In this document: one piece after another, positions 1-58,097 of the stretch
How the letters are laid out: every line of letters begins with the position of its first letter
Position numbering within the stretch: the first letter of the stretch is position 1
IMG/VR virus record: IMGVR_UViG_3300044684_000351
Span: 1-58,097 of that record
Direction: 5' to 3' (one strand)
Source: a virus
DNA: 58,097 nucleotides
Position numbers and translations under genes: made by a program
The notes under the pieces: model-generated
What the model was told of the DNA's origin: nothing
Databases searched by the model: none
What the model saw: the letters and a program-made list of their open reading frames with translations, nothing else

Positions 1-198
1 GACTATTAATTAAATGGAATTTCGCGGAACGGGAAAAACAACTAAACAATTGTTAAATGCATCTAAAAATACTATATTTATCTGTTCAGGTCCCTCCACA
101 CTTTACACTAAAATTTTGGCAGGTAAATTAAACCGTGGTGATATTAAAATTTACGGCTTTTACGAAACTGAAGAATTAATTAGAAAATTTAGAGGAAT
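1..198. repeat. Terminal direct repeat, left copy
   Basis: The first 198 bases recur at the right end of the window with one difference (A at position 71 here, G in the right copy). The repeat starts inside the stop region of one gene and covers the first two thirds of the next, so it looks like the overlap of a circular assembly or the terminal redundancy of a headful-packaged phage, not a dedicated repeat element. Confidence 0.95.
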
Positions 199-301
199 AT
201 CAAAAGATTATGAAATTATTTTTGATCATTGGCTTTTTGATGGAAATATATTAAGTCAAAAAAGTATTCATTTACTTAAAGCATATAGGTTAATTAAATA
301 A
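14..301 (+). CDS. Small P-loop (Walker A) protein
   Basis: A 95-residue protein starting directly after the stop codon of the previous gene in the circular map. Residues 5-12 read GTGKTTKQ, a Walker A loop, so nucleotide binding is likely. The chain is too short for a complete ATPase, and no Walker B motif is obvious, although an acidic patch (IIFDHWLFD, near residue 68) could serve. The gene is AT-rich, unlike the GC-richer polymerase gene that follows and touches its last base. The right-hand copy encodes Ala instead of Thr at residue 20. The function is unknown. Confidence 0.8.
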   Translation: MEFRGTGKTTKQLLNASKNTIFICSGPSTLYTKILAGKLNRGDIKIYGFYETEELIRKFRGISKDYEIIFDHWLFDGNILSQKSIHLLKAYRLIK

Positions 302-1440
302 TGCACGTTGCCGCGCCTCCATTTGAGCACACATCCGGTCCGCAAACCGCTAAGGTTGTCTTTGTGGGGGAAGCCTGGGGCAAGTCCGAAGACCTTCTCA
401 AAAAGCCCCTAGTTGGCGGAACGGGCCGCGAATTTCTGCAAATGCTTCGGGACGTGGAATGGCCCGGCTTAACCGAACCGCGCTACCACAACACCTCCCT
501 CATGTCCGAACTTGACATGATGCATTATTGGTCCGCGCAAAATTTTCTTATAACCAACACCTTCGCGTTTCGGCCCGAAAACAATAAAATTATCACCCTC
601 TGCGGAAGTAAAAAAGATGTCGGCGGAAAATCTTACACACACTCCCCAATCCAATTTGGAAAATATCTTAGACCAGAATATTTTAGTGAGCTACAGCGGC
701 TTAAATTTGAGCTTGAAAGTATTAAGCCTAATCTTATCATTGCTCTCGGAGCAGTCGCGTCGTGGGCACTTCTCGGAATTAATACAATTTCCACTATCCG
801 AGGGACGCTCTTTGAAAGTACACTTGTCCCTGGATTGAAAGTAATTCCTACTTTTCACCCGGCGAATATTTTTCGGCAGTGGGCGAACCGGCCGATTTTG
901 CTTGCAGATTTGATTAAGGCGAAAGGGGAAATTGGCTTTCCAGAGGTGCGGCGACCTGAGCGGCAAATTCTCGTAAACCCGACGTTACAAGACCTTCACG
1001 ACTACTACGCATACGTTTCCCAAAATCCCGCCGCAATTATGGCATTGGATATTGAAACAAGTTGCAAAACCATCACCTGCATTTCCTTTTCCATTTCCCC
1101 CGATTACGCTCTGGTTATTCCTTTTCATGAACCTCTAAAGCCGTCCGGCAACTATTGGGATACTAAGGAAGAGGAAATCGAAGCGTGGAAAGTAGTAAGG
1201 GATTTGCTCTTATCGCCTAATCCAAAACTCTTTCAAAATGGCCTTTATGATCTTCAATACCTCGCGCGTATGGGATTTAAAATTGTGAACGTATTCCATG
1301 ACACCATGCTTTTACATCACGCGCTGTATCCGGAAATGGACAAGGGACTTGGATTTCTCGGCTCAATCTATACCGGAGAGCCTGCGTGGAAATTGATGAG
1401 AAAGCGAAGAGGGCAAGATGTAGTTAAAGCGGAGGAATGA
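301..1440 (+). CDS. Uracil-DNA glycosylase-like domain fused to DNA polymerase I 3'-5' exonuclease fragment
   Basis: A 379-residue two-domain protein. Residues about 15-220 look like a family 4/5-type uracil-DNA glycosylase: VGEAWG and GTGREF near the N-terminus, then ALGAVA and a late FHPAN motif. Residues about 245-370 are the first part of a family A polymerase proofreading domain, with Exo I (LDIETS) and Exo II (FQNGLYDLQYL). The chain ends soon after YTGEPAWK, before the Exo III Tyr-x3-Asp motif, which instead opens the polymerase gene 2.8 kb downstream. The two products would have to assemble to make a complete exonuclease site. The UDG part may remove uracil or sense it ahead of the polymerase. 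That role is inferred. Confidence 0.88.
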   Translation: MHVAAPPFEHTSGPQTAKVVFVGEAWGKSEDLLKKPLVGGTGREFLQMLRDVEWPGLTEPRYHNTSLMSELDMMHYWSAQNFLITNTFAFRPENNKIITLCGSKKDVGGKSYTHSPIQFGKYLRPEYFSELQRLKFELESIKPNLIIALGAVASWALLGINTISTIRGTLFESTLVPGLKVIPTFHPANIFRQWANRPILLADLIKAKGEIGFPEVRRPERQILVNPTLQDLHDYYAYVSQNPAAIMALDIETSCKTITCISFSISPDYALVIPFHEPLKPSGNYWDTKEEEIEAWKVVRDLLLSPNPKLFQNGLYDLQYLARMGFKIVNVFHDTMLLHHALYPEMDKGLGFLGSIYTGEPAWKLMRKRRGQDVVKAEE

Positions 1441-1608
1441 ATGGAATTTAAAGACTTAATGGATGCTGAAAAACAAGCTAAAGAGGAATTTGAATACGAA
1501 CAATTCCGTGAAAGAGTTGAGCAAATAAAGCAACAATATCGTGACAAGAAAAATCGTCCGTGGTATGTTAGATTGTTTCCATGGCGTATTACAATTATTA
1601 AATTTTAA
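1441..1608 (+). CDS. Small hypothetical protein (55 aa)
   Basis: The ATG follows the preceding stop codon immediately, and GGAGG lies seven bases upstream. The product is strongly charged and helical in its first 35 residues (Glu/Lys/Gln-rich), then ends in an aromatic, basic tail (RPWYVRLFPWR) that could be membrane-interacting or nucleic-acid-binding. It is the first gene of the insertion that separates the two DNA polymerase pieces. I do not recognise a family. Confidence 0.7.
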   Translation: MEFKDLMDAEKQAKEEFEYEQFRERVEQIKQQYRDKKNRPWYVRLFPWRITIIKF

Positions 1609-1620
1609 AAGGAGAAACCA

Positions 1621-1797
1621 ATGTTAGACATTACCGAAGTAGAAAAGCAGGCGCGCGAAGAACTTGCAAAGGAACAGGGCGAAAAAGCAAAATCTAAAAT
1701 CAAAGACAAGCTCAAACAAATTTCGGCTGCGCGCCAAATCGTCGCAAATCTTGAGCATGAATATGAAGTCCTTTTGCGCGAAATTGGCTCGGAGTAA
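1621..1797 (+). CDS. Small coiled-coil protein (58 aa)
   Basis: An AAAGGAG ribosome binding site precedes the ATG. The whole chain is Lys/Glu-rich and predicted helical, with heptad-like spacing and no membrane segment. It lies between two other unknown genes in the polymerase-splitting insertion. There is no recognisable family. Confidence 0.7.
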   Translation: MLDITEVEKQAREELAKEQGEKAKSKIKDKLKQISAARQIVANLEHEYEVLLREIGSE

Positions 1798-1803
1798 GTA
1801 AAT

Positions 1804-2379
1804 ATGAGTGTCGGTAATCCGCCGCTTTTATCACATCCTATTCGTCTTCATTGGGCAGGTTGGGAAACTGACACTCATATTCTTCAGCAATGCGGTTGGC
1901 AAATTAGTGCAAGTCAAGATCAAACATACAATCGAATGCAAATTGCATTTAAGCATAAAGATTTTAGAGTATACGGCATTAGTGAATTTATTGATTTTAA
2001 TTTCCATGCGTACCATTTATGTAATAGTGTAAATCAATATGAAATTTTAAAATATATCAGAGATTTAAATGTAAGATGTGAGATAGGGCAGCAAATTTAT
2101 TTGCACGTTCAAGGCCCTGTAAATTTTAAACCTGTCGATACATTACCACAATTTACAACGTTAGAACGTAATTCAATCGAAGACCTTATTTATTTCGCCC
2201 CGAACCTCGCCCGCACTCAAGAAATAATCGTCCCAGATAAGTCCGTAGTAGAACTTATGGAAGAAATTTTAAAGAAACAAGACCCGGCGCGGCAAAAATA
2301 TTTCGAGGATAAGGTCCGCGAAGATAAATTTTCGCCGAGGCAAAAAGTTCACGCGCAAATTATTAGTTTGGTGGCATGA
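1804..2379 (+). CDS. Hypothetical protein (191 aa)
   Basis: A soluble-looking protein with a Trp/Gly-rich start (LHWAGWETDTHILQQCGW) and a charged C-terminal half that includes a predicted helix (VVELMEEILKKQ). The DNA changes from AT-rich in the middle to GC-richer at both ends. The stop overlaps the next start by four bases. I do not recognise the family. The position between UDG/exonuclease and polymerase fits an early gene. Confidence 0.75.
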   Translation: MSVGNPPLLSHPIRLHWAGWETDTHILQQCGWQISASQDQTYNRMQIAFKHKDFRVYGISEFIDFNFHAYHLCNSVNQYEILKYIRDLNVRCEIGQQIYLHVQGPVNFKPVDTLPQFTTLERNSIEDLIYFAPNLARTQEIIVPDKSVVELMEEILKKQDPARQKYFEDKVREDKFSPRQKVHAQIISLVA

Positions 2380-2606
2380 TGTTTACTTTAGAAGATTTTG
2401 CCAATAAAATATTAAAGCCGCAAAATAAACAAAATCATGAATGGATGTGTAAAAAATTATTTAGATATGATGGTAAGTTTTTTACATTATTGGGTTACGG
2501 TCCAACTCCTATGGATGCCCTAAGAGATGCATTAAAAGTAGGTAAAATTTTGCAATATAAAGCCACTAAACAACGTGGAAAATGTTTTAAGGTGTTTAAG
2601 CTATGA
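2376..2606 (+). CDS. Hypothetical protein (76 aa)
   Basis: The start overlaps the previous stop (ATGA), indicating translational coupling. The protein is basic and AT-rich in codon use. It contains a short Gly/Pro turn segment (LLGYGPTPMDAL) that resembles the phage domain where a one-line beta hairpin precedes an ALRDAL helix. No family was assigned. Confidence 0.7.
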   Translation: MMFTLEDFANKILKPQNKQNHEWMCKKLFRYDGKFFTLLGYGPTPMDALRDALKVGKILQYKATKQRGKCFKVFKL

Positions 2607-2842
2607 AACCCTCCCCGCGCCGTTACCCCTCTATCAACCACACAATCACCCTTGAACAAGGTGGAATGGTGCATGAGTTTGAAATTACAATAACTTTCAA
2701 ACCAATCACGGATAGTCTTGGAATACTTGTACCGTTTAATATTATTTTCAATAATGTCGCGGGCGATTTGTCCGGGCTTCCAATTCTCATGGATCAATTA
2801 GGGCAAAAATTGAGTAAGATTTTAGAGGAGATGTATGAATGA
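2603..2842 (+). CDS. Hypothetical protein (79 aa)
   Basis: The ATG overlaps the preceding stop codon by four bases. The product alternates short beta-type stretches (HEFEITITFKP) and ends in an amphipathic helix. It overlaps the next gene by four bases, so four genes in a row are coupled. No function can be assigned. Confidence 0.7.
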   Translation: MKPSPRRYPSINHTITLEQGGMVHEFEITITFKPITDSLGILVPFNIIFNNVAGDLSGLPILMDQLGQKLSKILEEMYE

Positions 2843-3033
2843 ATTTACGTCGTATTAGAAATATTATCTTAATTAAAGCATATAAATTAGACATGGAATT
2901 AAAAGATTTAAGAGATGATAGAATTAATCCTCATAGTAAAGATTTTGATACAGAAAAATTTCAAGAAGAGTATCAAAATAAATTTAATCAATTTGCTGAT
3001 GAGTTAATTCAAACTATTGAGGATTATTGTTAG
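2839..3033 (+). CDS. Hypothetical protein (64 aa)
   Basis: A very AT-rich gene (abundant TTA, ATA and AAA codons) whose start overlaps the previous stop. The product is charged and helical, without cysteines or membrane segments. It ends 11 bases before the tRNA-Leu gene that reads the TTA codons it uses heavily. Confidence 0.7.
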   Translation: MNLRRIRNIILIKAYKLDMELKDLRDDRINPHSKDFDTEKFQEEYQNKFNQFADELIQTIEDYC

Positions 3034-3044
3034 TATTAATTTTA

Positions 3045-3133
3045 GGGCGCGTGGCGAAGTTGGTTGAAACGCAACGGACTTAAAATCCGTCACATTAGAA
3101 ACATCGTGAGTTCAAATCTCACCGTGCCCACCA
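3045..3133 (+). tRNA. tRNA-Leu (anticodon UAA)
   Basis: A seven-pair acceptor stem (GGGCGCG with CGTGCCC), a five-pair anticodon stem (ACGGA/TCCGT) around loop CTTAAAA, a long variable arm typical of leucine tRNAs, T arm GTGAG-TTCAAAT-CTCAC and an encoded CCA end. It reads UUA, a codon common in the AT-rich small genes of this phage. Confidence 0.95.
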
Positions 3134-3137
3134 AATT

Positions 3138-3230
3138 GCGGAAGTAGCTCAATGGTAGAGCGGTGGATTTATAATCCATGATCGGCAGATTACCGAACGG
3201 TTGTGGGTTCAAGTCCCACCTTCCGCACCA
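3138..3230 (+). tRNA. tRNA with UAU anticodon (Ile by anticodon) and long variable arm
   Basis: It has a perfect acceptor stem (GCGGAAG/CTTCCGC), D arm GCTC/GAGC, anticodon stem GTGGA/TCCAT with loop TTTATAA (anticodon UAU, codon AUA), T arm GTGGG-TTCAAGT-CCCAC and an encoded CCA. The variable region is 23 nt and contains a TCGG/CCGA hairpin, which is a class II feature not expected in isoleucine tRNA. The charged amino acid is therefore uncertain. The gene lies four bases after the Leu tRNA. Confidence 0.85.
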
Positions 3231-3247
3231 AATTTAAGGAAAATAAA

Positions 3248-3352
3248 ATGCTAATTAAAATTGCACTAACTTGCATTGGTTGTGGTATATTTACAATTTT
3301 ATTTGGAATATTTATAGCTTTCATTTATTTAATATCTGATATATGGAAATAA
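3248..3352 (+). CDS. Micro membrane protein (34 aa)
   Basis: An AAGGAAAA ribosome binding site precedes the ATG. Almost the entire chain is one hydrophobic helix (Ile/Phe/Leu-rich, about residues 4-30) with a Lys near each end. It is very AT-rich. One of several single-pass micro-proteins scattered through the early block, with unknown role. Confidence 0.6.
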   Translation: MLIKIALTCIGCGIFTILFGIFIAFIYLISDIWK

Positions 3353-3356
3353 AATT

Positions 3357-3539
3357 ATGTCCGATACTACATTTTCCGTTGGCGACGTTGTAAAACTTGT
3401 CTCCGGCGGACCTGACCTCACAATCATCGCCATACTCGATAACGGCGTCCACCTTGTCACATGGTTTGAAAACGGCGCGATTTGCCGTACAAAACTTCCC
3501 AAGGAATGTATGGTGAAAAGTAGAAAGGAAGAGGCATAA
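3357..3539 (+). CDS. DUF2158 (YodC-like) family protein
   Basis: A 60-residue protein with the pattern of the DUF2158/YodC family: VGDVVKLVSGGPDLTI near the start, a central Trp-containing strand (VTWFENG) and a basic, cysteine-containing end. These are small SH3-like beta-barrel proteins of unknown role, frequent in proteobacteria and phages. The last base of its stop codon touches the next start. Confidence 0.75.
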   Translation: MSDTTFSVGDVVKLVSGGPDLTIIAILDNGVHLVTWFENGAICRTKLPKECMVKSRKEEA

Positions 3540-3781
3540 TGTCCCGCACAACCTTCAACGCAACCGGCCACATCGCTAAACTTTCACCTGACTTCCAACC
3601 TGACACATGTCGCTGGATCGAAGGGCACGGCACGGAAAAAGCCTACACTTGCGCCGAACCTGCAATAAAAGGTGGCTCATATTGCCTCGAACATCACAAG
3701 CGTTGCCACACCAAAACGCCCATCTCAGATGGCAGCGGCAAAGGCAATACAATTGATAAGAATTTGAAATTCAAATGGTGA
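3539..3781 (+). CDS. Small protein with GcrA-like zinc knuckle
   Basis: An 80-residue protein whose middle (residues about 24-55) has the spacing Cys-Arg-Trp ... Tyr-x-Cys ... Ser-Tyr-Cys-x2-His, as in the C-terminal domain of the alphaproteobacterial cell-cycle regulator GcrA. The N-terminal DNA-binding part of GcrA is missing. It could be a zinc-binding adaptor or RNA-polymerase/DNA contact module. The motif is visible, the function is inferred. It supports an alphaproteobacterial host. Confidence 0.65.
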   Translation: MSRTTFNATGHIAKLSPDFQPDTCRWIEGHGTEKAYTCAEPAIKGGSYCLEHHKRCHTKTPISDGSGKGNTIDKNLKFKW

Positions 3782-4137
3782 AACTCCTAGACCCGGCGCG
3801 GCCCGTTACAGAACATGGCCATCCATGTTATCTTAACACCACCATTCCCATTCCTTGCATGATCGCGGGTTCATGTCTTGGCGGCGGCTTCAAAATCGGC
3901 TTCAAAGTGCCAACGGCACTAAATGACACCGCATATAAATACTTCAATCTTGGTGAAACCGTACCGCAATTTTTCGCCGATTGGCTTGATGATCCCGAGG
4001 CGGCGCTAGTAAAATGGATGGGCGCAGACCCTGAATGGCAAAGCAAGGGCAAAGCGCCACACAGCTTCCTTGCCACACCAGAACGGCCCGCTTACGCGCC
4101 CAAACCTAAAGCTACTATTGATGATTTGGATTTTTGA
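3775..4137 (+). CDS. Hypothetical protein with acidic C-terminal tail (120 aa)
   Basis: It overlaps the previous gene by seven bases. The body is Gly/Pro-rich in its first half and Trp/acid-rich in the second (ADWLDDPEAALVKWMG). It ends in IDDLDF after a Pro/Lys-rich linker, a tail that resembles the acidic-hydrophobic peptides by which SSB-type proteins recruit partners. Three other proteins here have related ends. It lies just before the tRNA-Gln gene. Confidence 0.7.
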   Translation: MVKLLDPARPVTEHGHPCYLNTTIPIPCMIAGSCLGGGFKIGFKVPTALNDTAYKYFNLGETVPQFFADWLDDPEAALVKWMGADPEWQSKGKAPHSFLATPERPAYAPKPKATIDDLDF

Positions 4138-4145
4138 ATAAATAT

Positions 4146-4219
4146 TTCAGGGTCGTCTAAAGGTAGGACAACGGACTTTGACTCCGTTAATCGTGGTTCA
4201 AGTCCACGCCCTGAAACCA
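4146..4219 (+). tRNA. tRNA-Gln (anticodon UUG)
   Basis: A standard 74-nt cloverleaf: acceptor TTCAGGG/CCCTGAA, anticodon stem ACGGA/TCCGT with loop CTTTGAC, T arm CGTGG-TTCAAGT-CCACG and an encoded CCA. It lies 23 bases before the polymerase start codon, so the polymerase mRNA must be separated from, or start within, the tRNA transcript. Confidence 0.95.
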
Positions 4220-4242
4220 GATTAAATGGGGGAATTTATTTC

Positions 4243-5775
4243 GTGTTAATCCAAACAGCCAATTTAAAACAAATAAACGACAGCTCAACCAATGATCAGG
4301 TATATAATGGTTTAGACTCCTGTTTAACGCTTGAAATTTTTAACAAGTTACAGGACAAAGCCGACAACCCCATCTACGCTTTTGAACGCGCCTTGCAAGC
4401 GCCGATCCTCGAAATCATGTTACGCGGGTTTCGAGTAGATCGCCGCGAGGCGCTTAAAGGTGTCATCACTCTCTCTTCTCAAATCAATCAAATCAACGCC
4501 ATTCTCCAACGCTACGCCTACGCGATTTGGGACGCGCCACTAAACCCCAATTCCCCGGCGCAAATCAAGAAATTCCTTTATGAAGCAATGCACTTGCCCG
4601 AACAATGGATTACGTTCAAGGGCGAAAAGAAACTTAGTGTCAACCGCGAAGCGTTGGAAAAACTGGATGATTACTTATACGCGCGTCCTATCCTTGCCTG
4701 CTTACTTGCTATCCGAGACCTCAACAAACAAAAACAAGTTTTTGAAACCGAAATCGATAACGATGATCGATGGAGAACAAGTTATAACATTGCAGGAACC
4801 GAAACCGGACGCCTTTCTTCTTCCGCGAGTTCCGAGAATACAGGATCGAATTTTCAAAATATCGATGTAGCACTTAGACATATTTTTATCGCCGATCCAG
4901 GTTATTATCTAATCGGCATCGATCTTGAACAGGCCGAAAGCCGCGAAGTTGGATGGCTGCAAGGTGTTTTGTTTGATGAATGGTCTTATCTTGACGCCTG
5001 TTACGGCGGTGATTTGCATACCCTTGTCTGCAAGCTAACTTGGAAAAATCTTCCATGGACGGGGGATTTAAAGAAGGACCGTGAAATTGCTGAACAACCA
5101 TTTTACAGAGATTTCGAGTACAGATTTATGGCAAAGAAATTGGGCCATGGTTCAAACTATTATGGAAAACCAGCCACCTTGTCTCGTCATGCCAAAATCC
5201 CCGTTCATCTTGCCGAAGAGTTCCAACACAACTATTTCTCCGCTTTCCCAGGTTTTCCTTTATGGCATAATTGGGTTGCTCAACAACTTAAAGAAACGTC
5301 AAGTTTAACTACCCCCTGGGGCCGTCAACGTTTTTTCTTTGATCGCGCCCATGAAGACAGCACCCTCCGCAAAGCAATCGCCTTTTCCCCTCAATCCTCA
5401 ACCGCAGACCGCACAAATTTAGCTTTATATCGCATCTGGAAAAATGTACCACAAGTTCAACTCTTAGCACAAGTGCACGACGCCATTTATTGTCAATGCC
5501 CTGTTACAATCCATCCGAATGATATTATCCCCTTACTCTTAAAGCAAATTGACATTAGACTACACCACAAGGGACGCGAATTAATCGTCCCCGGCGAGGC
5601 CAAAATAGGATTTAACCTAGGCCCATATGCCGACGAAAATGATATAGCTAGGTGGCGCAAAAACGGCGAAAAGGGCACAATGCCCCGCCTCAACCTCCTC
5701 GGCTTAAAGAAATTTAAGGAGAATTCCCCGGATGAAAGGATTGTAGGGAATGTCGCGCCGAGACTTAATAGATAA
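4243..5775 (+). CDS. DNA polymerase I polymerase domain, with Exo III at its N-terminus
   Basis: A family A polymerase fragment of 510 residues from a GTG start with GGGGGA nine bases upstream. Residues about 20-27 contain the Exo III motif YNGLD of the proofreading domain. After that come thumb/palm/fingers elements: RLSS and NFQNI, motif A IGIDLEQAESREV, motif B K-x-L-x-H-G-x-NYYG and motif C VHDA. All catalytic acids appear intact. The rest of the exonuclease (Exo I and II) is on the UDG fusion protein. The 3' end overlaps the next gene by 26 bases. Strand synthesis for phage replication is well supported, and assembly with the exonuclease piece is inferred. Confidence 0.93.
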   Translation: MLIQTANLKQINDSSTNDQVYNGLDSCLTLEIFNKLQDKADNPIYAFERALQAPILEIMLRGFRVDRREALKGVITLSSQINQINAILQRYAYAIWDAPLNPNSPAQIKKFLYEAMHLPEQWITFKGEKKLSVNREALEKLDDYLYARPILACLLAIRDLNKQKQVFETEIDNDDRWRTSYNIAGTETGRLSSSASSENTGSNFQNIDVALRHIFIADPGYYLIGIDLEQAESREVGWLQGVLFDEWSYLDACYGGDLHTLVCKLTWKNLPWTGDLKKDREIAEQPFYRDFEYRFMAKKLGHGSNYYGKPATLSRHAKIPVHLAEEFQHNYFSAFPGFPLWHNWVAQQLKETSSLTTPWGRQRFFFDRAHEDSTLRKAIAFSPQSSTADRTNLALYRIWKNVPQVQLLAQVHDAIYCQCPVTIHPNDIIPLLLKQIDIRLHHKGRELIVPGEAKIGFNLGPYADENDIARWRKNGEKGTMPRLNLLGLKKFKENSPDERIVGNVAPRLNR

Positions 5776-7003
5776 TTTTGTAGAATATACTAAAAATGAA
5801 CAAAGCCCTGAAATTTACCGCAAGTGGGCGGCGGCATCGCTCATTGGTGCGGCGGCGGAGCGGCGTTTATTTTCGTGCGCACTTGAAGATAAACCCGTTT
5901 ATCCTAATCTTTTCATCATGCTTGTCGGGCGCCCAGGGCGAGGAAAAGGTATCATTAATACTGCCCGTGCGTTATCTCGTTACATCAAGCGGAAAAACTG
6001 CTCTGCGGATAATGCGCGTAAGCCGCTATTTATTTGTCCCGACGATGTTACGGGACCGGCGGTTGTAGATAAACTCGCGGAAAGCGTGTGGTTGGAGAAT
6101 TTAGGCGAGGGACGGTTGGAGGAGTATTCCTTTATGTCCGTTTTCGCCGAGGAAATGAACGTTTTTATCAAAGCGTATGAAACGACATTTATTTCTTCTC
6201 TTGCGTTCTTTTGGAACTGCTTTGAAAGTTTTCAACAGAACCGCCGAACGGGCAATGTTCAGATTGTTATTAAGAACCCCGGATTAAATCTTCTTATCGG
6301 CGCGCAACCCGCGATGATGGCGCAATTGCTTCCAGATGTTGCATGGGGTCAGGGTTTCATGGGCCGTACAATTATGGTTTATTCCGAACAAGAAATTAAA
6401 CCAAAGTTGTTTACTCAAACGGCGCCGGAAGTGAAAGCAGCAAGAGCACAATTGCGAGCGGAAGTGCTTCAAGACCTTTCAATGATTACTGGCCTACGCG
6501 GCGAAATTTTTTGGTCCCCGGAAGCCGCGTATGAACTGGTAAATTGGATTGAGGAGAGGAATTATGCGCCGATCCCAAGGCATCCCAAACTTGAAGATTA
6601 CCTGCCAAGACGTGTCCAAAACATTACTAAACTTTCTATTGTTATGGCCTTATCGCATTCGCCTCAGAAAATACCTGAAATACAAGCCGAAGACGTGCGG
6701 CGCGCGATGGAATGGCTTTTCGAGGCCGAAGAATTAATGCCGGACGTTTTCCGCGCGATGGTCGGGCGTAGCGACAAGGATATTATTGAGGAAGCATACT
6801 TATTCGCCATGAAAATTCACGTGAGCCAAAAACGTAATGTCCCCAAGGCCCTCATGCTTTCCTTTCTCAAAGATCGCTGTCCGCACGACAAAATTAATTC
6901 TATTTTGAACCTTCTTGTTGAAATGGATTATTTAGATGAAATTGTAGATGAGGGAACTTATAGGCCGCGCGCTAAGAGTTTCGCAGATATGGAGGTTTTG
7001 TGA
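5750..7003 (+). CDS. DUF3987-like P-loop replication ATPase/helicase
   Basis: A 417-residue protein with an N-terminal WAAASLIGAAAERRL segment followed by PNLF-x-LVGRPGRGKG, the arrangement seen in DUF3987-type phage ATPases that stand in for a replicative helicase. The P-loop ends in Gly where Ser or Thr is usual. A Walker B-like region is present (SFMSVFAEE), as is a GAQPAM sensor-like motif. The C-terminal third looks like a winged-helix DNA-binding domain. It overlaps the polymerase gene and so is probably co-translated with it. Family placement is by motif only. Confidence 0.75.
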   Translation: MSRRDLIDNFVEYTKNEQSPEIYRKWAAASLIGAAAERRLFSCALEDKPVYPNLFIMLVGRPGRGKGIINTARALSRYIKRKNCSADNARKPLFICPDDVTGPAVVDKLAESVWLENLGEGRLEEYSFMSVFAEEMNVFIKAYETTFISSLAFFWNCFESFQQNRRTGNVQIVIKNPGLNLLIGAQPAMMAQLLPDVAWGQGFMGRTIMVYSEQEIKPKLFTQTAPEVKAARAQLRAEVLQDLSMITGLRGEIFWSPEAAYELVNWIEERNYAPIPRHPKLEDYLPRRVQNITKLSIVMALSHSPQKIPEIQAEDVRRAMEWLFEAEELMPDVFRAMVGRSDKDIIEEAYLFAMKIHVSQKRNVPKALMLSFLKDRCPHDKINSILNLLVEMDYLDEIVDEGTYRPRAKSFADMEVL

Positions 7004-7212
7004 TGGAAATTAAAGCTAATCAACTTTATGTAAATCTAACTGGCGATGAAGTTGCGGAAGCTATTTATCAATATTTAATGCAACATAAAGCACTAAGAAT
7101 ATTTGGACCACGCACAGTCAAAATTGATAAAAAACTATGTAAAGATATTGAATGTAGTATTTTTATTGATCCGTCAGGTTCTATTGAAACGGTAGCAGGA
7201 ATTATAAAATGA
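7003..7212 (+). CDS. Hypothetical protein (69 aa)
   Basis: The ATG with GGAGG eight bases upstream is preferred over an in-frame GTG one codon earlier. The start overlaps the previous stop by one base. The sequence suggests a small alpha/beta fold, with a helix (DEVAEAIYQYLMQHK) followed by strands and two cysteines. No recognisable family. Confidence 0.7.
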   Translation: MEIKANQLYVNLTGDEVAEAIYQYLMQHKALRIFGPRTVKIDKKLCKDIECSIFIDPSGSIETVAGIIK

Positions 7213-7442
7213 AACTTCGCCTTTACTTATTCGACGCAGGTGTAATTTTATTTCTAATCTGCATCTGCGCAATTCAATTAGATAAAGTTCACACTTACGA
7301 ACTTGAATTGCAGAAGAAGGAAAATAAAATAAATTTACAAGATGATGAAATTATTAATTTAAAACAAGAAAATCATCGTCTGCAAGATAGTGTCACTAAG
7401 TTGCTCATGAGGCAACGGCCCGAGGATAGAATTAATCATTAG
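7209..7442 (+). CDS. Single-pass membrane protein with coiled coil (77 aa)
   Basis: Residues about 5-23 form a hydrophobic membrane helix (FDAGVILFLICICAI) followed by a 40-residue coiled coil rich in Glu, Lys and Gln. The topology suggests an inner-membrane anchor with a cytoplasmic or periplasmic rod, as in spanin- or septum-type phage proteins, but the early position argues against lysis. The function is unknown. Confidence 0.7.
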   Translation: MKLRLYLFDAGVILFLICICAIQLDKVHTYELELQKKENKINLQDDEIINLKQENHRLQDSVTKLLMRQRPEDRINH

Positions 7443-7452
7443 GAGAAAAATA

Positions 7453-7695
7453 ATGCCGCCGCGCGATCCTAAAACTGGGAAGTTTGTAAAAGTAAAATAT
7501 GTCTTCACAGAACAAGAAAAAGATAGTTTAAGAGAGTGGCGGAACAAATTTACAAATGAACATGAATATCCCAAAGAAAAAGTCTGGGAAAAATCTTATG
7601 GAATAAAAACCCGGACGAATTATTGGAATTATCTTTTCGTCGGGGTTTTCGGCCTTATTTGCATTTTAATCGGTTATGAATTAGGAGTTTGGTAA
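7453..7695 (+). CDS. C-terminally anchored membrane protein (80 aa)
   Basis: A basic N-terminal section (DPKTGKFVKVKY), a charged middle and a C-terminal membrane helix (YLFVGVFGLICILIGYELG). AGGAG lies upstream of the ATG. It may act at the inner face of the membrane. No family recognised. Confidence 0.7.
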   Translation: MPPRDPKTGKFVKVKYVFTEQEKDSLREWRNKFTNEHEYPKEKVWEKSYGIKTRTNYWNYLFVGVFGLICILIGYELGVW

Positions 7696-7875
7696 ATGGA
7701 ACTTTCAGAATATGATCTTGAAAATTATAAAAAGCTTTTAGCTTTCATTGAACTAGCTAAACATAATTCGCCAGGACGCCAAATGATTGAAATAAAAACG
7801 GAGGGAACTGATCCATACTGTTCCCTCCGAATACATGCAAGTACGTTTAAAAAACTTATAATTGAGCAAGTTTAA
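7696..7875 (+). CDS. Hypothetical protein (59 aa), last gene of the plus block
   Basis: The ATG follows the preceding stop directly. The protein is short and helical at its N-terminus with a beta-type end. Its last 20 bases overlap the convergent lipase gene on the other strand. A nine-pair hairpin lies inside the coding region and may end plus-strand transcription. Confidence 0.65.
   Translation: MELSEYDLENYKKLLAFIELAKHNSPGRQMIEIKTEGTDPYCSLRIHASTFKKLIIEQV
7800..7828. terminator. Hairpin at the convergence of early and late blocks
   Basis: GGAGGGAAC and GTTCCCTCC pair perfectly around an 11-base loop, inside the last plus-strand gene and just before the convergent minus gene ends. No uridine tract follows on either strand, so it is either a factor-assisted terminator or an RNA-stability element. 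Confidence 0.45.
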
Positions 7876-8563
7876 CCCAATCTTCTAAATACTTTTCCGG
7901 CTTGTGATCTTCAATACTTTCATCCCACCACGGCCATTTTTCAACGTATTCCGGCGCGTTAGATGTTAAATGAAGTATCGGCGTTTGTTGAATAAACTTT
8001 GGCGCGAGAATAGGATGATTAAGAGCAAAATCACATTCGCGGCCAATAACAATTGATTCGCCGTACCGGGCATTCAACGTGGCGCTAAAGTCTTTGTCCA
8101 TCCCGCATGGCGGGGCGAGCGCAATCCGCGTAAGCTTAACGTTATCGGGAACGCGCGCGGCGGCAAGCAACGTCCGAATGCCTCCCATGGAATGTCCAAC
8201 GATGTATGTGCGCGGCGTCCAGGGAATGACCGCGGCGTCGAGCAATGACCACAACGGCGCGGCGTACCCGTCCATAGCGAAGCCCGGCACGCCTTGCGCC
8301 GTCACTTCCTCAAACCGTTCATTATCCAAAAGTTGCGCTAAACTAAATCCATCTGTAAATTGCGTGCCGCGCACCCCAAGCACCAAATCCCCATTCCGTC
8401 GTACCACCGTAATAAAACACTCTCCATTTCCAATAACTTTAACAAACTCCATCCCATAACTAACCACCAAATCATGACACTTACTAACATCCAACTCATA
8501 TGCGCCTTCACACGCAAGCTGAATAAGAGGAAGTAATTCTTTAAAATTAGGCATATTATTCAT
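7856..8563 (-). CDS. Class 3 lipase-like alpha/beta hydrolase
   Basis: A 235-residue protein with VRGTQF before the nucleophile elbow, the elbow GHSMGG (Ser near residue 125), an Asp in REDF-like context (ECDFALNHP) and a late His (EDHKPEKYL), which together give a Ser-Asp-His triad in the lipase 3 order. There is no signal peptide. It follows the lysis genes on the late strand, separated by a terminator and an inserted endonuclease gene. A role in attacking host lipids during exit, or as a virion enzyme, is inferred. GGAG precedes the ATG. Confidence 0.75.
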   Translation of the reverse strand: MNNMPNFKELLPLIQLACEGAYELDVSKCHDLVVSYGMEFVKVIGNGECFITVVRRNGDLVLGVRGTQFTDGFSLAQLLDNERFEEVTAQGVPGFAMDGYAAPLWSLLDAAVIPWTPRTYIVGHSMGGIRTLLAAARVPDNVKLTRIALAPPCGMDKDFSATLNARYGESIVIGRECDFALNHPILAPKFIQQTPILHLTSNAPEYVEKWPWWDESIEDHKPEKYLEDWVKLAQL

Positions 8564-8577
8564 TATAAATCTCCAAA

Positions 8578-8919
8578 ATGCACGAAAAATATTACGTATA
8601 TCATTTAATTAACCCAATAAATTTAACTCCATTTTATGTGGGTAAAACCTATTCACTTAATAGGCGATTAAAACAACATTTAAAATTAACAACTCCAACA
8701 AGCGCAAAAGCAATAAAAATTTTACTTGAAAATAATATTATACCAATAATAGAAGAAATATATAATTGTAAATATGAAATTCAAGCATTAAAAATGGAAC
8801 AATTTTTTATTAAAAATTATAAAGAACGTGGAATATTTTTAACTAATCATTTATGTTGGAATAGAAAAAATTACATAAAAAATATGAATATTTTAAAAAA
8901 TAATATTAAAATAAAATAA
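8578..8919 (+). CDS. GIY-YIG homing-type endonuclease
   Basis: A 113-residue protein starting with the GIY-YIG core YYVYHLINP ... PFYVGKT, then LNRRLKQHL and a Glu in KMEQFFI. It is extremely AT-rich and on the opposite strand to its late neighbours, wedged between the lipase start (15 bases away) and the terminator of the lysis operon, as expected for a mobile intergenic endonuclease. No associated intron is seen. Confidence 0.85.
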   Translation: MHEKYYVYHLINPINLTPFYVGKTYSLNRRLKQHLKLTTPTSAKAIKILLENNIIPIIEEIYNCKYEIQALKMEQFFIKNYKERGIFLTNHLCWNRKNYIKNMNILKNNIKIK

Positions 8920-8949
8920 AGGGAGGGCGCGAAACCCTCCCTAAATTTT
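8920..8949. terminator. Bidirectional rho-independent terminator
   Basis: AGGGAGGG and CCCTCCCT pair over eight bases around CGCGAAA. On the plus strand AAATTTTT follows, and on the minus strand the hairpin is followed by a T-rich run. It ends the late operon and the endonuclease gene. Confidence 0.85.
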
Positions 8950-9239
8950 TAGTTAGTTTTTCCAAGCGGCGCGGGCGTAACAGGAATTAACCCCGTTCCA
9001 ATTGCATTAGGAAGTGCGCCCGTCGCTTGAGTAATACCAGCACAAGTCGGGCTGGCATTCATCGCGGCGGAATTATCACCAAGGTGAATATAAGTAACGT
9101 TTTCTGTAAAGCCCATATAATTTGTATTAGCGCTAAAGCACCCGGAATGGGTGTCCTTGGTCACATCTGCAAGATAATCTGTTCCTGAACACGCGGAAAG
9201 CAAAAGCACTATGCCAAGCACTGCAAACTTTCTAACCAT
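8949..9239 (-). CDS. Small lipoprotein, probable o-spanin or lysis-cassette lipoprotein
   Basis: The second ATG is chosen because GGAG lies seven bases before it. The first 20 residues are a lipoprotein signal with lipobox LLSAC, so Cys-17 should be lipidated. The mature part is small, Gly/Ala/Thr-rich, with two further cysteines. It is the last gene of the lysis cassette, which fits an outer-membrane spanin subunit, but no partner with a typical i-spanin layout is certain. Confidence 0.7.
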   Translation of the reverse strand: MVRKFAVLGIVLLLSACSGTDYLADVTKDTHSGCFSANTNYMGFTENVTYIHLGDNSAAMNASPTCAGITQATGALPNAIGTGLIPVTPAPLGKTN

Positions 9240-9432
9240 TTCCATTCTCCGTAATAAGCATATTCAAAGCATTCTTCTGTTCATCGCTAATCGAAAGAAG
9301 ACTTGTTGCGGCGGCATTATGCAAATCCCGTTGCGCCGTCAAACTTGCAATCTGCTCATTAAACCCGTCAATTTGCTTCTGCAAATCCGCCGCTTTAGAT
9401 TGCGCCGCATTAATCATATCCTGCACGTTCAT
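9232..9432 (-). CDS. Coiled-coil lysis-cassette protein (66 aa)
   Basis: The ATG is preceded by AGGAAGG. The chain is one long predicted coiled coil (residues about 5-60, Ala/Gln/Lys-rich), with no clear membrane helix. It overlaps the lipoprotein gene by eight bases. It might pair with the lipoprotein, but without a membrane anchor an i-spanin role is doubtful. Confidence 0.65.
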   Translation of the reverse strand: MNVQDMINAAQSKAADLQKQIDGFNEQIASLTAQRDLHNAAATSLLSISDEQKNALNMLITENGNG

Positions 9433-9434
9433 TT

Positions 9435-9653
9435 TTAATTTCCTTCCTGCGTAGGGTTTTGTGGGGTCGCCGCCTTTTTGCTTTGCAAATAATGCGCCAC
9501 AAGACCGCCGGCCCCAATTAAAAGTCCAGCCGCCGCTAAAGCCTGGTTTTGATCTAAGGGTTGCAAAGGCCATTTTGTAATCCACATAAGAAATTCACCA
9601 AGCATTGCCGTAGCGGTGCCGCCGCTGGCGATAGTTAAACCTGTACTATTCAT
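9435..9653 (-). CDS. Small membrane protein of the lysis cassette (72 aa)
   Basis: Two hydrophobic stretches (about residues 5-25 and 40-57, the second Gly/Ala-rich) and a polar C-terminus. GGAG precedes the ATG. Size and place next to endolysin fit a second holin or antiholin. This is inferred from topology alone. Confidence 0.65.
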   Translation of the reverse strand: MNSTGLTIASGGTATAMLGEFLMWITKWPLQPLDQNQALAAAGLLIGAGGLVAHYLQSKKAATPQNPTQEGN

Positions 9654-9658
9654 TTTCT

Positions 9659-10111
9659 TTACTCCATGGGCGTTAAAAATAAAGCTTGTTCGGCATGTCG
9701 CCGTGCACTTAGCCCCGCGTTTTTTTCGCCGTCAACCAAGTCCCACACTAAAAACTGACTGGCCGCATCCGCGAAGTCATTATTATTGAGGTCTTTAAGC
9801 AAAGTTGAATGAGAGAAATTTCCGGCGCCAATGTTGTAAACAAGACTAACTAGCGCTGCAAATTGGTTATCATTAAGAAGCACATGAACGTAATATTGCA
9901 CATAACCTTCGGCATCATGAAGGTTTTCTTGAAACCATGCATTCGCCTGTTCTTGTGTGCAAGTCATACCTTCACTTACGCCCTGCGTATGCCCCCATCC
10001 AATTGTCCAAACGCCGCCTTGATCCAAATACGACGTTAATTTACATCCTTCCTCACCATGAATTAAATTTGCTAAATGTTGAAGTAAATTCGGAGTAACT
10101 TGCCGCAACAT
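9659..10111 (-). CDS. Endolysin, GH24 lysozyme
   Basis: A 150-residue T4-lysozyme-type muramidase. The catalytic region has the expected Glu-x8-Asp-x5-Thr spacing (EEGCKLTSYLDQGGVWTIGW), followed by GWGHTQG and the conserved QFAALVSLVYNIGAG helix. There is no signal sequence, so release needs a holin. It starts next to the holin candidate stop. Confidence 0.92.
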   Translation of the reverse strand: MLRQVTPNLLQHLANLIHGEEGCKLTSYLDQGGVWTIGWGHTQGVSEGMTCTQEQANAWFQENLHDAEGYVQYYVHVLLNDNQFAALVSLVYNIGAGNFSHSTLLKDLNNNDFADAASQFLVWDLVDGEKNAGLSARRHAEQALFLTPME

Positions 10112-10357
10112 TCAATCCTCCTCATCTTCAAAATCCGTCGCGCGCGATTTTTGTTTGCGGCGTAATCCAATAAAAACGAGAAACTGCATAAGAAGTTTAT
10201 ACATACGCAATCCAAGTACAATCGCCGTAGCAATAAGTACAAACGCGCGCAACCCAGGTTCAAATAAATTTAACCACCAAGGACTAAGCGCCCCACTAAC
10301 AACCATAACTCCATCCATAATATGATGCCCTACACCCTCAGTTGGCGTTTTATTCAT
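10112..10357 (-). CDS. Holin candidate (81 aa)
   Basis: The start is taken at the ATG after GGGGAAATGA. Residues about 36-66 give one long or two short membrane helices, preceded by an amphipathic Trp-rich segment and followed by a basic then acidic tail (RRKQK ... EDEED), a layout common in holins. It lies directly before the endolysin gene. Confidence 0.7.
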   Translation of the reverse strand: MNKTPTEGVGHHIMDGVMVVSGALSPWWLNLFEPGLRAFVLIATAIVLGLRMYKLLMQFLVFIGLRRKQKSRATDFEDEED

Positions 10358-10358
10358 T

Positions 10359-12410
10359 TCATTTCCCCTGCTTGAGTTCTTCAACTTGCGCGCTAAGTTC
10401 TTGCACTGCTTGCCATAAAATTGGAATAAGCTGATCCATGCGAAGGCCGCACAAACCGGAAGTAGGGTCTTGCGTGAAGCCTGCAAAATCCAATTGATTA
10501 CCAGCACTATCTTGAAGTCTGCTTGTCACCTCTTTAATTTTTTGCGCCGAAAAGCCAAAGTGGGTTCGCTTGCCGACGCGCGATTGCATAATAGTTTTAG
10601 TTACAAGTTTCTTTTCAGTACGCGGAACGCGATGCAAACGCTGCGTCCGTATTTCCGGCGTTGCTTCAACAATTACTTCGCCTTTTTCGTTTTTAACTTC
10701 TTCTTTGGCCGGGGTAATGTCATAAATAGGATTTCCCGCCGCGTCAAACACCGGAAATTCATCATACACTTGATGCTTAATCACATCCGGCACTTCAACT
10801 TGAATGGCCCGGCCATCCACAATTTTTGTTTCGCGACGCGTCGTTTGAATTTCTTCAAATACCGGAACGTCTTCTTCTTGAGTAACTTCAATCGGCTCCA
10901 TACCGCCGTCTTTATGCTTATATGCAATTGGATCGGTATTTTTCACCAACTCCAACATATTTTGCGGAAGCGGCGCGATATCAAATTTTACATTCTCATC
11001 CGAAGTATTAATTGTACCAGTCGCCGCGTATACAACGCTCCAACGTTGCAAAGAAGTTCCCAAGGAAACAACGTTATCACTTCCGGTATAAACGGCGGTA
11101 GTCGCGTTAAGCTGCACATTAGTCCAATGCGTACTGTCGCCTATAATCACACTAGCGCCGCTAGCTTCGATGAGATTATATTGCGCCGTTCCGCCGGCAT
11201 TTACGCCATAAACGCCCGTACCTTGTCCAACCAAAAGCCCCTGACTAACGCCCGAAGACGCTTGAGAAAGGTCAATAAGCGCTCCGCTTTTACTGCCATA
11301 AATCTTCATTCCATTGACAATTCCAGTGGAAGTATCAAGGAACGCGGCGTTAAGGAAATTCGTGCCAGCGACGGCAAAACCATACCAGCATCCGCCCGCA
11401 AAACTTACGGCAGCAAAACCAGAAGTAGTTTTATTCGTACCACCCATGGACGCGATTGCGCCGTAGCAGGAAACGGCAGGGCCGGTTACAAGATCCGCGT
11501 AATCACTGCCAGAATTATTATTAACGTCAATTTCATATCCATCCGCGTTATAAAGTCCGGCGGCGGCGGTCGCAACAGTAGTTACTGTGTTAATTGCCCA
11601 AATATTCGACGTGCCGGTATTACCAGTCATACCTGCGTAAAGAGCAACCTTGTCGGCATAATTTGGCGGCCCGGCATTAGCACTCCCAGTTGCGGACGTA
11701 AATCCAAGGCAAACCATAAATTCGCGAGTAGTGGCAGATGCTGCGTTAGTTTGAACGTTAAAGGAAGTAAGAGTTGTGATGGCAGCATTTCCCGTTGGAC
11801 TGACTGAAATCGACGGGGAAGTTGTAATACTATCATTAAAAATTGCTGGCGGCGGCGACATAATATCAAAATTAGTGCCGTTCCAAGTAATTAAAGTTGT
11901 CACACCAGAATGCAACAAGTTTGCCGGAACTGAACTACTTCCGCGAAAATTTGCCGTTTGAAATCCGAGACCAGAAATATTAATATCAACGGGGTTATTT
12001 CCGGAATTGGCCGCAGACGCAATAAATTCAAAGTTTTGGCCGGCAACAAGTGCAGTGATAGCGGGAGTGGGGGTAAGGGTAATACTATCTCCACTGCCTC
12101 CCGCAAGTCCACACCAAAGCACGACTTGACCTTGAAGCACAGATGTTAAATCCTGCGTTTGCGCGTCCCATTGAAGATTGCCAGCGCTATCATAAACCTG
12201 TTGACGATACGCGCCAGCGCCGTAAATAACTGCCTCGCCATTTGCATCAAGCACAATCGGATTAGTATTTAACTGCGTTTGGCCCGCGTCTTTCCACGTA
12301 TTTTTCAGCGTGGTAGTGTTGGGAATATACATATAAACGGAGCCGCCCGCCAATGGCTGCCCATTACCGTTAAAGAATTGTTGTTTTGCATTAGGAAGAA
12401 GGGTAGCCAT
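10359..12410 (-). CDS. Tail fibre/spike with C-terminal S74 intramolecular chaperone
   Basis: A 683-residue virion protein. The N-terminal 90 residues match the phage fibre head that starts LLPNAKQQFFNGNGQPLAG. The middle is Ser/Thr/Gly/Ala-rich fibre sequence. Residues about 500-680 are a Peptidase_S74 chaperone (SDENVKFDIAPL, HFGFSAQKIKEV), which normally cuts itself off after trimer folding. A long Glu/Val/Lys-rich insertion splits the S74 domain. A stretch with GYEIDVNNNSG resembles one in the neighbouring fibre gene. It probably binds the host receptor. Confidence 0.87.
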   Translation of the reverse strand: MATLLPNAKQQFFNGNGQPLAGGSVYMYIPNTTTLKNTWKDAGQTQLNTNPIVLDANGEAVIYGAGAYRQQVYDSAGNLQWDAQTQDLTSVLQGQVVLWCGLAGGSGDSITLTPTPAITALVAGQNFEFIASAANSGNNPVDINISGLGFQTANFRGSSSVPANLLHSGVTTLITWNGTNFDIMSPPPAIFNDSITTSPSISVSPTGNAAITTLTSFNVQTNAASATTREFMVCLGFTSATGSANAGPPNYADKVALYAGMTGNTGTSNIWAINTVTTVATAAAGLYNADGYEIDVNNNSGSDYADLVTGPAVSCYGAIASMGGTNKTTSGFAAVSFAGGCWYGFAVAGTNFLNAAFLDTSTGIVNGMKIYGSKSGALIDLSQASSGVSQGLLVGQGTGVYGVNAGGTAQYNLIEASGASVIIGDSTHWTNVQLNATTAVYTGSDNVVSLGTSLQRWSVVYAATGTINTSDENVKFDIAPLPQNMLELVKNTDPIAYKHKDGGMEPIEVTQEEDVPVFEEIQTTRRETKIVDGRAIQVEVPDVIKHQVYDEFPVFDAAGNPIYDITPAKEEVKNEKGEVIVEATPEIRTQRLHRVPRTEKKLVTKTIMQSRVGKRTHFGFSAQKIKEVTSRLQDSAGNQLDFAGFTQDPTSGLCGLRMDQLIPILWQAVQELSAQVEELKQGK

Positions 12411-12422
12411 TTTAAAGGTTCC

Positions 12423-12758
12423 TTATTGGGACTGGAAACCGGAAATGAAAGCATTTAAAGAAGAGGCGACGGACGCTGAAGCCTTAATACTTTCACCTGA
12501 TTTAAGTACAAGATTAGCAAGCGCCGCCGCGACGAATTGTTCTCCAGCGCTAATGGGTTGTTGATTAATGAGAGTAAAATTCGTCACGCCATCTGCGAGA
12601 AATTTCTGTACGGTAAGCAAAACAGGTACGGTTAAGAGACTTGAAAAAACCGCGCGCCGAATTGTCACTAAAGCCGAGGCAGGGGCAATATATAAATTCG
12701 TCGGCACCGTACTAATCAACTGTCCGCTGCAAAGTTCAATTGGTAGTGTCTGTGCCAT
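12423..12758 (-). CDS. Small virion-associated protein (111 aa)
   Basis: The start is at the ATG after GGAGTTACAG. Ser/Ala/Leu/Val-rich beta-type sequence with ALVTIRRAV in the middle, resembling phage proteins that decorate fibres or necks. It lies between the two fibre genes. A structural role is inferred. Confidence 0.65.
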   Translation of the reverse strand: MAQTLPIELCSGQLISTVPTNLYIAPASALVTIRRAVFSSLLTVPVLLTVQKFLADGVTNFTLINQQPISAGEQFVAAALANLVLKSGESIKASASVASSLNAFISGFQSQ

Positions 12759-12891
12759 TTTTCTGTAACTCCGCGAGTTTCTCAGCCATAGATTTATTTT
12801 GTTCTTGAAGAGTTTCAATTTGAGATGAAAGAGTAATAACCTGCAACATCAAATCACCAATCATCATTTTAAGTTTAGTTTGGGCGTCCAT
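12736..12891 (-). CDS. Coiled-coil protein (51 aa)
   Basis: Almost wholly a helical coiled coil (Gln/Leu/Glu-rich). AAGGAT lies upstream of the ATG. It overlaps the next gene by 23 bases. Possibly a fibre assembly helper, unproven. Confidence 0.6.
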   Translation of the reverse strand: MDAQTKLKMMIGDLMLQVITLSSQIETLQEQNKSMAEKLAELQKNGTDTTN

Positions 12892-12902
12892 TTTATTTAT
12901 CC

Positions 12903-14399
12903 TTAATTGTTGTAGTAGGGAATTTTGATGGGCGTGCCGCCATTGTAGAAGATCAGGAAGCCGGCAGGGTTGGCAGGAAGCGTTTGGGCGCCTGTCGTGG
13001 CGGAGGTCGCGGTCGCTCCGGTGTTCCAATTGATCGGCGAGCGCTGATAGATCGCGCCCGAATAATCGACGCTATAGTAGGCGTTCTGGCTCTGATCGAC
13101 GATGCAGGCGGTGCCGATTGCGGTTCCGCCCGTGAACCAGATGCCCTTGTCCCATTGCGCATTATTAGGACCGCCTGCTGGCCCTGTTCCGGTGATCCAT
13201 AGAGCCGCTGTAGCGGAATTATTGCTGGCCCCAGTGATCGCGATTCCCGTGGCCTGGGCTGTATGACCGCCGATCGTTGTTGGCGATGACAGATTTACGC
13301 CAGTATTGTTGTTGAGGTCGATTTCCAGGCCCTGCGCCACATAGCCAGTGCTAGCCATAGAGCCGGAATCGAGGACATTTACACCGTAAAGAGCCCATGT
13401 ATCACCAGAGCCTGCCTTGCCCTCAATCATGCCGGCGAATGCAACCTTATCGCGTGTCGGCGAGCCAGACTGATTGCCGCCCAGCGTGGAGGTGAAGAAG
13501 ACGCCAGCAAGGATTTCGCGTTCGGCCGACTGCTGAGTGGTGGCCGAGGTATAAAACGAACAGTTGGTGGTGAAATTGGTGCCAGAGGCCCAGTTCGAGG
13601 TTTGATAGGACTGGTCTCCGGCATAGCCGATCGAGCTTGCCCAGGTGATGTCGGTGCCATTCGACCGCAGCATCTGCCCGGTGCTGCCTAGACCCAGCGC
13701 CGCCCAATTAGCTGCACCCCTGTAGAGTATGTTACCCCTTGTGTTGCCCATATCGTGATCAAAAATACTTGTTAAAGAATTTGCCGCCGGAACTGCTGCA
13801 ACGCCGGAAATATTACTTAAAAGCGTAGCATCTGCGATTTGAGGGAACATCGCAAGAGTGAGATTTTCCCAAAGAATGTCCGTACCATTGCTTGCAAGTA
13901 TTTGATTATTTGATCCGAGAGCTAATGCTGCCCAATTTGCTGCGCCACGATAAAGAATATCGCCACGCGCACTGCCCATCGCACTATCAAGAAATGCTGT
14001 TTCGGTTGTAGCAGTAGGCTGAGCAAGTGCCCCAGAAATATTTGCAAGAAAAGTATTATTTGCAATATTAGGTAAACTTCCACTACTACCGCTGCCACTT
14101 GCCGTAGAACTGAACGCTGCTCCCCAGATATTTCCCCAAGGATTATTTATAGTTGGGTCCGACACTTCATTTTGCGTAGCGAGGCCGTAAAGATTTTGAA
14201 CTGGATTACGCCATTCATCTTGCTCCGACATAGCTTCTTGAATTTGAGCGGAAGGGCCGCTGTCCGAAGAAGTTCCAGTTGTGCCGCCGGTACGTTCATA
14301 AAGCGCGCGAAGAAATTGAAACCATGGCGTCTCAAGTGTGCCCGTTTTTGGGTCCACAAACGGCATTGAAATATTTGGAAAGCCTTGGTTAGTTATCAT
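12903..14399 (-). CDS. Tail fibre protein with mosaic C-terminus (498 aa)
   Basis: The N-terminal 60 residues (PWFQFLRALYERTGG) look like a fibre attachment domain. Two copies of a repeat with ILYRGAANWAAL lie near residues 150 and 220. The C-terminal 250 residues contain GLEIDLNNNTG and end in a compact beta tip. The DNA from about 13735 down to the stop is much GC-richer than the rest of the gene and its neighbours, with long open frames on both strands, so the tip was probably acquired by recombination. Receptor binding is inferred. Confidence 0.82.
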   Translation of the reverse strand: MITNQGFPNISMPFVDPKTGTLETPWFQFLRALYERTGGTTGTSSDSGPSAQIQEAMSEQDEWRNPVQNLYGLATQNEVSDPTINNPWGNIWGAAFSSTASGSGSSGSLPNIANNTFLANISGALAQPTATTETAFLDSAMGSARGDILYRGAANWAALALGSNNQILASNGTDILWENLTLAMFPQIADATLLSNISGVAAVPAANSLTSIFDHDMGNTRGNILYRGAANWAALGLGSTGQMLRSNGTDITWASSIGYAGDQSYQTSNWASGTNFTTNCSFYTSATTQQSAEREILAGVFFTSTLGGNQSGSPTRDKVAFAGMIEGKAGSGDTWALYGVNVLDSGSMASTGYVAQGLEIDLNNNTGVNLSSPTTIGGHTAQATGIAITGASNNSATAALWITGTGPAGGPNNAQWDKGIWFTGGTAIGTACIVDQSQNAYYSVDYSGAIYQRSPINWNTGATATSATTGAQTLPANPAGFLIFYNGGTPIKIPYYNN

Positions 14400-16075
14400 T
14401 TTTGGTTCGCAATATCGGCAGAAAGGGAAGAAGCAAGCGGATTATAAGTTGGTGTTTGGCCGAGGGCTTGACGAAGAAGTTGATTTTTATACCAATCAGT
14501 GTCAAGAAGTGCGCGCGAAGCTTTAGGAGCAGCGGCAATTAATCCGCCAACACCTAGTGCCGTACCTACAGTTGGAAGGTCTGTAATAGACATATTAGGT
14601 AAAAGTCCATGTTCAAGTGCTAACGTTCCCGCGCCGCCAACACCTGCGGTAAGAAGCTTATTGAACATAGAATTGCCTTTAGGGGCTTCTGGCGTCTTCA
14701 GCAGGCTAGCGCCGCGAAGTAAATTTTCCAAATCATCTTGATTGTTAATGCCACCTTTATAAAAATTCGGATAGTAATTACTAACGCGCGAAGTAGTAAT
14801 ACTTCCAGGATCTACGTTACCTTGTGCGTCGGGTTTAAAATCTTTTGCCATAAGCATATTTTTATACTGTGTGCGCGCGGTTCGGAGTTGGTCCGCTACA
14901 TCCGGCGGCGCAGCGCGTTCCATGGCATCGTCCATCGCACTACGAATATTCTGTGCCAAACCCTTTACGGTTGAGTTATCATTACCCAATAAATCAGAAA
15001 GTTGACCGCCAGATTTAGTAAATTGCTGATACTGGTCGCCGCTAAGTCCAGGAACAATTTGGTTCGGCGCGATATTGTTACGCGGATGAACATTATCAAT
15101 CATCCTCTGTACAGCGGCGCGTTCATAGTCAGAAAGCGCGGAGTTGTTAAGGCGCGTTTGAACATTATTAAGTTCAGTAGAGTAATTTTGGTCAAGAGGA
15201 ATAAACGGAGTTTTCGCCGCCACGTCATCAAAACTTGCGCCGATACGTTTTGCTGCGTTAGCAAAAGTATCTGCTTTAAGATCCGTGGCATTTTCACCAA
15301 AGGACTTAGCAAGCGCAGAATTAATTTGCTCTTGCTGAGAGAGGCTTCGTTTCGCAGCAGGAAATAATTGATTTACGCTCGGCTCAATTCCGCTTTTCAT
15401 GAGGTCTTGCAGAGGGCCAGCGGCAGCAGGGTTAACTTCAGGAGTTTGAAGGTGAAGAAGCGAGGCTGGAAGTCCCGCCGCTTTGGCTGCGCCAATTTCA
15501 GCGATATTAGGCGTAAGACCGCCAACAAGAGCGCCAAGAGCGCCGCCAATAATGGGGTGTTTCGACGCAATTTCTTGTCCGAATTCACTGCCGACGCCGC
15601 CAAGCGCGCCCTGAGCGCCAAGTTTAATTAAACCCGGAAGAGTGGCCGTACCGCCCGAAAGTGCCGCAATGGGAAGTTGGCCCGCCAAACCACGCGTTGC
15701 CGCCGCCGCGAGTTTAGGAATTTCGCCCGTTGGATTAGCATTTTCGGGGGAAACAACTCCAGATTTTTCAAGTAATGTAGTTACAGGCGCGATATTAGAT
15801 CCAAAACGTGTTTGATAGCTTGGATCAATTGAATTTAACAGAGGATTAGTAAAACCTGCGCCGCCAGCAATGTCAAGAAGTCCTGAAAGCCCTAAAAGCG
15901 CGTTTTGACCGAAGAAGCCTGCGCCCATGGGAGTATTAGTAGGCGCGGCAGGAGTGGGCGGCGGCGCACTCTTAATTTCCTGCTCCGCATTCGCTGGCCC
16001 CATTTTCGCGTCAAACGCAGACCATTTATCCGCGTTCGCATCTAACTTCTTATCAAAGTCTGACCAATCAGTCAT
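14396..16075 (-). CDS. Internal virion/ejection protein (559 aa)
   Basis: A large Ala/Gly/Pro-rich protein with an acidic-aromatic start (DWSDFDKKLDANADKW) typical of phage ejectosome proteins, then Gly-rich hydrophobic stretches (IIGGALGALVGG) that could insert in membranes, and a helical C-terminus. It takes the place of P22 gp16/gp20 after the tail accessory genes. It is likely to be injected with DNA and to help form the channel. Identification is by position and composition. Confidence 0.72.
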   Translation of the reverse strand: MTDWSDFDKKLDANADKWSAFDAKMGPANAEQEIKSAPPPTPAAPTNTPMGAGFFGQNALLGLSGLLDIAGGAGFTNPLLNSIDPSYQTRFGSNIAPVTTLLEKSGVVSPENANPTGEIPKLAAAATRGLAGQLPIAALSGGTATLPGLIKLGAQGALGGVGSEFGQEIASKHPIIGGALGALVGGLTPNIAEIGAAKAAGLPASLLHLQTPEVNPAAAGPLQDLMKSGIEPSVNQLFPAAKRSLSQQEQINSALAKSFGENATDLKADTFANAAKRIGASFDDVAAKTPFIPLDQNYSTELNNVQTRLNNSALSDYERAAVQRMIDNVHPRNNIAPNQIVPGLSGDQYQQFTKSGGQLSDLLGNDNSTVKGLAQNIRSAMDDAMERAAPPDVADQLRTARTQYKNMLMAKDFKPDAQGNVDPGSITTSRVSNYYPNFYKGGINNQDDLENLLRGASLLKTPEAPKGNSMFNKLLTAGVGGAGTLALEHGLLPNMSITDLPTVGTALGVGGLIAAAPKASRALLDTDWYKNQLLRQALGQTPTYNPLASSLSADIANQK

Positions 16076-17682
16076 TATTCATTACTCCCAATAACGCCGT
16101 ATTGAGAAAGGCGCGCTTGCCCCGGCTTGGAATGTAGGTAGTCAGTGAAGTCATGAATGAACTGATTTTGAGAGAGGTATTTCTGGCCGAACATTTTAGA
16201 ACGTTCAGCGGGATTAGACGCGGCGTCGAGATAGTTATTAAGGAAGTCAGACGTGAGGCGCGACAAGCCGCCGAGTTTTCCATAGTAACTTAGAAGTCCT
16301 TCAACGGCGCTTTCAGGAGTGTTGGTATTAATATGTGCATCCGAAAATGGCGCGTATTCACCGACAGGAAGATGCTGACTTCCCGCCGTACCGAACATGA
16401 GCCGCGCTTGAGGAATAACCACATCCTGCATCATGCTACGCAACTGAGAATAATCTGACACGTTTTGCAGATTTTTATTAATCCAATCAGGATTAGAACC
16501 CGGAACGGCAGTAAGAAAACGCGCGACGAGGTTTTTCAAATCCGCGCCCGGTCCAACAGTGTTTTTAAGCAAGTCAGGATTTTGCTTAACTTCATTAAGT
16601 TTGCCTTGAATTTCGCCAAGAATAAGTCGCTGTTGATTGACATTCGCAGCAAGGTTAGCGACTTGCGGCGCGTAAGAAGATTTGAAATCTTTCTCGGCTT
16701 CGATATCGCCCGGCGCGGCAGAAGTAACGTTTCCAGCAGGCGCGGCCAGAGGAAAGGCATTGGCAGGACGCAACGCGGCAGGTTGAGACTGAGTAGCGCC
16801 GATTAAAGCATTACTAGGCGCAATGGGAGTATTACCTCCTCCAGCACTGCCAACACCCTGCATAGCAGGCACATTGCCCTGCATATTACCAAAAAGCCGC
16901 CCGGCGGGCACAACTTGCGTTTCTTTAGTAAGCGGATTAATAACTTGCTGCGGATTAAGCAATTCACCAGGAGTAGCGCTTTTTGGCTGTATACCAAGAG
17001 TTGTAAGAGGATTTACCGCGCCTGGAGCTTCACTTACAATTCGCGTGCCGCCACCAGTATCAATATGTTCAATTTTTCCGAGAATACTGTTAAGTTGATC
17101 CGAATGTGCATTTGATTGTAAGGCGAACTGCTTTACTTTTTGATAAAGCGCCGTTGGATCGGACGAAAGATTTGAAGTAATTTGCTGCGCCATATCGGCA
17201 GGAATAAGGCCGTTTTTAACTCCATTTGTAACCGCTTCTTGAACCTTGCTTGGATCGAGATTAAAAACAGGCTGGCCGTCTGGTCCCTGAGTTTGCGTGG
17301 CCTGCGAAAGTAAACCCGTAGCGATACCGCCGATATTATCAAGGTGCGATTTAGCATTTTCTAAATTTATCTTGGTAATATTAGCTTGTGTTTGCTGGCG
17401 CTGAATGCCTTGGTTAAGCAAATCCCCAGCCATAAAAGCAGTTTGCGGATTAGCGGCGGCCATTTTGAAGGCTTTATCATAGTCCACTTCACCAGTTTGA
17501 GGATCAATGGATTGTTGTAAAATAGGCCCGATAGCTTGCCGCGCCGCGAATTGCTGCTGGAACATCGCCTGTTGGTTCATCAAGTTTTTAGCTTGAAGAA
17601 TTTGCAGGAACGGAGCGAGCGCATTTCCTAGACCAGTTTGCGGCGTTTGAGCTTGGAGAGCAATAGAAGAGTCAATAGTCAT
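16075..17682 (-). CDS. Internal virion/ejection protein (535 aa)
   Basis: The ATG is preferred over an upstream in-frame TTG. Gln/Ala/Asn-rich, mostly helical. An AFLQILQAKNLMNQQAMFQQ-like start and long Gln-rich helices match ejection proteins of the P22 gp20 type. No lytic transglycosylase motif was found. It overlaps the next gene by one base, so the three ejection genes are coupled. Confidence 0.72.
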   Translation of the reverse strand: MTIDSSIALQAQTPQTGLGNALAPFLQILQAKNLMNQQAMFQQQFAARQAIGPILQQSIDPQTGEVDYDKAFKMAAANPQTAFMAGDLLNQGIQRQQTQANITKINLENAKSHLDNIGGIATGLLSQATQTQGPDGQPVFNLDPSKVQEAVTNGVKNGLIPADMAQQITSNLSSDPTALYQKVKQFALQSNAHSDQLNSILGKIEHIDTGGGTRIVSEAPGAVNPLTTLGIQPKSATPGELLNPQQVINPLTKETQVVPAGRLFGNMQGNVPAMQGVGSAGGGNTPIAPSNALIGATQSQPAALRPANAFPLAAPAGNVTSAAPGDIEAEKDFKSSYAPQVANLAANVNQQRLILGEIQGKLNEVKQNPDLLKNTVGPGADLKNLVARFLTAVPGSNPDWINKNLQNVSDYSQLRSMMQDVVIPQARLMFGTAGSQHLPVGEYAPFSDAHINTNTPESAVEGLLSYYGKLGGLSRLTSDFLNNYLDAASNPAERSKMFGQKYLSQNQFIHDFTDYLHSKPGQARLSQYGVIGSNE

Positions 17683-17686
17683 TTTA

Positions 17687-18532
17687 TTATTGTCCTCCGC
17701 CAAACGTCATATAATTTGAAGGCTGTCCGCCGCCATATGAGAAATTAAAAAGTGGATTAGTATTTGAATAATTAGGATTTTGCGGATTTAATCCATTCAA
17801 AATTCCGTAAGTAGAAGCAAGGCTTCCAAGACTATTAAGTCCGCCGCCAAGCGCGTTAGCCTGCCCAACAATTCCTGCCGCTTGAGCATTGCCCAACTGA
17901 GTAAGAAGATTATTAGTTTGTTGCGCCGAACCGAGACCGGCGCCAGAAAGACTTGTAACAGCATTTTGACCGAGACCAGCAGCGTTAAAGAGCATATTAT
18001 TTAAAGCCTGCTGCTTTCCAAGACCAAATTGCGCATTAGAAAGTCCTTGACTGTACTGTTGCCCTTGCTGTGCAAGGTAATTCTGCAACTGTTGGTTATA
18101 CGTATTACTCGCAAGTCCTTGAGCATATTGCGCCGCGCCTTTAGTGGCCGCGCCAGAATTATTTAAACCTTGCGCCGAAAAGCCATTTTGCGTCGCTTGC
18201 AATCCTTGGTTAAGAGTAAACTGATAACCTGGAGTTTGTACTAAATCGGTCGGCGAAAAAAACTTATTAAGAGCCTGCGGCGCTTGAATATTAGAAATAT
18301 TTCCAGCAATGCCTGGAAGCGCATTAGAATAGTTTTCAATCGCGCTCTGCCCTGCATTTACATACGGCTTAAAGTAATTTTGAACTTGGTTCCAAACCCC
18401 TTGTTGATTTGCAAGTGCATTATTGGCGGATTGTGCTTGCTTGCTTGCGGCATTTCCAGCCGCATCCGCACTAATTGCCGATCCAATAATACTCGCGCCC
18501 GCCGCCGCCGCAATAGCTCCAGCCATACCCAT
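17687..18532 (-). CDS. DNA transfer/ejection protein, P22 gp7-like (281 aa)
   Basis: A Gly/Ala/Asn/Gln-rich protein with an N-terminal Ala-rich hydrophobic segment (AGAIAAAAGASIIGSAIS) and repeated NNALANQQ-type helices, as in DNA transfer proteins that line the ejection channel. AAAGG precedes the ATG. It is the first of three adjoining ejection genes. Confidence 0.75.
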   Translation of the reverse strand: MGMAGAIAAAAGASIIGSAISADAAGNAASKQAQSANNALANQQGVWNQVQNYFKPYVNAGQSAIENYSNALPGIAGNISNIQAPQALNKFFSPTDLVQTPGYQFTLNQGLQATQNGFSAQGLNNSGAATKGAAQYAQGLASNTYNQQLQNYLAQQGQQYSQGLSNAQFGLGKQQALNNMLFNAAGLGQNAVTSLSGAGLGSAQQTNNLLTQLGNAQAAGIVGQANALGGGLNSLGSLASTYGILNGLNPQNPNYSNTNPLFNFSYGGGQPSNYMTFGGGQ

Positions 18533-18533
18533 T

Positions 18534-19595
18534 TTATTGGCCTTTCAAATCAAGTTTATACATATGGCCGAAATCTTCGGCACCGAGGCGTTTATACAAA
18601 GTATCAAGTTTATTGCCAGAACCGCGCGTACCAGCGCGAAGAAAAAGCTCATCCACATTAGTTTCTTTTAAATATTGTACAGCCGCGCGTTGAAGTTTCA
18701 ACCCCAAACCTGGAAATTCTTTAGAGGCAAAGAAAGTTAAATTGAACGCGGATTTATCCGTTTGACTTTCTAAAGACGGCCCAATAACAGTCATTAAATA
18801 TCCAAACATACGGCCATTGCAACGTGCTGTAAGAATTTGAAGACAACCTAATTGGTCTAACGTGCGTAGCAAAGGAATATTTTTATTTGCAAAATTATCA
18901 GGATGTTCGCCGACAACAACTAAATGTTCTTTAAATAATTTAACAGCGTCATTATAATAAGTTTCAAAGGGCTCTTTTTGAATGGTAATGCCATCTGGAT
19001 TTATAATTTTACCCGCATTAAGATCAATGATAGATTGCGCTTTTGCCTGAGCGATAAATTTTTCAAATTGAGGTTTAAATACGGCGCAATATTTAAGTAA
19101 AGCCTGCATATTAATTTGAATATTTTTGCCCGATAAATTCAACCAATGACTAACGTCAAATTCATATGGAAGGCAATATTCAAAAATTTGCCGACAAGTT
19201 TCCATTGACCTTAATTCTTCAAAGGTAACAGAAATAGAATTTTTGTGCCGTTTTTCAATTTGATTGAGTTTGTTTTCATATTTTTTAAATAGAGGATAAA
19301 GGGCTTCTTTGGAAATGTTTGCGCCGGCGGCAATATAACTATTCACAACATCGTCAAGATTGCGCCGCAAAATTATAATTTTTGTATTCGGCGAAAGTTT
19401 ATTAAATAACCTCCACCACGGCGCCGCCGCCGTTTCAACACTTCCAATATTTTCCTGGCTAATCCAAGATTTTACATCGTCAAAATTATGTAAATGTTGC
19501 AATTCATCGTGGCCGCAATGCCAATCTTTGTAGGTTAAGAAAGTAGAAAGCCATTTACTACGCGAACGCGGCATGGAGTAAATAATATAATTCAT
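18534..19595 (-). CDS. Sulfotransferase-like domain fused to GNAT acetyltransferase
   Basis: A 353-residue fusion. The N-terminal part has a PAPS-type P-loop (SMPRSRSKWLSTFL) and a later IIILRRNLDDVVNSY element like the 3'-phosphate-binding motif of sulfotransferases. The C-terminal ~130 residues look like a GNAT fold: GRMFGYLMTVIGP, FFASKEFPGLGLKLQRAA and LYKRLGAEDFGHMY. The start is the ATG that overlaps the previous stop. It sits inside the tail accessory/ejection genes, where a virion protein would be expected. It could modify host surface glycans or a virion protein. Domain calls are from motifs only. Confidence 0.7.
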   Translation of the reverse strand: MNYIIYSMPRSRSKWLSTFLTYKDWHCGHDELQHLHNFDDVKSWISQENIGSVETAAAPWWRLFNKLSPNTKIIILRRNLDDVVNSYIAAGANISKEALYPLFKKYENKLNQIEKRHKNSISVTFEELRSMETCRQIFEYCLPYEFDVSHWLNLSGKNIQINMQALLKYCAVFKPQFEKFIAQAKAQSIIDLNAGKIINPDGITIQKEPFETYYNDAVKLFKEHLVVVGEHPDNFANKNIPLLRTLDQLGCLQILTARCNGRMFGYLMTVIGPSLESQTDKSAFNLTFFASKEFPGLGLKLQRAAVQYLKETNVDELFLRAGTRGSGNKLDTLYKRLGAEDFGHMYKLDLKGQ

Positions 19596-19942
19596 GCGCC
19601 CCATCCCGAACCAATACAATTTACTTTCGACGCGGCATCCGCATTAGCCCAAATAGTGTCGCCAGGGTTAAGAGTAAGTGCGTTAAATTCAACCGCGGTA
19701 TAACTTTGATAAGCCGCGAGAGATTTTAAAATAATAATCGCGTTAGTATTCGAAAGACTGCCGCCGCTGCGAACTACATATGCGGAAAAGGTGTGGGCGC
19801 TGCCATCTGAATTACAAAAGGTTACGTTGGAAATTAAAATTGGCGAGTTAAGACTTGGCGCGGTATAAATAAGTGCGGACGGGCCGCCACCCGCAAGTAC
19901 AAGCTGAAGAGGCCCCCATAAAGCTTTAGGTTGAACAATCAT
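19592..19942 (-). CDS. Small tail-cluster protein (116 aa)
   Basis: The ATG overlaps the stop of the gp10-like gene. Ser/Asn/Ala-rich beta-type sequence, with a PGDTIWANADAASKV motif found in small beta-sandwich phage proteins. It is probably a virion or head-tail connector component. No family name assigned. Confidence 0.65.
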   Translation of the reverse strand: MIVQPKALWGPLQLVLAGGGPSALIYTAPSLNSPILISNVTFCNSDGSAHTFSAYVVRSGGSLSNTNAIIILKSLAAYQSYTAVEFNALTLNPGDTIWANADAASKVNCIGSGWGA

Positions 19943-21369
19943 ACCGCCGCACTCCGCACTTGAACATACGCGCCGTTGAGGGCTGTCTTTACCGGCGCTG
20001 ACCAAGAAAGTTCAAACACCCTATCGCGCGCACGTCCAAGACGGTTGAATTTGATGCTCGTTAAATAACTTCCACCTTGGCCCATACTTTGAGTAATTGG
20101 CGTGCCGTAAGTTTCGCCGCGATCATCGGACCAACGGAGGGTAAGCATCGGGATACTTCCATCCTGGCTTTGTCCAACTTCCATATCGGCGTAAAAATTA
20201 TCAAAAAAGTTAATCACACCGGAATTGGTTAAGTGAGGAAACGCGCGCCGATATACGATAGGATTACCAGCATCAGTATAAGTATTACCGTCAAGTGCGT
20301 ATAACGTGCCGTTCTGCCAATCGAGGCAAACAATTTTTCCAAAAGCATAAGTAGCACAAATAGCACGATGACGATGTTCATTACCATCTGTATCCGTCCA
20401 TGTGCGTTGGTGCCATTGGTCCGTTGTAATATCATAAACGTATGTTGTATCGGCGGAAATAAATGTCACTTGATAAAAAGTATGACCGCCAAGTTGATAA
20501 ATAAAGGAAGTCGCGTCTTCGACAGTTTCATACGCGCTCCATTCTTGTTCAAGCGCGGGATTAGAAACTTTGCGTGCTTTGTATCCTTCAATTAACCAAC
20601 ATTCGGCATGGCCGTCTTTATCCTGAGAGATGAAAATAACAAAAAGATCATGTCTGCAAATTGAATATTTCGCGCCACAACCTTTTTGAATAAAAACGCC
20701 AGGAATAAGAGCAAAGGGGAAAAGAGGATTGCCCGCGTTATACCAAACTTCGGAAGTCATTTGGCCAATGAGAAAGATTTCTCTATGGTTACAAACAAGA
20801 CCCATAATTTGGTCCTGAAAGCCAGATTTTTGCGCGAAATAAAGCGCATCAAACGGGGTAATTTGGTTCGCAAGGGTAGAATAAAAGAAGTTCGTGCCAG
20901 GATTATTAAAAATAGTAAAACCGTCTAAGTACCCGACGTAATCTGCCCCCTGAAATGCAGGATCATTAATTTGCGCCCAAATTCCAGTTGCAAATGTATA
21001 TGTCCAGCCAAGATTTTTACCGGCAACAACTACCATTTGCGTGCCGTTATCAGTCATACTTACGGGAGTTGTTCCAGAAGTAATATCACCAATAACGGTC
21101 ATGGTATTGAGTAAAGTATTTACTTCATACACTAATACATCAATAACGGCGAAAAGTTGATTGGTGGTAGATAAATAAATTCCACGCCCAGGCCCTGCAC
21201 CAAACGGCGGCGTAACGAGTTGGACAAGACCCGGCGCAGGATAATGCGTTACCGGCGTTTCGCTATCTGGCGGGTTAATCTCAGGATAGAGATTTTTGCA
21301 TGTTTGCGCCGACGCGATAATACTTTTCGCTTTGTACGTGCCAGTAAGAAGAGGAATAGTTTTAGGCAT
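19939..21369 (-). CDS. Packaged-DNA stabilization protein, P22 gp10-like tail accessory factor
   Basis: A 476-residue protein starting IPLLTGTYKAKSIIASAQ and LYPEINPPDSETPVTHYPAPG, the typical opening of gp10 family proteins. Several beta-propeller-like blades follow, with Trp and Asp turn residues (VYDITTDQWHQRTW). In P22 this hexameric factor plugs the portal-gp4 complex and carries tailspikes. Gene order (gp4-like upstream, ejection genes downstream) fits. Confidence 0.87.
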   Translation of the reverse strand: MPKTIPLLTGTYKAKSIIASAQTCKNLYPEINPPDSETPVTHYPAPGLVQLVTPPFGAGPGRGIYLSTTNQLFAVIDVLVYEVNTLLNTMTVIGDITSGTTPVSMTDNGTQMVVVAGKNLGWTYTFATGIWAQINDPAFQGADYVGYLDGFTIFNNPGTNFFYSTLANQITPFDALYFAQKSGFQDQIMGLVCNHREIFLIGQMTSEVWYNAGNPLFPFALIPGVFIQKGCGAKYSICRHDLFVIFISQDKDGHAECWLIEGYKARKVSNPALEQEWSAYETVEDATSFIYQLGGHTFYQVTFISADTTYVYDITTDQWHQRTWTDTDGNEHRHRAICATYAFGKIVCLDWQNGTLYALDGNTYTDAGNPIVYRRAFPHLTNSGVINFFDNFYADMEVGQSQDGSIPMLTLRWSDDRGETYGTPITQSMGQGGSYLTSIKFNRLGRARDRVFELSWSAPVKTALNGAYVQVRSAAV

Positions 21370-21384
21370 AAGTATTTCTCACAC

Positions 21385-22119
21385 TTACTGGATTTGATCT
21401 GAATACGGATTATAAACGCCAGGGCGAATAAGGTTTGTAGGCATTGTAAGTCTTGGAATTTGTGCGTTAGCTTTACGAATTGTATTAAGACTATCTTTTG
21501 CGAGCCGCTCAATTTTATTGCGTTGATCAGGGTCAAGTGGTACTTGATACGCGGCAATTAGTCGATCTGTCAAATTCCAATGAATTGTATTTTCATACTC
21601 AAGCGGGAGATTGAAGGTTTGGCTAAGGGATGTAAATTGACTAAGTTGTTCCTTAATAAGAATATGAAGTTCATAAATTGTCGCGTTAGGAAGCGGCCAC
21701 GGAAAAATTGCGCCGAGAGGATACGCGGCGTCATACCACATATAGCGGGTGAAGCTTGTAAGTTCCTTTAAACTGATCCGCGAGTAATCTTCGCGCGCTT
21801 CAAGAATTTGAATGGGAAAGTCAACTTGGAATGGCGGCGCGGCCACTAACTGGCGAAGATATGCGGCTTCCAAGCGGTCGGGGCGCTGAGGAACGTTAAT
21901 ATTTCCCCCAGGCCCGACCGTATAGGAAACGCTGCCATTACTAACAACCGCCAAGTCTACTAAATGCCATACAAGCCAACGTTTACGCTGCCATTCGGAC
22001 AACATATAGTTGAGCATAGTGTAAGCATTATTAGCGTCTTGAGCGGACGCCGTTTGACCAGTGCCAACAATTCCGGCGCTAAAAAGCGAAAGATTTACTA
22101 AGTCCAGAACTGTAGGCAT
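21385..22119 (-). CDS. Tail accessory factor, P22 gp4-like head-tail adaptor
   Basis: A 244-residue protein whose N-terminus (VLDLVNLSLFSAGIVGTGQT, DANNAYTMLNYMLSEWQ) matches the helical adaptor family that binds under the portal ring. AAGGAAAT precedes the ATG. It lies between the coat gene group and the gp10-like gene, as expected. No peptidoglycan hydrolase motif was recognised. Confidence 0.82.
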   Translation of the reverse strand: MPTVLDLVNLSLFSAGIVGTGQTASAQDANNAYTMLNYMLSEWQRKRWLVWHLVDLAVVSNGSVSYTVGPGGNINVPQRPDRLEAAYLRQLVAAPPFQVDFPIQILEAREDYSRISLKELTSFTRYMWYDAAYPLGAIFPWPLPNATIYELHILIKEQLSQFTSLSQTFNLPLEYENTIHWNLTDRLIAAYQVPLDPDQRNKIERLAKDSLNTIRKANAQIPRLTMPTNLIRPGVYNPYSDQIQ

Positions 22120-22131
22120 CTTTTTATTTCC

Positions 22132-22428
22132 TTACTTCTTATCTTCAACCGGCTTCGCAGAACTACCTTGAAGCTTCTTAATCTTCGCAAGCACGGCGGC
22201 TTCTTCCTCTTCGGAATTAACCTGAACCTGGGCGGTATATTTTCGCGCCGGACGGTTCACAATATTGCCGTTCTCGTCATGAACAAAGACCATATTGGCC
22301 ATGTTGTTTGACATACAAGTAAAGTTATCTTCCAACCCTTCGGGGATAGTAATCGCCTTCGGGTATTCCTGATATTCATAAACAGGGAACTGCATATTTT
22401 CATAAATGGGCGCGCGGGCCATAGCCAT
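22132..22428 (-). CDS. Small head-region protein (98 aa)
   Basis: AAAGG nine bases before this ATG decides the start. A second ATG two codons earlier overlaps the previous stop. It has an N-terminal Tyr/Pro-rich strand region (YENMQFPVYEYQEYPK) and a charged helical tail ending in EDKK. It is consistently beside coat-type genes in such phages. Its role is unknown, possibly head completion. Confidence 0.65.
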   Translation of the reverse strand: MAMARAPIYENMQFPVYEYQEYPKAITIPEGLEDNFTCMSNNMANMVFVHDENGNIVNRPARKYTAQVQVNSEEEEAAVLAKIKKLQGSSAKPVEDKK

Positions 22429-22430
22429 GA

Positions 22431-22589
22431 TCATTTACCTTTCTTTTTGCGGGCGGCTTTCTTGCCTTCCGCTTTGCGTTGAACAGAAAGTGCGATCGCG
22501 ACCGCTTGTTTTTGAGGCTTGCCCGCGGCCTTTTCAATGAGAATATTTTTCCCAACGGCTTTCGGCGACGAGCTTTTAATAAGCGGCAT
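22431..22589 (-). CDS. DUF6496-like small basic protein (52 aa)
   Basis: A lysine-rich protein with the pattern PLIKSSSPKAVGKNI ... GKPQKQAVAIAL, recognised from small proteins found beside head genes of many phages. It is highly basic at the C-terminus, so it may bind DNA. AAAGG upstream of the ATG. The family name is from memory of the motif. Confidence 0.7.
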   Translation of the reverse strand: MPLIKSSSPKAVGKNILIEKAAGKPQKQAVAIALSVQRKAEGKKAARKKKGK

Positions 22590-22614
22590 TTCGCACCTTT
22601 AATTTCTCCTTTAG

Positions 22615-22697
22615 AAAATCCCCAGGAGAGGCGGAGAATATTACCTCTCCTGGGTAATTTGGCCCACCGGGCCGCTAGAGGGGAGAGGAACCTCTAG
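22615..22697 (-). terminator. Terminator cluster after the coat gene
   Basis: Three hairpins in a row on the minus strand: CTAGAGG/CCTCTAG, GGCCC/GGGCC, and an 11-pair stem CCCAGGAGAGG/CCTCTCCTGGG followed by GATTTTCT. They separate the coat gene from the downstream tail genes and would lower read-through after the most abundant product. Confidence 0.8.
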
Positions 22698-22700
22698 CTG

Positions 22701-23921
22701 TTAAATAACGTCTGGAACGATACAAATCCATTCCGGGCGAATGTAAAGATATCCGTACAGAATATCCAAACGTGTGATCAACTGATCAGACTTAACATCA
22801 TAAGCAGTCACCATGCGCATGGAAACACCGTCATAGACTTCGCGCGCCGCTTCATGAACACCTTTCGGCAGTTCAAGATCAGCAGTAGCCAAAGTGACGG
22901 CTTCCGGTACGAAAGCAAAGTTCTTACGGAAAGTAATAGAGGCATTCAGAACCGGATTGACAAAGCCGCCGTTAGTTGGAGAATTTACAACGGTTTGGTA
23001 CTGAGTTTGAGCGCCACCCGCGCCCGCTGGAACAATGGCAGGGTAAATCGGGATCTGCGTGGCATTGGCCGCGACATTGGCCGTAACCACAAACTGTCGA
23101 AGCGCGCCCGTATCCTGCTTAGTGATACGGTTCACGGCGTTAGATCCCGGAAGAGTAATAATATCACCAACGTTCAGAGTGCCGGTCATATTCTGAACTA
23201 CAACCGTCAAACCAGTCTGACCCGCGCCGTTAACAGTGGCGGTATTAATTGCCAAACTGCCAGTGGTGTGTTTCAGAATGGTCTGATCTTTCATCCAAAT
23301 AAAACCAAGCGCGTCGTACATACGCCCGGAGGTGTACTGCTTGGCAATAGTGGACTGCGGATTGAACAGGCCGGACAACGTAGCGACGGTACGCGCCTCG
23401 GTGAAAGGATCGTTGACAATCTTACGATTGCCAGTCGGCGCGGAATTGGTGTCGAGTAAAGCTCCGGCCTGGAGGAAAGTAGAAGCAATCGGGGAAAGGA
23501 GATTATTAGAACCGTCCACGTTCGCAACCAAATCCGCCGCGCCCGGATCAATGCCAGACATGATATCGGCGGCGACGGCACCGGCCAAGTTATTGATGGA
23601 TGGCGCGAGGATACGCTTGGAGTAGTCATCCAACGAAAGGGCGCGGTCAGCGGACGAAAAGGAAACGTCCACGCCTTTCTGCGTAGCCAGGGTCAAAGTG
23701 GTAGACTGTTCCGCCGTATCCTGGATTTGCGCGGCAGGACCGGTACGGACAGTGAAGTCATTCGGCAGACGGATACGGAGCGCGTTACCGATTTTCGCGC
23801 CGATTTCGCCGAAGCTATCATCGTACTGCGTGTCAATGTTCTGCAAGAAAGCATTGGTGTTCTTCCAGAGACGCACAGCCTCCCTGGTAATCATACTAAT
23901 CGTAAGAAGTGAATTAGCCAT
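22701..23921 (-). CDS. Major coat protein, P22 gp5-like
   Basis: A 406-residue protein with an N-terminal helix containing MITREAVRLWKNTNAF, a GDIITLPGSNAVNRITK beta element like the inserted I-domain barrel, and a C-terminal DILYGYLYIRPEWICIV strand. Size and features match HK97-fold coat proteins of the P22 gp5 group. The start is the ATG after TTGGAGCAT. It is flanked by strong hairpins on both sides, consistent with separate high-level expression. Confidence 0.87.
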   Translation of the reverse strand: MANSLLTISMITREAVRLWKNTNAFLQNIDTQYDDSFGEIGAKIGNALRIRLPNDFTVRTGPAAQIQDTAEQSTTLTLATQKGVDVSFSSADRALSLDDYSKRILAPSINNLAGAVAADIMSGIDPGAADLVANVDGSNNLLSPIASTFLQAGALLDTNSAPTGNRKIVNDPFTEARTVATLSGLFNPQSTIAKQYTSGRMYDALGFIWMKDQTILKHTTGSLAINTATVNGAGQTGLTVVVQNMTGTLNVGDIITLPGSNAVNRITKQDTGALRQFVVTANVAANATQIPIYPAIVPAGAGGAQTQYQTVVNSPTNGGFVNPVLNASITFRKNFAFVPEAVTLATADLELPKGVHEAAREVYDGVSMRMVTAYDVKSDQLITRLDILYGYLYIRPEWICIVPDVI

Positions 23922-23954
23922 TTTATGCTCCAAGGGCAAAGTTAGAAAATAAGG

Positions 23955-24091
23955 TTGAAGAAAGAACTGGAACAGTCTTCAACTTTGCAAGGGGGCCGAA
24001 GCCTTGCGTGAGGGTTGCCCCTCTTCTTGGAACAGGCACACATGGGAAAGGAAAGAGGAGGAAGCTAAATCCCCAAGAAACTTAGCTTCCT
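23955..24091 (-). terminator. Hairpins between scaffold and coat
   Basis: On the minus strand a ten-pair stem (AGGAAGCTAA/TTAGCTTCCT, plus positions 24059-24091) follows the scaffold stop, and an eight-pair stem (GTTGAAGA/TCTTCAAC) lies closer to the coat start. They probably partly terminate transcription or protect the coat mRNA 5' end. Confidence 0.6.
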
Positions 24092-24098
24092 TTGAAGA

Positions 24099-24821
24099 TT
24101 AAGCGCTTTGCTTTTCTCTCCAAGCTACAAATTCTTCCATAGACATATCTTCCGGGTTCTTTTCGCCGGAAGAACGGGTGCCACCGACAACGGGTTTAAC
24201 GGGCGGCGTTCCCGGACCTTTATTTTGCTGCTTGGCTTCTTTTTCCGCTTCGCGCTGGAAACGCTCAAGAGCCAAGGCTTGCTTAGCGGGCGAAAGTTTG
24301 AAAATTTCCGCCGCTTTATCCAGGTTTTTGGAAAGGTTATAAATAAGTTCCTCGGGCTTCTCAAACTCAAGCGCGATTTCAACCACCGGAATGGGAATGC
24401 CGCCGAGCTTGGAGAAGGACTTTAAATTATCCTCAAAGTCCGCGAAAGCTTTCTTGCCGCTTTCAAAAACGTTATTGCACTTGTCATTGAAGGCTTTAAG
24501 TTCAGCTTCTTGAGCGGCGCGTTTTTTAACTTCCGCGTCAAACTCTTCCTGCGTCATGTTAATAGGTTTAGTCGGCGCGGCGGTTGGCGTAGGAGTAGCG
24601 GCGGGCGTCGGCGCGACATTCTTAGCCTTTAACTCCGCAAGTTCCTTTTTAAGCTGTTCTATTTCCGCCTGCGTTTCGTACTTTTCCTTGGTCAAGCCGT
24701 CAATGCGGGTTTCATACCAGGGCTTGGAAGATGGCGCGGGCGCTTCCGTAGGCGTTGGAGCCGGAGACGGCGCGGGAGTGGGCGCTGGAGAAGGAACCGA
24801 GGCGTTATTTTCAGTGGTCAT
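24099..24821 (-). CDS. Scaffolding protein
   Basis: A 240-residue protein with a Pro/Ala/Thr-rich start, a coiled coil (EIEQLKKELAELKAK), a second Pro/Ala linker and a highly charged helical C-terminus (MSMEEFVAWREKQ) of the kind that touches the coat shell. Position between portal and coat supports scaffold. AAAGG-like sequence lies before the ATG. Confidence 0.8.
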   Translation of the reverse strand: MTTENNASVPSPAPTPAPSPAPTPTEAPAPSSKPWYETRIDGLTKEKYETQAEIEQLKKELAELKAKNVAPTPAATPTPTAAPTKPINMTQEEFDAEVKKRAAQEAELKAFNDKCNNVFESGKKAFADFEDNLKSFSKLGGIPIPVVEIALEFEKPEELIYNLSKNLDKAAEIFKLSPAKQALALERFQREAEKEAKQQNKGPGTPPVKPVVGGTRSSGEKNPEDMSMEEFVAWREKQSA

Positions 24822-24851
24822 TTTATATTTTCCTTTGGGCCATTAGTTTAA

Positions 24852-25130
24852 TTATTTACTAAATCTCACAACTTCTTTTCTACATTCATTATGAAGTTCT
24901 AATAACTTCTTTGAAAGATTTCTTACACCTTTTTTAGGTAATCTTACATATTCTTTTTTAAGATGATCGTATTCACCAATTTCTGAAAATAACTCAAGAA
25001 ACCTACCATAATATTGATTTTGTACCATCAGTAAATCTAAATCTAGTTGAGATGCAGCTCGAAATTCATCATTGCGTAAATCATAAATATATAATTTACC
25101 TTTAGCCGCAAGTTCTACTGCACTTGACAT
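24852..25130 (-). CDS. Hypothetical protein (92 aa)
   Basis: An AT-rich gene encoding a helical, Leu/Lys/Glu-rich soluble protein with one cysteine. Its base composition is unlike that of the flanking portal and scaffold genes, so it may be a later insertion. No family recognised. Confidence 0.65.
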   Translation of the reverse strand: MSSAVELAAKGKLYIYDLRNDEFRAASQLDLDLLMVQNQYYGRFLELFSEIGEYDHLKKEYVRLPKKGVRNLSKKLLELHNECRKEVVRFSK

Positions 25131-25139
25131 TTTATTCTC

Positions 25140-25475
25140 CTATACAAATTGTCCATTTCTAATTTTACTCGCGCTTCTAGCGGCGCGACGTTCATGCCGA
25201 TTTACGGTATTTTGCGCGAGGTTATCTTCAAGAAGCGCTTCGTAAATTTGTTCTTTCATCCACTCAGGAGTAGAAGGCAAGGAAAGCATACTTGTGAGAG
25301 TTTTCTTTGCCTCGGGAAGGAAGTTTGAATAAACCTTCTCCACAAAAACATCTTGGCTCAAATCCCCCGCTTTACATGCGGCGTAAAATTCATTATTCTG
25401 TGCCATGCTTTCATAAGTCGCGGCGGCCATTTCGCGCGCCGTTTGAACAAAAAGTTTGTGGGCTACTCGGGTCAT
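25140..25475 (-). CDS. Hypothetical protein (111 aa)
   Basis: A helical soluble protein with a basic Arg-rich C-terminal segment (NRHERRAARSASK). It lies between portal and scaffold, where a head-maturation or portal-associated gene is common. Function not identified. Confidence 0.68.
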   Translation of the reverse strand: MTRVAHKLFVQTAREMAAATYESMAQNNEFYAACKAGDLSQDVFVEKVYSNFLPEAKKTLTSMLSLPSTPEWMKEQIYEALLEDNLAQNTVNRHERRAARSASKIRNGQFV

Positions 25476-25480
25476 TTTAT

Positions 25481-27589
25481 TTACTCCGCCGCTAAGGGAA
25501 GCCCGCCTTGTGGCATCATAGGAGCTTGTTGATTATTTTGGGCTTCAATAGGTCCAAGAGGCGTTTTCAGTGCATCTATAATAAGTTGGGCGGCGAGACG
25601 TGCGATTTCATTTGGGTCAATGCTATCCTGAATAACCTTGAGCCGATCCGTCTCAGCTTTATAAGCTTCAATGTCGCGCAACTGGTCTTTGCCTTTAAGT
25701 TCTAACTTATGCTTTTGATCATCAAAGGTAAGTTTGCCAAGGGCCTGTTGAAGCTGTTGGATTTGCGCTTGCAAGGCTTGTTCGGCCTGCGTCGGCGCTT
25801 GTCCAAGGGCTTGTGGCGGTGTCATGCGCTTCAACCGTTGCGCCGCTTCATCAGCCATGGGGAAATCCGCCGCCTTTAGCAGAAGGTCCCCAATCACATT
25901 CATAAGTTCCGGCGCTTGGGAAATAATAGTAGTCAGCGCGTCGAAAGTTTGTTGGCGGCCCGTTCCATAATCCGGCCCAATGTCCGCTTGAACTTCATAC
26001 CTTCCCACATTCGGATTAAAAATGCGCCGAATAACTTTGCCTTCTTCGTCTGTATGCTGAATAAGGCTTTGCTTTGCCGCCGGGTCAATTTCAACTTCAA
26101 TGTCCGTGCCATCATTCGCCATAATTTGCATAATGCGCTTTTCGGTATAAATCTTCGGAATGAGGTCTAAGAGCATTTTGCCAGTAAGACGAATAGCGTT
26201 CCCAAGATTATCAATGAAATGATAAGTCGCATTGTCGCCTTGACGTTGACGCTCGGAAATAGCCTTGCCAGAACGTTCATTTGATGCCGCCCCCATCATG
26301 GCTTGATATTGGCCCGAAACCATCATCATTTCATTCGCGGCGGTCTGCATTCCATCAATATAAGCGCGTGCCATTTCGGGCGGCATTTGACGTTGCGGCG
26401 CGGCGATAGGATTACCTTCATCATCAAGGCCGTTATAGGGCAGCACGGAATGATTGACCACATTCGCGCTTTCCCAGTAGGTTTCGTAACCTTCAATAGC
26501 CTCGGCGGGCGCGATATATGGACTTTTACTTTGAAGCGCGACTTGTTCTGTGGCGGAAGAGGTCCAGAAATTGTACATGCGCTGCGGATCAATCATCGCG
26601 CGCGTATGGCCTTTTCTGTCCAACTCGTCATCAATAACTGTTTCTTTACCAAACAACGGCACAATCGGAATATACTTTCCGGGCCAAATCTTCTTCTGAA
26701 TGGCTTTTTTGCCTATAATCAAATACCATTCAACCACATCAAGTTCCACATCGCGCCAAATAGTATCAGGATCAGCGAGAATAGCATCGTGGTGTTCCTT
26801 ATCGATTTTGGAGAGATGCCCCTGAAACATTTGGCCCGTTAAAGGATGGCGAACGCGGACGAATTTTTCCTTGCGCTTCACCTTGCGAAAATACTCTGCG
26901 ATGCGCACGTGATCTTTCGTAATCCACTCATCCTCGGCCCCAAGCGCCGGATCAAGCGTCATATTTTTATATTCAGGATACATCGACATAAATTCGTGCT
27001 TTTCGATATCCTCGAAAATGATCGCGAACATCATGTCGGATTTATCTTTTTCCTTTGCATCGGGGTCAATAAGGACGCAAAGAGGATTGGAAATTAAATT
27101 AATGAAAATTTCCTGCTCAAAGCTTTCGGGACCAGCGTAATCAGTTGATAAACGCCAAAATCCCCAACCAGTTTCAACCTGAAATTCAACGGCGTTCATA
27201 TAAGCGGTTTGCGCGTTGGAAATATATTCGATGTGGTGAATAATGCCGTTGTAAATTTGCGCCGCCTCAAACGTCGCGCCGTTGCCGGTGGGCCGAATAC
27301 GAATGCCGGGCTTGTGTTGTTTCGCGTCGTTGATAATCTGCAAATTGTGCTGATTGGTCTTATTAATTGTCAGCGTCGGCTTATCGTCCAAGTCGCGCGT
27401 GCGGCGCAAATCATTGGGCCACTGCCAACCGTTATAAGCATCCGCATTAGCAAATTTAATATCGTTGATGTAATTCACCCGCGCACGCGCCTCCCAGGAA
27501 TGCGTCCGGTCAAAGCGTTCCTTGGCCTCTTTAACTACAGGCTCAAGGTCCGCATATTCGGGATTGGCGTCGTCATAAAGTTCTGTCAA
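25481..27589 (-). CDS. Portal protein, P22 gp1-like
   Basis: A 702-residue protein with the opening HSWEARARVNYINDIKF and NGWQWP typical of P22-type portals, a central KKIWPGKYIPIVPLFGKE core, and a Gln-rich C-terminal barrel region (QLQQALGKL). It immediately precedes and abuts terL. It forms the dodecameric DNA entry ring. Length is near P22 gp1. Confidence 0.9.
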   Translation of the reverse strand: MTELYDDANPEYADLEPVVKEAKERFDRTHSWEARARVNYINDIKFANADAYNGWQWPNDLRRTRDLDDKPTLTINKTNQHNLQIINDAKQHKPGIRIRPTGNGATFEAAQIYNGIIHHIEYISNAQTAYMNAVEFQVETGWGFWRLSTDYAGPESFEQEIFINLISNPLCVLIDPDAKEKDKSDMMFAIIFEDIEKHEFMSMYPEYKNMTLDPALGAEDEWITKDHVRIAEYFRKVKRKEKFVRVRHPLTGQMFQGHLSKIDKEHHDAILADPDTIWRDVELDVVEWYLIIGKKAIQKKIWPGKYIPIVPLFGKETVIDDELDRKGHTRAMIDPQRMYNFWTSSATEQVALQSKSPYIAPAEAIEGYETYWESANVVNHSVLPYNGLDDEGNPIAAPQRQMPPEMARAYIDGMQTAANEMMMVSGQYQAMMGAASNERSGKAISERQRQGDNATYHFIDNLGNAIRLTGKMLLDLIPKIYTEKRIMQIMANDGTDIEVEIDPAAKQSLIQHTDEEGKVIRRIFNPNVGRYEVQADIGPDYGTGRQQTFDALTTIISQAPELMNVIGDLLLKAADFPMADEAAQRLKRMTPPQALGQAPTQAEQALQAQIQQLQQALGKLTFDDQKHKLELKGKDQLRDIEAYKAETDRLKVIQDSIDPNEIARLAAQLIIDALKTPLGPIEAQNNQQAPMMPQGGLPLAAE

Positions 27590-28969
27590 TTATTTCATCC
27601 AACCAAGACCGGACGTGCCGGGTTCACGATTATAACTTTTGCCGCGAAGGCCAAAAAAGCTGCGGGCACTTTGTGGCGGCGCGGGCTGCACATGGCCCTT
27701 TTGCTTATGCCCAGAACGTCCAATACTCAATGCCAAATACCTAAAGCTATCCGCGCCATGCGAAGACCAGTCATGAACTGGCACCTTACTGAACTGCTTA
27801 TGCTCTTTATCCGCCGTCTCATCGACTTCATAACGGTAATGTTTGAGGGCCTTCAATCCCTCCGAGCACTTTTCCTCATCAAACCAGCAATTTGGGATGA
27901 TAGTACGTACAGCGTTAATACCATCGTTAAGAGAAAGTTTAGGCACAATTCGCACATTACGGCCCGACTTTTTGCAAATCTCTTCAATTGTCATTCCAGT
28001 GCGAAGGTCTTTCGCTTTTGCATCGTGCGGTAGCCAATCGGTACCATAGATGTATTGTTTCTTTTGCAAAACGTCGAGATAATGTTGAATAGGTTTTTGA
28101 GAATTAGTATAGTAATCGATAATTCGGATATCAAAGCCAACTTGTTGCGCGAACCAAATGGAAGTGCTGTCGGCCCAGCCTAAATCCCAGAACGTGTGCA
28201 CGGCGGTTGAACGATCCCACGGAACATTCGTAATACGCTTATCCATAATAAGCTGGCGAATTTCTTCCGCGTAAACGGCGCCGTCTAGAATTACTTTACA
28301 ATGCCCTTCCCACACATTCATATATGCATCGTAATCCTTTTCCATCAGTTCATCTTTTTCCTTGCGGAGAACTTCAGGAAACCACGGATTGTCGCGCCAA
28401 GAGACCATCTTTACAATGGCGTTACCAGGCGGTTTCTTAACAAAACGAAGATACGTATCATCTTCCTCTAAGTCCGGGTTAAAACTTACCCAAATTTCAG
28501 ACTGAGAAATGATGTTACCTTTGTCGTCTTTAACTTCCTTACGGATTGTAGGGATAAGAATGTCCCAGGATTTTTTACTAACTGTTTGCGCCTCTTCCAC
28601 CCAACAAAAGTCAACACCTTCAAAGGATTTGATCTTAGTTACGGTGCTAGTGCGCAAGCCCGCGAAGGCAAATTCACTTCCGGTTACGGTGCAACGAATG
28701 GAACTTTGAAGAACCTCAAAATATTGCCCGAAACCCATTTCATGAATTTGGTCGGACAGAAGTTTATAAACAGAGTCAGTAATTGAAGTTTGAAGTTCGC
28801 GCGCACAAAGAATGCGGACTTTACGTTGCAAGGCAATGCAGATAAGGGCGCGAGCAAAAGACCAGCTTTTAGCGCTACCTCTTCCGCCATAATACACCTT
28901 ATACCGGTTCGGTTTGAATAAATCTTCAAACGCCGGCGCAAAGGTAATATTTGCCTCAAAATCTTCCAT
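27590..28969 (-). CDS. terL: Terminase large subunit
   Basis: A 459-residue motor-nuclease. It has Walker A GGRGSAKSWSF (near residue 30), Walker B VDFCWVEEAQ (about 120), coupling motif around WVSFNPD, and an RNase H-like nuclease with FWDLGWADS and a late HGADSFRYLAL acid. It starts after two very small genes and ends one base before the portal gene. The sequence is closest in pattern to the Terminase_3 group. Confidence 0.92.
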   Translation of the reverse strand: MEDFEANITFAPAFEDLFKPNRYKVYYGGRGSAKSWSFARALICIALQRKVRILCARELQTSITDSVYKLLSDQIHEMGFGQYFEVLQSSIRCTVTGSEFAFAGLRTSTVTKIKSFEGVDFCWVEEAQTVSKKSWDILIPTIRKEVKDDKGNIISQSEIWVSFNPDLEEDDTYLRFVKKPPGNAIVKMVSWRDNPWFPEVLRKEKDELMEKDYDAYMNVWEGHCKVILDGAVYAEEIRQLIMDKRITNVPWDRSTAVHTFWDLGWADSTSIWFAQQVGFDIRIIDYYTNSQKPIQHYLDVLQKKQYIYGTDWLPHDAKAKDLRTGMTIEEICKKSGRNVRIVPKLSLNDGINAVRTIIPNCWFDEEKCSEGLKALKHYRYEVDETADKEHKQFSKVPVHDWSSHGADSFRYLALSIGRSGHKQKGHVQPAPPQSARSFFGLRGKSYNREPGTSGLGWMK

Positions 28970-28971
28970 GC

Positions 28972-29097
28972 TTACTTCTTTTTCTTAGTCTTAGCTTTCT
29001 CGGCGCGCTCTTTATTAATTTTCTTAACCGCCGCGCGGTCCGCTTTCATGTCTGCTTTACTATGTTCATATTCTTTAAGAGTACAAGGCTTTTTCAT
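28972..29097 (-). CDS. Very basic small protein (41 aa)
   Basis: A Lys-rich helical peptide (19 Lys/Arg) ending in a run of lysines, with AATTGAAAAA upstream. It may be a nucleic-acid-binding helper near the terminase. No family. Confidence 0.55.
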   Translation of the reverse strand: MKKPCTLKEYEHSKADMKADRAAVKKINKERAEKAKTKKKK

Positions 29098-29100
29098 TTT

Positions 29101-29292
29101 TCAATTCCTCGGCCAGTTAGGGGTCCAATTCCAGTCGCGCGACATATTAAAAAATTGATTGTAAGAAGTCAGAGGTTGTCCATATTGTGTGTAAAGTTCA
29201 AATCCTCGGTCTCCCGGCGCGACAACTCTATTTTCTTCCCAGGCTCCGTATTTATATTCAAGTTCTTCTTCGACTTCTTGCCGCGTTTGCAT
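29101..29292 (-). CDS. Small acidic/aromatic protein (63 aa)
   Basis: The start is supported by AGAAAGG. Glu-rich helix first, then a Trp/Tyr/Asn-rich end (SRDWNWTPNWPRN). No recognisable family. It precedes the 41-residue basic protein and terL. Confidence 0.6.
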   Translation of the reverse strand: MQTRQEVEEELEYKYGAWEENRVVAPGDRGFELYTQYGQPLTSYNQFFNMSRDWNWTPNWPRN

Positions 29293-29300
29293 CTTGAATA

Positions 29301-29366
29301 CCTTTCTAAAAGAGGCCGAAAATAACCTGTTTTAGAAAGGGGAAGGGGAGGTTTAATTCCCCTTCC
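29301..29366 (-). terminator. Two hairpins after the 477-aa exported protein gene
   Basis: On the minus strand GGAAGGGG/CCCCTTCC (eight pairs) follows the stop codon, then CCTTTCTAAAA/TTTTAGAAAGG (11 pairs). Together they would insulate the exported-protein genes from terL transcription. Confidence 0.7.
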
Positions 29367-29376
29367 GTTCAAGGTG

Positions 29377-30810
29377 TTAATACTCGGCAGAAGCGGTGAT
29401 TTTACCGCCGCCGGTGGAATTGCCGGACATGAGGGTACCAGCAAAACCGGCGGTATCGCCAGCAGCCACGGTGGCTGTAATGGTCACTTCATTTACATCC
29501 GAGACGCCGTTAGTAGTAGCAGCGGCGGCGCAAGCAGTAAGAGCCGTGTCCGTACCGGCAACCATGCGTTTCAAAGTACCAAAGGTGCAAGTAATAGTCG
29601 GCGCAACGCGGAAGTTAACAGCAGCGCGCGCTTTACAAACCGCAACAGTAGTGCTCTGAGCAACGCAAAGGAATGGACTATCCGTAGTAGCCGAAGCCGT
29701 TTCGTCCCATTCCCAATAATACTGTTGTTGAAGAACCTGTTCCAACCCAGCGGAACGGAAATCAAATCCAGACGCGACAACCGGAACGGCATAAGTGGAA
29801 ACATATTTCCAAGTGCAAGTGCCGTCAACAAAGTTGGCCGTGCCCGAAGGTGCGGTGCTGGCAGCAGTGCAAGAAGTTGCAGTTTCAGAGTAAAGATTGC
29901 CATTAGAAACTACAGTTTCACCGAACAAGTAGTTTCCAAGTGCGGCCCAAGACGCGGACTGCGTGGCAGCTTCAAGCTGAATACCCGCAAATTCAAACCA
30001 CTGGTTAGTGGAAGAAATGCCCGTGGGTGTGAAAGAAAAGCTCACGCCAACCTGCTTCATAGTGGACGCGATCGGATAAGAACAGGTATAACGCGCCCAA
30101 GAAGTAGTCGGAGTAATGGTGCAGGAGTTAGAAACTTCGCCCGTCCATCCGGCAGCAACCATATTAGCGGCACTACCATCCGTTCCAGTGCCAGAATTAA
30201 TCGTCGCGGTGAAAGTAGTCGGCGCGGCGCTGCCCTTCTTAGCCCAGAAAGAAAGTACGGCGGTGTTGCCAACAAACTTAAGGGAATTAGAAGTGCTAAC
30301 AACCTGACCGAAGTTAACCACGGCGGTGTCAGTGGTGGAAACCTGAGAAACGCGAAGGGACGCGCCGAACTGATTATTCGGAGCTAGGGGAAGGTTAGTA
30401 GTTTCTTTTAGAAGAGAAATCGCCGAAGACGCGCCACCAACGGCAAACCAACGGTCGGGGCCGTAAGTAACAGTGTTGCTAATGCCCGTTACGCTAGTGC
30501 CACGCTGGAAAAGATTAGTAGTGAAATCGCCGCCGATAAGAGCATTACGTGAACCGCCGGGGCCGGCGGTAAGATAATTGCCAAGGGTAGCGGCGCTAAT
30601 ATATTCCGACGCGGGGTTCTGGCCGTTCGGAAGTTGAGTGTCAACAACCCAACTTTCGTTGCCGGAAAGCGGAAGAGTGCCGGAAGTGGTATTAGGGCTA
30701 GGCCAAGTCGCCTGACCAAGACTACCGTTCTGACCATAATAGCCAGAAGCAAGGGCAGCGGTCGAAATGCCCGCCACAGCCGCCCCAATGAGAAGAGATT
30801 TAAGCTTCAT
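29377..30810 (-). CDS. Exported fibre/decoration-like protein with Sec signal (477 aa)
   Basis: The first 22 residues are a clear signal peptide: basic start (KLK), hydrophobic core (SLLIGAAVAGI) and AxA-type cleavage site (ALAS). The mature protein is Thr/Ser/Ala/Gly-rich beta sequence with a lectin/CBM-like middle (RWFAVGG, FEFAGIQLEAATQSA), as in phage fibre distal domains, and several cysteines that suit an oxidising compartment. AAAAGGAAC precedes the ATG. Signal-bearing fibre-type proteins are unusual in a phage. It may be displayed on the infected cell. Role unproven. Confidence 0.75.
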   Translation of the reverse strand: MKLKSLLIGAAVAGISTAALASGYYGQNGSLGQATWPSPNTTSGTLPLSGNESWVVDTQLPNGQNPASEYISAATLGNYLTAGPGGSRNALIGGDFTTNLFQRGTSVTGISNTVTYGPDRWFAVGGASSAISLLKETTNLPLAPNNQFGASLRVSQVSTTDTAVVNFGQVVSTSNSLKFVGNTAVLSFWAKKGSAAPTTFTATINSGTGTDGSAANMVAAGWTGEVSNSCTITPTTSWARYTCSYPIASTMKQVGVSFSFTPTGISSTNQWFEFAGIQLEAATQSASWAALGNYLFGETVVSNGNLYSETATSCTAASTAPSGTANFVDGTCTWKYVSTYAVPVVASGFDFRSAGLEQVLQQQYYWEWDETASATTDSPFLCVAQSTTVAVCKARAAVNFRVAPTITCTFGTLKRMVAGTDTALTACAAAATTNGVSDVNEVTITATVAAGDTAGFAGTLMSGNSTGGGKITASAEY

Positions 30811-30842
30811 TTTATGTTCCTTTTCTTCCCGCCGGTTTGTCT

Positions 30843-30880
30843 AGCTTGAGGTTAAGGGACGGGACTTAACGCGTCAAGCT
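30843..30880 (-). terminator. Imperfect hairpin between two exported-protein genes
   Basis: AGCTTGA and TCAAGCT, with an inner GTTAAG/CTTAAC, form a long imperfect stem between the stop of the 86-residue gene and the start of the 477-residue gene. Confidence 0.55.
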
Positions 30881-30889
30881 GGAAATCGA

Positions 30890-31150
30890 TTAATCTTTTG
30901 AATGATCTTTGCGGTATTTTTCCGCGTCGGATTTAATTTGATTCTTTTCTTCTTGGTCCTTAGCGTCCTGAGAAGAAAGTTGACTTTGGAGTTTATTAAT
31001 TAAAGTGGATACTTCGGAATACGGACGCGCTGCGAGAACCTGACCAATATAACCAATTTCTTGGCCGGAAAGGGTTAAAGTGTAATTTTTCGGTTCTTCG
31101 GCGAACGCCGTTGATGAAAGTAAAAGAAAGAAAAGGGCCGATTTTTTCAT
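30890..31150 (-). CDS. Small periplasmic protein with Sec signal (86 aa)
   Basis: The second ATG is chosen because TGGAG lies seven bases upstream. Residues 1-19 form a signal peptide (KKSALFFLLLSSTAFA). The mature part is helical, Gln/Lys/Glu-rich, and resembles a phage-family protein with a SGQEIGYIGQVLAARPY motif. Probably soluble in the periplasm. Confidence 0.72.
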   Translation of the reverse strand: MKKSALFFLLLSSTAFAEEPKNYTLTLSGQEIGYIGQVLAARPYSEVSTLINKLQSQLSSQDAKDQEEKNQIKSDAEKYRKDHSKD

Positions 31151-31161
31151 TTTATTCTCCA

Positions 31162-32628
31162 TTAAAAAACTGGAATATAACCGACAGTTCCATTTAGAGT
31201 TATTTTAAGCCACTGTTGAACAGTAGTGTGGGAGCCGGTCGGGCCGACAGAACCTAAAGAAGTTGCAACAGCGCCATTAACTGCGAAAGCGTTAGTAAGA
31301 GCTACTGTAGCGTCAGAAAGAGTTGTAGTGCCGCCAGTGCTTCCAATATTAAGATTTCCAGCATTAGTATTAATTACTCCAGCAGACGCCCCACTCGTCA
31401 CCGTCACATAATCAGCGCCGGAGGCATTGTCGAGGATGGCGAACTGGGTCCGTGATCCACCGCCGGTTATGAATGCAAACGGGCTCGTCCCCTTAGTGGT
31501 GAAATTCATTCCCACATTTGTATCGCTGCCAACAGCATTCAATCCAATACTGTTGCCCGTAGTATTACCATTTACACTTAAATAGTTAACCCATGCAGCA
31601 CCACTGGGAGAGGCGGCAACGAAGCTCCTATAGGTACCATCGCCAATAGTAAGACCACCTGTTCCAAGCTCCATCCCCTGCACCGCCGTACCTGCCGTGG
31701 TGCTGGTGTACCAATCGTGCTTGGCGACGTTGTAGGTGGTGCCTCGGGTGATTAAATATGCCAGCGTATTGGAACTTTTTGCGTCATTAAGTGCGCGAAT
31801 GGCAAAACCAGTGCTATCAACCCTATGATCCCATGTACCTACGTCAGTTCCAGCGCCGGTAGCAGTAAAATAATGCTCCAGAGATGTGCTGGCTCCGCCG
31901 AAAACAAACGTTCCATTACTAGTAACTGTAAGGCTTCCACTTGTAGGTCCAAACGTTGCGCTCGCGCCGAGGGTGAGGTTGCCGGAGATCAGCGCTCCAC
32001 CGTTCACCTGCAACTTCTGCCCGCCACCCTGGTCGAAGGTATAGCCGAGGAGAGTGCGCTGGGAGGAATCAAAACGCGCGGCTTCTGTAGATGAACCAGA
32101 AGAATTTGTAGTGAAGAATTTGATGTTTCCAGGGACGATGCCAGTGGAGATCGTGCCTTCTGTACTCATTCTTATTTGGCTTGACGTTATGTAATTCGTT
32201 CCGTCGAATGAAGTTGCCGTCATGGCGGCGGTATCATCGCCTGAAGTAACAACACTCGGTGATGCCGCCGTACCTCTTGACTTAAGAAAAACAATAGAAG
32301 CCGGATTAGCTGTCGCAGCAGACTTCCTAAGCCCGATAACAGAGCCGGCGGCAGTGTTGGTGCTCAATAAGGAATTAAGAATGGTCTGACCAGTTGGCGA
32401 CGTTTGATCCCCAGAGCCGAGGAAACTGAACGCACCGTTAGCCTGAGTGGTTTGGCCTATGGGCGTATTATCAATAGTCCCGCCGGTAATAGTTGGATTA
32501 GTAATAGTACATCCGGCACAAATAAGACCGGAAATGCTATTCAATCCCTGAATTTGCTGAGCAAAAGAAGGCGAAGAAGCGCCAATTAAAAGCACCGCGA
32601 TGCTAGTGGATTTAAGAAATTTATTCAT
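31162..32628 (-). CDS. Exported tail-fibre-like protein with Sec signal (488 aa)
   Basis: The ATG that overlaps the previous stop gives an N-terminal signal (FLKSTSIAVLLIGASSPSFA). The mature protein is Gly/Ser/Thr/Ala-rich, with repeated strand-turn units typical of phage fibre shafts and ends (LTLGASATFGPTSG). A GC-rich stretch from about 31390 to 32200 differs from the AT-richer ends, suggesting recombination. It lacks an S74 domain. Surface or periplasmic display is inferred. Confidence 0.72.
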   Translation of the reverse strand: MNKFLKSTSIAVLLIGASSPSFAQQIQGLNSISGLICAGCTITNPTITGGTIDNTPIGQTTQANGAFSFLGSGDQTSPTGQTILNSLLSTNTAAGSVIGLRKSAATANPASIVFLKSRGTAASPSVVTSGDDTAAMTATSFDGTNYITSSQIRMSTEGTISTGIVPGNIKFFTTNSSGSSTEAARFDSSQRTLLGYTFDQGGGQKLQVNGGALISGNLTLGASATFGPTSGSLTVTSNGTFVFGGASTSLEHYFTATGAGTDVGTWDHRVDSTGFAIRALNDAKSSNTLAYLITRGTTYNVAKHDWYTSTTAGTAVQGMELGTGGLTIGDGTYRSFVAASPSGAAWVNYLSVNGNTTGNSIGLNAVGSDTNVGMNFTTKGTSPFAFITGGGSRTQFAILDNASGADYVTVTSGASAGVINTNAGNLNIGSTGGTTTLSDATVALTNAFAVNGAVATSLGSVGPTGSHTTVQQWLKITLNGTVGYIPVF

Positions 32629-33055
32629 AATCGACATACACCGTATCAGCAGCGCCAGAACACGTAACTTGGATTACATCTTGAGGAATGTATCCTGAGT
32701 TACGAAAGTATTGGCCATTAGGGGGGAGAAGAATGGAATTAGAAGTATTAGCAGGGCCGCCGCCAATATAAAGATAGCAGTTATGGCCATTAGTGTTGTT
32801 GTTAATTACCGTAAGGGCTTTGCGTGAAGGATTTGCGGCGAGAGCCTGCTGAAAAGTACCGCCCGTTGCAATAATCTGCGAGGCATTTGTAGTTTGAACG
32901 GCGGCGGGCACATTCGTAGAAATTGGAAATGGCGTAGAATTATTAACCGGAATGCAACCCGAGGAAGTTGGTAAGCAAATTTGAGTTTGATTTACCTGGG
33001 CATGGCCCGCACTTCCAAAGAAAAGCAAGCCGAGAAGGAGAAGATATTTCTTCAT
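32621..33055 (-). CDS. Small exported protein with Sec signal (144 aa)
   Basis: AAGGAAAGC precedes the ATG. Residues 1-19 are a signal peptide (YLLLLGLLFFGSAGHA). The mature part is a small beta-sandwich-like sequence with four cysteines, including a CLPTSSGC pair, and a SRKALTVINNNTNGHNCYLYIG segment that recalls phage/decoration immunoglobulin-like domains. It overlaps the next gene. Confidence 0.72.
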   Translation of the reverse strand: MKKYLLLLGLLFFGSAGHAQVNQTQICLPTSSGCIPVNNSTPFPISTNVPAAVQTTNASQIIATGGTFQQALAANPSRKALTVINNNTNGHNCYLYIGGGPANTSNSILLPPNGQYFRNSGYIPQDVIQVTCSGAADTVYVDYE

Positions 33056-33065
33056 TTTGCTTTCC

Positions 33066-33458
33066 TTATTGCTGCGAAGCTACAAAAGCATCCGTAGCGG
33101 TGCCGGTAATGGAAACTTGGTCTTGGAGAGTTGAGCCGTTTGCCAAGGAGCAAAGGATTGCCGCGCCGGGGCCAACTTGAAAAGAATTGGTTAAAGTTGC
33201 ATTTGCGATCGGCCCGAAAAATACAAACATAGTGTGCGTGCCGTTATTTTGCACTGTACAAGAAGTACGACCACGCGCGCCAGGATTGCTAGTTTGGGTG
33301 TTTGCGAAAATGCTTTGGAAGGTATTAGTTACAGAAATTGTGCCCGAAACAACAGTGGTAGTAACCTGCAAAGGCACTACCTGAACTGCTTGCTGTGCAA
33401 AAAGAGGGCCGGAATACAAAAGCATTCCTAGCAGGAAATTTTTAATAAAAGTTTTCAC
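33066..33458 (-). CDS. Small exported protein with Sec signal (130 aa)
   Basis: A GTG start with GGAGACGGG upstream. Residues 1-21 look like a signal (FLLGMLLYSGPLFAQQ). The mature domain is beta-rich with one Cys pair (SCTVQNNGTHTMFVFFG) and shows the same general pattern as the neighbouring 144-residue protein (nucleotide-free beta sandwich), so the two may be distant paralogues. Confidence 0.7.
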   Translation of the reverse strand: MKTFIKNFLLGMLLYSGPLFAQQAVQVVPLQVTTTVVSGTISVTNTFQSIFANTQTSNPGARGRTSCTVQNNGTHTMFVFFGPIANATLTNSFQVGPGAAILCSLANGSTLQDQVSITGTATDAFVASQQ

Positions 33459-33472
33459 GGCCCGTCTCCGAA

Positions 33473-33799
33473 TTATTTCTTATATTCGTGCTTGTGTTCT
33501 TTGCGTAAGTGTTCGACGGCGTGAGACATATGGGTTTTGGAATGAGCGGAGGTTTTTAAATGCTCGTCATGAACGCGATGGCCCGGCATAGCATGTTCAT
33601 GCGAACGGCGTCCGCCTTCCACAGAATGCTTTCCAACATTCATTGGCCCTTTATTAGTGCCGTATTCTACATCTTTGGTTTTAGCGTTCATGCCGCCAGT
33701 TTCGCCGCCGCGATATGACATACCATTACCGGCGACACCTTTAACCGGAGACATAGAACCCGTCGCGCCGCTATTCATCGGCATTTTCATCTTAGGCAT
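33473..33799 (-). CDS. His/Gly/Met-rich small protein (108 aa)
   Basis: The N-terminal half is Met/Gly/Ser-rich and low in complexity. The C-terminal half is Lys/His-rich (about 14 His), which could bind metal or nucleic acid. There is no signal peptide. It lies between the exported-protein genes and a basic small gene downstream of terS. Function unknown. Confidence 0.62.
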   Translation of the reverse strand: MPKMKMPMNSGATGSMSPVKGVAGNGMSYRGGETGGMNAKTKDVEYGTNKGPMNVGKHSVEGGRRSHEHAMPGHRVHDEHLKTSAHSKTHMSHAVEHLRKEHKHEYKK

Positions 33800-33802
33800 A
33801 GT

Positions 33803-34009
33803 TTATTTTCCTTTTAAAACGAGATTTGCTTTCCGGTCAATTTTCTTTTTCGACGCGGGGGAAAGCTTACCCGCTTTAACTTCTTTAGAAGCGTAAGATT
33901 TGGCAACGCGAGCGTGAACTTTATCTTCAACGGGATATTTACGCTCGGCGGGGAGGCCAAATTTCGAGGAAGGAATTTTCTTTCGGGCGGCGGCGGTAAG
34001 TTTAGCCAT
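33803..34009 (-). CDS. DUF6582-like small basic protein (68 aa)
   Basis: A lysine/alanine-rich protein beginning LTAAARKKIPSSKFGLP and containing YPVEDKVHARVAKS, a pattern seen in small phage proteins of the DUF6582 type. It overlaps the end of terS by eight bases. Confidence 0.7.
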   Translation of the reverse strand: MAKLTAAARKKIPSSKFGLPAERKYPVEDKVHARVAKSYASKEVKAGKLSPASKKKIDRKANLVLKGK

Positions 34010-34616
34010 TTAAAACCTCCGAAGTGCCTTCTATGGTGACGCCGGGAGAGGAATTAGTAAAGTTGATGTTTACTTTGAGTCCGCCATTTTGCCCGTTTCC
34101 GTTGCCGCCAAACTTAGTAGAGAGGTTTTTAGTTGGCGCTACGGAACGGTCATATGTTTTTTCTACAAGTTCAAGAAGTTCTCGGTTTTTAAACTGATCC
34201 GGCGTTTCTTCCATACGTTCGCGAAGAATTTCGAGCGCCGTTGTGCCTACATCTGCGAGACGTGCTTGATGATCCACAAAAGCTTTTTTGCTTTCGTCAA
34301 TGTAAAAGGCAACAAGCTCTTGAAAAGCCGGATCGGCGCAAAGTTGGCTAACGCGGACGGCGGAAATTCCACAAATGAGGGAAATTTCCGTGTACTTGCG
34401 TCCCTCGGCAATTAATTGCGCGATGCGGTGATGGGACGCGCGAATTTTTACTAAGCTCGGCGCGACATTTAAACCCTTAGTGGGGTTTTGCAAAGCAATC
34501 ATATCGGCTTCAGAAAGCGGCGCGACGGAAATGATTTCTACGTTCGCCGGTTGTTTGCCGCGCGTGCCGGAAAGCTTGGAACGGAGAAGGGCCTGGGTCG
34601 CTACGTCGATAGTCAT
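34002..34616 (-). CDS. terS: Terminase small subunit
   Basis: A 204-residue protein from the ATG that starts TIDVATQ. A helix-turn-helix lies near residues 70-100 (IAQLIAEGRKYTEISLICGI SAVRVSQL, split here), then a helical oligomerisation region (FVDHQARLADVGTTALEIL) and a Gly/Asn-rich tail. It recognises the packaging site and feeds DNA to TerL. The gene is unusually far (about 5 kb) from terL, with the exported-protein genes between. Repeats upstream of the start may be its binding site. Confidence 0.75.
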   Translation of the reverse strand: MTIDVATQALLRSKLSGTRGKQPANVEIISVAPLSEADMIALQNPTKGLNVAPSLVKIRASHHRIAQLIAEGRKYTEISLICGISAVRVSQLCADPAFQELVAFYIDESKKAFVDHQARLADVGTTALEILRERMEETPDQFKNRELLELVEKTYDRSVAPTKNLSTKFGGNGNGQNGGLKVNINFTNSSPGVTIEGTSEVLNG

Positions 34617-34690
34617 ATATAGAGTGTAGCAGAGGATTTCGCTTGACACAAGGGAATGTGGGAGCGGCGCGCATTTTGGCACTATATGTA

Positions 34691-34720
34691 GTGGGCCATA
34701 GTGGGCTTGAGTGGGTCTGC
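34691..34720. repeat. Three tandem 10-bp iterons
   Basis: GTGGGCCATA, GTGGGCTTGA and GTGGGTCTGC are in exact 10-base phase, one helical turn each, 75-105 bases upstream of the terS start codon. Same-face spacing suits a protein-binding array. Confidence 0.65.
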
Positions 34721-34858
34721 CGCGCGGGCCGCCCCAGGGGAAAATGGCAGAAACATTGCGGTGGCGTGAAAGTAAAAGGAAAATCGGCGCGGAAACGGGA
34801 AATTTGTCGCGGAAAGCAGAAAATTTCTTAGTAATTTCCAAATGAAAAGAATAAAGAA

Positions 34859-34951
34859 AATGGGCTAGCTTAAATTTGGTTCCGAGTGGGAAGTCGTTTG
34901 AAAGTATTTTTAATGGGCTAACATAAATTTGATAAAAAGTGGAAAGTCGTT
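34859..34951. repeat. 41-bp imperfect direct repeat upstream of terS
   Basis: Two copies, starting at 34859 and 34912, share AATGGGCTA, TAAATTTG, AGTGG and AAGTCGTT at the same spacing (about 32 of 41 positions identical). The period is 53 bases. They flank nothing coding and are candidates for a regulator or TerS binding site. Confidence 0.7.
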
Positions 34952-35014
34952 CCCTGCACAGTGCGGGAGTGCCGAAAGAAATGCCCAGGATGGGGGTGGG
35001 CGCTTCGCGCGCCC

Positions 35015-35146
35015 TTATTTAAAATTGACCCTGAAAAATCTTGCTTGTTTAATGCTTTCTCTTGCGTGGATTTTAAATCCAAGTTTGCGAAGAGATGCTG
35101 CATCTTGAAGAAGAAGCGCAACGATTTTAGAAGTGTCTCCACACAT
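35015..35146 (-). CDS. Small hypothetical protein (43 aa)
   Basis: AAAGGAG seven bases before the ATG is the best ribosome binding site in this stretch. The product is helical and basic at its end (ARFFRVNFK). It is followed by a GC hairpin. It probably belongs to the start of the late operon. No family. Confidence 0.55.
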   Translation of the reverse strand: MCGDTSKIVALLLQDAASLRKLGFKIHARESIKQARFFRVNFK

Positions 35147-35196
35147 TTACTTTCTCCTTTGCTAAGTGGATTAATAATAGGGGCGGGAAGGGGAAG

Positions 35197-35394
35197 TTAG
35201 GAAGCGTACCCGGTTTTATCTGCGATGATCGCGTAAAGTTCGCGACATTGGTTAGCTTGACGTTTGAATTGAGTATCGAGACCGCAAACAATCATTTCAT
35301 TAACCTTCGCGCATTCGTCAAATCGCTCAGCGGCGACACGCAAGGCATTGGAAATTGTCGAAAGTTCTTCGTCGGAAAAGGTAAGAGTTTCCAT
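35197..35394 (-). CDS. First gene of the late block (65 aa)
   Basis: A helical protein beginning with Thr/Ser/Glu-rich LTFSDEELSTISNAL and containing three cysteines spaced through the helices. AAAGG lies upstream of the ATG. A consensus-like TTGACA occurs about 60 bases upstream on the same strand, though no fitting -10 element was found. Confidence 0.65.
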   Translation of the reverse strand: METLTFSDEELSTISNALRVAAERFDECAKVNEMIVCGLDTQFKRQANQCRELYAIIADKTGYAS

Positions 35395-35760
35395 GGATCA
35401 GCCTTTCATTTTGTGGCCGCCCCTATGATCAATCCACCAGGGAAAGATTATTCACTTGTCAAACAGCGCGGGAAGAGGGCAAGCCCTAAACTCGGAAGAG
35501 AAAGAAGACCTCCCCTTTGCCGCCCATATGCCGCTAATTTTCATTTCACGTCAACCCCTTTTCTTTCCTTGGAAAAGTTTTAAAACAAAAAGAGAACAAA
35601 TCACAGAAGGCAGAGTTGAGTATCTGACCTACCTGAGAAGGGCTTTCGTCGCTGTAGCACCCCTTAGAACGCGTTTTAGAGCATAGCGGGGAAAGGGTTG
35701 TACTTGGCGAGAGGGAGAAAGGCTTTCTCACGGGCAAGGTGGCGAGGCGATAGGAGGGCC

Positions 35761-35823
35761 GCTGGTGAGAGTTGAGGGGCTGGGTAGGGCGATGTAGCGG
35801 AGGAGGGCCTAACTCTCACCAGC
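35761..35823. repeat. 13-bp inverted repeat (large hairpin)
   Basis: GCTGGTGAGAGTT pairs with AACTCTCACCAGC across a 37-base purine-rich loop. It lies in the gene-free control region, upstream of the late block. Confidence 0.8.
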
Positions 35824-35911
35824 GCCCGTGAAACAGGCCGTGAAACGCGGGTCTAGCTGTGACCATTTGGTGACCTCTGCATTTGCCCGGAACCTTTTGC
35901 CTTCTGGCGTC

Positions 35912-36104
35912 GCGCGGCCCCGTCTTTTCTGCCGTCTCCTGGCGACGTGACTTACGGTTTAGGCTCTTACAGGGGTTTCTTAATTCTACATATATATATT
36001 GTAGTAAGAAACCCCAGTCTACCTCCCCTCTCGACTGATTGCGACAGCGTAAAGCAAACCGCAAGGGAGATCGCACGGTGACGGGACAAAAGACGGGGCC
36101 GCGC
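35912..36104. repeat. Nested palindromes with AT-rich core
   Basis: A 25-base arm at 35912-35936 is repeated inverted at 36080-36104 with two mismatches. Inside it, GGGGTTTCTTA (35972) pairs with TAAGAAACCCC (36005), and CTACA with TGTAG, around TATATATAT. The arrangement would extrude a large cruciform or fold as a long RNA hairpin. Confidence 0.75.
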
Positions 36105-36169
36105 GGCAAGGGCAAGCCGGGGCGGCGCTGCGCCGCATCTAAACCGCGTGTCCGATCGCACGGTGACGG
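36069..36169. repeat. 16-bp direct repeat GATCGCACGGTGACGG
   Basis: Identical copies at 36069-36084 and 36154-36169 (85-base period), immediately before the plus-strand gene. They contain a GATC site. Likely protein-binding sites. Confidence 0.75.
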
Positions 36170-36238
36170 CCCTTTTCACGTTGCCTTGCGCCTCCTCATG
36201 CCCTACCATAAGTCACACTCAATAATGGAGTAATATTC

Positions 36239-36733
36239 ATGGCCTTTACAAAAGAATTAGTAAAAGAACTTTGCGAAGAAGCAATAGAATTGAGAAAGAA
36301 AATAGTGGAAATGCGAGCGTATTGTGACGCAATTAATACTTACGCTAGTGTTAAATATATGGGAGATAATGAGTTATTAAAACTTGTTGATTTGCTTTAC
36401 AGAGAAGCAATGATAATTCCAGATGGAATTGCAAGAGAAACGAGAGCAACAATTATGGCGCATTGGGCGTCAAATGAGAGGAAAACGCGACATAGAAAAA
36501 GAAAGCAAATACAGCGTCAAGTTGACAAAGAAAGCATTGAAGGCTTGGAAGAATATAGTGAGGAATATAAAGAACTTATGGAAGGGCTGGGCGAAAGCAA
36601 AGAAGAATTAGAAGAGAAGCGAAAGAAATTTATTGAGGATTTTAAAAAAGAAAGAGAGAAATACAGAAAAGCCCCGGATAACGGGGAAGAAGCTGCAAAT
36701 ATTCCATATGAAGAAGGAAAGGATTTTCTGTAA
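36239..36733 (+). CDS. Highly charged coiled-coil protein (164 aa)
   Basis: GGAGTAATATTC precedes the ATG. The N-terminal 60 residues are helical with two cysteines. The rest is a long Glu/Lys coiled coil (residues about 80-145). No known domain. As the first gene to the right of the control region it may be an early regulator or host-interaction protein. Confidence 0.7.
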   Translation: MAFTKELVKELCEEAIELRKKIVEMRAYCDAINTYASVKYMGDNELLKLVDLLYREAMIIPDGIARETRATIMAHWASNERKTRHRKRKQIQRQVDKESIEGLEEYSEEYKELMEGLGESKEELEEKRKKFIEDFKKEREKYRKAPDNGEEAANIPYEEGKDFL

Positions 36734-36891
36734 TGGAAAAACTAATTGAATTGTTTTGTGAGGCTTTTGGAGAACTTTTAAGGAAATATAGATTTGAATT
36801 GCTTGAAAATCAGGTGAATTATAAAGAAGTTGAACGTATTGGGAGAATTTTGAATAAGATTGAAGATTTGTTGAAGGCAATAGGACAATAA
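36733..36891 (+). CDS. Small helical protein (52 aa)
   Basis: The ATG overlaps the last base of the preceding stop. The chain is acidic-basic and helical (EAFGELLRKYRFELLEN). It is cotranscribed with the coiled-coil gene and followed at once by a terminator. Unknown function. Confidence 0.65.
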   Translation: MEKLIELFCEAFGELLRKYRFELLENQVNYKEVERIGRILNKIEDLLKAIGQ

Positions 36892-36898
36892 AAGAAAA

Positions 36899-36935
36899 GG
36901 CGCGGGTTAGGCCGAAACCTTCCCGCGCCATTTTT
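36899..36935. terminator. Bidirectional rho-independent terminator
   Basis: GGCGCGGG and CCCGCGCC pair over eight bases. ATTTTTG follows on the plus strand and TTTTCTTTT on the minus strand. It serves both converging operons. Confidence 0.88.
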
Positions 36936-36951
36936 GTCGCTGCGTAGCTTG

Positions 36952-38124
36952 TTAGAAGTCAATCACCGGCTTGGCCACCTGCACCACAGTTTTCGCTTCC
37001 ACGTCCAGCTTTTGCTTGGGCAGGAAACGGGAAAGAAGCTTTCCGGCCTCACGTTCCAACTTCACACGCTCGTCTTGATACGGCACGTTGCGAGCGTAGG
37101 CGGTCAGGCCGGTAACCGTATCCCAAAGCGTTTCCATCGGACGATGTTCTTCTTCCATATGTTGCGCCTTGACCTTCTCGACGCTCCGCACACCGACGAG
37201 CGGCGCAAGGATTTCCACCACGCGCTTATCTTCCAGTCGCGCCGTGCGAGCCTCGGCCAGGGCATTTTCCAGCGGCGCAACGGAAGAGTTTCGGTAGCTG
37301 TCCAGCAATCCTTGGGCTTGGCCAATCCACCGATCAGGCGCGGTTTTGCTGTGGCGGATGGAAATCTCCTCATAACACTCCGCTCCCCACACAATGCGGT
37401 TGGAGCACGCATAGTCGAAGAGGAACATGGAAACCGTAAATTTACAGTCTCCAACCATGGAATTGCGCACAAAGAAACCCCGCGCCAAACCCTTATCCTC
37501 TTCGCCTTCGCGACGATTGCCGAACTTCACCCGATTTTCTTCGTCGGCGAGGAAGATGAAAAAGTCATGGTCGGACGCGAAAAGCGTGGTGGTATCCTTG
37601 GTAACTTTTACCTTTTTCCCGAACACGCCGGGAATGCTCCAATCCGAATGATTGCCGACGAAATCCGTAACACCACGGATCACGTCATCATTCCAGATGC
37701 GCCCGTAGTTTTCGCCGGTGAACGCGGCGACCACGTTGGATTTTTTCGAGAGAAGCAACTGAGTGTTCCCCGTGTACTTGTCCAGGCCGGTATTCAGGCA
37801 CTCGACAGCCAACGGCGCGGGAAGGCGGCGCAAATAGCTCGGCGGCGCTTCCGCGAGGGTTGCAAGCTGACCGAAAGCGTAGTGCGTCGGCGCATAGGCC
37901 ACGCCACCCTTGCCGATCACGCCAACGGTCGGCGCTCCCTCATGTTGATATTCCACCGCACGAAAACCATCCTTCGGCGTCACCACTTCCCGCGCGTTAG
38001 CCCGAAAGTCTTCCATATCCGCCAGCATTTCGGACAACGCGCCGAAGGTAGTCCCGTCACCCACATACCTTTCGTCATCCGGGCGGCTCATCCACTGATT
38101 ATGACACTGATAAAGATTGCTCAT
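36952..38124 (-). CDS. DUF932 family phage/plasmid protein (390 aa)
   Basis: It resembles DUF932 proteins: KYTGNTQLLLSKKSNVVAAF, ENYGRIWNDDVIRGV, then GFFVRNSMVGDCKFTVSMF and a CSNRIVWG core. Proteins of this family are frequent next to recombination and anti-defence genes in plasmids and phages, but no activity is established. The chain ends KPVIDF, like other proteins here with an acid-Phe tail. AGGAGGAT precedes the ATG. Confidence 0.8.
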   Translation of the reverse strand: MSNLYQCHNQWMSRPDDERYVGDGTTFGALSEMLADMEDFRANAREVVTPKDGFRAVEYQHEGAPTVGVIGKGGVAYAPTHYAFGQLATLAEAPPSYLRRLPAPLAVECLNTGLDKYTGNTQLLLSKKSNVVAAFTGENYGRIWNDDVIRGVTDFVGNHSDWSIPGVFGKKVKVTKDTTTLFASDHDFFIFLADEENRVKFGNRREGEEDKGLARGFFVRNSMVGDCKFTVSMFLFDYACSNRIVWGAECYEEISIRHSKTAPDRWIGQAQGLLDSYRNSSVAPLENALAEARTARLEDKRVVEILAPLVGVRSVEKVKAQHMEEEHRPMETLWDTVTGLTAYARNVPYQDERVKLEREAGKLLSRFLPKQKLDVEAKTVVQVAKPVIDF

Positions 38125-38211
38125 TTTAAAATCCTCCTAAGCGGCTTGATTGCCTGCACAAACATATATGCCTTAAGAAAACTTTTTGCAATCCCCTTTA
38201 AGAAAAATTTT

Positions 38212-39129
38212 TCAATGTAACTGAAATACCCAATCCATCGTCACCGTATGTTGCGGAACTGGATTAGGTGTTAATCCATTCGCCTGCAACGCAAGATTTT
38301 CCGTGAAGGTCAAATCAAATGAATTATTCCCAATGTAATGAATTTCCGGTGTAAGCAATTCCACATTTCCCCCTTGAATAAACGTACTCCCTGTTTTCAA
38401 TAAAGGTTTCCAAGAATAAGGATCACTCGCCAATGCCACGTAAGCCAAAATGTCCCCAAAGTGTCCGTAATGTTCCGCATCATTTCCAACTAAGACAAGA
38501 AGATTTCCATCCGCGCAAACGGAAACGTTAATGGCGTGAATAGGGGAATTTGTTGTAATATCCATAAGGGTTTTTCCCTCGCTAATTACATTCGTTCCAT
38601 TCGACCCAAACTGCACCATTTGCGTTTCTGCGCTTGCCGTATTGTAAAACACGTCAACTTTACCATATTCCCATAAGGCACTCGGAGACCATCCTTTATA
38701 AATTTGCCCCAAATCCGTCCAACTTGTTCCTTTATCATTGCTAACTGCAAGGGTAATCCAATTGTTATTAGTAATATCTTCCAAGCTTGTATATTTATTA
38801 TCTAAACTAGTAAAATACATATAAAGTTGGTTGTGCGCCGCGCCTTGAATTACATTCGGATCATTATTGTGATATTGCGCGGCAAAATCCGCATTATTCC
38901 ACGTTAACGGCTTCGCACTATTCGGATTGCCGATTTCTTCCTGATAAAGAATATCAGGGCCAATATCCGCTTGTGTTTTCCACCCACCCTCATACGCTAG
39001 GTTTCCAAAATTCGGCACGTTATAGCTATACATATTATAGCTATCATCTGTCATAACTTGCATTTGTGTGATGCTAAAACTTTCCGCACCTTGCCACAAA
39101 TCCACATAAATCCATTTATGCGCCGTCAT
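38212..39129 (-). CDS. Asp-box beta-propeller-like protein (305 aa)
   Basis: The ATG after GGAGTTTG is taken as start. Trp/Tyr/Asn-rich beta sequence with an Asp-box (SNDKGTSW, near residue 130) as in sialidase or BNR propellers, and repeated aromatic blade motifs. There is no signal peptide and no catalytic Arg triad was identified. It could be a carbohydrate-binding or hydrolase-like propeller. It is unusual between early-type genes and away from the tail cluster. Confidence 0.65.
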   Translation of the reverse strand: MTAHKWIYVDLWQGAESFSITQMQVMTDDSYNMYSYNVPNFGNLAYEGGWKTQADIGPDILYQEEIGNPNSAKPLTWNNADFAAQYHNNDPNVIQGAAHNQLYMYFTSLDNKYTSLEDITNNNWITLAVSNDKGTSWTDLGQIYKGWSPSALWEYGKVDVFYNTASAETQMVQFGSNGTNVISEGKTLMDITTNSPIHAINVSVCADGNLLVLVGNDAEHYGHFGDILAYVALASDPYSWKPLLKTGSTFIQGGNVELLTPEIHYIGNNSFDLTFTENLALQANGLTPNPVPQHTVTMDWVFQLH

Positions 39130-39149
39130 TTTCAAACTCCGAAAACAAA

Positions 39150-39185
39150 TAAGGCCGAAAAAGATTTTACTCAATTTCGGCCTTA
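39150..39185 (-). terminator. Terminator upstream of the propeller gene
   Basis: TAAGGCCGAAA pairs with TTTCGGCCTTA over 11 bases, followed on the minus strand by TTTGTTTT. It ends the small-gene operon to its right and may attenuate the propeller gene. Confidence 0.78.
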
Positions 39186-39228
39186 TTTCAAGTTTTTATT
39201 AAAAGAAATAGAAGGTAATTAAACCCTC

Positions 39229-39345
39229 CTATTCCTGACCGCATATCGCGGCGAGTTGTTCCTTGGTGTAACCATGTTCCTCAAAGTTGAGCTCGTACTC
39301 GCCGGCGAAGAAGGCGCGCCCATTTATATACACATTCCTATGCAC
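39229..39345 (-). CDS. Small hypothetical protein (38 aa)
   Basis: A GTG start is needed; the ribosome site is weak (CGGGTTGA). The peptide (NVYINGRAFFAGEYELNFEE in part) reads like a real small alpha/beta protein, whereas the ATG-started overlapping frame is Ser/Arg/Pro-rich and less likely. It follows a 54-residue gene in the same direction. Confidence 0.45.
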   Translation of the reverse strand: MHRNVYINGRAFFAGEYELNFEEHGYTKEQLAAICGQE

Positions 39346-39369
39346 TCAACCCGTTGTTTTCCCAAGCTT

Positions 39370-39534
39370 TTACTTGACCTTTTCGGGCTGTTCTCGATCC
39401 CCCTCTTCAAAGTCATTGCCGAACGGCACAACTTTAAAGCCGAGGGTATTCAAGAAATCCTTTTGGGCGCTATGGGCATCAACCCCAGGGACGAAACCAA
39501 CGCGCCGATTATCTTTATAAACTTGATAAAGCAT
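39370..39534 (-). CDS. Small hypothetical protein (54 aa)
   Basis: TTAGGAGTTG precedes the ATG. The sequence suggests a small alpha/beta fold (VPGVDAHSAQKDFLNTLGFK), with an acidic C-terminus. It is in a run of small minus-strand genes ended by the 39150 terminator. No family. Confidence 0.65.
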   Translation of the reverse strand: MLYQVYKDNRRVGFVPGVDAHSAQKDFLNTLGFKVVPFGNDFEEGDREQPEKVK

Positions 39535-39574
39535 AATGTCAACTCCTAATTTTCGGCGCGGAGGTGGAAAGCCT

Positions 39575-39769
39575 TCAATCTTCCATCAAATCCCTATCGC
39601 GCCGTTTTGCGATGTAATCCACAACAAAACCGTCAATATAACCCCAGACGGTCACAATCCTCTTTTCAATTCCATAAATCCACATCAAAAGCGCCTTTTC
39701 ATTATCCCGATGCGCGTCAACAATAAGAAAGCATCGGGCGGCGTAATCGATTTGATCATAATTTTCCAT
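39575..39769 (-). CDS. Small hypothetical protein (64 aa)
   Basis: The start lies inside the coding end of a 25-residue peptide gene, suggesting coupling. Two moderately hydrophobic stretches, aromatic-rich, with a charged end (KRRDRDLMED). Unknown. Confidence 0.6.
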   Translation of the reverse strand: MENYDQIDYAARCFLIVDAHRDNEKALLMWIYGIEKRIVTVWGYIDGFVVDYIAKRRDRDLMED

Positions 39770-39833
39770 TGAGAATTAATCCCCAGAATTTATATGAAAT
39801 ATAAACAAGAAAAATAAAACCAAGGAAACTCAT
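39756..39833 (-). CDS. Micro membrane peptide (25 aa)
   Basis: A strong AAAAGGAAAT ribosome binding site precedes the ATG. The peptide is one short hydrophobic aromatic helix. Its stop overlaps the next gene start, so it may also act as a leader for translational coupling. Confidence 0.5.
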   Translation of the reverse strand: MSFLGFIFLVYISYKFWGLILNGKL

Positions 39834-39984
39834 TTTTATTTCCTTTTAAATTTCCTTAGAAGAAAGGGAAGAATTTCTTCCGCCCTTTCCCCAAAGGAAA
39901 TTGAATAGCCTCAGACTTTTTATGCTATTCCACCTAGGATTATCACCAATCCGGTTTTGGTACCTAGCGTCTTTTTCTTCCCTT

Positions 39985-40596
39985 TTAGAAGTCCACGCTA
40001 TCGGCCTTCGGCGCTTCAACCGTAGTGGGCTTGTGGCCATTGGCGATGCGGTCCTGAGCCTCGGCCTGGATTTCGTCGCCATACTTGGCCAACCACTTGG
40101 CGCGGATGCCCACCAGTTCCTTGTTCTCGGGGAACGCGAAAACGCCCTTGGGCTTGCTCTCGCGGACCTGATGGCCATTGAAATACTTGCGGAGGTCTTC
40201 ATCCGCAATTTCATTCATGACCTGCCGAACGGGTGAAATGCGCGTCCAGACGGAAGTGGACGGGAAATCCGCGCCCTCGGCGCTAAAAGCCTTGGCGAAG
40301 GTCTCCTTGCGGGCCAGCTTCTCGGCCTTCCACTCTTCGAGAGCGGCGGCGTGCTCAGCCTCATTCAAGAAGTCTTCCTTGTTCGGCTTGATGATGCCAA
40401 CCTGCGACAGCGCCGTGATCACGTCCGAAACGGCGCGATTGAACAGCGTCGGCCACTTGTCGGGGTGCACATCGGCGGCATTAACCGTATATTCCGGCCC
40501 ATCGCCACGCGAAACCACCTTGGCAGTCACGCCGGTCAGATTGACCAAAACCTCGCCCTCAACCTCTTCCTTATGGGCCACATTCGACTTGCTCAT
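39985..40596 (-). CDS. Hypothetical acid-tailed protein (203 aa)
   Basis: AAAGGTTAAT precedes the chosen ATG. A GC-rich, soluble alpha/beta protein with TGVTAKVVSRGDGPEYTVNA near the start and a Pro-rich C-terminal linker that ends DSVDF. It has its own sigma70-like promoter. I do not recognise a family. The acidic-Phe tail suggests recruitment of a partner protein. Confidence 0.7.
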   Translation of the reverse strand: MSKSNVAHKEEVEGEVLVNLTGVTAKVVSRGDGPEYTVNAADVHPDKWPTLFNRAVSDVITALSQVGIIKPNKEDFLNEAEHAAALEEWKAEKLARKETFAKAFSAEGADFPSTSVWTRISPVRQVMNEIADEDLRKYFNGHQVRESKPKGVFAFPENKELVGIRAKWLAKYGDEIQAEAQDRIANGHKPTTVEAPKADSVDF

Positions 40597-40651
40597 TTTA
40601 TTAACCTTTCGATTTAAGCTTGCGGCAACGCGCCGCCGTTTGAATAAAAAC

Positions 40652-40680
40652 AAGATACCAAAGCACAACGCCGCCGTCAA
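40652..40680 (-). promoter_or_regulatory. Sigma70-like promoter for the 203-aa gene
   Basis: On the minus strand TTGACG, a 17-base spacer and TATCTT, about 56 bases upstream of the start codon. Both hexamers are near consensus. Confidence 0.65.
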
Positions 40681-40699
40681 CACTTATTTCACAGGGCGC

Positions 40700-40718
40700 T
40701 AGCGCGGTAGCGCGGTAG
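40700..40718. repeat. Short tandem repeat TAGCGCGG
   Basis: Two and a third copies of the 8-mer between the Rsr stop codon and the promoter of the next gene. It might be an operator or a weak terminator arm. Confidence 0.4.
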
Positions 40719-40752
40719 CCGTGAGCCGTTGACGTTGCACTTTTCCTTTCCT

Positions 40753-42090
40753 TCACACTTGCCTTTCATGTTCAAGGATGAAGTTGATAACTTGTTCTGA
40801 AAAACCGTCGATGTGCACCCAGGGCCCGTAACCAACGCCGTTTTGCGCACTCGCGACGTTAATTATATATCCTTTACCTTTCGGCGCAGGGCAAGTTTGC
40901 AAAGCGCTTTGTTCAAAGTGTTGACGTTTAAATCCTGTAGTTTGTTCATCTGTAATAACTACAATGCGATCATAGGGAACTTTTTTATTAATTTCCTCAA
41001 TCGCATCAAAAAGTCTTGTACCGCCACGCGGACAATTATTAATCGCGTCCACTCCAGCCATTCCCTTTCGCGGCGGAACTTCGGTAATCACATCCGCAAA
41101 AGCAAAGACACGACAATTACCTGGGAAAATACTTGCAAGCGTGGCGGCGGCATCACGACGCGTTAGATCACTTTTAGCCGAAAGTCTTTCATTCATACTG
41201 CCACTCACATCTACAAGAATTGCCGTTCGGCCCTGCAATGTTTCCATTTGCATAATTCCGGTAAGCAACGCAGCGTCAAGTTCTGGCTCAAACATCGGCA
41301 CAATACGCGCCGCTGCAGTAAACCGAAACGGCAAAACCTTATCCGCGCCGCGCCGCTCAAGAATTGCGCCACGAATAAGATTTGCATCCACTCCGCTTTC
41401 CTGCATATTTCTCAAATTGCGCAGCAGCGCCAAATAACCCAACTTCTTTTCAAGCAAAAGCCGCGTAAAAGTTTCTTTTTTATTCGCGCCGCCAGAAAGC
41501 GCCACTTCCCAAGTATCAGGGCTTTCAAGCGTGCCGTTCATAAGTTTTTTCCACACTTCTTCCTGTTCCGCATTCGGCTTCGCATGAACAAGACGCAATA
41601 CGTCCCTCAGTTTTACTTGCCCGTCCCTATTGTACTTAGCAAGCTGATACGCATTAAACTTTCCAAATGCGCGTGCCAAACCCTTTTTCATCTGTGCACT
41701 GAGTGGAACTTTTCCATTCCTCCAATAAATCGCGCAAAGTTCCGTAAGTTCATCGGCGCGTTGAATAGTTTGGAAAATTGTTTCGGAAACAATAGAAGAT
41801 TTAACTCCCCGCTTCGCCAACGCACAAAGCAAAAGTAACGGAACGTGCCTCAAATTATACTTTTCCCGCGCTTCAATTGCCAGCGCCGCAAGTTCCGTAA
41901 CTTTCACTTCTTCGGCAAGTTTTTCAATTCTCGCCGCAATGCTTTGGCCATCTTCATAAAATTCATTTTCCCAAAGCAAACAAGAAAGAACAGAACGACG
42001 AAGCGCCTGCAAAGGCGTCAAATGCAAAAAAGCCGGCGCACCTTCATGGGTGAACACCGGCTTTGCTTGGGCAGTTACGTTAAGCTTCAT
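40753..42090 (-). CDS. rsr: Rsr, Ro60 orthologue (TROVE ring plus vWA domain)
   Basis: A 445-residue protein. Residues about 1-280 are helical HEAT-like repeats of a TROVE domain (LTPLQALRRSVLSCLLWENE, RHVPLLLLCALAKRG, FGKFNAYQLAKYNRDG). Residues about 285-440 are a von Willebrand A domain with MIDAS motif DVSGS and later GGTRLFDAI and VITDEQ. Ro60 forms a ring that binds misfolded RNA ends in its cavity and Y RNAs on its rim. Bacterial Rsr proteins work with RNases such as PNPase. AGGAG precedes the ATG. Upstream on the same strand lies a run of Y-RNA-like genes, which strongly supports the identification. Confidence 0.93.
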   Translation of the reverse strand: MKLNVTAQAKPVFTHEGAPAFLHLTPLQALRRSVLSCLLWENEFYEDGQSIAARIEKLAEEVKVTELAALAIEAREKYNLRHVPLLLLCALAKRGVKSSIVSETIFQTIQRADELTELCAIYWRNGKVPLSAQMKKGLARAFGKFNAYQLAKYNRDGQVKLRDVLRLVHAKPNAEQEEVWKKLMNGTLESPDTWEVALSGGANKKETFTRLLLEKKLGYLALLRNLRNMQESGVDANLIRGAILERRGADKVLPFRFTAAARIVPMFEPELDAALLTGIMQMETLQGRTAILVDVSGSMNERLSAKSDLTRRDAAATLASIFPGNCRVFAFADVITEVPPRKGMAGVDAINNCPRGGTRLFDAIEEINKKVPYDRIVVITDEQTTGFKRQHFEQSALQTCPAPKGKGYIINVASAQNGVGYGPWVHIDGFSEQVINFILEHERQV

Positions 42091-42138
42091 TTTTATTCTC
42101 CTATGTTAAAGAAATTTTTATTTCCTCCAACATAGAAG

Positions 42139-42220
42139 TAGTAAGGGAAAAGCGAAAAGAAGGTCGGAGCTACGCTCCAGCTTAGCAGGCTGGTGAACTT
42201 CTTTTCTACACCACTTACTC
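42139..42220 (-). ncRNA. Y-RNA-like RNA, unit 4 (short, anticodon-arm-like head)
   Basis: The ends pair (GTAAG/CTTAC), then a conserved asymmetric loop (TGGTGTA opposite GCTTTTCC), then GAAAAGAAG/CTTCTTTTC. The enclosed head is about 35 nt and can fold as CCAGC-CTGCTAA-GCTGG, identical in form to a tRNA-Ser(GCU) anticodon arm, or alternatively as GGAGC-GTA-GCTCC. It is the copy nearest the rsr gene. Confidence 0.72.
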
Positions 42221-42224
42221 TTTT

Positions 42225-42294
42225 ACGTCGGGGAAACAAGCGGGAACGGTTTTTCATCATGGCAGAAGTAACCGTCACCTACACCACCGAACAT
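42225..42294 (-). ncRNA. Y-RNA-like RNA, unit 3 (minimal head)
   Basis: The shortest copy. End helix ATGT(T)CGG/CCGACGT with one bulge, the conserved GGTGTA opposite GCTTGTTTCC, and an inner helix GGTGACGG/CCGTTCCC with one mismatch. The head is only about 22 nt and begins with the same TTACTTC as units 1 and 2. There is no tRNA-like part. Confidence 0.6.
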
Positions 42295-42304
42295 TTTATT
42301 TTGC

Positions 42305-42439
42305 TTTGAGAGGGAAAAGGCGACTACAGATAACAAACGCGCGCTAGACCACTACGCCACAGAACTTACGTTCCGGTAGGATTTGAACCTACGTCTCGTC
42401 TCCCCAAGAGAAGTAACTGTAATCTACACCACTCTCAAA
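42305..42439 (-). ncRNA. YrlA-type Y RNA, unit 2 (tRNA-like head)
   Basis: The ends pair as TTTGAGAG/CTCTCAAA. The loop TGGTGTA faces GCCTTTTCC, and the inner helix is GATTACAG/CTGTAGTC. The head is a permuted tRNA: T arm GTAGG-TTCAAAT-CCTAC, acceptor-like CGGAAC/GTTCTG capped by GUAA, and D arm GCGT-AGTGGTCTA-GCGC. An anticodon-stem-like CGTTT/AGACG leads back to the inner helix. The D arm and a CTTGGGG stretch look tRNA-Pro-like. No CCA end exists, so it should mimic, not act as, a tRNA. Confidence 0.85.
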
Positions 42440-42445
42440 CTTTGC

Positions 42446-42584
42446 AGGAAGGGAAAAGGCGAAAAGAGAACTGGCCGAAGCCAAAGTCAAATGCTCTACC
42501 ATCTGAGCTACAGAAAATTACTTTTCTGATCGGACTTGAACCGATGACCGTCTGATGAAGTAACTCTTTTCTGCACCACTTCCT
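42446..42584 (-). ncRNA. YrlA-type Y RNA, unit 1 (tRNA-like head)
   Basis: The ends pair as AGGAAG/CTTCCT. The loop TGGTGCA faces GCCTTTTCC, and the inner helix is GAAAAGAG/CTCTTTTC. The head is a permuted tRNA body: T arm ATCGG-TTCAAGT-CCGAT, acceptor CAGAAAA/TTTTCTG capped by GUAA, D arm GCTC-AGATGGTA-GAGC with G18G19 and A14/A21, and TTTGA/TCAGA in the anticodon-stem position. All tertiary-contact bases of a real tRNA elbow are present. A CTTTGG stretch and the order of arms recall tRNA-Gln. Confidence 0.88.
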
Positions 42585-42620
42585 AAACTTTTTCTCCTTT
42601 TCAACCATGGAGCGCGGAAA

Positions 42621-42689
42621 CTAAAAGGCGGGGTTAGAGGGGGCATTACCTTTTAGGTTCTATTGAAGGATCGTTTAAAGGCGATCCTT
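42621..42689 (-). ncRNA. Two hairpins in the Y-RNA leader transcript
   Basis: CTAAAAGG pairs with CCTTTTAG around a C-rich 20-base loop, and AAGGATCG pairs with CGATCCTT. They lie between the large structured RNA and unit 1. They may be processing signals, terminators, or a further small RNA. No uridine tract follows. Confidence 0.5.
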
Positions 42690-42780
42690 AATTGCATAGT
42701 AAGAAAAATAGTAAACTTTTAAACTCCAAGGAACTAATGCCAAAGAGATTTTTTACTTTAAATTTTCCTACCTCACGCGC

Positions 42781-42952
42781 TAAAGAAAATTAAGAAGGAA
42801 GGCGAATATCATTTTAAGGAACTCTAGCGTTCCACCTCTAACTTAGTCACTTGTCATCACAACAAGAAGTTTTGGCGATGATCTTCCCTATTCGCTGGGA
42901 CGGCTGATTAGGCCACTTTTGCCTTGCTTCCTACTTAATTTTCCTTTCTTTA
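42781..42952 (-). ncRNA. Large end-paired structured RNA, unassigned
   Basis: The ends of this 172-nt segment pair through AAAATTAAG/CTTAATTTT and GGAAG/CTTCC, with an outer TAAAG/CTTTA. Inside, GCGAATA pairs with TATTCGC, and local hairpins GGAAC/GTTCC and CTTGT/ACAAG are visible. The layout is Y-RNA-like (closed ends, internal GCC-TTCC strand), but the GGTGYA strand and a tRNA-like head are absent. It may be a divergent Y RNA or a different regulatory RNA. Confidence 0.5.
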
Positions 42953-42959
42953 TCGAAAT

Positions 42960-43018
42960 CGGAGCGGGAAGAGTTTAGGTGCAATACCATCAACTGTTTA
43001 ATACTACTTCCCGCTCCG
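42960..43018 (-). promoter_or_regulatory. 12-bp leader hairpin just after the promoter
   Basis: CGGAGCGGGAAG pairs perfectly with CTTCCCGCTCCG around a 35-base loop, some 27 bases downstream of the -10 box on the minus strand. It is likely at the 5' end of the Y-RNA transcript: an attenuator, a stabiliser, or another small RNA. Confidence 0.65.
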
Positions 43019-43044
43019 GGTGTCAGGAGTGCCCGACAAGAGAA

Positions 43045-43072
43045 AGCATACCAGAACGGGCGGCGCGTGCAA
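43045..43072 (-). promoter_or_regulatory. Sigma70-like promoter of the Y RNA-rsr operon
   Basis: On the minus strand TTGCAC, a 16-base spacer and TATGCT. The spacer and flank (GG before the -10 box) resemble those of the 40680 promoter. It would drive all the structured RNAs and rsr. Confidence 0.6.
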
Positions 43073-43240
43073 GAGTTATTTTGCGAAAAGTGCGATTTTT
43101 GCTCACGCCACGCTGTCAGCAGATCCTCATATAATGCTCGGGCGCACGCGCGTAGCAAGAAGCGTGCCAAAACATGCCCCTTGCGTCCGTTAGCACAATG
43201 TGCAAAAATAGCAAACTTGGCAATGCTAGTGAGGCTTGAA

Positions 43241-43507
43241 ATGTCAGATAACATTTCCCAATTTCCAATTTCAATCGAAAAACCAAAACGTGATAAACGT
43301 GCCCGTTTTAAACGAAAAGCTGAAAGCGCTGTAAATAATATCCTTTCATCTTGCAATACTCTTTACGGCTTCACTTATGCTTCAACTCTTCTTTACACTG
43401 AAGAAGATGTTGATAAAATTTTTAAAGCTATTAAAGACGGGATAAAATCAACTGAAAATTCTATGCGTAGTGCTTTAAAAACGCATAAGAAAATTGGACC
43501 TTTGTAA
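43241..43507 (+). CDS. First gene of the right early block (88 aa)
   Basis: The ATG with GTGAGG upstream is chosen; a longer in-frame opening reads through promoter sequence of both strands. The N-terminus is acidic/Ser-rich, the middle very basic (KPKRDKRARFKRK), and the end helical. A TATAAT box lies at 43130-43135. A DNA- or RNA-binding early protein is possible. Confidence 0.65.
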   Translation: MSDNISQFPISIEKPKRDKRARFKRKAESAVNNILSSCNTLYGFTYASTLLYTEEDVDKIFKAIKDGIKSTENSMRSALKTHKKIGPL

Positions 43508-43541
43508 TTTAACTTTCCAACCCTCTGGGGAGAGACCAATT

Positions 43542-43964
43542 ATGGGAAAGAAATCCAAAATGCAGGAACCAAACAAATTCCTAACACAAATCGCACAACT
43601 TCAAGAGCGCGTTGCGGAGCAAGAAAAGCTTGTCGCCGTGTTGCGCCGTGAAAATTTTCGCCTACAAAACGCGCTTCCGCCGCCGTCCCTTGGCGTATAC
43701 CTTTTCCTCGAAGTTGATGGCTCCCTTGCCGCCTCCCTTCAAACTGAAACGTCAACGCGTTATTCAATTCGCGTCGATGAAAGCGAAAAGGGTTTGCAAG
43801 CGCTTTTGAAAATCCTCCGGACGCGACAAACAAAACTTACGCGCGCCTACGCTTCCGATGCCTGCCCCACTCAAGCGCGCGTTGACGAAATGATGAAGGA
43901 ATGGGCGTCGAAAAATACCATTTCTTCGGGAAACACTATTCGCGCAAAGGATTTTCAGCCATGA
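43542..43964 (+). CDS. Coiled-coil early protein (140 aa)
   Basis: GGGGAGAG precedes the ATG. Residues about 15-45 form a coiled coil (QLQERVAEQEKLVAVLRREN). A beta-type section follows (GVYLFLEVDGSLAASL), then a basic helical end. It overlaps the next start by four bases. No family known. Confidence 0.68.
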   Translation: MGKKSKMQEPNKFLTQIAQLQERVAEQEKLVAVLRRENFRLQNALPPPSLGVYLFLEVDGSLAASLQTETSTRYSIRVDESEKGLQALLKILRTRQTKLTRAYASDACPTQARVDEMMKEWASKNTISSGNTIRAKDFQP

Positions 43965-44179
43965 ACCGCCGCCAAGAAGTTACCCTTGTAATCGCGCGCC
44001 GTGCCGGAGTAAAAGTTCCGCCGGATCAACTTTCAAATTTTATCCTTCTCGAAGAAGAAGCTTTCTTCGCTCAATTTAAAGGGCCAAAACTTGTTAATAC
44101 TTTTGAATATAAGGACCTTTGCTTTGATATTAATATGCGTTTAAAAAGCATTTCGCGCGCGCATCCGTTTGGAGTTTAA
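43961..44179 (+). CDS. Hypothetical protein (72 aa)
   Basis: The ATG overlaps the previous stop. Small alpha/beta chain with EVTLVIARRAGVKVPPDQL at the start and aromatic residues in the middle. Coupled to its neighbour. Function unknown. Confidence 0.65.
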   Translation: MNRRQEVTLVIARRAGVKVPPDQLSNFILLEEEAFFAQFKGPKLVNTFEYKDLCFDINMRLKSISRAHPFGV

Positions 44180-44182
44180 ATT

Positions 44183-44281
44183 ATGACATGGCCACAAGCT
44201 TTTCATGATGTTGGAATTGCTTTTGCAGTTGCGTTGGGAGTTTATGTGCTTTGCAAATATGTTTATGGTAAAATGTTATAA
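44183..44281 (+). CDS. Micro membrane protein (32 aa)
   Basis: GGAG lies upstream of the ATG. Residues about 10-26 form one hydrophobic helix (GIAFAVALGVYVLC) flanked by polar ends. One of a set of micro-proteins in this phage. Confidence 0.55.
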   Translation: MTWPQAFHDVGIAFAVALGVYVLCKYVYGKML

Positions 44282-44294
44282 AGGTACCCTTCCC

Positions 44295-44507
44295 ATGCTC
44301 TCCTTTCCAATTCATGACGTTTTGGACATTTCCATTTCCCGCGTCAAGCCGGGTTTCTCAATTGACGAAACCAAGCAATGCGTGACCATTAAAATAATTA
44401 CCACACACGAAACACTTGAATTGGAACTTTACGGCGCGTACCCTTACCCGGTTATCGCGGCACAAGAAAACGTGCCGATTGTGGTTTTGAAAGAGGAGGA
44501 AGAATAA
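44295..44507 (+). CDS. Hypothetical protein (70 aa)
   Basis: AAAGG precedes the ATG. Beta-rich with alternating Ile/Thr stretches (CVTIKIITTHETLELELYG) and an acidic C-terminus of four Glu. It touches the next gene without overlap. Unknown. Confidence 0.65.
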   Translation: MLSFPIHDVLDISISRVKPGFSIDETKQCVTIKIITTHETLELELYGAYPYPVIAAQENVPIVVLKEEEE

Positions 44508-44987
44508 ATGAACATTTTCTACCTCGACACTTCCCCACACCTTGCCGCGCAATACTTATGCGATAAGCACGTTGTCAAAATGATTCTTGAAAGCGCGCAA
44601 ATGCTTTCGACGGCGCATCGCATTCTTGACGGCGATGGTTACGCGGATAGTGAATATCTTTACAAACAAACCCACATACATCATCCGTCAAACATTTGGG
44701 TGCGCCACTCTTCTTTGCATTACAACTGGCTTTTTGAACATTTCGCGGCGCTATGCGAGGAATATACGCGGCGCTATAATAACATTCATAAAACCGCGCG
44801 CCTTATTATTTCCTTGGAAGCATTGCCGCGCCGCATTAAATCCTATGCTTTTTCAACGCCGCCACAGTGTTTGCCGGATAAATATAAAGGGCCGGATACT
44901 ATCGTAGCATATCGTGCGTATTACCTTGGCGATAAACGCGCCTTTGCAGAATGGAAATATTCCCCTAAACCTGAATGGTGGAGTTAA
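44508..44987 (+). CDS. Conserved phage protein, CDKHVVKMILESAQ family (159 aa)
   Basis: It begins NIFYLDTSPHLAAQYLCDKH and contains VKMILESAQMLSTAH, NIWVRHSS and a late AYRAYYLGDK, a pattern I recognise from a widespread phage family. Homologues are sometimes annotated as pyrimidine-dimer DNA glycosylase-related, but I cannot verify this from sequence. The conserved His/Asp/Lys and Trp residues suggest an enzyme. GAGGAGGAAG precedes the ATG. Confidence 0.72.
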   Translation: MNIFYLDTSPHLAAQYLCDKHVVKMILESAQMLSTAHRILDGDGYADSEYLYKQTHIHHPSNIWVRHSSLHYNWLFEHFAALCEEYTRRYNNIHKTARLIISLEALPRRIKSYAFSTPPQCLPDKYKGPDTIVAYRAYYLGDKRAFAEWKYSPKPEWWS

Positions 44988-44991
44988 AAAT

Positions 44992-45759
44992 ATGAATGCA
45001 TGTCCAATCCCTAAATATAAAGCTGGCGATACTGCTTGGATTTCCAGAATAACTAGCACCACAAAAGAATTTCCTTGCCCAGATTGTCATGGCAGCCGTA
45101 AATGGAAAGTTATTGCCGCGTCTGGTATTGAACATGAAATTTCATGTTTTAGATGTTGCTATAACCACGGCACGCGTGAATTAGTTTCACTTAAATATGA
45201 AGCTTGGACAGGTTATGCCGAATTAGTACACCTCGCTCAAATCCGTATTGAATGGCCATCACACGAATATAATACCTTAAAAGGTCCAATTTCTTATTGC
45301 AGCGGAATTGGCGGTGGCAGTATCTATTATGAAAAAGATTTATACGATACAAAAGAAGAAGCCGAAACTATTGCAAAAATAAAAGCTGAAGAAGAAAACA
45401 CTAAAATTCGCACCAAGCCTGAAGTTCTTCAAAAGCAATATTTTTCAAATCTTACATTAAATCGCGCTACATTTCAAGCGGCTAATGACGCTATTTGGGA
45501 AGGCTGGAATGCTTTTAGATGTTTGCGCGATACCGTAGAAGAAGTTATCGCAAACGATACAAGCGATACTGCTGAAGCGTTGCGAGACGTCTTTAAATAT
45601 CAAGGCGAATATAATACAATAGAGGTCGGATTGTTGGTTCAAGCGCTAGTTCGTGCGAGTATTAATGACATTTCTCTCGAAGAAATTAAAGAAATTCTTA
45701 ATAAAATCCCTAAAATTAAAAGATTATGCGAAGATAAAGAAAAGTTATGCGGGGATTAA
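44992..45759 (+). CDS. Zinc-ribbon protein (255 aa)
   Basis: Near residue 25 a Cys-Pro-x-Cys-His-Gly motif and, about 30 residues later, Cys-x2-Cys-Cys make a treble-clef or zinc ribbon like those of DnaJ-type or transcription proteins. The remainder is charged and helical, with ISLEEIKEILNKIPKIKR near the end. DNA/RNA or protein binding is plausible. No full-length family recognised. Confidence 0.68.
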   Translation: MNACPIPKYKAGDTAWISRITSTTKEFPCPDCHGSRKWKVIAASGIEHEISCFRCCYNHGTRELVSLKYEAWTGYAELVHLAQIRIEWPSHEYNTLKGPISYCSGIGGGSIYYEKDLYDTKEEAETIAKIKAEEENTKIRTKPEVLQKQYFSNLTLNRATFQAANDAIWEGWNAFRCLRDTVEEVIANDTSDTAEALRDVFKYQGEYNTIEVGLLVQALVRASINDISLEEIKEILNKIPKIKRLCEDKEKLCGD

Positions 45760-45761
45760 TT

Positions 45762-45929
45762 ATGAAAGCGCATGTTCAAATTCGAGACGAACATGGCGGC
45801 GAAATCTTATACGATCAAATAATTGATTGGGAAGATACGCCACAGTGCCGCTCTTTAAATGCAACCCTTCGTGACGCCCTTGAACAAGATTGTCACATTG
45901 AAATTTGGAGAGAGTATAATGACAAATAA
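45762..45929 (+). CDS. Hypothetical protein (55 aa)
   Basis: The ATG lies two bases after the previous stop. Small alpha/beta protein with a GGEILYDQIIDWEDTP strand-turn. It overlaps the next start by 11 bases. Unknown. Confidence 0.62.
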   Translation: MKAHVQIRDEHGGEILYDQIIDWEDTPQCRSLNATLRDALEQDCHIEIWREYNDK

Positions 45930-46260
45930 AATTAAACCTAACCTTACCAAACTCACCCCCGCTTCCCTCGCCTACATTCTCCGTCATCCCGAAGAATGGC
46001 CGCGCGATTATAAATGGGATTTCTATACACATTCTTGTTTTGAAATGTCTTGCGGTTGCGCAATGACGCTTGCAGAAAGAGTTTTCAAAACCAAAATTGA
46101 ACATTCACAAGAAATGCTAGAAAAGCTTGGATATGATCCTGAAAACAAAACTTGTAATATTTTCCTTGATCCCCGAGTTTATGGTCTTGAAGATGATGAT
46201 TACGATAAAGTAACTCCTGAAATGGTTGCAGATAAAATCGAGGAGGTATTTAGAAAATGA
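45919..46260 (+). CDS. Hypothetical protein with cysteine cluster (113 aa)
   Basis: GGAGAGAG precedes the ATG. Contains HSCFEMSCGCAMTLAERVF, a Cys-x5-Cys-x-Cys cluster that may bind metal, and an acidic C-terminus (GLEDDDYDKVTPEM). Its opening Lys-Ile-Lys-Pro-Asn-Leu also occurs just before the SSB-like gene, in a non-coding leader. Unknown. Confidence 0.66.
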   Translation: MTNKIKPNLTKLTPASLAYILRHPEEWPRDYKWDFYTHSCFEMSCGCAMTLAERVFKTKIEHSQEMLEKLGYDPENKTCNIFLDPRVYGLEDDDYDKVTPEMVADKIEEVFRK

Positions 46261-46718
46261 CAAAGAAATTTGAAAATAAAGAAGAATTAGATGAAAGTCG
46301 TCAAGACGCAATTTGCGGACGACATCATATGTTTTATGGAACTAAAGGCATCCATTTTGTAAATGATAACACAGAATATGCAAACGCAGTACGCCAACAT
46401 GACGAAGTCCTCATGGGCGCGGCTTCATCCGAAGTTATTCTCGCAATGGCAAATAATCCATATCTTGCCGAACAATTAGCCATTCTTGTTCGTACTGCAA
46501 ATGTTACCGCCGTCCGTGAAGATATAGAAATACTAGATAAGCTTTGGGAACTTGCGATTGAAAGTCAAGAATTTAGTAACGGTCTCGAAGCTCTTGCAAA
46601 AGGTGAAGCAACGATTGTGCCGAACGGCAGTTCAGAATTTAAAAGGCATACAGGCTTAAATTCTTATGATTATTCATATGCACTTTCACTTTCCCCTTAT
46701 GCGATTAAAAAGGATTAA
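46257..46718 (+). CDS. Hypothetical protein (153 aa)
   Basis: It overlaps the previous stop (ATGA). A soluble helical protein with DEVLMGAASSEVILAMANNP and a Tyr/Ser-rich end. No known domain. Part of a continuous chain of coupled early genes. Confidence 0.66.
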   Translation: MTKKFENKEELDESRQDAICGRHHMFYGTKGIHFVNDNTEYANAVRQHDEVLMGAASSEVILAMANNPYLAEQLAILVRTANVTAVREDIEILDKLWELAIESQEFSNGLEALAKGEATIVPNGSSEFKRHTGLNSYDYSYALSLSPYAIKKD

Positions 46719-46720
46719 AA

Positions 46721-46993
46721 ATGACTTATGAAATTCACATAACTGTTAATCAAAAGGATCGTGAAGGCGTGCAAGCATGTGCAGAAAAACACGGCTGGAA
46801 AACTTCCGAAATTGCACGTGATATTATTCTTGGTAATAACACATATTTCTATTTAACTTGTCATTGTAAAACTAAAGCCGAAGCATTTGAAAAACTTGGC
46901 GAAGCTTCATACTATCTAATTGTAAATTATCAAATTGCAATCGTTCGGCAGAAAATTGAATTAATTATTTATGACACGAAAATGAAAGAATAG
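46721..46993 (+). CDS. Hypothetical protein (90 aa)
   Basis: The sequence suggests a beta-alpha-beta fold: EIHITVNQKDREGVQACAEK, then a segment (YFYLTCHCKTKAEAFEKLGE) like other small phage proteins that start with a strand and repeat it. It might be a ferredoxin-like fold. Function unknown. Confidence 0.66.
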   Translation: MTYEIHITVNQKDREGVQACAEKHGWKTSEIARDIILGNNTYFYLTCHCKTKAEAFEKLGEASYYLIVNYQIAIVRQKIELIIYDTKMKE

Positions 46994-46997
46994 TTTC

Positions 46998-47240
46998 ATG
47001 ATAATCTTTCCTTTAAGGCCAAAACTTCCAATTGTCGAACCGCACCGCCAATGTTGCGCGCCCGTTTACGGGACGGAATTTTCCCAACTCAATGGCAGTC
47101 GTGAACGTTGCGCGAAGATGAAAGGTTATGAAACAAATCAATGCCAAAAGCGCGCCGCATATGAAATTGATGGAAAGTCATATTGTGCAGGCCACGCCGG
47201 CCAAGTCGCATTGAAACACTTACTCAGAACAAAGGAATAA
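46998..47240 (+). CDS. Small protein with GcrA-like zinc knuckle (80 aa)
   Basis: Its C-terminal half reads CQKRAAYEIDGKSYCAGHAG, with an upstream Cys in RERCAKMKG, similar in spacing to the knuckle in the 3539 gene and to GcrA. A second copy of the theme in the same genome suggests a phage-used zinc adaptor. Role inferred only. Confidence 0.62.
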   Translation: MIIFPLRPKLPIVEPHRQCCAPVYGTEFSQLNGSRERCAKMKGYETNQCQKRAAYEIDGKSYCAGHAGQVALKHLLRTKE

Positions 47241-47244
47241 AATT

Positions 47245-47448
47245 ATGTATGCCCATATTGAATTTTCAAATGAATTTGTAACACAACGTGAACTTAAAAT
47301 TAAACTTGCTTCTATTAGTTTTGAAGAAGCAATAATTGAAACTCAAGCTATTATAGTAGGAATTGGTATCGTTGGCGGTTCTTCCAAAATCCTTTCTATT
47401 ACCTCCTCACGGCCTAAAGGCGAAATTGTGAATATTGGAGATTTGTGA
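47245..47448 (+). CDS. Hypothetical protein (67 aa)
   Basis: An AT-rich gene for a small alpha/beta protein with a hydrophobic Gly/Ile stretch (AIIVGIGIVGGSSKIL) that may be a buried strand. The stop is followed directly by the next start. Unknown. Confidence 0.62.
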   Translation: MYAHIEFSNEFVTQRELKIKLASISFEEAIIETQAIIVGIGIVGGSSKILSITSSRPKGEIVNIGDL

Positions 47449-47718
47449 ATGAAAGAAAAAATTCCCCAAGTAGAATTTTATTATTTTAAACCTTCAGGTA
47501 AATATTACGCTTTTGGGCTAGGAGAATGGCCGAATAATCAATGGCAAATTCCTTATAATGACGGCAAAATGTGGCGTGATAAAATCATGGAAGTAAATGA
47601 CGGCAAAATGCCAGGCATGTCTGGACGTGCTTCTAATTATTACATAACTTCACGTTTTCCTGAAGATTATCCTCACGGATTTCCAAATCTTATACCACCA
47701 GAAAGTGAATTTGAATGA
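47449..47718 (+). CDS. Hypothetical protein (89 aa)
   Basis: A Tyr/Trp/Gly/Pro-rich protein (YYFKPSGKYYAFGLGEWPNN), probably a small beta fold. It overlaps the helicase gene by four bases. No family recognised. Confidence 0.62.
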   Translation: MKEKIPQVEFYYFKPSGKYYAFGLGEWPNNQWQIPYNDGKMWRDKIMEVNDGKMPGMSGRASNYYITSRFPEDYPHGFPNLIPPESEFE

Positions 47719-49292
47719 CCCTCACACCTTCAGCAGAACAATCTGCAATTTTGGAAGGTGGAAAAACTTCTTCCACCTCCATATTCATTCACGCGGGCGC
47801 GGGCTGCGCAAAGACAACTTCGCTTGTCATGCTCTCAAAAGTCCTTCCGCGTTCCCCCGCCTGCGTCCTCGTCTTCAACAAGAAAATCCAAGAGGAACTA
47901 AAAACAAAGTTCCCCTCCCACTACGAAGTCATGACCTTCAATTCCCTCGGCCACAAAGCTGTCGCGCGTATGTTGGGTTCCACGCGCCCGGAATTAAAGC
48001 CCAATAAGCTTTCCGAACTTCTCCGCGCGATCCTTCAAAACGAAGGCGGCTTCATCCTCCCTGGCGACAAATTCCAACAAGTCATTCGCCTTTGCACCTT
48101 TGCAATGCAAGAGGGTCTTGTTCCCGAAGAGTTCCAAAAGGAAGGTTTCATCGACGATACGCCTGAAGCCTGGGACGGCCTTGCGCACGCCTGCGAGCTT
48201 GACTTGTCCGAGGAACAACTTTCTTTCGCGCGCACCCTCTTAATTTGGTCGATCCGTGAAGCCTTCAAAGGCAAAATTTCTTTTGATGACCAAATTTACA
48301 TTTCGGTCTTCTTCGCCAAACCATTTTTCCCGCGCTTTGGTGTTTGCCTCGTTGACGAAGCACAAGATCTTTCTCCGCTTAACCGCGAAATGATAAAGTA
48401 CACATGTCCAACAGGAAGACTTGTGATAGTCGGCGACGATAAACAAAGCATTTATGGATTTCGCGGCGCAGATGTTAATTCTTTTCAAAACCTCCGCGCA
48501 CTTCGAGAAAGCTGGTTGGACTTCCCTTTACTTACTACCTTCCGCTGCCCCAAGTCCGTTGTTTCCATTGCTTCCCGTTACGCCACCGGCTATCGCGCCA
48601 ACTCTTCCAACCCCGAAGGCCGCATCCTTGACCTCACCAAGGCCGAAAGTTGGTGCATTGGAGATTACACAAGTGCGCCTTCCATTGCTGTTTTGTGCCG
48701 TAATAACGCTCCCCTTCTCACCTTCGCTTTCAGTTGCCTTTCTCACGGCATACCTTGTGAGTACCTTGGGCGTGATATTGGCAAAAGCCTTGAAAGGCTA
48801 GTAAAAAGTATTGCCGGGAGCAATCTTTCCCAAAGCCGCGAGGATTTTCTTACGCGCCTGCAAAATTGGGAAATAAAAGAAACGGCGAAGTATGTTAACA
48901 ATTCCGATAGCATTCAAGATCGCTGCGACAGCATCCGCGCGCTTTTCGGCACAAACCATAAGGATGTGCATTCGGTTTTAAACCAAATTCAAGTCTTGGC
49001 AAACATGGATCATGGAAAACTTACCCTTGCTACCGGCCACAAAGCTAAGGGTTTGGAGTGGCACACCGTAATTCACTTGGACCCTTGGCGCGTACCATCC
49101 AAATTCGCCGAGAAAAAGGGCGGCAGTTTTTACATCCAAGACTTGAATGTCAAACATGTCATCACCACCCGCACTCAAGACACCCTTATTCTCGCTAACT
49201 TAAAAGAACATTTCTTTGCAGAAGAATTAAAAAATTATCACGCTTTTGAAATTGATAAAAATGACGCTCCAACAGATATTGATTTAATTTAA
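47715..49292 (+). CDS. UvrD/Rep-like SF1 DNA helicase
   Basis: A 525-residue SF1A helicase: motif I GAGCAKTT, motif Ia region LVFNKKIQEEL, motif II VDEAQD, motif III GDDKQSIYGFRGA, motif IV TFRCPKSV, motif V ATGHKAKGLEWHTV and motif VI TTRTQDTLIL. All signature residues are present. It probably unwinds DNA during replication or recombination. The gene is GC-richer than the small genes around it. The 1B/2B regions are short compared with UvrD (about 720 residues). Confidence 0.92.
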   Translation: MTLTPSAEQSAILEGGKTSSTSIFIHAGAGCAKTTSLVMLSKVLPRSPACVLVFNKKIQEELKTKFPSHYEVMTFNSLGHKAVARMLGSTRPELKPNKLSELLRAILQNEGGFILPGDKFQQVIRLCTFAMQEGLVPEEFQKEGFIDDTPEAWDGLAHACELDLSEEQLSFARTLLIWSIREAFKGKISFDDQIYISVFFAKPFFPRFGVCLVDEAQDLSPLNREMIKYTCPTGRLVIVGDDKQSIYGFRGADVNSFQNLRALRESWLDFPLLTTFRCPKSVVSIASRYATGYRANSSNPEGRILDLTKAESWCIGDYTSAPSIAVLCRNNAPLLTFAFSCLSHGIPCEYLGRDIGKSLERLVKSIAGSNLSQSREDFLTRLQNWEIKETAKYVNNSDSIQDRCDSIRALFGTNHKDVHSVLNQIQVLANMDHGKLTLATGHKAKGLEWHTVIHLDPWRVPSKFAEKKGGSFYIQDLNVKHVITTRTQDTLILANLKEHFFAEELKNYHAFEIDKNDAPTDIDLI

Positions 49293-49303
49293 GGAGAATT
49301 AAA

Positions 49304-49936
49304 ATGCGTGTCTCAATTCGTAAACATCAAGGCGGCGAAAATCCGCGCATTAATTTTTCATTAACTTCTGTCGAACGCGACTATCTTTTCAAAAACGCCG
49401 AGAAAATTTCTAACAAAGTTATTTTCTTTACGCGCAATTCAGAACTTTTTATTCGTCGCGCCGAAGTTGGCGAAGAAGGTGCGTTAGCCTTAACTAAAAA
49501 TACTTCACAAAATAAAAACTACATATACTATGCTTTCAACATCACTTTTAAGCACTACGCACATTGGAAAATTGGCGCGCTCACAGAATGTGCCTCACAC
49601 AAAGTTGAAGAAAAGCAACTTTTAATTAATGGCGTGCCGCACTACGTTGTGCCAATCCGTATGCTTTATATGGATTTGCCTGAAAAAGTAAGTGTGAAAG
49701 CGGCGGCGCTTGAGCAACCTAAACTAAAGCAATGTACCGCAGAACCTCTTTACAGGCCTCAAGAACATCCGCCATCACCTGTGCGTAAAATTACGCCGCC
49801 GGCAGCCCCGCAAAACGTTACCCTCAACGATTTGAAGTCCGCAATTGATTTATGTAACAACTATGCGCGAGAATGCGGCGCGGAACTTTTCGTTGAAGAA
49901 AACAAGCTTCGCGCGAAAATCATGACTATCTTGTAA
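49304..49936 (+). CDS. Hypothetical protein (210 aa)
   Basis: AAGGAGAAT precedes the ATG. A basic, beta-rich N-terminal domain (VSIRKHQGGENPRINFSL), a Pro-rich linker, and a short helical C-terminal segment (LKSAIDLCNNYARE). Perhaps a DNA-binding or MIT-like accessory protein of the helicase. No family found. Confidence 0.66.
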   Translation: MRVSIRKHQGGENPRINFSLTSVERDYLFKNAEKISNKVIFFTRNSELFIRRAEVGEEGALALTKNTSQNKNYIYYAFNITFKHYAHWKIGALTECASHKVEEKQLLINGVPHYVVPIRMLYMDLPEKVSVKAAALEQPKLKQCTAEPLYRPQEHPPSPVRKITPPAAPQNVTLNDLKSAIDLCNNYARECGAELFVEENKLRAKIMTIL

Positions 49937-49949
49937 AGGAAAATTTTCA

Positions 49950-50231
49950 ATGGACCTCCCTTACACCTATTCCCCTTCTTCTCTCGACTACGACATAGAA
50001 ATCCTAGTCGATTTTCGTTGCACTTGGGGCGGTTATTCGGGCAGTTATGATAGTCCGCCCGAAGGCCCGGAATTTGAAATCAATGGAATTTTCTACGAAA
50101 AAGAAAATCAAAAGCTTTCCTTGGAAGAAGAAAAGAAACTTATTGAATTTCTCTCCCACGATCAAAATTTTTATGAAAGAATGTGCGAGAGGTATTGGGA
50201 TGAAAGTTATGATCAACCGGAGTATGAGTAA
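49950..50231 (+). CDS. Acidic hypothetical protein (93 aa)
   Basis: Very acidic and Tyr-rich, with DIEILVDFRCTWGGYSGSYD and an EEEKKLIEFL helix. The charge pattern could mimic DNA. Next gene starts directly after its stop. A DNA-mimic role is a guess only. Confidence 0.6.
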   Translation: MDLPYTYSPSSLDYDIEILVDFRCTWGGYSGSYDSPPEGPEFEINGIFYEKENQKLSLEEEKKLIEFLSHDQNFYERMCERYWDESYDQPEYE

Positions 50232-50522
50232 ATGAAAATCAATTTCACCACCGCCGAAATCGAACAAATTATCGCCGAATACGTCGATGAAAAGTTCAAC
50301 CTTCAAAACAAAAACATCGAAGTAAAGTACGATAAATACGCGACGGAGCCGTTTCAAATTGAAGTGACGGATATGGAAAGTCCCGTAGAACTTCAAATGA
50401 AATCGACCAAAGGAACATCAAAAAGAGGGCTTACTTCCGCGCATAAACCAACCTCAGATTTATCCGGGCTTAATTCCGAAACTACTAATCGTCCCGAAAA
50501 TATTGGTCGTCTTCCCTATTAA
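50232..50522 (+). CDS. Hypothetical protein (96 aa)
   Basis: N-terminal strand/helix (INFTTAEIEQIIAEYVDEKF), a beta segment, then a Ser/Thr/Lys-rich unstructured tail. There is resemblance to small phage proteins whose first 40 residues form an alpha/beta dimer. Unknown. Confidence 0.62.
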   Translation: MKINFTTAEIEQIIAEYVDEKFNLQNKNIEVKYDKYATEPFQIEVTDMESPVELQMKSTKGTSKRGLTSAHKPTSDLSGLNSETTNRPENIGRLPY

Positions 50523-50534
50523 GGAACCCTTTCC

Positions 50535-50912
50535 ATGCAAACTTTCACCGCGCCAATCGTGGGCATGTACTATCGCCCGCCCGCAAAAGTAATCCTTTCC
50601 TTTCTTCAAGCCGGGTCCGACCTCACACTTCAACGTGAGCCCGAAAATCCTTACGACGCCAACGCTGTTATGGTTTTGGCAAACGTAAATCAAATTTCAG
50701 AAAGCTTGCACACGGCCCTTGCCGAAGCCGCCGCGCCGTTCGGGTTTGAACTTAATGAACTTCTTGAACAAGGCGATTGGCATTTGGGTTATATTGGCCG
50801 TGAATTTGCCGTCCACTTGGCAAAACTTCTCGACGACAATCCATCTTACACCTGCACTCTCAAATTCAACTTTGAAAACAAACCCCTCGCCGAAATCGAA
50901 ATGGAAATTTGA
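50535..50912 (+). CDS. HIRAN-domain protein (125 aa)
   Basis: Starts QTFTAPIVGMYYRPP, then LQREPENPYDANAVMV and WHLGYIGREFAVHLA: the HIRAN pattern, which binds 3' ends of single-stranded DNA in proteins such as HLTF and stand-alone bacterial forms. It may guide repair or replication enzymes to DNA ends. It lies downstream of the SF1 helicase, a common partner. Confidence 0.78.
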   Translation: MQTFTAPIVGMYYRPPAKVILSFLQAGSDLTLQREPENPYDANAVMVLANVNQISESLHTALAEAAAPFGFELNELLEQGDWHLGYIGREFAVHLAKLLDDNPSYTCTLKFNFENKPLAEIEMEI

Positions 50913-50916
50913 AAGG

Positions 50917-50940
50917 GAGAGGGAGGTAGCAATGCCTCCC
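50917..50940 (+). promoter_or_regulatory. Hairpin masking a ribosome binding site and start
   Basis: GGGAGG and CCTCCC pair around the loop TAGCAATG, which contains the start codon of the next gene; GGGAGG is also its Shine-Dalgarno sequence. It could be a translation switch, or simply a short terminator after the HIRAN gene. Confidence 0.45.
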
Positions 50941-51183
50941 ATTTCTTACATGAAAATAGAATTAAATTTGCAATGGCGAGATTATGGCCATTATGATAAA
51001 ATTTTATGTTGCGGAGATTTTGCATTCGCAACTGCATGTAATTCAGGATATCCATTTGAAGATTATGTTGCAACATTAATTAATTTACATAAATATCCTA
51101 GTTGCCAAACGATTGGCAGATTTGATACATTAGAAGAAACTATGAAATTCATAGAAGATCAAATTAAGGTTTATTTAAAATGA
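50932..51183 (+). CDS. Hypothetical protein (83 aa)
   Basis: The start is placed at the ATG inside the hairpin because of its ideal GGGAGG; another ATG six codons later is possible. The protein is Tyr/His-rich with three cysteines and a C-terminal helix (ETMKFIEDQIKVYLK). Unknown. Confidence 0.6.
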   Translation: MPPISYMKIELNLQWRDYGHYDKILCCGDFAFATACNSGYPFEDYVATLINLHKYPSCQTIGRFDTLEETMKFIEDQIKVYLK

Positions 51184-51389
51184 AATACTCAAAAGAAAAT
51201 CTTCAAGCAATTCTCAACGACGGCGCGGCCTCCCAGAAAATCCTAACCGGCCCCGCCGAAGCAATGCGTTGCTTGTCCTTCGCTTTGCGCCGCGAGCGTA
51301 AGCGCCGCGCCTACTCCTGTTCTATTTCTTTTAAAGAAGATGGACAGTTAGGCCATATTATACTTAATCCGCGCGTGGAGGTACTGTAA
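51180..51389 (+). CDS. Hypothetical protein (69 aa)
   Basis: It overlaps the previous stop by four bases. A helical N-terminal half with RCLSFALRRERKRR basic patch and a beta C-terminus, perhaps a small RNA- or DNA-binding protein. Confidence 0.62.
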   Translation: MKYSKENLQAILNDGAASQKILTGPAEAMRCLSFALRRERKRRAYSCSISFKEDGQLGHIILNPRVEVL

Positions 51390-51390
51390 A

Positions 51391-51570
51391 ATGTTACAAA
51401 ATGATATTAATCAAATTGCAGATGTAAAAAGAAAATTAGCTATAGCTAAAAATTGTGTTGAAGATTTAGATGATTGGAGTGGTGCCGCAATACGTGAAGG
51501 AATAAAATTAATTGATAAACTTTATAATATGATATTAGAATATGAACATGAATTGGGTATATTTGAATGA
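51391..51570 (+). CDS. Small helical protein (59 aa)
   Basis: GGAGG lies upstream of the ATG. Acidic, Ile/Leu/Lys-rich helices; AT-rich codons. The stop overlaps the next start (ATGA). Unknown. Confidence 0.62.
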   Translation: MLQNDINQIADVKRKLAIAKNCVEDLDDWSGAAIREGIKLIDKLYNMILEYEHELGIFE

Positions 51571-51920
51571 AAAACGGCATCGAGTACCGCACCGAATGCG
51601 GCTATAAATTTCGTATTAGAAAAGTTGTAGAAGGAGGGTATGAAAGTTTGGTAAAAATACCAGATCCTTACGTAAAAGGAGAATTTGTTTATAACAATGT
51701 TAGACATTTAAAAGTTACTACTTATCGTATTTCCTTCAATAATAAACTTCTCTCCTCCGCATTGTCTCTTAAACGCGCCCGCGAAGTTTGCAAATATCTT
51801 GGATACAAACTTTGGAAAAGTCACCTGGATTTTATCGCACGCGCAGATTTTGAAACTTATTTAAAGTTAAAGTCGGTAGAGGCGTGGGCCGACTATGCTG
51901 CATTGCAGCATGACAATTGA
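51567..51920 (+). CDS. Hypothetical protein (117 aa)
   Basis: A basic alpha/beta protein with strand TECGYKFRIRKVVEGGYES and AP2-like alternation (TYRISFNNKLLSSALSLKRA REVCKYLGY, split here), resembling the core of AP2/integrase-type DNA-binding folds. That likeness is weak. No catalytic motif. Confidence 0.6.
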   Translation: MKNGIEYRTECGYKFRIRKVVEGGYESLVKIPDPYVKGEFVYNNVRHLKVTTYRISFNNKLLSSALSLKRAREVCKYLGYKLWKSHLDFIARADFETYLKLKSVEAWADYAALQHDN

Positions 51921-52013
51921 CACAATTCACTAAGACCCATCGCCGCCCACTTTCCTCTGGACAGGTCCTACGCGATGACACATAATGATCACAGCTTAAG
52001 GGGGAACCAATCG

Positions 52014-52130
52014 ATGCTTGACGATGACGACGAGTACCCGCCAACCTCCTACGCGGACGGCGCGGCCTTTTTCTTGATCATCGGCGCAATCATTCTTGGC
52101 GTTAGCCTCTACAACTGGATGTATTCCTGA
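52014..52130 (+). CDS. Micro membrane protein (38 aa)
   Basis: GGGGGAAC precedes the ATG. A very acidic start (LDDDDEYPP) and one C-terminal membrane helix (AAFFLIIGAIILGVSLYNW). GC-richer than its neighbours. Its stop overlaps the next start. Confidence 0.6.
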   Translation: MLDDDDEYPPTSYADGAAFFLIIGAIILGVSLYNWMYS

Positions 52131-52375
52131 TGGACCTTTCCGAATACATTCAAATTCTCCTTCAAGCGCTTTCCGAAGATTTCGGCGTGCGCATCCAATC
52201 GCCAGACATTCTCCGCCTCAAAGCGCGTCTTTACGCCGCCATTCAAACCGACAAAGACACATTCGGTTGCCTCTCAATCCGTACTTCTCAAACGGACCCT
52301 CAAGGTGAAATTTGGGTGGTGAAAGTAAAAGAGCCGACCGGCCCTAAAATTTCTTCTTTGGAGTTTGAGCCGTGA
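52130..52375 (+). CDS. Hypothetical protein (81 aa)
   Basis: A GC-rich gene for a small alpha/beta protein (SEYIQILLQALSEDFGVRIQ first helix, then FGCLSIRTSQ strand). There is four-base overlap with the next GTG start. Unknown. Confidence 0.63.
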   Translation: MDLSEYIQILLQALSEDFGVRIQSPDILRLKARLYAAIQTDKDTFGCLSIRTSQTDPQGEIWVVKVKEPTGPKISSLEFEP

Positions 52376-52536
52376 ATGAAGATTATATTGATTTAGCATC
52401 CGACATTGTTGATGAGCTTGTTGAATTTATCACACAATACACCGGAATTAATACTGAATGGGCGTTATTGTCAGATTTTGAACAAGATCAAGCACTTAGG
52501 GCAATGAAAACAATTGTTGAGAAATACCTAATGTAG
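52372..52536 (+). CDS. Small acidic protein (54 aa)
   Basis: GTG start with TTGGAG upstream; an ATG in another frame gives only a few codons. Acidic helical sequence (LASDIVDELVEFITQYTG). Unknown. Confidence 0.58.
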   Translation: MNEDYIDLASDIVDELVEFITQYTGINTEWALLSDFEQDQALRAMKTIVEKYLM

Positions 52537-52546
52537 GAATTTAGCC

Positions 52547-52636
52547 GTGAAAAATTTCAAACTGGACTTTTCACACTTTCTTCTCTTTTCCTCAATAATT
52601 TGCCTGATTTACGCCGTATGCAAGACCCACCTTTAA
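52547..52636 (+). CDS. Micro membrane peptide (29 aa), overlapping the regulator gene
   Basis: GTG start with TAGGA upstream. One hydrophobic helix (FLLFSSIICLIYAVC). It overlaps the start of the next gene by 19 bases, so it may serve as a translational leader. Confidence 0.42.
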   Translation: MKNFKLDFSHFLLFSSIICLIYAVCKTHL

Positions 52637-53001
52637 ACGTCAAAAAGACTTTCATAAAAATCGGCGCGTGGCAGGATACATTAATTTTTGAAAACGAAGA
52701 AAGAACTTTAACACATTTTGAAAGCGCGATAATTTGGGCGCTTATGTCGCATCGCACTTTAAATACGATGGACCTAGCAGAAATAATTTACCACACAGTT
52801 AATAACTTTCCAGAAACGTGGCCGAAATGCATTCATATATTCATTACGCGGTTGCGCCGTAAACTTCTCGGAACGGGCTGGATGATTTACGCAATCGGCC
52901 ATCTCGGATACAGACTTGAACGTCAGGACGGCGATAAAATTCCAGGCTGTCGTGCGACAAAACTTAAAAAATATTGGCAAAAAGGGGAATTGGTAAAATG
53001 A
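52618..53001 (+). CDS. Winged-helix transcription regulator, OmpR/PhoB-type DNA-binding domain
   Basis: A 127-residue protein from the first ATG. It is essentially one PhoB-type effector domain: beta sheet, then LTHFESAIIWALMSH, the positioning helix MDLAEIIYHTV, recognition helix region CIHIFITRLRRKLLG and wing hairpin IYAIGHLGYRLE. There is no receiver domain, so activity is not controlled by phosphorylation. It probably switches phage or host genes. Confidence 0.75.
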   Translation: MQDPPLNVKKTFIKIGAWQDTLIFENEERTLTHFESAIIWALMSHRTLNTMDLAEIIYHTVNNFPETWPKCIHIFITRLRRKLLGTGWMIYAIGHLGYRLERQDGDKIPGCRATKLKKYWQKGELVK

Positions 53002-53159
53002 AAATAATTCTTGATAAATACGAAAAAGAAGAAATTGCAAATGAAATTACCGCAGAAATATTTAATGATTATTTAATTAAAATTGAAGATATTGAAAATA
53101 TTATTGACCCAGGTCAAATGCGTTATATAATTTTTCAACATTTAACGGATTTCTTTTAA
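52998..53159 (+). CDS. Small acidic protein (53 aa)
   Basis: The ATG overlaps the regulator stop. Ile/Glu/Asp-rich helices, AT-rich codons. No family. The coupling suggests it could modulate the regulator, which is speculative. Confidence 0.6.
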   Translation: MKIILDKYEKEEIANEITAEIFNDYLIKIEDIENIIDPGQMRYIIFQHLTDFF

Positions 53160-53160
53160 T

Positions 53161-53340
53161 ATGCCCCGCCTTGAAGAAGAAGAATTAACGCGCATTCACG
53201 TTCAACTTTTTACCGAGGATAAACTAATTCTCGATAATCTGTACGGCGACAACATCGGAACTTCCCGCGCCGTGCGCCGCATTGTCCGCGCGTTTATTGA
53301 AGAAAACAAATCTGAGATTGCAAAGGGGTTGACGCCGTGA
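53161..53340 (+). CDS. Ribbon-helix-helix-like protein (59 aa)
   Basis: Pattern of a small RHH regulator: strand TRIHVQLF, helix TEDKLILDNLYG, turn, then helix SRAVRRIVRAFIEEN. The predicted strand residues are polar-alternating as for operator contact. It is followed by an overlapping GTG start. The fold is inferred from pattern. Confidence 0.6.
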   Translation: MPRLEEEELTRIHVQLFTEDKLILDNLYGDNIGTSRAVRRIVRAFIEENKSEIAKGLTP

Positions 53341-53534
53341 AAGACATTCTATGGTTTTGCCGCGATAAACTTGAGGCCGCGTTCTTTGAGCTTGATGATA
53401 TTGTCGTCGCTCTCGCGCCCGACGCGCCGCAAAAGATGATGGACGCATGGAACGCCCTTCATGACCTTATGACACCCGAATTTCTCGCCAAGCGCGACAA
53501 GCTTCGCGGTTTTAATGAAAGCGCCGCCGAATGA
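53337..53534 (+). CDS. Hypothetical protein (65 aa)
   Basis: GTG start overlapping the preceding stop. Helical, Asp/Ala/Leu-rich (LEAAFFELDDIVVALAPDAP). GC-rich. Overlaps the next gene by four bases. Unknown. Confidence 0.6.
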   Translation: MKDILWFCRDKLEAAFFELDDIVVALAPDAPQKMMDAWNALHDLMTPEFLAKRDKLRGFNESAAE

Positions 53535-53791
53535 CCGACGCGCCGCAAATCAACCCCGTTGAAGGTCTTCTTGCCCTATCCGAAGCCTCTTCATCATCCT
53601 TGGATGAGTTTTTCTCAAAAGACCCTCTTCAACTTCAAGAACGCGAAATTGACAAAATAGTTGAAGAATACCGCAAAATGCGTGGCCGTTGGGCACAAGC
53701 AGAACTGGCCGGAAAAAAGAGCCTTCCTAAGAAAGAAATTCCAAAGGCCCTTCAACAACCAAAAGCAAAAGCGGCGGATATGGAGTTTTGA
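53531..53791 (+). CDS. Hypothetical acid-tailed protein (86 aa)
   Basis: A Ser/Glu-rich helical chain with a basic linker (KKSLPKKEIPKALQQ) and the tail AADMEF. The tail resembles those of three other proteins here and the protein-docking tip of SSB proteins. Unknown partner. Confidence 0.62.
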   Translation: MTDAPQINPVEGLLALSEASSSSLDEFFSKDPLQLQEREIDKIVEEYRKMRGRWAQAELAGKKSLPKKEIPKALQQPKAKAADMEF

Positions 53792-53793
53792 TT

Positions 53794-53991
53794 ATGGAAA
53801 ATACATTTTCAGATATGACAAATTTTTTAAAAGAAACTTATGGTGACGATCTTAGCGGATGTATTATTGTAATTGACGAAAATAGACAAGTAGTAGTTTT
53901 AACAAATTTCACCGAAGAACAAATGTGTGTAGCGGCTACTGTACTTACAACTAAAGCTCAAGAACAATATAGTAAAGTATTAAAAAATTAA
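53794..53991 (+). CDS. Hypothetical protein (65 aa)
   Basis: The ATG after TGGAG is taken as start. An alpha/beta chain with CIIVIDENRQVVVLTNF, a profilin/roadblock-like strand pair, and a C-terminal helix. Unknown. Confidence 0.62.
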   Translation: MENTFSDMTNFLKETYGDDLSGCIIVIDENRQVVVLTNFTEEQMCVAATVLTTKAQEQYSKVLKN

Positions 53992-54005
53992 TTGGAGTTT
54001 TGATC

Positions 54006-54170
54006 ATGGAACCTCAAAATTTAGTCCGCTATGACATTAAAACCGATGATTACATTCCCGTTACCCAAGAATGGATTACCGAAATCCAAAATAAAGTAAC
54101 GGAAATGGCCATTAAAATTAAAAAATTGTCCGAAGAAAAAGAACTTCTCGAAGCGATGTTGAAGGTGTAA
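54006..54170 (+). CDS. Small coiled-coil protein (54 aa)
   Basis: TTGGAG precedes the ATG. The second half is a Lys/Glu/Leu helix (MAIKIKKLSEEKELLEAMLK). Unknown. Confidence 0.62.
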   Translation: MEPQNLVRYDIKTDDYIPVTQEWITEIQNKVTEMAIKIKKLSEEKELLEAMLKV

Positions 54171-54171
54171 A

Positions 54172-54342
54172 ATGTCATCGATTATTATTTGGTATTTATT
54201 AGTTCATTGGGGACAAGGACTTAACTCAATTCCAATGCAGTCAAAAGATGCCTGTTTGAAAGCGATGAAATCTTTCGATCATGTTTATATGTCTGTTAAA
54301 TGTTTAAACACTGAAACTGGCGAAGTTTTGGAATTAAAATAA
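54172..54342 (+). CDS. Small possibly exported protein (56 aa)
   Basis: The first 12 residues are hydrophobic (SSIIIWYLLVHW), then a soluble part with two Cys (DACLKAM ... SVKCL) that could form a disulfide. It may be an uncleaved signal or membrane anchor. Unknown. Confidence 0.58.
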   Translation: MSSIIIWYLLVHWGQGLNSIPMQSKDACLKAMKSFDHVYMSVKCLNTETGEVLELK

Positions 54343-54346
54343 TATT

Positions 54347-55282
54347 ATGCAATTCCCCTGCAATCCTTCATTTTCTCAAACGCTTCCTGGTCTTCAACTC
54401 GCCATCGACAGCACGTCACTCGGCGCGTTCAAGACCTGCTCAAAATATTACTACTATACAATCATCCACGGTTATATTTCCCGTAGCACCAAAATTGACC
54501 TCCTCTTCGGTTTATTGTATCACGCTAGCCTTGAGTGGTTTGACCATAAAATTGCCGAAGGCATGGAATACGAAGAGGCAATTAAAAGCACCGTGCGGCG
54601 CGTCCTTGAACTTACTTGGGATAAGGAAAAGAACAAACCCATTGAAATGGACGACGCTAACAAAAACCGCCCGAATTTGCTCCGTACTGTTATTTGGTAT
54701 TTGGATAAATTTAAAGATGATCAAATTCCAACGGTCATTCTTGCAAACGGCAAGCCGGCAGTGGAATTATCTTTTCGGTTTGAGCTGGACTTTAAATCTT
54801 CCACCAATGAACCTTATTTAATGTGCGGACATCTGGATCGCGTTGTGGAATGGGGAAATAGTAAGAAAATTCTCGATCGCAAAACTACTCGACACACCCT
54901 TGACGACAAATACTATTCTCAATTCTCCCCTCACAACCAATTTTCTTTGTATGATTTTGCGGGTCCTATTGTTTTTGGAGTAAACACTTCTGGCATTGTC
55001 GTAGACGCGGCGCAAATTGCCGTCACCTTTTCTCGCTTTGAGCGCCGCGAAATTTCGCGCGTACCGGCGATTAGAGAAGAGTGGTACAAAGATTTGAAAT
55101 ATTGGCTCGGTCAAATGGACCTTTGCGCGCAAACGCAGCATTGGCCACAAAATGACAAGGCGTGTTTCATGTGCGAATTTAAAAGCGTTTGCTCAAAGCC
55201 TGAAAGCCTCAGAAAGTCCTTTCTCGATGGACAATTTGATAAACGCATTTGGAATCCTTTACAAGTTCGCGGAGATATTTGA
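54347..55282 (+). CDS. PD-(D/E)XK nuclease, RecB/Cas4-like (311 aa)
   Basis: N-terminal helix STSLGAFKTCSKYYYYTIIHGY with the first Cys, then GLLYHASLEW (active-site His), MCGHLDRVV and KKILDRKTT (Asp and Asp-x-Lys), and a downstream NQFSLY. The C-terminal MCEFKSVCSKP adds cysteines for a possible Fe-S cluster as in Cas4/AddB. It probably trims DNA ends for recombination with the Sak4-like ATPase downstream. Confidence 0.87.
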   Translation: MQFPCNPSFSQTLPGLQLAIDSTSLGAFKTCSKYYYYTIIHGYISRSTKIDLLFGLLYHASLEWFDHKIAEGMEYEEAIKSTVRRVLELTWDKEKNKPIEMDDANKNRPNLLRTVIWYLDKFKDDQIPTVILANGKPAVELSFRFELDFKSSTNEPYLMCGHLDRVVEWGNSKKILDRKTTRHTLDDKYYSQFSPHNQFSLYDFAGPIVFGVNTSGIVVDAAQIAVTFSRFERREISRVPAIREEWYKDLKYWLGQMDLCAQTQHWPQNDKACFMCEFKSVCSKPESLRKSFLDGQFDKRIWNPLQVRGDI

Positions 55283-55561
55283 ATGAAAGAAAAATATATC
55301 GATCAACATGTCTCCCCTTGGATGGATTTTGGTATTTGGCCAATTTCAGAACGTAATCCTAATGGCGCGGTAGATATTGTAACAATGGACGGGCAAGGCG
55401 GCTATGACGTTGCCGTATGTGTACCTCAGCCACAAGCTGATCAATTAATGGCAAAGCATAATGAATGTATTAATCATGTTTATGCGCTTGTAAATGCCTT
55501 TGAAGCTGCCGCGCCTGAAGCTTTTAAGAAATTTTGGTATGAGGACCATAAATGGAACTAA
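55283..55561 (+). CDS. Hypothetical protein (92 aa)
   Basis: Starts directly after the nuclease stop. Two halves: a Trp/Pro-rich segment and a helical segment with CVPQPQADQLMAKHNECINH. Resembles small phage proteins of the type that start with a substrate-like GYDVAVCVP strand. Unknown. Confidence 0.62.
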   Translation: MKEKYIDQHVSPWMDFGIWPISERNPNGAVDIVTMDGQGGYDVAVCVPQPQADQLMAKHNECINHVYALVNAFEAAAPEAFKKFWYEDHKWN

Positions 55562-55764
55562 AAGCAATAGAAATTCTCCGTGATAAAAAGATGCTTATGG
55601 AAATGCATCTTGAACAAGTCCAAAGCCAGATTGCGGAAGATGAAAGGTTGTTGCGGAAAGACCACCTTGACGCCGAACAAACTATGCTTGAAATTTCCAA
55701 CATTGAAAACGCGATCGCAATTCTTCAAGAACATTTAGGAGGGCACCAAAATGATCCTAACTGA
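55552..55764 (+). CDS. Coiled-coil protein (70 aa)
   Basis: Nearly the whole chain is a coiled coil (EMHLEQVQSQIAEDERLL). It overlaps genes at both ends. Unknown. Confidence 0.62.
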   Translation: MELKAIEILRDKKMLMEMHLEQVQSQIAEDERLLRKDHLDAEQTMLEISNIENAIAILQEHLGGHQNDPN

Positions 55765-55834
55765 AAAACAAGAGGCGTGCCTCGTCGGATTTGTATTTCT
55801 TTTAGCTTGTATTATTATGGGAATTTTTGCATGA
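55751..55834 (+). CDS. Micro membrane peptide (27 aa)
   Basis: GGAGGGC precedes the ATG inside the end of the previous gene. One hydrophobic helix (CLVGFVFLLACIIMGIFA) after a charged start. Its stop overlaps the next start. Confidence 0.55.
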   Translation: MILTEKQEACLVGFVFLLACIIMGIFA

Positions 55835-56046
55835 TGGAATATACAAAAGATTTTGGAGATGGACGTAAAGTTCATTATAGTTATAACCAACATAAAAGTT
55901 CAAATTCATCCATGTATTATGATGGATGGTTTGAAGGTGATGTAACCTCAGAAGAAATTTATGAAGCAATTGGAGACGGAAGTTGGGGGCATAGAGGCCC
56001 TTATATTCAAGGTAATCGTTTTTATTATATTAAACAAACGGATTAA
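55831..56046 (+). CDS. Hypothetical protein (71 aa)
   Basis: Start at the ATGATG overlapping the previous stop. A Tyr/Gly/Ser-rich small beta protein (YYDGWFEGDVTSEEIYEAIG). Unknown. Confidence 0.6.
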   Translation: MMEYTKDFGDGRKVHYSYNQHKSSNSSMYYDGWFEGDVTSEEIYEAIGDGSWGHRGPYIQGNRFYYIKQTD

Positions 56047-56048
56047 AT

Positions 56049-56954
56049 ATGCCCCCTCTCACAGCACATCATTCCGCGCAAAGCACAAAGCTTCTTCTCG
56101 TAGGCAATTCGGGTGCAGGAAAAACGGGCGCGCTTGCTTCCCTTGCTGCCGCTGGTTATCGTCTTCGAATTATTGATTTAGACAACAAACTCGACGTACT
56201 CAAAAATTTCCTAACGGACCCTTCCTCGCAATATTACAAGCAAAACCCTAAGTGCGCCGAAAACGTGCAATACGTGACCCTCACCGAAACTAAAAAGTCC
56301 GTGGCGGGCCGCATTGTCTCCGCAAAGGCGACAGTTTGGGAAAATATGATGAACCTGCTAAATAATTGGCAGGAGAAAGATGAAAATGGAAATGTGGTAA
56401 CGGACCTCGGCGGGGTTCTTACTTGGGGCGAGAAGGACGTACTTGTCATTGACAGTCTTAGCCGCGCCTCAGTGGCCGCGCTAGACCATCATTTAAAGCT
56501 TAACGGTGCGTTGATGACCGAGCGCACGCAAAACGAAGGGCGGCGAGATATCGGCGCGGCGCAAGATAAAATCAAAAATTTCCTCATGTACCTTGCCGAC
56601 GAAAGCATAAAATGCAACGTTATCATCATTTGCCACATTACAAAGGTTTCTGAAAGTGGATACGGCCCGCAAAATCCCGCTGTCCAAGAAAAAGATGGAA
56701 AAGGACAACATACCGGCGGTTACACTGAGGACATTCTTGGCTTCCCTGCGACCATTGGACGAGCACTTAGCCCTCACGTACCTGAATACTTTCCTAATGT
56801 CTTACACGCCAAGACAACCGGAACAAGAAATTTCATTCACACAAAATCCACCGGCGAAGTCGCGACAATCTGCACCGCGCCGCTAAAAGTTGCGCCGCAA
56901 TACCCTATCGAAACAGGACTTGCGGATTACTTCAAAGCAGTTCGCGGAGAATAA
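56049..56954 (+). CDS. RecA/Sak4-like ATPase (recombination)
   Basis: A 301-residue single-domain P-loop protein: Walker A GNSGAGKTGAL (near residue 20), IIDLDNK, Walker B DVLVIDSLS and IIICHITK strand. This matches phage AAA-type proteins related to Sak4, which anneal single strands with an SSB partner. The neighbours, a PD-(D/E)XK nuclease and a DUF669-like putative SSB, give the usual trio. Family call is by motif. Confidence 0.8.
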   Translation: MPPLTAHHSAQSTKLLLVGNSGAGKTGALASLAAAGYRLRIIDLDNKLDVLKNFLTDPSSQYYKQNPKCAENVQYVTLTETKKSVAGRIVSAKATVWENMMNLLNNWQEKDENGNVVTDLGGVLTWGEKDVLVIDSLSRASVAALDHHLKLNGALMTERTQNEGRRDIGAAQDKIKNFLMYLADESIKCNVIIICHITKVSESGYGPQNPAVQEKDGKGQHTGGYTEDILGFPATIGRALSPHVPEYFPNVLHAKTTGTRNFIHTKSTGEVATICTAPLKVAPQYPIETGLADYFKAVRGE

Positions 56955-56981
56955 TTTAATTAACACGGAGAAATAATTTTT

Positions 56982-57011
56982 ATGACCTAACAATTTTCAT
57001 TAGGATATAAC
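56982..57011 (+). promoter_or_regulatory. Possible promoter with overlapping palindrome
   Basis: TATAAC as -10, with TGACCT 17 bases upstream, and the palindrome CCTAA/TTAGG between them as a possible operator. It lies before the SSB-like gene, whose product is likely needed in quantity. Confidence 0.35.
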
Positions 57012-57072
57012 ATCCACATTGGAAAAGCAAAAACACAAAATTAAACCTAACCTCAACCAAGGAAACACACAA

Positions 57073-57531
57073 ATGGCTAAAGTTCAATCCGGCCCCGATT
57101 TCACTAACCTTTTGAAGCAAGCGCCGAGCACCGCGCCGCGCCCCGTTTCTTGCCCAGCGGGCACGTATCACGCCGTTCTTGGCAAGCAGACCTTCGGCAA
57201 GAATCGCTTTGAGCCGAACATCAACACCGTGGTTTACGAAGTCAAGTTGACCGCCGCTACCGAAGCCGTTCCGGCGGAAGAACTTGTCGGCCCCGACGGC
57301 ACGCCGATTGACTTGTCAAAGGTCCGTCTGCGCAAGGAGTTCGACATTACCGCCGAGCGCATGTACATTCTTAATGACTTCTTCGAGAGCCTCGGCCTCG
57401 ATCCGACGAAGCCGCTTGAGGAACTTATCCCAGAAGCTGTCGGAAGCGCCGTGCTGGCCGAAGTTACTGCCAAGCCGTCCGAAGATGGCAAGGATATTTA
57501 TAATAACATTAAGAAGGTAGTCGCGGCGTAA
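57073..57531 (+). CDS. DUF669-like putative single-strand DNA-binding protein (152 aa)
   Basis: The ATG after AAGGAAAC is preferred over an upstream TTG. The core has PAGTYHAVLGKQTFGKNRF, an OB-fold-like region, then LRKEFDIT, FFESLGLDP and a late VGSAVLAEV ... IYNNIKKVV, the order seen in DUF669 proteins found beside Sak4-type ATPases. It is GC-rich, suggesting strong expression, and followed by a good terminator. Confidence 0.7.
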   Translation: MAKVQSGPDFTNLLKQAPSTAPRPVSCPAGTYHAVLGKQTFGKNRFEPNINTVVYEVKLTAATEAVPAEELVGPDGTPIDLSKVRLRKEFDITAERMYILNDFFESLGLDPTKPLEELIPEAVGSAVLAEVTAKPSEDGKDIYNNIKKVVAA

Positions 57532-57573
57532 AGGTTAGTCCTTCCGAGCTTACGCAAGCTTCTATCTTCTTGG

Positions 57574-57622
57574 CGGCGCGGCAAGGTTTACGCCTCACTA
57601 GCACTTGCCGCGCCGTTTCTAT
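57574..57622 (+). terminator. Rho-independent terminator after the SSB-like gene
   Basis: CGGCGCGGCAAG pairs perfectly with CTTGCCGCGCCG over 12 bases, followed by TTTCTATT. Confidence 0.85.
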
Positions 57623-57636
57623 TCAGGGGAAATTTT

Positions 57637-57912
57637 ATGAATACTGAAAATGACAACTCCAATATTCCTCAAATTTCCCGAGAGGAAGTGTGGCGGCGCA
57701 ACGTGAGTAATTTAGCCGATCTAATAGCTACTGTAATGCCCGGTTGCGTCTTCATGCTCACAGTTATTCCAGACCCGAGCGGGCGCGGCATGTATAATAC
57801 GCATAATATTCGCGGCGAGGATTTACCCGCATTTGCCGAAGCCCAGCGCAACCTCGCTCAAAGTATGTGTGACGCACACGAAATGGTAAATGAGGAAAGG
57901 ACTATTAATTAA
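57637..57912 (+). CDS. Hypothetical protein (91 aa)
   Basis: GGGGAAA precedes the ATG. A soluble alpha/beta protein with an Asn-rich start and VMPGCVFMLTVIPDPSGRGM in the middle, then helices. Its stop is followed at once by the P-loop gene that continues at position 14. Unknown. Confidence 0.66.
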   Translation: MNTENDNSNIPQISREEVWRRNVSNLADLIATVMPGCVFMLTVIPDPSGRGMYNTHNIRGEDLPAFAEAQRNLAQSMCDAHEMVNEERTIN

Positions 57913-58097
57913 ATGGAATTTCGCGGAACGGGAAAAACAACTAAACAATTGTTAAATGCATCTAAAAATGCTATATTTATCTGTTCAGGTCCCTCCACAC
58001 TTTACACTAAAATTTTGGCAGGTAAATTAAACCGTGGTGATATTAAAATTTACGGCTTTTACGAAACTGAAGAATTAATTAGAAAATTTAGAGGAAT
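57900..58097. repeat. Terminal direct repeat, right copy
   Basis: Second copy of bases 1-198, with G instead of A at the position equivalent to 71. Confidence 0.95.
57913..58097 (+). CDS. Small P-loop protein, 5' part cut by the window end
   Basis: The first 61 codons of the gene that starts at 14, with GTGKTT intact and Ala for Thr at residue 20. It runs off the end of the window because the map is circular or redundant. Confidence 0.85.
   Translation, partial: MEFRGTGKTTKQLLNASKNAIFICSGPSTLYTKILAGKLNRGDIKIYGFYETEELIRKFRG

Follow-up and report, generated by a model that had tools for sequence, protein, structure and literature searches.

The proofreading domain of a phage family A DNA polymerase is divided here between two genes, with the break lying between the Exo II and Exo III motifs, and 52 distinct loci were found to have this break in the same position. 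The split is neither a local accident nor decay. We conclude that it is a gene fission, old and fixed and probably connected with homing endonucleases, that would give a proofreading site assembled in trans. Judged from the sequences, the reading that there was a single ancestral cut, and that the two resulting chains associate into one DEDDy proofreading site beside the polymerase, is given a probability of about 0.85.

The two genes of the window

The window, meaning the whole stretch of DNA analysed, is a 58,097-base virus record in which P22-type portal and coat genes are present. The first gene (301-1440, plus strand) encodes 379 aa containing a UDG domain and the first part of a 3'-5' exonuclease domain, and its product ends in EPAWKLMRKRRGQDVVKAEE-stop. 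The second (4243-5775, plus strand; 510 aa, GTG start) encodes the last part of the exonuclease, with Exo III, and the thumb, palm and fingers of a family A polymerase. A GGGGG at 4228-4232 is a possible ribosome site ahead of the GTG. The product of 301-1440 matched Pfam UDG at 1.6e-15 and scored 23.2 bits against DNA_pol_A_exo1, just under the Pfam cut-off of 23.6, while the product of 4243-5775 matched Pfam DNA_pol_A. Both halves matched phrog_17 on neighbouring parts of the profile, the first at positions 554-815 and the second at 809-1195, so that practically nothing is missing between them.

An initial annotation, made from the window alone, had assigned Exo I and Exo II to the UDG fusion and Exo III to a polymerase gene some 2.8 kb downstream. 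This arrangement was confirmed: Exo I (LDIET; D250/E252) and Exo II (NGLYD; D317) are on the UDG-exonuclease chain, Exo III (YNGLD; Y21/D25) is near the start of the polymerase chain, and the polymerase gene starts 2802 nt after the first gene, so exonuclease and polymerase are not in one chain in the window. The end of the polymerase gene is overlapped by a DUF3987, or phage primase-helicase-like, gene (5750-7003, plus strand). A DUF3987 gene likewise follows the fused polymerase of Microcystis phage Mel-JY34, and in Caulobacter phage Kuura an ORF of similar size follows the polymerase at the matching place. In one scan of a genome collection only two weak or short contigs were matched, from a Sulfurovaceae MAG and a Microthrix MAG, and no firm host can therefore be named.

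Relatives and phylogeny

In a plain scan of viral contigs the polymerase half found no relative and the first half found one, and profiles were needed. The IMG/VR profile searches yielded 28 loci for the second half and, for the first, the best 80 of 97. The 116 records classified comprised 63 with the halves on separate ORFs, 46 with both on one ORF, and seven that were set apart: L006, which duplicates the window's own stretch, four contigs without a second half in reach (L014, L029, L038, L048), a fused fragment under the threshold (L067), and L005, which is ctLwi270 and is cut after Exo III. Removal of near-duplicates left 52 split and 42 fused loci. The split loci are the window, Kuura and 50 IMG/VR contigs. 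Kuura is an isolated podovirus whose halves are 35% and 41% identical to those of the window, with two small genes between them.

Quick trees were built without bootstrap, support being given as SH-aLRT. In the tree of the polymerase half a single branch parted the split (51 rows) from the fused forms (41 rows) with a support of 100. Without the head of the polymerase and five long rows, the same division (49 split and 39 fused rows) had a support of 99, and in the tree of the first half up to Lys364 (50 split and 40 fused rows) it had a support of 98. To our knowledge, family A polymerases elsewhere are single chains, and for this reason the split is taken as the derived state. No re-fusion was seen among the 52 split lineages.

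Position of the break and the new ends

When the break was placed against the unsplit relatives, it fell at the same position in all 52 split loci, between Exo II and Exo III and so inside the proofreading domain, as had been read from the window; across the clade the catalytic residues are kept, on two chains. Lys364, which is present at all 94 loci, lies before the break. In the split loci the first chain runs on for 59-66 residues past the Exo II Asp, and the polymerase heads measure approximately 12-39 residues, mostly 20-26, with start codons picked by script. In the fused loci 58-88 residues (median 68) separate the Exo II Asp from the Exo III Tyr. The tail together with the head therefore gives the split form more residues at the break, not fewer. 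The earlier figure of about 30 residues between the break and the motifs has to be corrected, since 62 residues follow D317 and 20 precede Y21 in the window. The accompanying view that almost nothing was lost agrees with the adjoining phrog_17 matches; the split form gained residues and lost none.

The new ends are themselves conserved. The last four residues of the first chain follow the regular pattern K-R/K-D/E-D/E, with Lys at -4 in 43 of the 52 split loci, Arg or Lys at -3 in 33, Asp or Glu at -2 in 48, and Asp or Glu at -1 in 41. Many polymerase heads, judged by eye, start like M-x-x-I-x-T-x-x-L. Neither the KRDE-type end nor the head was seen in the 14 fused junctions compared. The conserved charged tail and the polymerase head could be docking parts.

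The gap between the halves

The gap of the window (1441-4242, plus strand; 2802 nt) is the largest among the 52 split loci. As first described, it holds nine small genes and three tRNAs, all on the plus strand. The nine ORFs have 55-191 codons (1441-1608, 1621-1797, 1804-2379, 2376-2606, 2603-2842, 2839-3033, 3357-3539, 3539-3781 and 3775-4137), and a possible tenth of 34 codons (3248-3352, plus strand) was read from the sequence. The tRNAs are tRNA-Leu (TAA; 3045-3133), tRNA-Ile (TAT; 3138-3230) and tRNA-Gln (TTG; 4146-4219), the last of which ends 23 nt ahead of the polymerase start codon.

Across the 52 split loci the gap ranges from a 4-base overlap, ATGA, in L102 to the 2802 nt of the window, with a median of 638. 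At five loci it is 15 nt or less and the genes abut or overlap, from which it follows that the 2.8 kb of the window is a later accretion. Beyond what the window alone had revealed, at least 52 lineages have the split in common, and the 2.8 kb spacing represents the extreme of one of them. tRNAs in the gap were found only in the window, L007 and L088, which group together in the tree. Many of the 104 gap ORFs scanned are nucleotide-metabolism genes. Two clusters of gap ORFs, one of 12 and one of 11, drawn from 23 different loci, include the tested DUF7768 and DUF1937 (nucleoside-deoxyribosyltransferase-like) genes, and dCTP deaminase-like, dNMP kinase, NrdR-like and MazG genes occurred as single cases.

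Homing endonucleases and the origin of the cut

A sibling with a homing endonuclease at the split site, proposed earlier as something to look for, was found: HNH_3 genes lie in the gap of four of the 52 loci (L009, L036, L100 and L030), and there is none in the gap of the window. They are of two kinds, a zinc-finger HNH in L009 and L036 and another kind in L100 and L030; the HNH_3 matches of the latter two are under the Pfam cut-off, and the L030 gene has a weak AP2 match besides. In L009, L036 and L100 the HNH gene starts 2-6 nt after the stop of the first half. L009 and its sister L011 form one clean presence/absence pair, in which a 384 bp HNH stretch in the former corresponds to 10 bp in the latter, with homologous flanks. 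Homing endonucleases thus seem to visit the split junction repeatedly.

One explanation of the cut is that a free-standing HNH homing endonuclease was inserted into the unsplit gene and that the present gap is the descendant of that insertion. The two kinds of HNH_3 gene in four gaps, three of them immediately past the first stop, and the clean insert of L009 argue for it. Against it, only four of the 52 loci have such a gene, none was seen at the matching point among the fused relatives, and these four are dispersed over the tree, so that the HNH genes may have entered a gap that was already open. On balance this origin is put at about even odds. An HNH origin is compatible with the two-chain explanation, and has been discussed likewise for T4-like phages.

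Conservation, selection and fold

The Asp and Glu of Exo I are kept in all 52 split loci, the Exo II Asp in 51 (L015 has Glu instead) and, on the other chain, the Exo III Tyr and Asp (YxxxD) in all 52. All five catalytic residues, spread over two chains, are therefore kept in 51 of 52 loci. Of the 380 columns of the first chain, 22 are identical in at least 51 of the 52 loci, and D250, E252 and D317 are among these. Y21, D25, D227 and D413 are invariant in the 46 split loci with a polymerase that the contig end leaves intact; D227 (motif A) and D413 (HD motif) are palm Asp residues of the polymerase. The UDG positions E24 (43 of 52) and H186 (47 of 52), which we take to be catalytic, are looser.

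Both halves are under purifying selection. Between the window and L007, a pair in which synonymous sites are near saturation, pN was 0.15 and pS 0.72 for the first half, and pN was 0.13 and pS 0.80 for the second. The pairwise distances of the two halves correlate (r = 0.73, 1326 pairs).

These results bear on the possibility that the exonuclease is dead, the first gene being kept for its UDG function while the polymerase does no proofreading. Lost functions often end in a split domain, and the UDG fold is retained. The exonuclease residues, at 51-52 of 52, are nevertheless better kept than the UDG catalytic positions, and Exo III on the polymerase chain would be useless without the other chain. 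The retained catalytic residues together with the low pN speak against a dead exonuclease, and its loss is considered very unlikely. A second complete exonuclease, which the initial annotation had named as a finding that would speak against its reading, did not turn up: no second 3'-5' exonuclease was found among the 65 other ORFs of the window (Pfam, 1e-3), a search resting on Pfam and ORFs of at least 80 codons, with PHROGs matches listed for 25 of 47 families.

The fold was modelled on L101, in which the two genes are in one frame with a single TAG between them. AlphaFold2, run on L101 read through the TAG with a 91-row alignment, returned a confident model (pLDDT 93, pTM 0.91), in which the stretches under pLDDT 50 were confined to the surroundings of the join (329-334 and 340-347). 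The best solved matches to it are Pol I enzymes; the Klenow fragment (1kfd) was aligned over 516 residues (Z 29.0, rmsd 3.5) with model residues 182-808, across the break. In this predicted fold the halves are compatible and fit one normal exonuclease-polymerase. Because the model is of one chain read through the stop, it speaks for compatibility of the halves only, not for binding of separate chains. The strands drawn at the join (330-334, 340-344) were discounted, their pLDDT being mostly below 50. A model of the first half of the window made by AlphaFold2 without an alignment was unusable (mean pLDDT 35).

A probable proofreading site made of two chains

An ancestral phage UDG-exonuclease-polymerase of family A would have undergone a single cut, in the loop that joins Exo II to Exo III, and the two-gene form would then have been fixed and have diversified. 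The two chains would be translated separately, associate and rebuild the DEDDy exonuclease fold, in such a way that the Exo I and Exo II carboxylates, from one chain, would meet the Exo III Tyr and Asp, from the other, in a single active site beside the polymerase. The gap would later have gathered nucleotide metabolism genes and HNH endonucleases, and tRNAs in the window's own lineage. From the pattern of conservation, it is very probable that the two pieces assemble for proofreading.

The chains might instead be joined after transcription or translation, by trans-splicing or a split intein. Inteins seem to occur in polymerases of the clade, since the polymerase half of L007, like that of L019, carries an insert that gave a LAGLIDADG-type match. 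In the 52 loci, however, the first chain ends in its short charged tail, the second has its own start codon and there are no intein-like ends. Nor was any group I or II intron found, tRNAs alone reaching the Rfam gathering score in the window and seven related loci, and the five loci with gaps of 15 nt or less have no room for one. The earlier remark that intein and intron ends are lacking therefore stands, and joining of the chains is most improbable. An assembly, frameshift or sequencing error as the source of the break is refuted by 52 distinct loci with conserved ends, the isolated phage Kuura among them.

More speculatively, if the two chains do associate, the UDG-exonuclease chain might be a detachable fidelity subunit, the phage running its polymerase with proofreading or not according to the amount of the first chain, and the tail and head might be docking parts acquired after the cut. 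We regard this as doubtful. If true, separate control of uracil sensing and proofreading on the one hand and synthesis on the other would explain why the split has been kept and why re-fusion was not seen in 52 lineages.

Comparison with known systems

The fused phage UDG-exonuclease-polymerases of phrog_17 (Mel-JY34, ctMlz233 and Desulfofustis phage LS06-2018-MD01) have the same domains, order and catalytic residues as the split form and a similar neighbourhood. They differ in being one chain, without the KRDE-type end and without the head of 20-25 residues at the join. In ctLwi270 (MW202554), as in the window, the UDG-exonuclease and the polymerase are on two genes, but the first gene keeps Exo III and the cut is after the exonuclease domain; this split is probably a separate event. 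The split is shared by Kuura (genes Kuura_029 and Kuura_026), a phage that has been isolated and named and that differs from the window in having only two small genes between the halves. The part of the Kuura paper that was accessible refers to a DNA polymerase and makes no mention of the split (PMC9959647).

According to the accessible part of one account, gene 43, encoding a family B polymerase, is split in Aeromonas phages 25 and 44RR and nrdA is split in Aeh1, and the 43A and 43B proteins of phage 25 purify together and have polymerase activity (PMC2988022). As in the window, a phage replication gene is in two there, with a homing endonuclease or spacer between; unlike in the window, the polymerase of gene 43 belongs to another family. 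For the OM43 phages MEP401 and MEP402, the accessible text describes a family A polymerase on two ORFs with a small ORF between, in most of the group, for which its authors considered an intron; the first ORF there has the exonuclease domain and the N-terminal part of the polymerase, so that the cut is inside the polymerase domain (PMC10580990). An intein in a jumbo phage polymerase B is described in the part available of another paper (PMC6892783), and a term search in the accessible part of a survey of Caudoviricetes polymerases met no mention of fission (PMC11348598).

Split phage polymerases are already known, then, and no report of a break between Exo II and Exo III in a family A polymerase was found in the literature searched, which was accessible in part and lay mostly outside subscription journals. 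A family A proofreading site is usually one folded domain in one chain. Here, across a whole clade, two genes between them encode the metal-binding residues of a single site, with both parts under selection. The clade offers an example of a permanent gene fission passing through an active site, and a natural, separable system for studying the communication between exonuclease and polymerase.

Related polymerase loci

In the related phage ctLwi270 (MW202554; L005:1228-3865) the polymerase and the UDG-exonuclease are encoded by separate genes, with the break located past Exo III; in the clade of the window the break lies between Exo II and Exo III. The cut after Exo III in ctLwi270 probably represents an independent fission.

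In the polymerase half of L007 (12845-15292), the split locus most closely related to that of the window, the residues LDACY are followed by an intein-like insert that gives a LAGLIDADG-type match. This insert is absent from the polymerase half of the window (4243-5775, + strand), and an insert resembling it was found at the corresponding profile position in a further locus (L019:4575-6419). Extra-long polymerases of 786-1149 aa, with an insert within the polymerase domain, are encoded at L047, L052, L073/L074 and L115; the inserts of three of these (L047, L052 and L115) were scanned against Pfam, and no match was obtained.

Other genes of the window

A marginal tRNA match, scoring 29.6 bits where the cut-off is 29, was obtained with Rfam at 42371-42515 (- strand, 145 bases), where no tRNA was called by ARAGORN. 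Among the 65 ORFs scanned were genes for repair-type proteins and nucleases (pyrimidine dimer glycosylase, HIRAN domain, UvrD helicase, PD-(D/E)XK nuclease and GIY-YIG) and, in this P22-like phage, one for a TROVE/Ro60-type protein (Pfam, 3.2e-16).

Follow-up and report, generated by a model that had tools for sequence, protein, structure and literature searches.

Signal peptides on five clustered genes of a P22-like podophage point to possible export of its fibre-type proteins

The window, a stretch of viral DNA of 58,097 nucleotides, has a P22-like portal, coat and terL and, judged by sequence, is a P22-like (short-tailed) podophage. It carries five genes, SP1–SP5, whose products begin with predicted signal peptides (Table 1). 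The original prediction described these as consecutive genes between terS and terL, and while the five minus-strand ORFs are confirmed, their spacing and the terS call need correcting: two small genes separate terS from SP1, and the gap between SP5 and terL holds at least one small ORF (29101-29292). A purine-rich stretch resembling a ribosome site lies 5′ of SP1, SP2, SP4 and SP5, and the start of SP3 overlaps the end of SP2. The o-spanin-like protein in the lysis region suggests a host with an outer membrane.

Table 1. Genes of the signal-bearing block and other features of the window discussed in the text
Feature	Coordinates	Strand	Description
SP1	33066..33458	-	130 aa, GTG start; signal peptide 33396-33458; small jelly-roll-type domain
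SP2	32621..33055	-	144 aa; signal peptide 32999-33055; predicted 8-strand jelly roll
SP3	31162..32628	-	488 aa (491 if upstream ATG used); signal peptide 32560-32628; fibre-like
SP4	30890..31150	-	86 aa (90 if upstream ATG used); signal peptide 31100-31150; small, no Cys
SP5	29377..30810	-	477 aa; signal peptide 30748-30810; tail-fibre-like
terS-like gene, upstream of SP1–SP5	34002..34616	-	assigned by position and phrog_2538 (E 0.023) only; weak
terL, downstream of SP1–SP5	27590..28969	-	PF04466 (E 1.5e-38); firm
Tail fibre of the window phage	10359..12410	-	tailspike head-binding-type N-domain, C-terminal S74 domain; no signal peptide; 5 Cys
Lipobox protein (LSAC), lysis region	8949..9239	-	o-spanin-like, assigned by eye

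Each of the proteins (5/5) starts with a basic tip followed by an uncharged hydrophobic core and a predicted AxA-like cleavage site (LFA/Q in SP1, GHA/Q in SP2, SFA/Q in SP3, AFA/E in SP4 and ALA/S in SP5, the slash marking the cut), so that the predicted mature N-termini are QQAV, QVNQ, QQIQ, EEPK and SGYY, respectively. The signals were called with a home-made scorer that gave 12.2–14.2 for six E. coli signal peptides and no call for three cytosolic proteins; SP1–SP5 scored 10.65, 12.72, 12.8, 13.55 and 13.58, respectively. Tested on 5,007 shadow ORFs, the scorer made false calls at a rate of 2.8% at a threshold of 10.5 and 1.3% at 12. At ~3%, five consecutive calls would have a chance of ~1e-8, uncorrected for the 96 ORFs retained from the window, which rules out a chance run of signals. 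SP1 has the weakest signal and falls below the threshold of 12; its orthologue in the locus L002 scores 14.43. Other calls at this threshold in the window lie at 7209-7442, at 8949-9239 and, Tat-like, at 12423. None of the mature N-termini (0/5) has the +1 cysteine of a lipobox, the mark of a lipoprotein-type exclusion factor, which rules out SP1–SP5 as lipoproteins. Similarly, the highest 19-residue mean Kyte-Doolittle value in the mature sequences is at most 1.28, so no additional membrane span is evident and membrane proteins are ruled out as well. From these features we infer, with good support, that SP1–SP5 are exported via the Sec/SPI route.

The original prediction proposed looking for the block in related phages, and the nearest relative, L002, indeed keeps all five orthologues in the same order. 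Every one of them (5/5) retains signal features despite the drift of individual letters: between the window and L002 the signals are identical at 7/18 (SP1), 6/19 (SP2), 7/22 (SP3), 10/17 (SP4) and 15/21 (SP5) positions, and the mature parts at 89/108, 97/125, 140/363, 52/69 and 394/452, respectively. In the mature parts dN is well below dS, as under purifying selection, and L002 keeps 16/16 cysteines of the window proteins. As tail fibres are ordinarily cytoplasmic products, the hydrophobic N-termini could instead be read as tips with a structural or membrane-active role that stay uncleaved on normal virion proteins made in the cytoplasm. We regard this as very improbable, as the letters drift with respect to L002 and the hydrophobic and cleavage features persist.

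The two large proteins had been predicted to be fibre-like, and this is borne out for SP5 by its fold and for SP3 by a partial match. The SP5 model (pLDDT 66.7, with residues 1-85 at low confidence, mostly below 50) has a carbohydrate-binding-type jelly roll at about 90-282 followed by a C-terminal beta domain; its structural matches are phage tail fibres (BFVD) and, in the PDB, tailspike/CBM structures; on this model SP5 is predicted to fold as a tail fibre or receptor-binding-type protein. By sequence SP5 has no match in the PDB and one weak match among named phages. A scan with SP5 gave 42 loci, all of which except L090 were covered by the signal check, the weak calls in L105 and L111 being left out of the signal-bearing counts. 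Among matches running past query residue 370, 13/14 have a called signal (the exception is L101), and many of the matches confined to the carbohydrate-binding domain (86-284) are ordinary fibres without one. In an alignment of the window protein with signal-called rows (A5) cysteine counts are even in 19/19 rows, a biased count because the rows were picked by signal call. SP3 matches five cyanophage records among the named phages, including a 34.5% match to a cyanophage tail fiber over 24% of the SP3 length (E 1e-4), which weakly suggests a tail-fibre relationship; its N-terminus, with Cys37/Cys40, is conserved and the rest is divergent.

SP1 and SP2 are paralogues (32% identity); signal-bearing homologues of SP1 occur in L002, L072, L084 and L116, and the SP2 homologues of L112–L116 all have a called signal. 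SP1, SP2 and SP4 have no close homologues in named phages, SP4 has no match in the phage collection, and single-sequence searches of viral contigs with SP2 and SP3 found no relatives. Searches of Pfam and PHROGs with SP1–SP5 gave nothing convincing (best E 0.03 and 0.0048, respectively) and no match to a virion-docking head-binding N-domain; the best matches are implausible families or families without known function. For SP2 the two PDB matches by sequence are both at E 1. The top Foldseek hit of SP2 is 7a02, an endospore appendage protein of Bacillus (‘disulfide-linked pili’, E 1.1e-3, marginal); 8pdz, 9i0y and 9t3p also match. The N-terminal arm of SP2 carries a cysteine pair. Both features would fit SP1–SP5 never joining a virion and working outside the cell as free products, soluble or polymerised (proteins that bind carbohydrates, enzymes, or filaments linked by disulfides). 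However, other jelly rolls, including PM2 spike P1, match SP2 as well as or better than Ena (VIA-align Z 8.9, rmsd 2.1 for P1 and Z 8.6, rmsd 6.3 for an Ena-type pilin, rows that are tied and not decisive), neither the L061 nor the L114 homologue of SP2 has the N-terminal cysteines, and nothing indicates release, making such free products quite unlikely in our estimate.

Signal-bearing blocks recur in environmental podoviruses, with up to eight genes (L077) and proteins of up to 1,286 aa (L084). In two loci the signal directly precedes a head-binding domain (...AVSAHA/ATLLPNGKQ in L131 and ...LPASA/ATLLPPGQQ in L133), the signal-less counterparts of which begin MATLLPNAKQ (window fibre) and MATLLPEGKQ (Rhodoferax phage P26218). 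A joint N-domain profile of the window fibre, L134 and the signal-bearing L073, L107, L131 and L133 matches 7eeq, ‘Tailspike head-binding domain’, at E 2.2e-7 and 9vyg/9vyh, ‘Tail spike protein’, at E about 1e-7. VopV, top-ranked in the head-binding profile search, was discarded because its score is a sum of weak repeats. Across the 80 loci of this family a signal was called in 9 and none in 68, with 3 undetermined; these counts place L159 and L215, signal-bearing by eye, among the signal-less. L196 and L211, which have a signal-bearing head-binding fibre, come from virus records with names suggestive of isolate genomes. On a tree of 63 rows from these loci, in which both were labelled signal-bearing, the signal changes at least three times, which yields an insufficient number of pairs to run a tree-based test; the topology is poorly resolved and its bootstrap had not settled. 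The absence of the segment from 68/80 homologous fibres would be compatible with an uncleaved tip, but predicted cleavage would recreate the normal head-binding N-terminus exactly, and L061 and L040 have, by eye, Tat-like starts at this position.

All large genes of fibre or tailspike type in record G005 are signal-bearing, including one of the pectate-lyase type (PF12708), and 0/10 tested signal-less ORFs match a tail-fibre or tailspike family, so the receptor-binding protein of this phage is likely to be one of those exported. Even among relatives signals are found on a minority of fibre-like ORFs, 9/23 in loci found through terL, and on 0/18 in six named phage records. At threshold 12 they occur in 21/336 genes upstream of terL versus 15/799 elsewhere and 67/4,056 shadow ORFs (a count covering 51/69 terL loci), and as this excess is only modest, the terL clade as a whole does not share the trait. 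The signal-bearing proteins of L071, L040 and L058 have no match in named phages. The only hits to SP5 in named genomes were a Hyphomicrobiales MAG contig (L141), which holds SP5 plus two signal-bearing fibres and is probably a binned phage, and a weak Gemmataceae match; in an alphaproteobacterial sweep with SP5, 28/385 genomes matched, mostly in the C-terminal domain only. Together, the predicted signals mark fibre- or tailspike-type proteins in environmental podoviruses, and the sharing of export-tagged fibres by many related environmental viruses suggests a particle part folded outside the cytoplasm.

Cysteine parity played no part in calling signals and provides a separate test of export. 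The mature parts of signal-bearing fibre-like clusters comprise 47 even, 4 odd and 2 without cysteine (47/51 of the Cys-containing even), compared to 30 even, 44 odd and 33 without (30/74) for signal-less clusters (Fisher 1.9e-9, with rows related by descent, drawn partly via the SP5 search and from mechanical ORFs, not gene calls, in a sample with 61 signal-bearing fibre-like proteins). Cysteine density is 1.44% versus 0.61%, and within the head-binding family counts are even in 8/8 closed signal-bearing members versus 21/62 signal-less ones. This provides indirect support for export, of a kind that is cheap to obtain for uncultured viruses, and as the even-cysteine excess is tied to presence of the segment only it also speaks against an uncleaved tip. 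Cysteine pairs had been said to suit the periplasm, and the pairing fits, with the exception of the cysteine-free SP4.

Parity would equally support export if SP1–SP5 acted on the infected or lysogenic cell, in the periplasm or at the surface, by masking receptors, blocking superinfection or neutralising debris. Receptor-binding-type domains could cap receptors, the window phage possesses another fibre that is not exported, and Lambda Lom is a precedent for an exported tail-region product (excerpt of PMC12309495). Nevertheless, we consider a cell-directed role unlikely, since SP1–SP5 have no lipobox, membrane span or Pfam/PHROG match to a known exclusion family, the size and number of such proteins in relatives are excessive for exclusion and typical of fibres, and the relatives' exported proteins carry fibre domains (head-binding, collar, pectate-lyase and S74). 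We found no evidence in favour of the roles originally suggested, a coat on the infected cell, a block to superinfection or extracellular filaments.

We lean slightly towards SP1–SP5 being receptor-binding or decoration (tail-fibre-type) proteins that are exported, acquire disulfide bonds in the periplasm and are joined to virions at lysis. Late in infection the host Sec machinery would export them and signal peptidase I trim them; folding and disulfide formation would take place in the periplasm. Less surely, they might wait there during head and tail construction in the cytoplasm, until lysis mixes both pools and the fibres join virions, in the window phage possibly docking onto the head-binding fibre that is not exported and in relatives directly via a head-binding domain of their own. 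Assembly of the virion would thereby be divided between two compartments. Attachment to the virion is less sure than export, as SP1–SP5 have no docking-domain match and the phage owns an unexported fibre, so they could act elsewhere. The original prediction noted that virion proteins of this type normally fold in the cytoplasm; SP1–SP5 do look exported, but the same signal is fused to genuine head-binding tailspikes elsewhere, and a protein could therefore be both ‘exported’ and a ‘virion fibre’. More tentatively, and with the balance tipped a little against it, the scheme might extend to widespread environmental podoviruses, in which heads and tail hubs would be cytoplasmic, fibres and tailspikes periplasmic after Sec (in some cases Tat) export, the two joined only at lysis, and the signal gained or lost before an unchanged head-binding domain. 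In the textbook view tailed phages assemble wholly within the cytoplasm. Fibre export, if true, would change this picture, explain the use of disulfide-rich receptor-binding proteins, raise the question of pre-lysis effects on infected cells or neighbours and show annotators that a virion role is compatible with a signal peptide.

The original prediction knew of no described system of this form, and likewise we found no description of a signal-bearing fibre block of a tailed phage in the literature searched. P22-type phages resemble the window in portal, coat and terL, and the P22-type tailspike (7eeq, 9vyg, 9vyh) resembles the N-domain of the window fibre and of signal-bearing homologues elsewhere; the named relatives examined, however, have no signal, and SP1–SP5 gave no Pfam or PHROG match to the head-binding domain. 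CBM-tipped tail fibres (Xanthomonas phage FoX4, OP1h, BcepNazgul; CBA120 TSP4) share the predicted fold of SP5, whereas SP5 and its full-length relatives are signal-bearing with even cysteine counts. Bacillus Ena shares a marginal fold match and the N-terminal-arm cysteine pair with SP2, but forms spore pili, has no sequence match, and its likeness involves cysteines that the SP2 family does not conserve. Filamentous-phage coat proteins of the M13 pIII type are membrane-anchored and assembled during extrusion. M13 pIII is a virion protein exported by Sec before assembly (excerpt of PMC8310372), as proposed here from sequence for SP1–SP5, which differ in belonging to a tailed phage, in being predicted to be soluble and in their unrelated folds. 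Finally, Lambda Lom is likewise a signal-bearing product encoded between tail genes (PMC12309495, in the excerpt cited above), but it is an outer-membrane beta-barrel, whereas SP1–SP5 appear to be fibre-type proteins encoded in a multi-gene block.

Five consecutive minus-strand genes (SP1 to SP5, with intergenic gaps of at most 79 bases) lie between a terS-like gene and terL in the window, and each begins with a classic Sec/SPI signal peptide (5/5), as the original prediction had held. No lipobox was seen on inspecting the predicted mature N-termini, and the mature parts have no extra membrane span. Signals were called with a home-made scorer, for which six E. coli signal peptides and three cytosolic proteins served as trial cases. 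SP1 to SP5 score 10.65 to 13.58, against a false-positive rate of 2.8% at threshold 10.5 among 5,007 shadow ORFs (control ORFs), which rules out a chance origin of the run; the block is real. The window, an IMG/VR virus record of 58,097 bases, also carries a P22-type portal (PF16510, 1.4e-161), a coat protein (PF11651, 8e-33) and terL (PF04466, 1.5e-38), with terS identified only weakly (phrog_2538, E 0.023).

Positions of the signal-bearing genes and of other features in the window and in other loci
Sequence	Coordinates	Strand	Feature
Window, SP1	33066-33458	minus	130 aa; predicted mature N-terminus QQAV; 2 Cys
Window, SP2	32621-33055	minus	144 aa; QVNQ; 4 Cys
Window, SP3	31162-32628	minus	488 aa; QQIQ; 2 Cys
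Window, SP4	30890-31150	minus	86 aa; EEPK; 0 Cys
Window, SP5	29377-30810	minus	477 aa; SGYY; 8 Cys
Window	10359-12410		own fibre; S74 domain; no signal; 5 Cys; N-terminus MATLLPNAKQQFFNGNGQPLAGG
Window	12423-12818		small gene just upstream of tail fibre; internal Tat-like/hydrophobic start
Window	18534-19619		between head-closure and ejection genes; PHROG hydrolase (residues 9-171) and acetyltransferase (227-356) matches; sub-threshold sulfotransferase match
Window	7856-8563		alpha/beta-hydrolase-like (weak Pfam matches); close to lysis genes
Window	3045-4219		three tRNA genes, Leu(taa), Ile(tat), Gln(ttg)
L077	3705-11176		eight signal-bearing genes, 57 to 631 aa
L084			six signal-bearing genes, last directly abutting terL
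L075			five signal-bearing genes near one another
L072			four signal-bearing genes and SP5 homologue
L061	2292-3758		Tat-like start RRSLVLAAPALLL
L061	4261-6132		Tat-like start NRRTLLLATTAALLL
L040	8728-9414		Tat-like start SRRGLLAGACGLIASG
L049	12078-12983		signal-bearing, ~300 aa
L053	8417-9319		signal-bearing, ~300 aa
L054	12743-13654		signal-bearing, ~300 aa
L058	11661-12563		signal-bearing, ~300 aa; directly after a 413-aa coat-protein-sized gene
L075	15640-15993		signal-bearing, ~80-92 aa
L093	14652-14957		signal-bearing, ~80-92 aa
L072	4381-4761		signal-bearing, ~80-92 aa
L127	10250-10492		signal-bearing, ~80-92 aa

Conservation of the block in related phages was checked in the nearest relative, L002 (terL 90% identical), which has all five genes in the same order. 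The signal regions have drifted (6/19 identical for SP2, for example). Identity in the mature part is 75-87% for four of the five proteins, every mature part has a dN well below its dS, and 16/16 cysteines are conserved. SP3 is the exception in divergence (mature part 140/363 identical), with its N-terminus, including the Cys37/Cys40 pair, being kept; such a conserved base and variable remainder would be the pattern expected of a receptor-binding fibre.

The suspected fibre-like nature of the two large products is supported for SP5 by its modelled fold and, weakly, for SP3 by a match over 24% of its length (Synechococcus phage S-CBP2 tail fiber, 34.5%, E 1e-4). The AlphaFold2 model of SP5 (pLDDT 66.7, poor over the first 85 residues) shows a jelly roll at ~90-282 followed by a C-terminal beta domain; its top Foldseek matches are tailspike 4 of phage CBA120 together with carbohydrate-binding modules in the PDB, and tail fibres of phages together with CenC-like carbohydrate-binding phage proteins in BFVD. 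SP1 and SP2 are paralogues (32% identity). SP2 is modelled (pLDDT 77) as a jelly roll of eight strands, none of the nearest solved structures being decisive; SP4 is small.

An alignment scan with the SP5 family gave 42 loci, and among the 41 examined 18 have a confident signal, 2 gave weak calls that were left out of the count, and 21 are signal-less, one of these being open at its 5' end. Matches extending past query residue 370 bear a signal in 13 of 14 cases, the exception being a longer fibre (L101) whose match starts at residue 199; many of the remaining matches cover the carbohydrate-binding domain only and are ordinary fibres with starts like MAISSVLGSSALLPAGLGFRNVLINGDF. The SP2-family scan called signals in 5/5 loci, two of which score only 10.58. 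Signal-bearing genes are grouped in blocks (Table). Over all loci, 61/132 fibre-like ORFs of at least 200 aa bear a signal vs 24/788 other ORFs (Fisher 1.8e-38), in a sample drawn partly via the SP5 search. A position upstream of terL in itself brings only a modest excess of signals. Counted from the ORF list, 9/23 fibre-like ORFs are signal-bearing in loci found via terL alone, and 0/18 in six named phage records, so the trait is common and far from universal. The phenomenon of signal-bearing fibres is real and conserved, and probably recurrent.

Three proteins just upstream of terL have Tat-like starts (L061, L040), and the Tat route may be in use as well in some of these phages. A search of the named phages with the ~300-aa signal-bearing protein of L058 found no match. 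The ~80-92-aa signal-bearing proteins lie beside or near exported fibres and resemble SP4 in size; a common accessory role, for example as a periplasmic fibre chaperone, is our guess.

Signals also occur on tailspikes with a head-binding domain. Homologues of the window's own fibre in two other phages, those of L008 and L040 (fibres L131, L133), have a signal followed by ATLLPNGKQVFFNGNGQPL and ATLLPPGQQTFTDANGKPL at the predicted cleavage site; named relatives start with MATLLPEGKQ, VATLLPNGKQ or MTQLLPNGKQ and have no signal. An N-domain profile of six sequences (four with signal, two without) hits the 'Tailspike head-binding domain' of 7eeq (2.2e-7) and the 'Tail spike protein' of 9vyg/9vyh (about 1e-7). 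Scanning for the head-binding family gave at least 569 relatives, and of 80 kept for signal calling 9 were called positive, 68 negative (two of which appear signal-bearing by eye) and 3 neither way; the N-domain tree requires three or more changes of the trait. Tail-collar (L107, PF07484 8.9e-13), pectate-lyase-type (L075, PF12708 1.9e-10) and S74 chaperone (L071, 3.4e-5) domains are present in other signal-bearing proteins. One such fibre (L196) shares ~35-48% identity over its C-terminal third with annotated tail fibre/tail collar proteins of many cultured phages. The C-terminal domain of L196 is also matched in alphaproteobacterial genomes (L223-L237); 28/385 genomes match the protein, nearly all within that domain.

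Proteins with intramolecular disulfides tend toward even cysteine counts, and mature-part cysteines played no part in signal calling. Among fibre-like proteins of at least 100 aa, grouped at 45% identity with one representative each, 47 signal-bearing representatives are even, 4 odd and 2 cysteine-free, vs 30, 44 and 33 of the signal-less (Fisher 1.9e-9, optimistic because rows are related), with cysteine densities of 1.44% vs 0.61%. Within the head-binding family alone the signal-bearing are 8 even/0 odd and the signal-less 21 even/41 odd. Both SP1 to SP5 and the window's signal-less fibre agree with this pattern, and we know of no artefact linking cysteine parity to the N-terminus.

Taken together, the signal calls, the constraint and the parity argue with good confidence for export and periplasmic oxidation of the signal-bearing fibres. 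Part of the mechanism we infer: the oxidised fibres would then join virions, because exported tailspikes elsewhere keep the head-binding domain and cleavage would restore the usual N-terminus; because every large fibre/tailspike-type gene of G005, a virus record of 67 kb, bears a signal and 0/10 signal-less ORFs tested there have a fibre/tailspike family match; and because signal-bearing genes are located among head and tail genes. Joining at lysis is plausible, since in vitro the addition of tailspike to P22 heads comes late. The window's five proteins may instead have a surface or extracellular role, as an unexported head-binding fibre is already present in the window and no docking domain was recognised in SP1 to SP5.

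Searches of full texts, mainly open papers other than preprints, yielded among the matches listed no description of secretory signals on the tail fibres or tailspikes that tailed phages carry, in line with the original prediction, to which no such system was known. The passages available from PMC3556154, PMC9144972, PMC3765740 and PMC13001222 mention signals only regarding lysis proteins, methods or references, and a passage of PMC12309495 places the signal-bearing Lom of lambda between the tail spike and tail fibre genes. Tail fibres are a known kind of protein; the proposed assembly route, should it be proven, would be new among tailed phages.

Follow-up and report, generated by a model that had tools for sequence, protein, structure and literature searches.

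Y RNAs near the Ro60 gene were reportedly noted in both bacteria and phages by Chen and colleagues in 2014 (cited in PMC12282133). In Salmonella, the rsr-yrlBA-rtcBA operon combines one Rsr (Ro60) protein with several Y RNAs (YrlA/YrlB) whose genes adjoin that of the protein, and in one class of these RNAs a T arm, an acceptor-like stem and a D arm follow each other in permuted order; PNPase is bound by the head of YrlA (reviewed in PMC8394870). In RYPER of Deinococcus radiodurans, where an Rsr, an end-paired Y RNA and PNPase come together, the mechanism is known (PMC7790460, PMC8394870). Among phages, TROVE proteins have been listed with RNA repair in a review of jumbo phages (PMC7824862) and described in crAss001 (PMC8375218), Thermus phage phiLo encodes a Ro60 of solved structure (PDB 9l5y), and the Rsr gene of Listeria phage CKA15 lies near three highly transcribed non-coding regions, for which an identity as Y RNAs has been proposed (PMC12282133).

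The locus described here belongs to a single IMG/VR virus record, whose full 58,097 bases are called the window below. Like the Salmonella locus, it joins one Rsr to several adjoining Y RNAs, one class of which shows the same permuted order of tRNA-like elements; it differs in being on a phage, in having four units upstream of rsr with no RtcA/RtcB recognised nearby, in that these units score under the cut-off of the Rfam YrlA model, and in that the window's relatives carry an anticodon arm between the Y stem and the T arm. With RYPER it shares the Rsr fold and the end-paired Y RNA, whereas tRNA-mimic heads are found in the window, where a PNPase partner is only putative. As in CKA15, an otherwise unrelated phage of an unrelated host, Rsr is encoded downstream of the non-coding regions on the same strand and, as in phiLo, the Ro60 is encoded by the phage itself. 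Caulobacter/Brevundimonas jumbo phages and Xanthomonas phages of 43 kb carry TROVE proteins together with the same kind of Y arrays, which are annotated as tRNAs or left blank; the proteins of these phages and of phiLo are 27–62% identical to the window Rsr. A phage Rsr with Y RNAs is already known, and the pairing seen in the window is not exceptional.

A Ro60/Rsr protein encoded by an uncultured phage

The window encodes a P22-like coat protein, portal, terminase, lysozyme, family A DNA polymerase and UvrD-type helicase. The named phages closest to it in protein sequence are only distantly related (Pseudomonas phage PAE2 with 50% for the portal, Caulobacter phage Kuura with 36% for the DNA polymerase), so that it is an uncultured podovirus-like phage, and the relatives of its Rsr indicate that the host is probably an alphaproteobacterium. 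PADLOC found no defence family in the window.

The 445-residue open reading frame is a Ro60/Rsr protein. It matches Pfam TROVE (PF05731) with 60 bits (3.2e-16; cut-off 23) and PHROG 850, an RNA-binding protein family (2.6e-47), and a profile search of the PDB matches solved Ro60 structures, 9l5y at 4e-50. The Pfam vWA_Ro60 model scores 23.7 bits, under its cut-off of 27.7; the MIDAS motif, D294-x-S296-x-S298, is complete and is invariant across a 29-sequence alignment. When the AF2 model (pLDDT 83.6) was compared with known structures by Foldseek, the best matches were a Trove crystal structure (9kop, 1.7e-18), phage phiLo Ro60 (9l5y, 4e-17), D. radiodurans Rsr (2nvo, 4e-12) and vertebrate Ro60 (Xenopus Ro, 1yvp, 4e-12). 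The TM scores against solved Ro60/Rsr structures are 0.60–0.71 (normalised to the query), and the ring of helical repeats and its closure by the vWA domain are both present in the model. When the structures are aligned, 17% of residues are identical to those of Rsr from D. radiodurans. An earlier note, made from the sequence alone, had read a TROVE ring and a vWA MIDAS in this protein and proposed a comparison with TROVE profiles; profile, model and motif all bear it out. Relatives of this Rsr occur in 86 phage records, in at least 502 viral stretches and in 268 stretches of bacterial and archaeal genomes.

Four Y RNAs precede rsr

Four Y RNAs, U1 to U4, lie head to tail on the minus strand within 450 bases (42586–42137) preceding rsr, with about 47 nt between U4 and the start codon (Table 1). 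GGTGyAG...TTACTTC on the 5' side and CGCyTTTTCCC on the 3' side form cores common to exactly these four units, the TTACTTC element being altered in U4; a detector for the cores, run over the 58 kb, found besides them one further weak match on either strand. The outer and inner stems are paired in all four units while their sequence differs from unit to unit. Three covariance models were used, of which R3 was built without window sequences and is thus out-of-sample; as R1 and R2 include window sequences, membership was judged by R3 scores only, and the 58.3 bits of U3 against R2 come from a model in whose build U3 took part.

Table 1. Coordinates of the rsr gene, the Y RNAs and their elements in the window
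Feature	Position	Strand	Evidence
rsr (Ro60/TROVE + vWA), 445 aa, ATG start	40753..42090	minus	Pfam; AF2 + Foldseek; MIDAS alignment
U4: Y RNA, small two-hairpin head	42137..42221	minus	R3 32 bits, E 6.5e-8, 1-kb search
U4 second hairpin GGAGC-GTA-GCTCC, like a class II variable arm	42166..42178	minus	sequence; MFE structure
U4 anticodon-like hairpin CCAGC-CTGCTAA-GCTGG	42177..42193	minus	sequence
U3: short Y RNA, 72 nt, hairpin without tRNA head	42223..42294	minus	R3 39.9 bits, E 4.5e-8, whole window
U2: YrlA-type Y RNA, permuted tRNA head	42304..42439	minus	R3 92.9 bits, E 4.5e-21, whole window
U2 T arm GTAGG-TTCAAAT-CCTAC	42376..42392	minus	sequence
U1: YrlA-type Y RNA, permuted tRNA head	42443..42586	minus	R3 98 bits, E 2.6e-22, whole window
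U1 D arm GCTC-AGATGGTA-GAGC	42493..42508	minus	sequence; helix 5 of alignment A2
U1 acceptor-like stem CAGAAAA-GTAA-TTTTCTG, closed by a tetraloop	42511..42528	minus	sequence; alignment A2
U1 T arm ATCGG-TTCAAGT-CCGAT	42529..42545	minus	sequence; R3 alignment
Structured leader, about three end-paired modules	42600..43040	minus	folding z -4.3

The features of bacterial Y RNAs in the broad sense (paired ends, a Ro-binding core and a position adjoining rsr) are found in all of U1–U4, and the narrower YrlA architecture, with the three tRNA-like elements in permuted order on a Y stem, in U1 and U2, not in U3 and U4. In the heads of U1 and U2, the T arm is followed by the two acceptor strands, the 3' strand ahead of the 5' strand with a short loop between them, and then by the D arm. 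This is the layout of a circularly permuted tRNA, so that the earlier description of two RNAs with tRNA-like heads was correct. The acceptor-like stem of U1 corresponds to helix 4 of alignment A2, where two-sided changes are seen in 7 of 7 pairs.

What stands at the anticodon position differs between the units. In U1 it is occupied by a UUCG-capped hairpin. The body of U2, once de-permuted, is nearest to tRNA-Pro, and a Pro(GGG) anticodon arm is possible, though weak and doubtful; the call is uncertain because the T-arm spacing is 20 and not the modal 22. U4 (folding z -2.8) carries CUGCUAA in its first hairpin, and tRNA-Ser(GCU) of the reference set has exactly these bases as its anticodon loop. 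The minimum free energy (MFE) structure of U4 keeps the three inner pairs of this hairpin, since the outer GG can also pair in the one that follows. Within the window, an anticodon loop is a good fit in U4, doubtful in U2 and absent from U1 and U3.

The earlier note extended the end-paired RNAs over about 1 kb, apparently under a single promoter. The part at 42137–42586 stands as the four Y RNAs. The distal part is strongly structured (0 of 100 shuffles as stable) and lacks any Y RNA match, the best R3 hit in the leader having an E-value of 0.38 and neither R2 nor R3, with filters off, finding extra units in 42600–43100. The proposed promoter found no convincing support: a consensus scan gives 5 sites where 3.7 are expected, which is background, none of them at 43072, and the TTGCAC/TATGCT pair there scores too low for a sigma-70 promoter.

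The heads are permuted, not linear, tRNA structures

Sixty long units from phage and bacterial loci were aligned by structure. Two-sided changes occur in 29 of the 32 pairs; 94% of cells are paired and 543 cells are two-sided, against 165 after shuffling. This signal is lost once the partners are slid against each other. Under the permuted reading, the acceptor strands are paired in 87% (49% shuffled), and under the linear tRNA reading in 45% (48% shuffled), which is chance level. As the acceptor strands pair across the loop and the linear reading does no better than chance, the heads of the Y units are not tRNAs. Rfam and ARAGORN both call tRNAs over such units, as would be expected of ordinary or decayed tRNA genes, but linear acceptor pairing does not rise above chance across the class, and the tRNA that Rfam places in the window (42371–42515) fuses the D arm of U1 with the T arm of U2; we consider this origin of the calls extremely improbable, linear tRNA genes being ruled out by the covariation.

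The search of the region with a YrlA covariance model, proposed in the earlier note, fell short of the Rfam cut-off. The Rfam YrlA model (RF02553) aligns to U1 and U2 at model positions 27/28–81 with 32 and 21 bits, both below the cut-off of 69, and this cut-off is reached by no unit in 14 array loci. Both U1 and U2 align to the whole of R3. Judged from positions 27–81, the Rfam model seems to lack room for an anticodon arm.

Arrays and anticodon arms in related loci

About 150 rsr/Y RNA gene clusters (80 viral and 74 bacterial loci) were scanned with R3. The viral loci have a mean of 2.6 units, with two or more in 66 loci and four or more in 15; the bacterial loci have a mean of 2.85, with two or more in 57 and four or more in 28. 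Arrays of four are, by these counts, normal and no peculiarity of phages, so that the earlier emphasis on several Y-like RNAs accompanying one Rsr on a phage is true as an observation and loses its special character. In the viral loci, 199 of 207 Y RNAs are upstream of rsr and 8 downstream (for example in loci L011 and L013). The linkage is also seen from the RNA side: an exact scan of viral contigs for the RNA motif, in itself too strict, picked out 5 contigs without use of the protein, and all 5 encode Rsr. In ten whole bacterial genomes, strong Y-model matches are concentrated in such arrays, and several weak ones elsewhere coincide with tandem tRNA genes. In the window, the observations support the conclusion that the phage encodes an Rsr together with its own Y RNAs, including tRNA mimics of the YrlA type.

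The segment that separates the Y stem from the T arm is, in many heads, exactly a tRNA anticodon arm together with a variable loop. Among 58 distinct heads selected by the modal spacing of 22 nt alone, U33 is present in 54 and a purine at position 37 in 54; pair 31–39 forms in 57, against 30 expected (maximum 41 in 2000 shuffles), and pair 30–40 in 56, against 48.7 expected (maximum 53). By a looser definition, an anticodon arm is found in 105 of 265 heads with a T arm and in 3.9% of shuffled heads. Base 37 depends on base 36 as it does in tRNAs (U36–A37 in 55/56, G36–G37 in 17/26; p ~1e-8). For 41 of 99 loops, an identical loop exists among the reference tRNAs of that anticodon; permuting the flanks gives 27 (maximum 37). 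The commonest anticodons are Thr UGU, Asn GUU, Ser GCU and Met CAU, and the 36 tRNAs that ARAGORN calls over Y units on the same strand are mostly of these four; viral heads favour Thr UGU, Ser GCU and Asn GUU. The body agrees with the anticodon in isotype in 9 of 55 cases (2.95 by permutation, p 0.001), a real but weak effect, most bodies being generic in isotype. Units of the short class have an anticodon arm in 20 of 70 cases, which is suggestive only, as it is partly forced by the conserved TTC...GAA pairing. Since MFE structures do not always contain the anticodon arm, the case rests on comparison and not on folding energy. Anticodons differ within 16 of 16 arrays; about 94% would be expected to do so from anticodon frequencies (a hand estimate), and differing anticodons as a sign of design were rejected on this ground. 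These comparisons suggest that many of the partner RNAs in the roughly 150 clusters display different tRNA anticodons. A limited literature search, which cannot prove novelty, found no description of an anticodon arm with varied anticodons in such RNAs.

Possible functions of the phage Rsr and its Y RNAs

Beyond the identity of the protein and the RNAs, the permuted fold, the organisation in arrays and the linkage to rsr, any account of function involves binding of the stem by Rsr, recruitment by the heads of tRNA-handling proteins and a benefit to the phage, all of which we infer. The best supported account, and one that we hold to be slightly likelier right than wrong, is a tRNA-mimicking tether of the published Rsr-YrlA kind. 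The Rsr ring would grip any of the four Y RNAs at the conserved end-paired stem, leaving the heads to project out of the ring as docking modules. U1 and U2, without a free acceptor end, should be neither charged nor used in translation; with their 7-bp, loop-closed acceptor stems, they might instead draw host tRNA-handling proteins to the ring, candidates being PNPase, as in RYPER, or enzymes that process or cleave tRNAs. Different heads may bring different partners to one Rsr. During infection, the net effect could be that turnover of structured RNA or of tRNAs is re-targeted or blocked in favour of the phage; the functions put forward in the earlier note, redirection of host RNA decay or handling of damaged tRNAs, stay conjectural. 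Three observations count against the tether: of the window proteins that were scanned, none was recognisable as PNPase, RtcB or an RNA ligase; the best YrlA score is under the Rfam cut-off (32 vs 69 bits); and U3 and U4 lack both T and D arms, which one shared tRNA-binding partner would not explain. In RYPER proper, a special case that does not exclude the tether in general, the phage Rsr and Y RNA would capture the PNPase of the host, and structured RNA (rRNA and the mRNA of the host) would be degraded, supplying nucleotides or clearing host transcripts. Its mechanism is the one established in D. radiodurans and the protein fold is the same, but that experimental case is distant at 17% identity, no sequence feature points to PNPase, and several different heads or anticodon loops would not be needed, which leaves it a rather unlikely outcome in this strict form. 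A main role of the upstream RNA as a structured leader controlling rsr, with the Y-like folds as cis elements, would agree with its position directly upstream on the same strand and with the very stable segment at 42600–43040; against this, the units are self-contained and covary end to end, vary in number and order and lie downstream of rsr in the 8 cases mentioned, and we think it improbable.

A more novel reading than the tether is that the RNAs act as anticodon decoys, in which uncharged, looped-off tRNA bodies with varied anticodon loops would sequester or block the anticodon nucleases and tRNA-targeting defences of the host and leave the tRNAs of phage and host working. An anticodon nuclease would be kept busy by just such a molecule, a tRNA mimic that is uncharged and bears a real anticodon loop. 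Hughes et al. (PMC7790460) have raised competitive inhibition of an anticodon nuclease by the head of Salmonella YrlA, and phage tRNAs have been linked to evasion of tRNA-cleaving defences (PMC10264068, PMC11555353). The reading also gains from the conserved U33, purine 37 and 31–39 pair, the tracking of base 36 by base 37, the excess of anticodon arms over the null, the independent reading of anticodons by ARAGORN, the three anticodons favoured among viral heads, and from heads such as that of U4, which can retain an anticodon-like loop without T and D arms. Yet the same arrays reside on bacterial chromosomes, so that a decoy would not be specific to phages; the window itself offers one good loop and one doubtful one; the differences within arrays are those expected by chance; and the heads may be plain inheritance from tRNA genes. 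That Salmonella YrlA is left uncut by the nuclease (PMC7790460) fits a decoy and equally fits no contact. On balance we regard decoys as doubtful. A generalisation to Rsr loci of phages and bacteria alike, in which panels of permuted tRNA mimics would form an Rsr-carried, programmable decoy or sensor against tRNA-cleaving defences, is offered with similar reserve. On the reading as panels, each mimic would display a chosen anticodon loop, mostly of the U36–A37 type in the viral set. The tRNA-mimicking tether is the account that we prefer for the window.

Implications

The sampled Y RNAs of alphaproteobacteria and phages form a class that the Rfam YrlA model misses, and the comparison exposes an annotation error, such Y RNAs being labelled tRNA-Ser, tRNA-Thr or tRNA-Gln in phage genomes. 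If many heads indeed carry real and differing anticodons and have no tRNA function, the reason why phages and many bacteria retain a Ro60 with tRNA-like Y RNAs would become directly testable, by asking which anticodon-reading protein meets the heads and whether that protein is part of phage defence.

tRNA-like matches and labels in the Y-RNA arrays

Several units of the Y-RNA class with circularly permuted tRNA heads carry the label tRNA-Ser, tRNA-Thr or tRNA-Gln in phage genome annotations. For the units at three compared rsr loci (L014, L017 and L016) a tRNA identity was rejected, because the pairing of the acceptor stem, which is found across the class, shows that they are permuted Y RNAs. 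Within the window, the Rfam tRNA match that runs from U1 to U2, two of the Y RNAs upstream of rsr, is an artefact.

Features of the window and of compared phage loci
Feature	Position	Strand	Basis or remark
Tandem tRNA-Leu and tRNA-Ile	window 3045-3230	+
Rfam tRNA match	window 42371-42515	-	U1 D arm and U2 T arm joined
Strongly structured leader	window 42600-43040	-
Pyrimidine dimer DNA glycosylase-like protein	window 44508-44987	+	Pfam Pyr_excise, 4.7e-10
tRNA-labelled Y RNA	L014:3766-3840		phage genome annotation
tRNA-labelled Y RNA	L017:3831-3898		phage genome annotation
tRNA-labelled Y RNA	L016:3128-3195		phage genome annotation

The leader upstream of the Y RNAs contains a perfect 11-bp hairpin (43017-42961) and two larger modules with paired ends, none with an above-threshold match to the Rfam or Y-RNA models. 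The glycosylase-like gene belongs to the block divergent from rsr.

Among bacteria, a single genome, that of Asticcacaulis sp. AC466 (L110 and L113; G004 contigs C1, C3 and C24), contains two or more rsr loci accompanied by Y arrays, one of them on a 57.7-kb contig classed as viral by IMG/VR, and Y-RNA matches also on a third contig. In a Hyphomonadaceae MAG (L182:2814-3801), 6-7 Y units precede rsr in a row, and some of their heads bear loops of the Gly UCC and Asn GUU types.

Possible origin of the YrlA heads

In the window search, the head of the Y-RNA covariance model matches, at 28 bits, a stretch spanning the junction of the tRNA-Leu and tRNA-Ile genes, which as neighbours can already be read as one permuted tRNA. 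Such adjacent gene pairs are a plausible source of YrlA heads.

What the first reader, a model, noticed from the sequence alone, without database searches (positions are those of the whole stretch)
42139..42584. Four tandem RNA units share one asymmetric internal loop with covarying helices
In each unit the order is outer helix, TGGTGYA (GGTGTA in unit 3), inner helix, variable head, inner helix partner, GC(C)TT(G)TTTCC, outer helix partner. Outer helices are AGGAAG/CTTCCT, GAGAG/CTCTC, TCGG/CCGA and GTAAG/CTTAC. Inner helices are GAAAAGAG/CTCTTTTC, GATTACAG/CTGTAGTC, GGTGACGG/CCGTTCCC and GAAAAGAAG/CTTCTTTTC. Sequences differ but pairing is kept, so the structure is selected. The invariant loop is the likely Ro-binding site.
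Basis: seen in the sequence. Interest (0 to 1): 0.87.

Follow-up and report, generated by a model that had tools for sequence, protein, structure and literature searches.

The report
Four phage Y RNAs beside Ro60
This virus of bacteria carries four small structured RNAs next to its own copy of the Ro60 protein, an RNA-handling ring known from human autoimmunity; the RNAs belong to a known class (Y RNAs), and the study suggests that many RNAs of this class hold a complete, rearranged transfer RNA.

Summary
Four tandem units (window 42141-42584, minus strand) lie directly 5' of a phage Ro60/Rsr (TROVE) gene. A covariance model built only from units of other genomes finds all four and nothing else in the window. 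In relatives the helices covary strongly (score 0.81 against 0.21 shuffled), and the motif sits on the TROVE strand in 77 of 80 further TROVE-bearing viral loci but in 0 of 41 control loci.

They are bacterial-type Y RNAs, a known kind also reported in phages. A conserved UUACUUC follows the inner helix in units 1-3. The heads of units 1 and 2 are tRNA mimics (T-arm, acceptor hairpin, D-arm). UGGUGYA is present in unit 3 too. Rfam's YrlA model does not recognise these units at its threshold.

A by-product may be new: among 226 such heads from phages and bacteria, many hold a complete circularly permuted tRNA, anticodon arm included. The Ro-binding stem is inserted between the D-arm and the anticodon arm. 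Window unit 2 is of this kind, with a slightly imperfect anticodon stem. Whether this was reported before could not be checked, because the primary Y RNA papers are not held. Binding to Rsr and function are inferred, not shown.

The parts
42446..42584 (-). Y RNA unit 1: outer helix AGGAAG/CTTCCT, loop UGGUGCA / GCCUUUUCC, inner helix GAAAAGAG/CTCTTTTC, UUACUUC, YrlA-type tRNA-like head without anticodon arm
   Evidence: R1 45.7 bits; Rfam YrlA partial match 32 bits, below its threshold of 69
42492..42545 (-). tRNA-like head of unit 1: T-arm ATCGG-TTCAAGT-CCGAT (42545-42529), acceptor hairpin CAGAAAA-GTAA-TTTTCTG (42528-42511), D-arm TAGCTCAGATGGTAGAGCA (42510-42492)
   Evidence: sequence; Rfam YrlA and tRNA alignments
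42308..42436 (-). Y RNA unit 2: outer helix GAGAG/CTCTC, loop UGGUGUA / GCCUUUUCC, inner helix GATTACAG/CTGTAGTC, UUACUUC, tRNA-like head with anticodon-arm-like hairpin
   Evidence: R1 53.9 bits; Rfam YrlA 21.3 bits
42340..42412 (-). circularly permuted tRNA in unit 2: anticodon-arm-like TTCTC-TTGGGGA-GACGA (42412-42396, 4 of 5 pairs), T-arm (42392-42376), acceptor hairpin CGGAAC-GTAA-GTTCTG (42375-42360), D-arm (42359-42340)
   Evidence: ARAGORN calls mostly tRNA-Pro after permutation; pair counts
42228..42290 (-). Y RNA unit 3, short head: outer helix TCGG/CCGA, loop UGGUGUA / GCUUGUUUCC, inner helix GGTGACGG/CCGTTCCC (one mismatch), UUACUUC
   Evidence: R1 56.0 bits; about 82% DNA identity to a unit in Xanthomonas phages
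42141..42218 (-). Y RNA unit 4: outer helix GTAAG/CTTAC, loop UGGUGUA / GCUUUUCC, inner helix GAAAAGAAG/CTTCTTTTC; divergent head with CCAGC-CTGCTAA-GCTGG (42193-42177), like a tRNA-Ser(GCU) anticodon arm; no UUACUUC
   Evidence: R1 27.1 bits; fold z -3.3
40753..42090 (-). phage Ro60/Rsr protein: TROVE ring plus vWA domain, 445 aa
   Evidence: Pfam TROVE 60 bits; PHROG 850 RNA-binding protein; AlphaFold2 model matching Ro60/Rsr structures

Best explanation
The four units are phage-encoded bacterial-type Y RNAs, partners of the phage's own Ro60/Rsr protein. They sit as a leader array upstream of rsr on the same strand. Inferred steps: the array is transcribed with rsr and cut into separate RNAs. 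Each RNA binds the outside of the Rsr ring through the terminal stem with the bulged U, the GG/CC pairs and the UGYA / GCYU(G)UU loop. The head hangs free and sets what the ring can bind or which partner it is brought to. Units 1 and 2 carry YrlA-type tRNA mimics; units 3 and 4 carry small heads, as YrlB does beside YrlA in Salmonella. By analogy with Deinococcus radiodurans, the RNP most likely works with a host exoribonuclease such as PNPase, or another tRNA-acting host factor, to handle structured RNA during infection. Shown here: homology of units and protein, covarying helices, the fixed genomic link, and the tRNA-like architecture. Not shown: transcription, processing, binding, effector and phenotype. 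The confidence given is for 'Y RNAs that partner the phage Rsr'; for the decay or RNA-handling role with a host exoribonuclease it is about 0.45.
For: Neighbouring TROVE gene with Ro60 fold. Motif GTGGTGTAGN{4,9}GTTACTTC in viral contigs: 32 of 78 hits have a TROVE ORF within about 1 kb on the same strand (30 with the motif upstream), against 0 of 41 for a scrambled motif. R1 hits: 35 of 35 on the TROVE strand of TROVE loci and 0 in 41 control loci; 160 of 160 on the TROVE strand, in 77 of 80 further TROVE loci. Covariation. tRNA-like heads. Similar units beside bacterial rsr genes (37 of 52 loci with a paired unit). RYPER precedent and YrlA anatomy: PMC8394870, PMC4726728; phage Rsr with candidate Y RNAs: PMC12282133.
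Against: No sigma-70-like promoter was found upstream (0 against 1.6 expected), so transcription as described is unproven. Rfam YrlA stays below its threshold. No PNPase (RNase PH domain) or RtcB is encoded in the window, so an effector would have to come from the host. Unit 4 lacks UUACUUC and scores low.
Confidence: 0.9

Rival explanations
1. tRNA decoys: the tRNA-like heads, some with anticodon arms, act as competitive substrates or sponges for host tRNA-cutting or tRNA-modifying enzymes, with Rsr stabilising them. The phage would thereby blunt anticodon-nuclease defences.
For: Complete permuted tRNA architecture with anticodon stem-loops: U33 in 73 of 90 and R37 in 87 of 90 heads of modal length; many different anticodons. 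[quoted passage not shown]
Against: Units 1 and 3 of the window have no anticodon arm, unit 2's stem is imperfect, and the same architecture occurs beside bacterial chromosomal rsr genes. No nuclease was tested.
Confidence: 0.25
2. Cis-acting leader: the stem-loops mainly regulate rsr, for example Rsr binds its own leader and feeds back on expression or mRNA stability.
For: The array lies immediately upstream of rsr on the same strand, with a hairpin just before the ribosome-binding site.
Against: In several phages units lie downstream of TROVE (L013, L015, L021, L023; L055 and L092). Heads are elaborate tRNA mimics, and bacterial Y RNAs act in trans in the literature.
Confidence: 0.12
3. Ordinary or decaying phage tRNA genes misread as units.
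For: T- and D-arms are present; Rfam's tRNA model bridges the D-arm of unit 1 and the T-arm of unit 2; the phage's own tRNA cluster gives a weak YrlA match across a tRNA-Leu/tRNA-Ile junction.
Against: ARAGORN finds no tRNA here. Arm order is permuted: 103 of 160 heads are called tRNA after permutation and 1 of 160 in the native order. The flanking helices covary, and units 3 and 4 have no T- or D-arm.
Confidence: 0.02

Closest known systems
YrlA, bacterial Y RNA with tRNA-like domain (Salmonella, Mycobacterium smegmatis; Rfam RF02553)
   Same: Encoded beside rsr; stem joining 5' and 3' ends; T-arm, acceptor hairpin and D-arm in permuted order in the head (units 1 and 2).
   Different: Below the Rfam threshold (32 and 21 bits against 69). 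Unit 2 and many relatives add an anticodon-arm-like hairpin between the inner helix and the T-arm; YrlA is described as mimicking D, T and acceptor arms (PMC8394870).
YrlB / D. radiodurans Y RNA (Y RNAs without, or with a different, head domain)
   Same: A Ro-binding stem with a non-tRNA head, encoded with rsr, like units 3 and 4.
   Different: Head sequences not compared directly; no alignment to YrlB or the D. radiodurans Y RNA was made.
Vertebrate Y RNAs
   Same: A terminal stem interrupted by a single bulged nucleotide forms the Ro60 site (described in PMC4726728); here a bulged U follows the outer helix.
   Different: Bacterial Y RNAs are described as not homologous with the vertebrate ones (PMC4726728); different heads; a 3-nt bulge opposite in vertebrates.
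Phage Ro60 / Rsr: Thermus phage phiLo Ro60 (PDB 9l5y, 9kop); Listeria phage CKA15_055 with candidate Y RNAs
   Same: A phage TROVE protein; in CKA15, highly transcribed non-coding RNAs upstream on the same strand were proposed to be Y RNAs (PMC12282133).
   Different: The window protein is 26-28% identical to phiLo Ro60 over the structural alignment; CKA15's RNAs were not compared here.

Membership tests
Bacterial Y RNAs (broad) | encoded next to a Ro60/Rsr gene | tested here: met
   TROVE gene 40753-42090 on the same strand directly downstream; same link in 77 of 80 further viral TROVE loci
Bacterial Y RNAs (broad) | 5' and 3' ends paired in a conserved, covarying stem with a conserved Ro-site loop | tested here: met
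Bacterial Y RNAs (broad) | bound by Rsr in the cell | not testable with these tools
   needs co-purification or gel shift
YrlA subtype | tRNA-like module: T-arm, acceptor hairpin, D-arm | tested here: met
   units 1 and 2 only; units 3 and 4 lack it and are not filed as YrlA
Rfam RF02553 (YrlA model) | score at or above the gathering threshold of 69 bits | tested here: not met
   32 and 21.3 bits; the model also misses the units of ten related loci, so this reflects the model's narrow coverage; the units are not filed under RF02553
Ro60 / Rsr protein | TROVE ring plus vWA domain with DxSxS metal site | tested here: met
   Pfam TROVE; D294, S296 and S298 invariant in 27 sequences; AlphaFold2 model matching 9kop, 9l5y, 1yvp and 2nvo
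RYPER (Rsr - Y RNA - PNPase machine) | Y RNA tethers Rsr to PNPase | not testable with these tools
   no PNPase domain in the window; a host enzyme would be needed
Ordinary tRNA gene | linear order acceptor, D-arm, anticodon arm, T-arm, acceptor | tested here: not met
   ARAGORN none here; order permuted

The most novel reading that the evidence does not exclude
A major class of phage and bacterial Y RNAs are complete circularly permuted tRNAs: anticodon arm, 5-nt variable loop, T-arm, acceptor stem closed by a small loop, and D-arm. The Ro60-binding stem is inserted between positions 26 and 27. Phage arrays hold several with different anticodon loops and present whole tRNA surfaces, bound to Ro60, to tRNA-acting enzymes such as anticodon nucleases or modification enzymes.
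Probability: 0.4. Interest if true: 0.78.

Novelty: new member of a known kind. Interest (0 to 1): 0.55.

Why it matters
Ro60 and Y RNAs are central to human autoimmunity, yet their ancestral function is unclear and few bacterial systems are studied. The data show that Y RNAs are almost a fixed companion of phage TROVE genes (77 of 80 loci) and that the current RNA family model misses them. A usable covariance model and unit definition now exist. The anticodon-arm finding, if new, changes the picture of YrlA from a three-arm tRNA mimic to a whole permuted tRNA. It makes a direct test possible: does a phage Y RNA bait or block host anticodon nucleases?

Tried and rejected
Rfam at gathering threshold: no YrlA hit in the window or ten relatives. 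Search for further Y units in 42610-43050 with R1, filters off: nothing above chance, although that region folds strongly. Sigma-70 promoter scan: nothing. RtcB and PNPase in the window: none. Ordinary tRNA genes: rejected. Full texts of the key Y RNA papers (Chen 2014, Sim and Wolin 2018, Wang 2018): not held, so prior reports of anticodon arms in YrlA could not be excluded; text searches on YrlA with anticodon and on circularly permuted tRNA with Y RNA showed none among the listed papers of the held library. My first unit list used a nearest-match rule for the 3' element and mis-assigned some partners; it was replaced.

Full report
What is there. On the minus strand of the window four tandem stem-loop units (42584-42446, 42436-42308, 42290-42228, 42218-42141) lie between a diverging set of genes and a 445-aa gene at 40753-42090. 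Each has an outer helix, UGGUGYA, an inner helix, a head, the inner partner, GC(C)UU(G)UUUCC or a close variant, and the outer partner. Unit 3 also has the full UGGUGUA, and its inner helix has one mismatch. In the predicted folds of all four units the U of UGG is bulged and GG pairs with the CC of UUCC, so the loop proper is UGYA / GCYU(G)UU.

The neighbour is Ro60. The gene product matches Pfam TROVE at 60 bits and PHROG 850, RNA-binding protein. An AlphaFold2 model from 27 relatives (mean pLDDT 84) matches the Ro60 of Thermus phage phiLo (9l5y, 9kop), vertebrate Ro60 (1yvp, 2i91, 9nen) and D. radiodurans Rsr (2nvo) far above anything else over nearly the full length. The DxSxS metal site is invariant.

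The motif belongs to Ro60 genes. A pattern from the units, GTGGTGTAGN{4,9}GTTACTTC, gave 78 viral loci; 32 have a TROVE ORF on the same strand within about 1 kb, 30 of them with the motif upstream. A scrambled pattern gave 41 loci, none with TROVE. Most other hits to the real pattern are presumably chance, in line with the control count.

Covariation. 168 units were picked by sequence motif alone from 87 of 106 TROVE loci. Own arms pair at 5.1 contiguous pairs for each helix, against 2.9-3.0 for permuted partners (z 25 and 23). In a fixed-geometry, non-redundant set of 48 units, nearly every variable pair position has mutual information above all 1000 permutations. An alignment of 19 short-head units gives 94% of cells paired, 12 of 15 pairs with double changes, and a covariation score of 0.81 against 0.21 shuffled and at most 0.18 when slid. 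A caveat: units for one search were chosen with pairing as one criterion, so its percentage paired is inflated; searches did not use pairing.

Model test. The model R1 from those 19 units (none from the window) finds units 3, 2 and 1 at E 8.7e-13, 3.2e-12 and 4.8e-10 over the whole window with no other hit, and unit 4 at 27.1 bits in the local search. In 19 TROVE phage loci and 41 controls it gave 35 hits, all on the TROVE strand of TROVE loci and none in controls; a few of these loci supplied training units. In 80 further viral TROVE loci it hit 77, with 160 of 160 hits on the TROVE strand; in two of the three without a hit the TROVE match starts within 21 bases of the end of the held DNA (some of these contigs overlap earlier ones). 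A pairing-based detector found units in 37 of 52 bacterial rsr loci, 1 unit on opposite strands, and none in 772 kb of control sequence. These are therefore bacterial-type Y RNAs. Rfam's YrlA model scores 32 and 21 bits on units 1 and 2 against a threshold of 69 and misses the units in ten relatives.

tRNA-like heads. Unit 1 has T-arm, 7-bp acceptor hairpin and D-arm, as in YrlA. Unit 2 has the same plus a hairpin TTCTC-TTGGGGA-GACGA between UUACUUC and the T-arm, which looks like an anticodon arm (4 of 5 pairs, U33, purine 37). Cutting the acceptor loop and removing the stem makes ARAGORN call tRNA, mostly Pro, in 10 of 11 tested joins. Unit 4 has CCAGC-CTGCTAA-GCTGG, like a tRNA-Ser(GCU) anticodon arm, but an overlapping alternative pairing is predicted that keeps only part of it. 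Across 226 T-arm heads, 103 of 160 with an acceptor hairpin are called tRNA after permutation and 1 of 160 in native order; in the first, smaller set shuffles gave 0 of 714 constructs. In the 90 heads of modal length, the two variable anticodon-stem pairs are kept at 69 and 75 of 90 against 42 and 43 permuted. Loop positions follow tRNA rules (Y32 80, U33 73, R37 87, A38 59 of 90), and the following bases are most often AGGUC or GGUC, a canonical variable loop. Some anticodons (AUC, ACU, UUA) are not ones normally used in bacterial decoding (general knowledge), so decoding is probably not the constraint. The conserved UUC of UUACUUC is the 5' strand of this hairpin.

What it does. The literature held here says that Rsr binds Y RNAs through the lower stem, that YrlA mimics D, T and acceptor arms, that Y RNA tethers Rsr to PNPase in D. 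radiodurans, and that phages carry such RNAs or candidates (PMC12282133, PMC7790460, PMC4726728, PMC8394870, PMC7765460). The best reading is a phage RNP of Rsr with several exchangeable Y RNAs, using a host effector because the window encodes neither PNPase nor RtcB. I put about 0.9 on 'Y RNAs that bind the phage Rsr', about 0.45 on an RNA-decay or RNA-handling role with a host exoribonuclease, and about 0.25 on a tRNA-decoy role; these last two need not exclude each other. Transcription, processing and binding are not shown; no sigma-70-like promoter was found.

Novelty. The array is a new member of a known kind. The anticodon-arm architecture may be a new variant; I could not read the primary papers to check. 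My recollection that YrlA is described as having the Y stem in place of the anticodon arm is from memory and agrees with PMC8394870, which lists only D, T and acceptor arms.

Noticed in passing
window 42610-43050, minus strand: A further strongly structured non-coding stretch upstream of the array (fold z -4.5): a 12-bp hairpin near 43020-42960, a long branched helix near 42945-42772, and another near 42760-42690. It holds no Y RNA core and no Rfam family.
   Followed up: partly
window 42093-42132, minus strand: A long hairpin lies between unit 4 and the start of rsr, enclosing a GGAGGA and followed by a second AGGAG before the ATG; possibly a processing or translation-control element.
   Followed up: no
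L019 3331-3398; L018 2628-2695; L016 3266-3340: tRNA genes annotated beside TROVE in phages 10KY502B, CcrColossus and Kikimora lie in the Y RNA arrays and look like misread Y RNA heads (the Rfam tRNA model also hits L019 3331-3398 weakly).
   Followed up: partly
L016 6841-7186: Brevundimonas jumbo phage Kikimora seems to encode a permuted (two-piece) tmRNA near its TROVE gene (Rfam RF04321, 57.7 bits).
   Followed up: no
window 3084-3194: The junction of tandem tRNA-Leu and tRNA-Ile genes gives a weak YrlA match (23 bits): T-arm of one tRNA followed by D-arm of the next is YrlA order, hinting that YrlA heads could have arisen from a tandem tRNA junction.
   Followed up: no
L013, L015, L021, L023, L055, L092: In some phages the Y RNA units lie downstream rather than upstream of the TROVE gene, on the same strand.
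   Followed up: partly
window 42228-42290 and L019/L020: Unit 3 is about 82% identical over 67 bases to a short-head unit of Xanthomonas phages, although the phages' TROVE proteins are only about 56% identical; the short-head unit may be under extra constraint.
   Followed up: no
short-head units in alignment A3: Short heads share a pattern UUACUUC-N(5-9)-(GAU)GAAA, so the UUC may pair with GAA as it pairs with GAG/GGG in anticodon-arm heads.
   Followed up: partly
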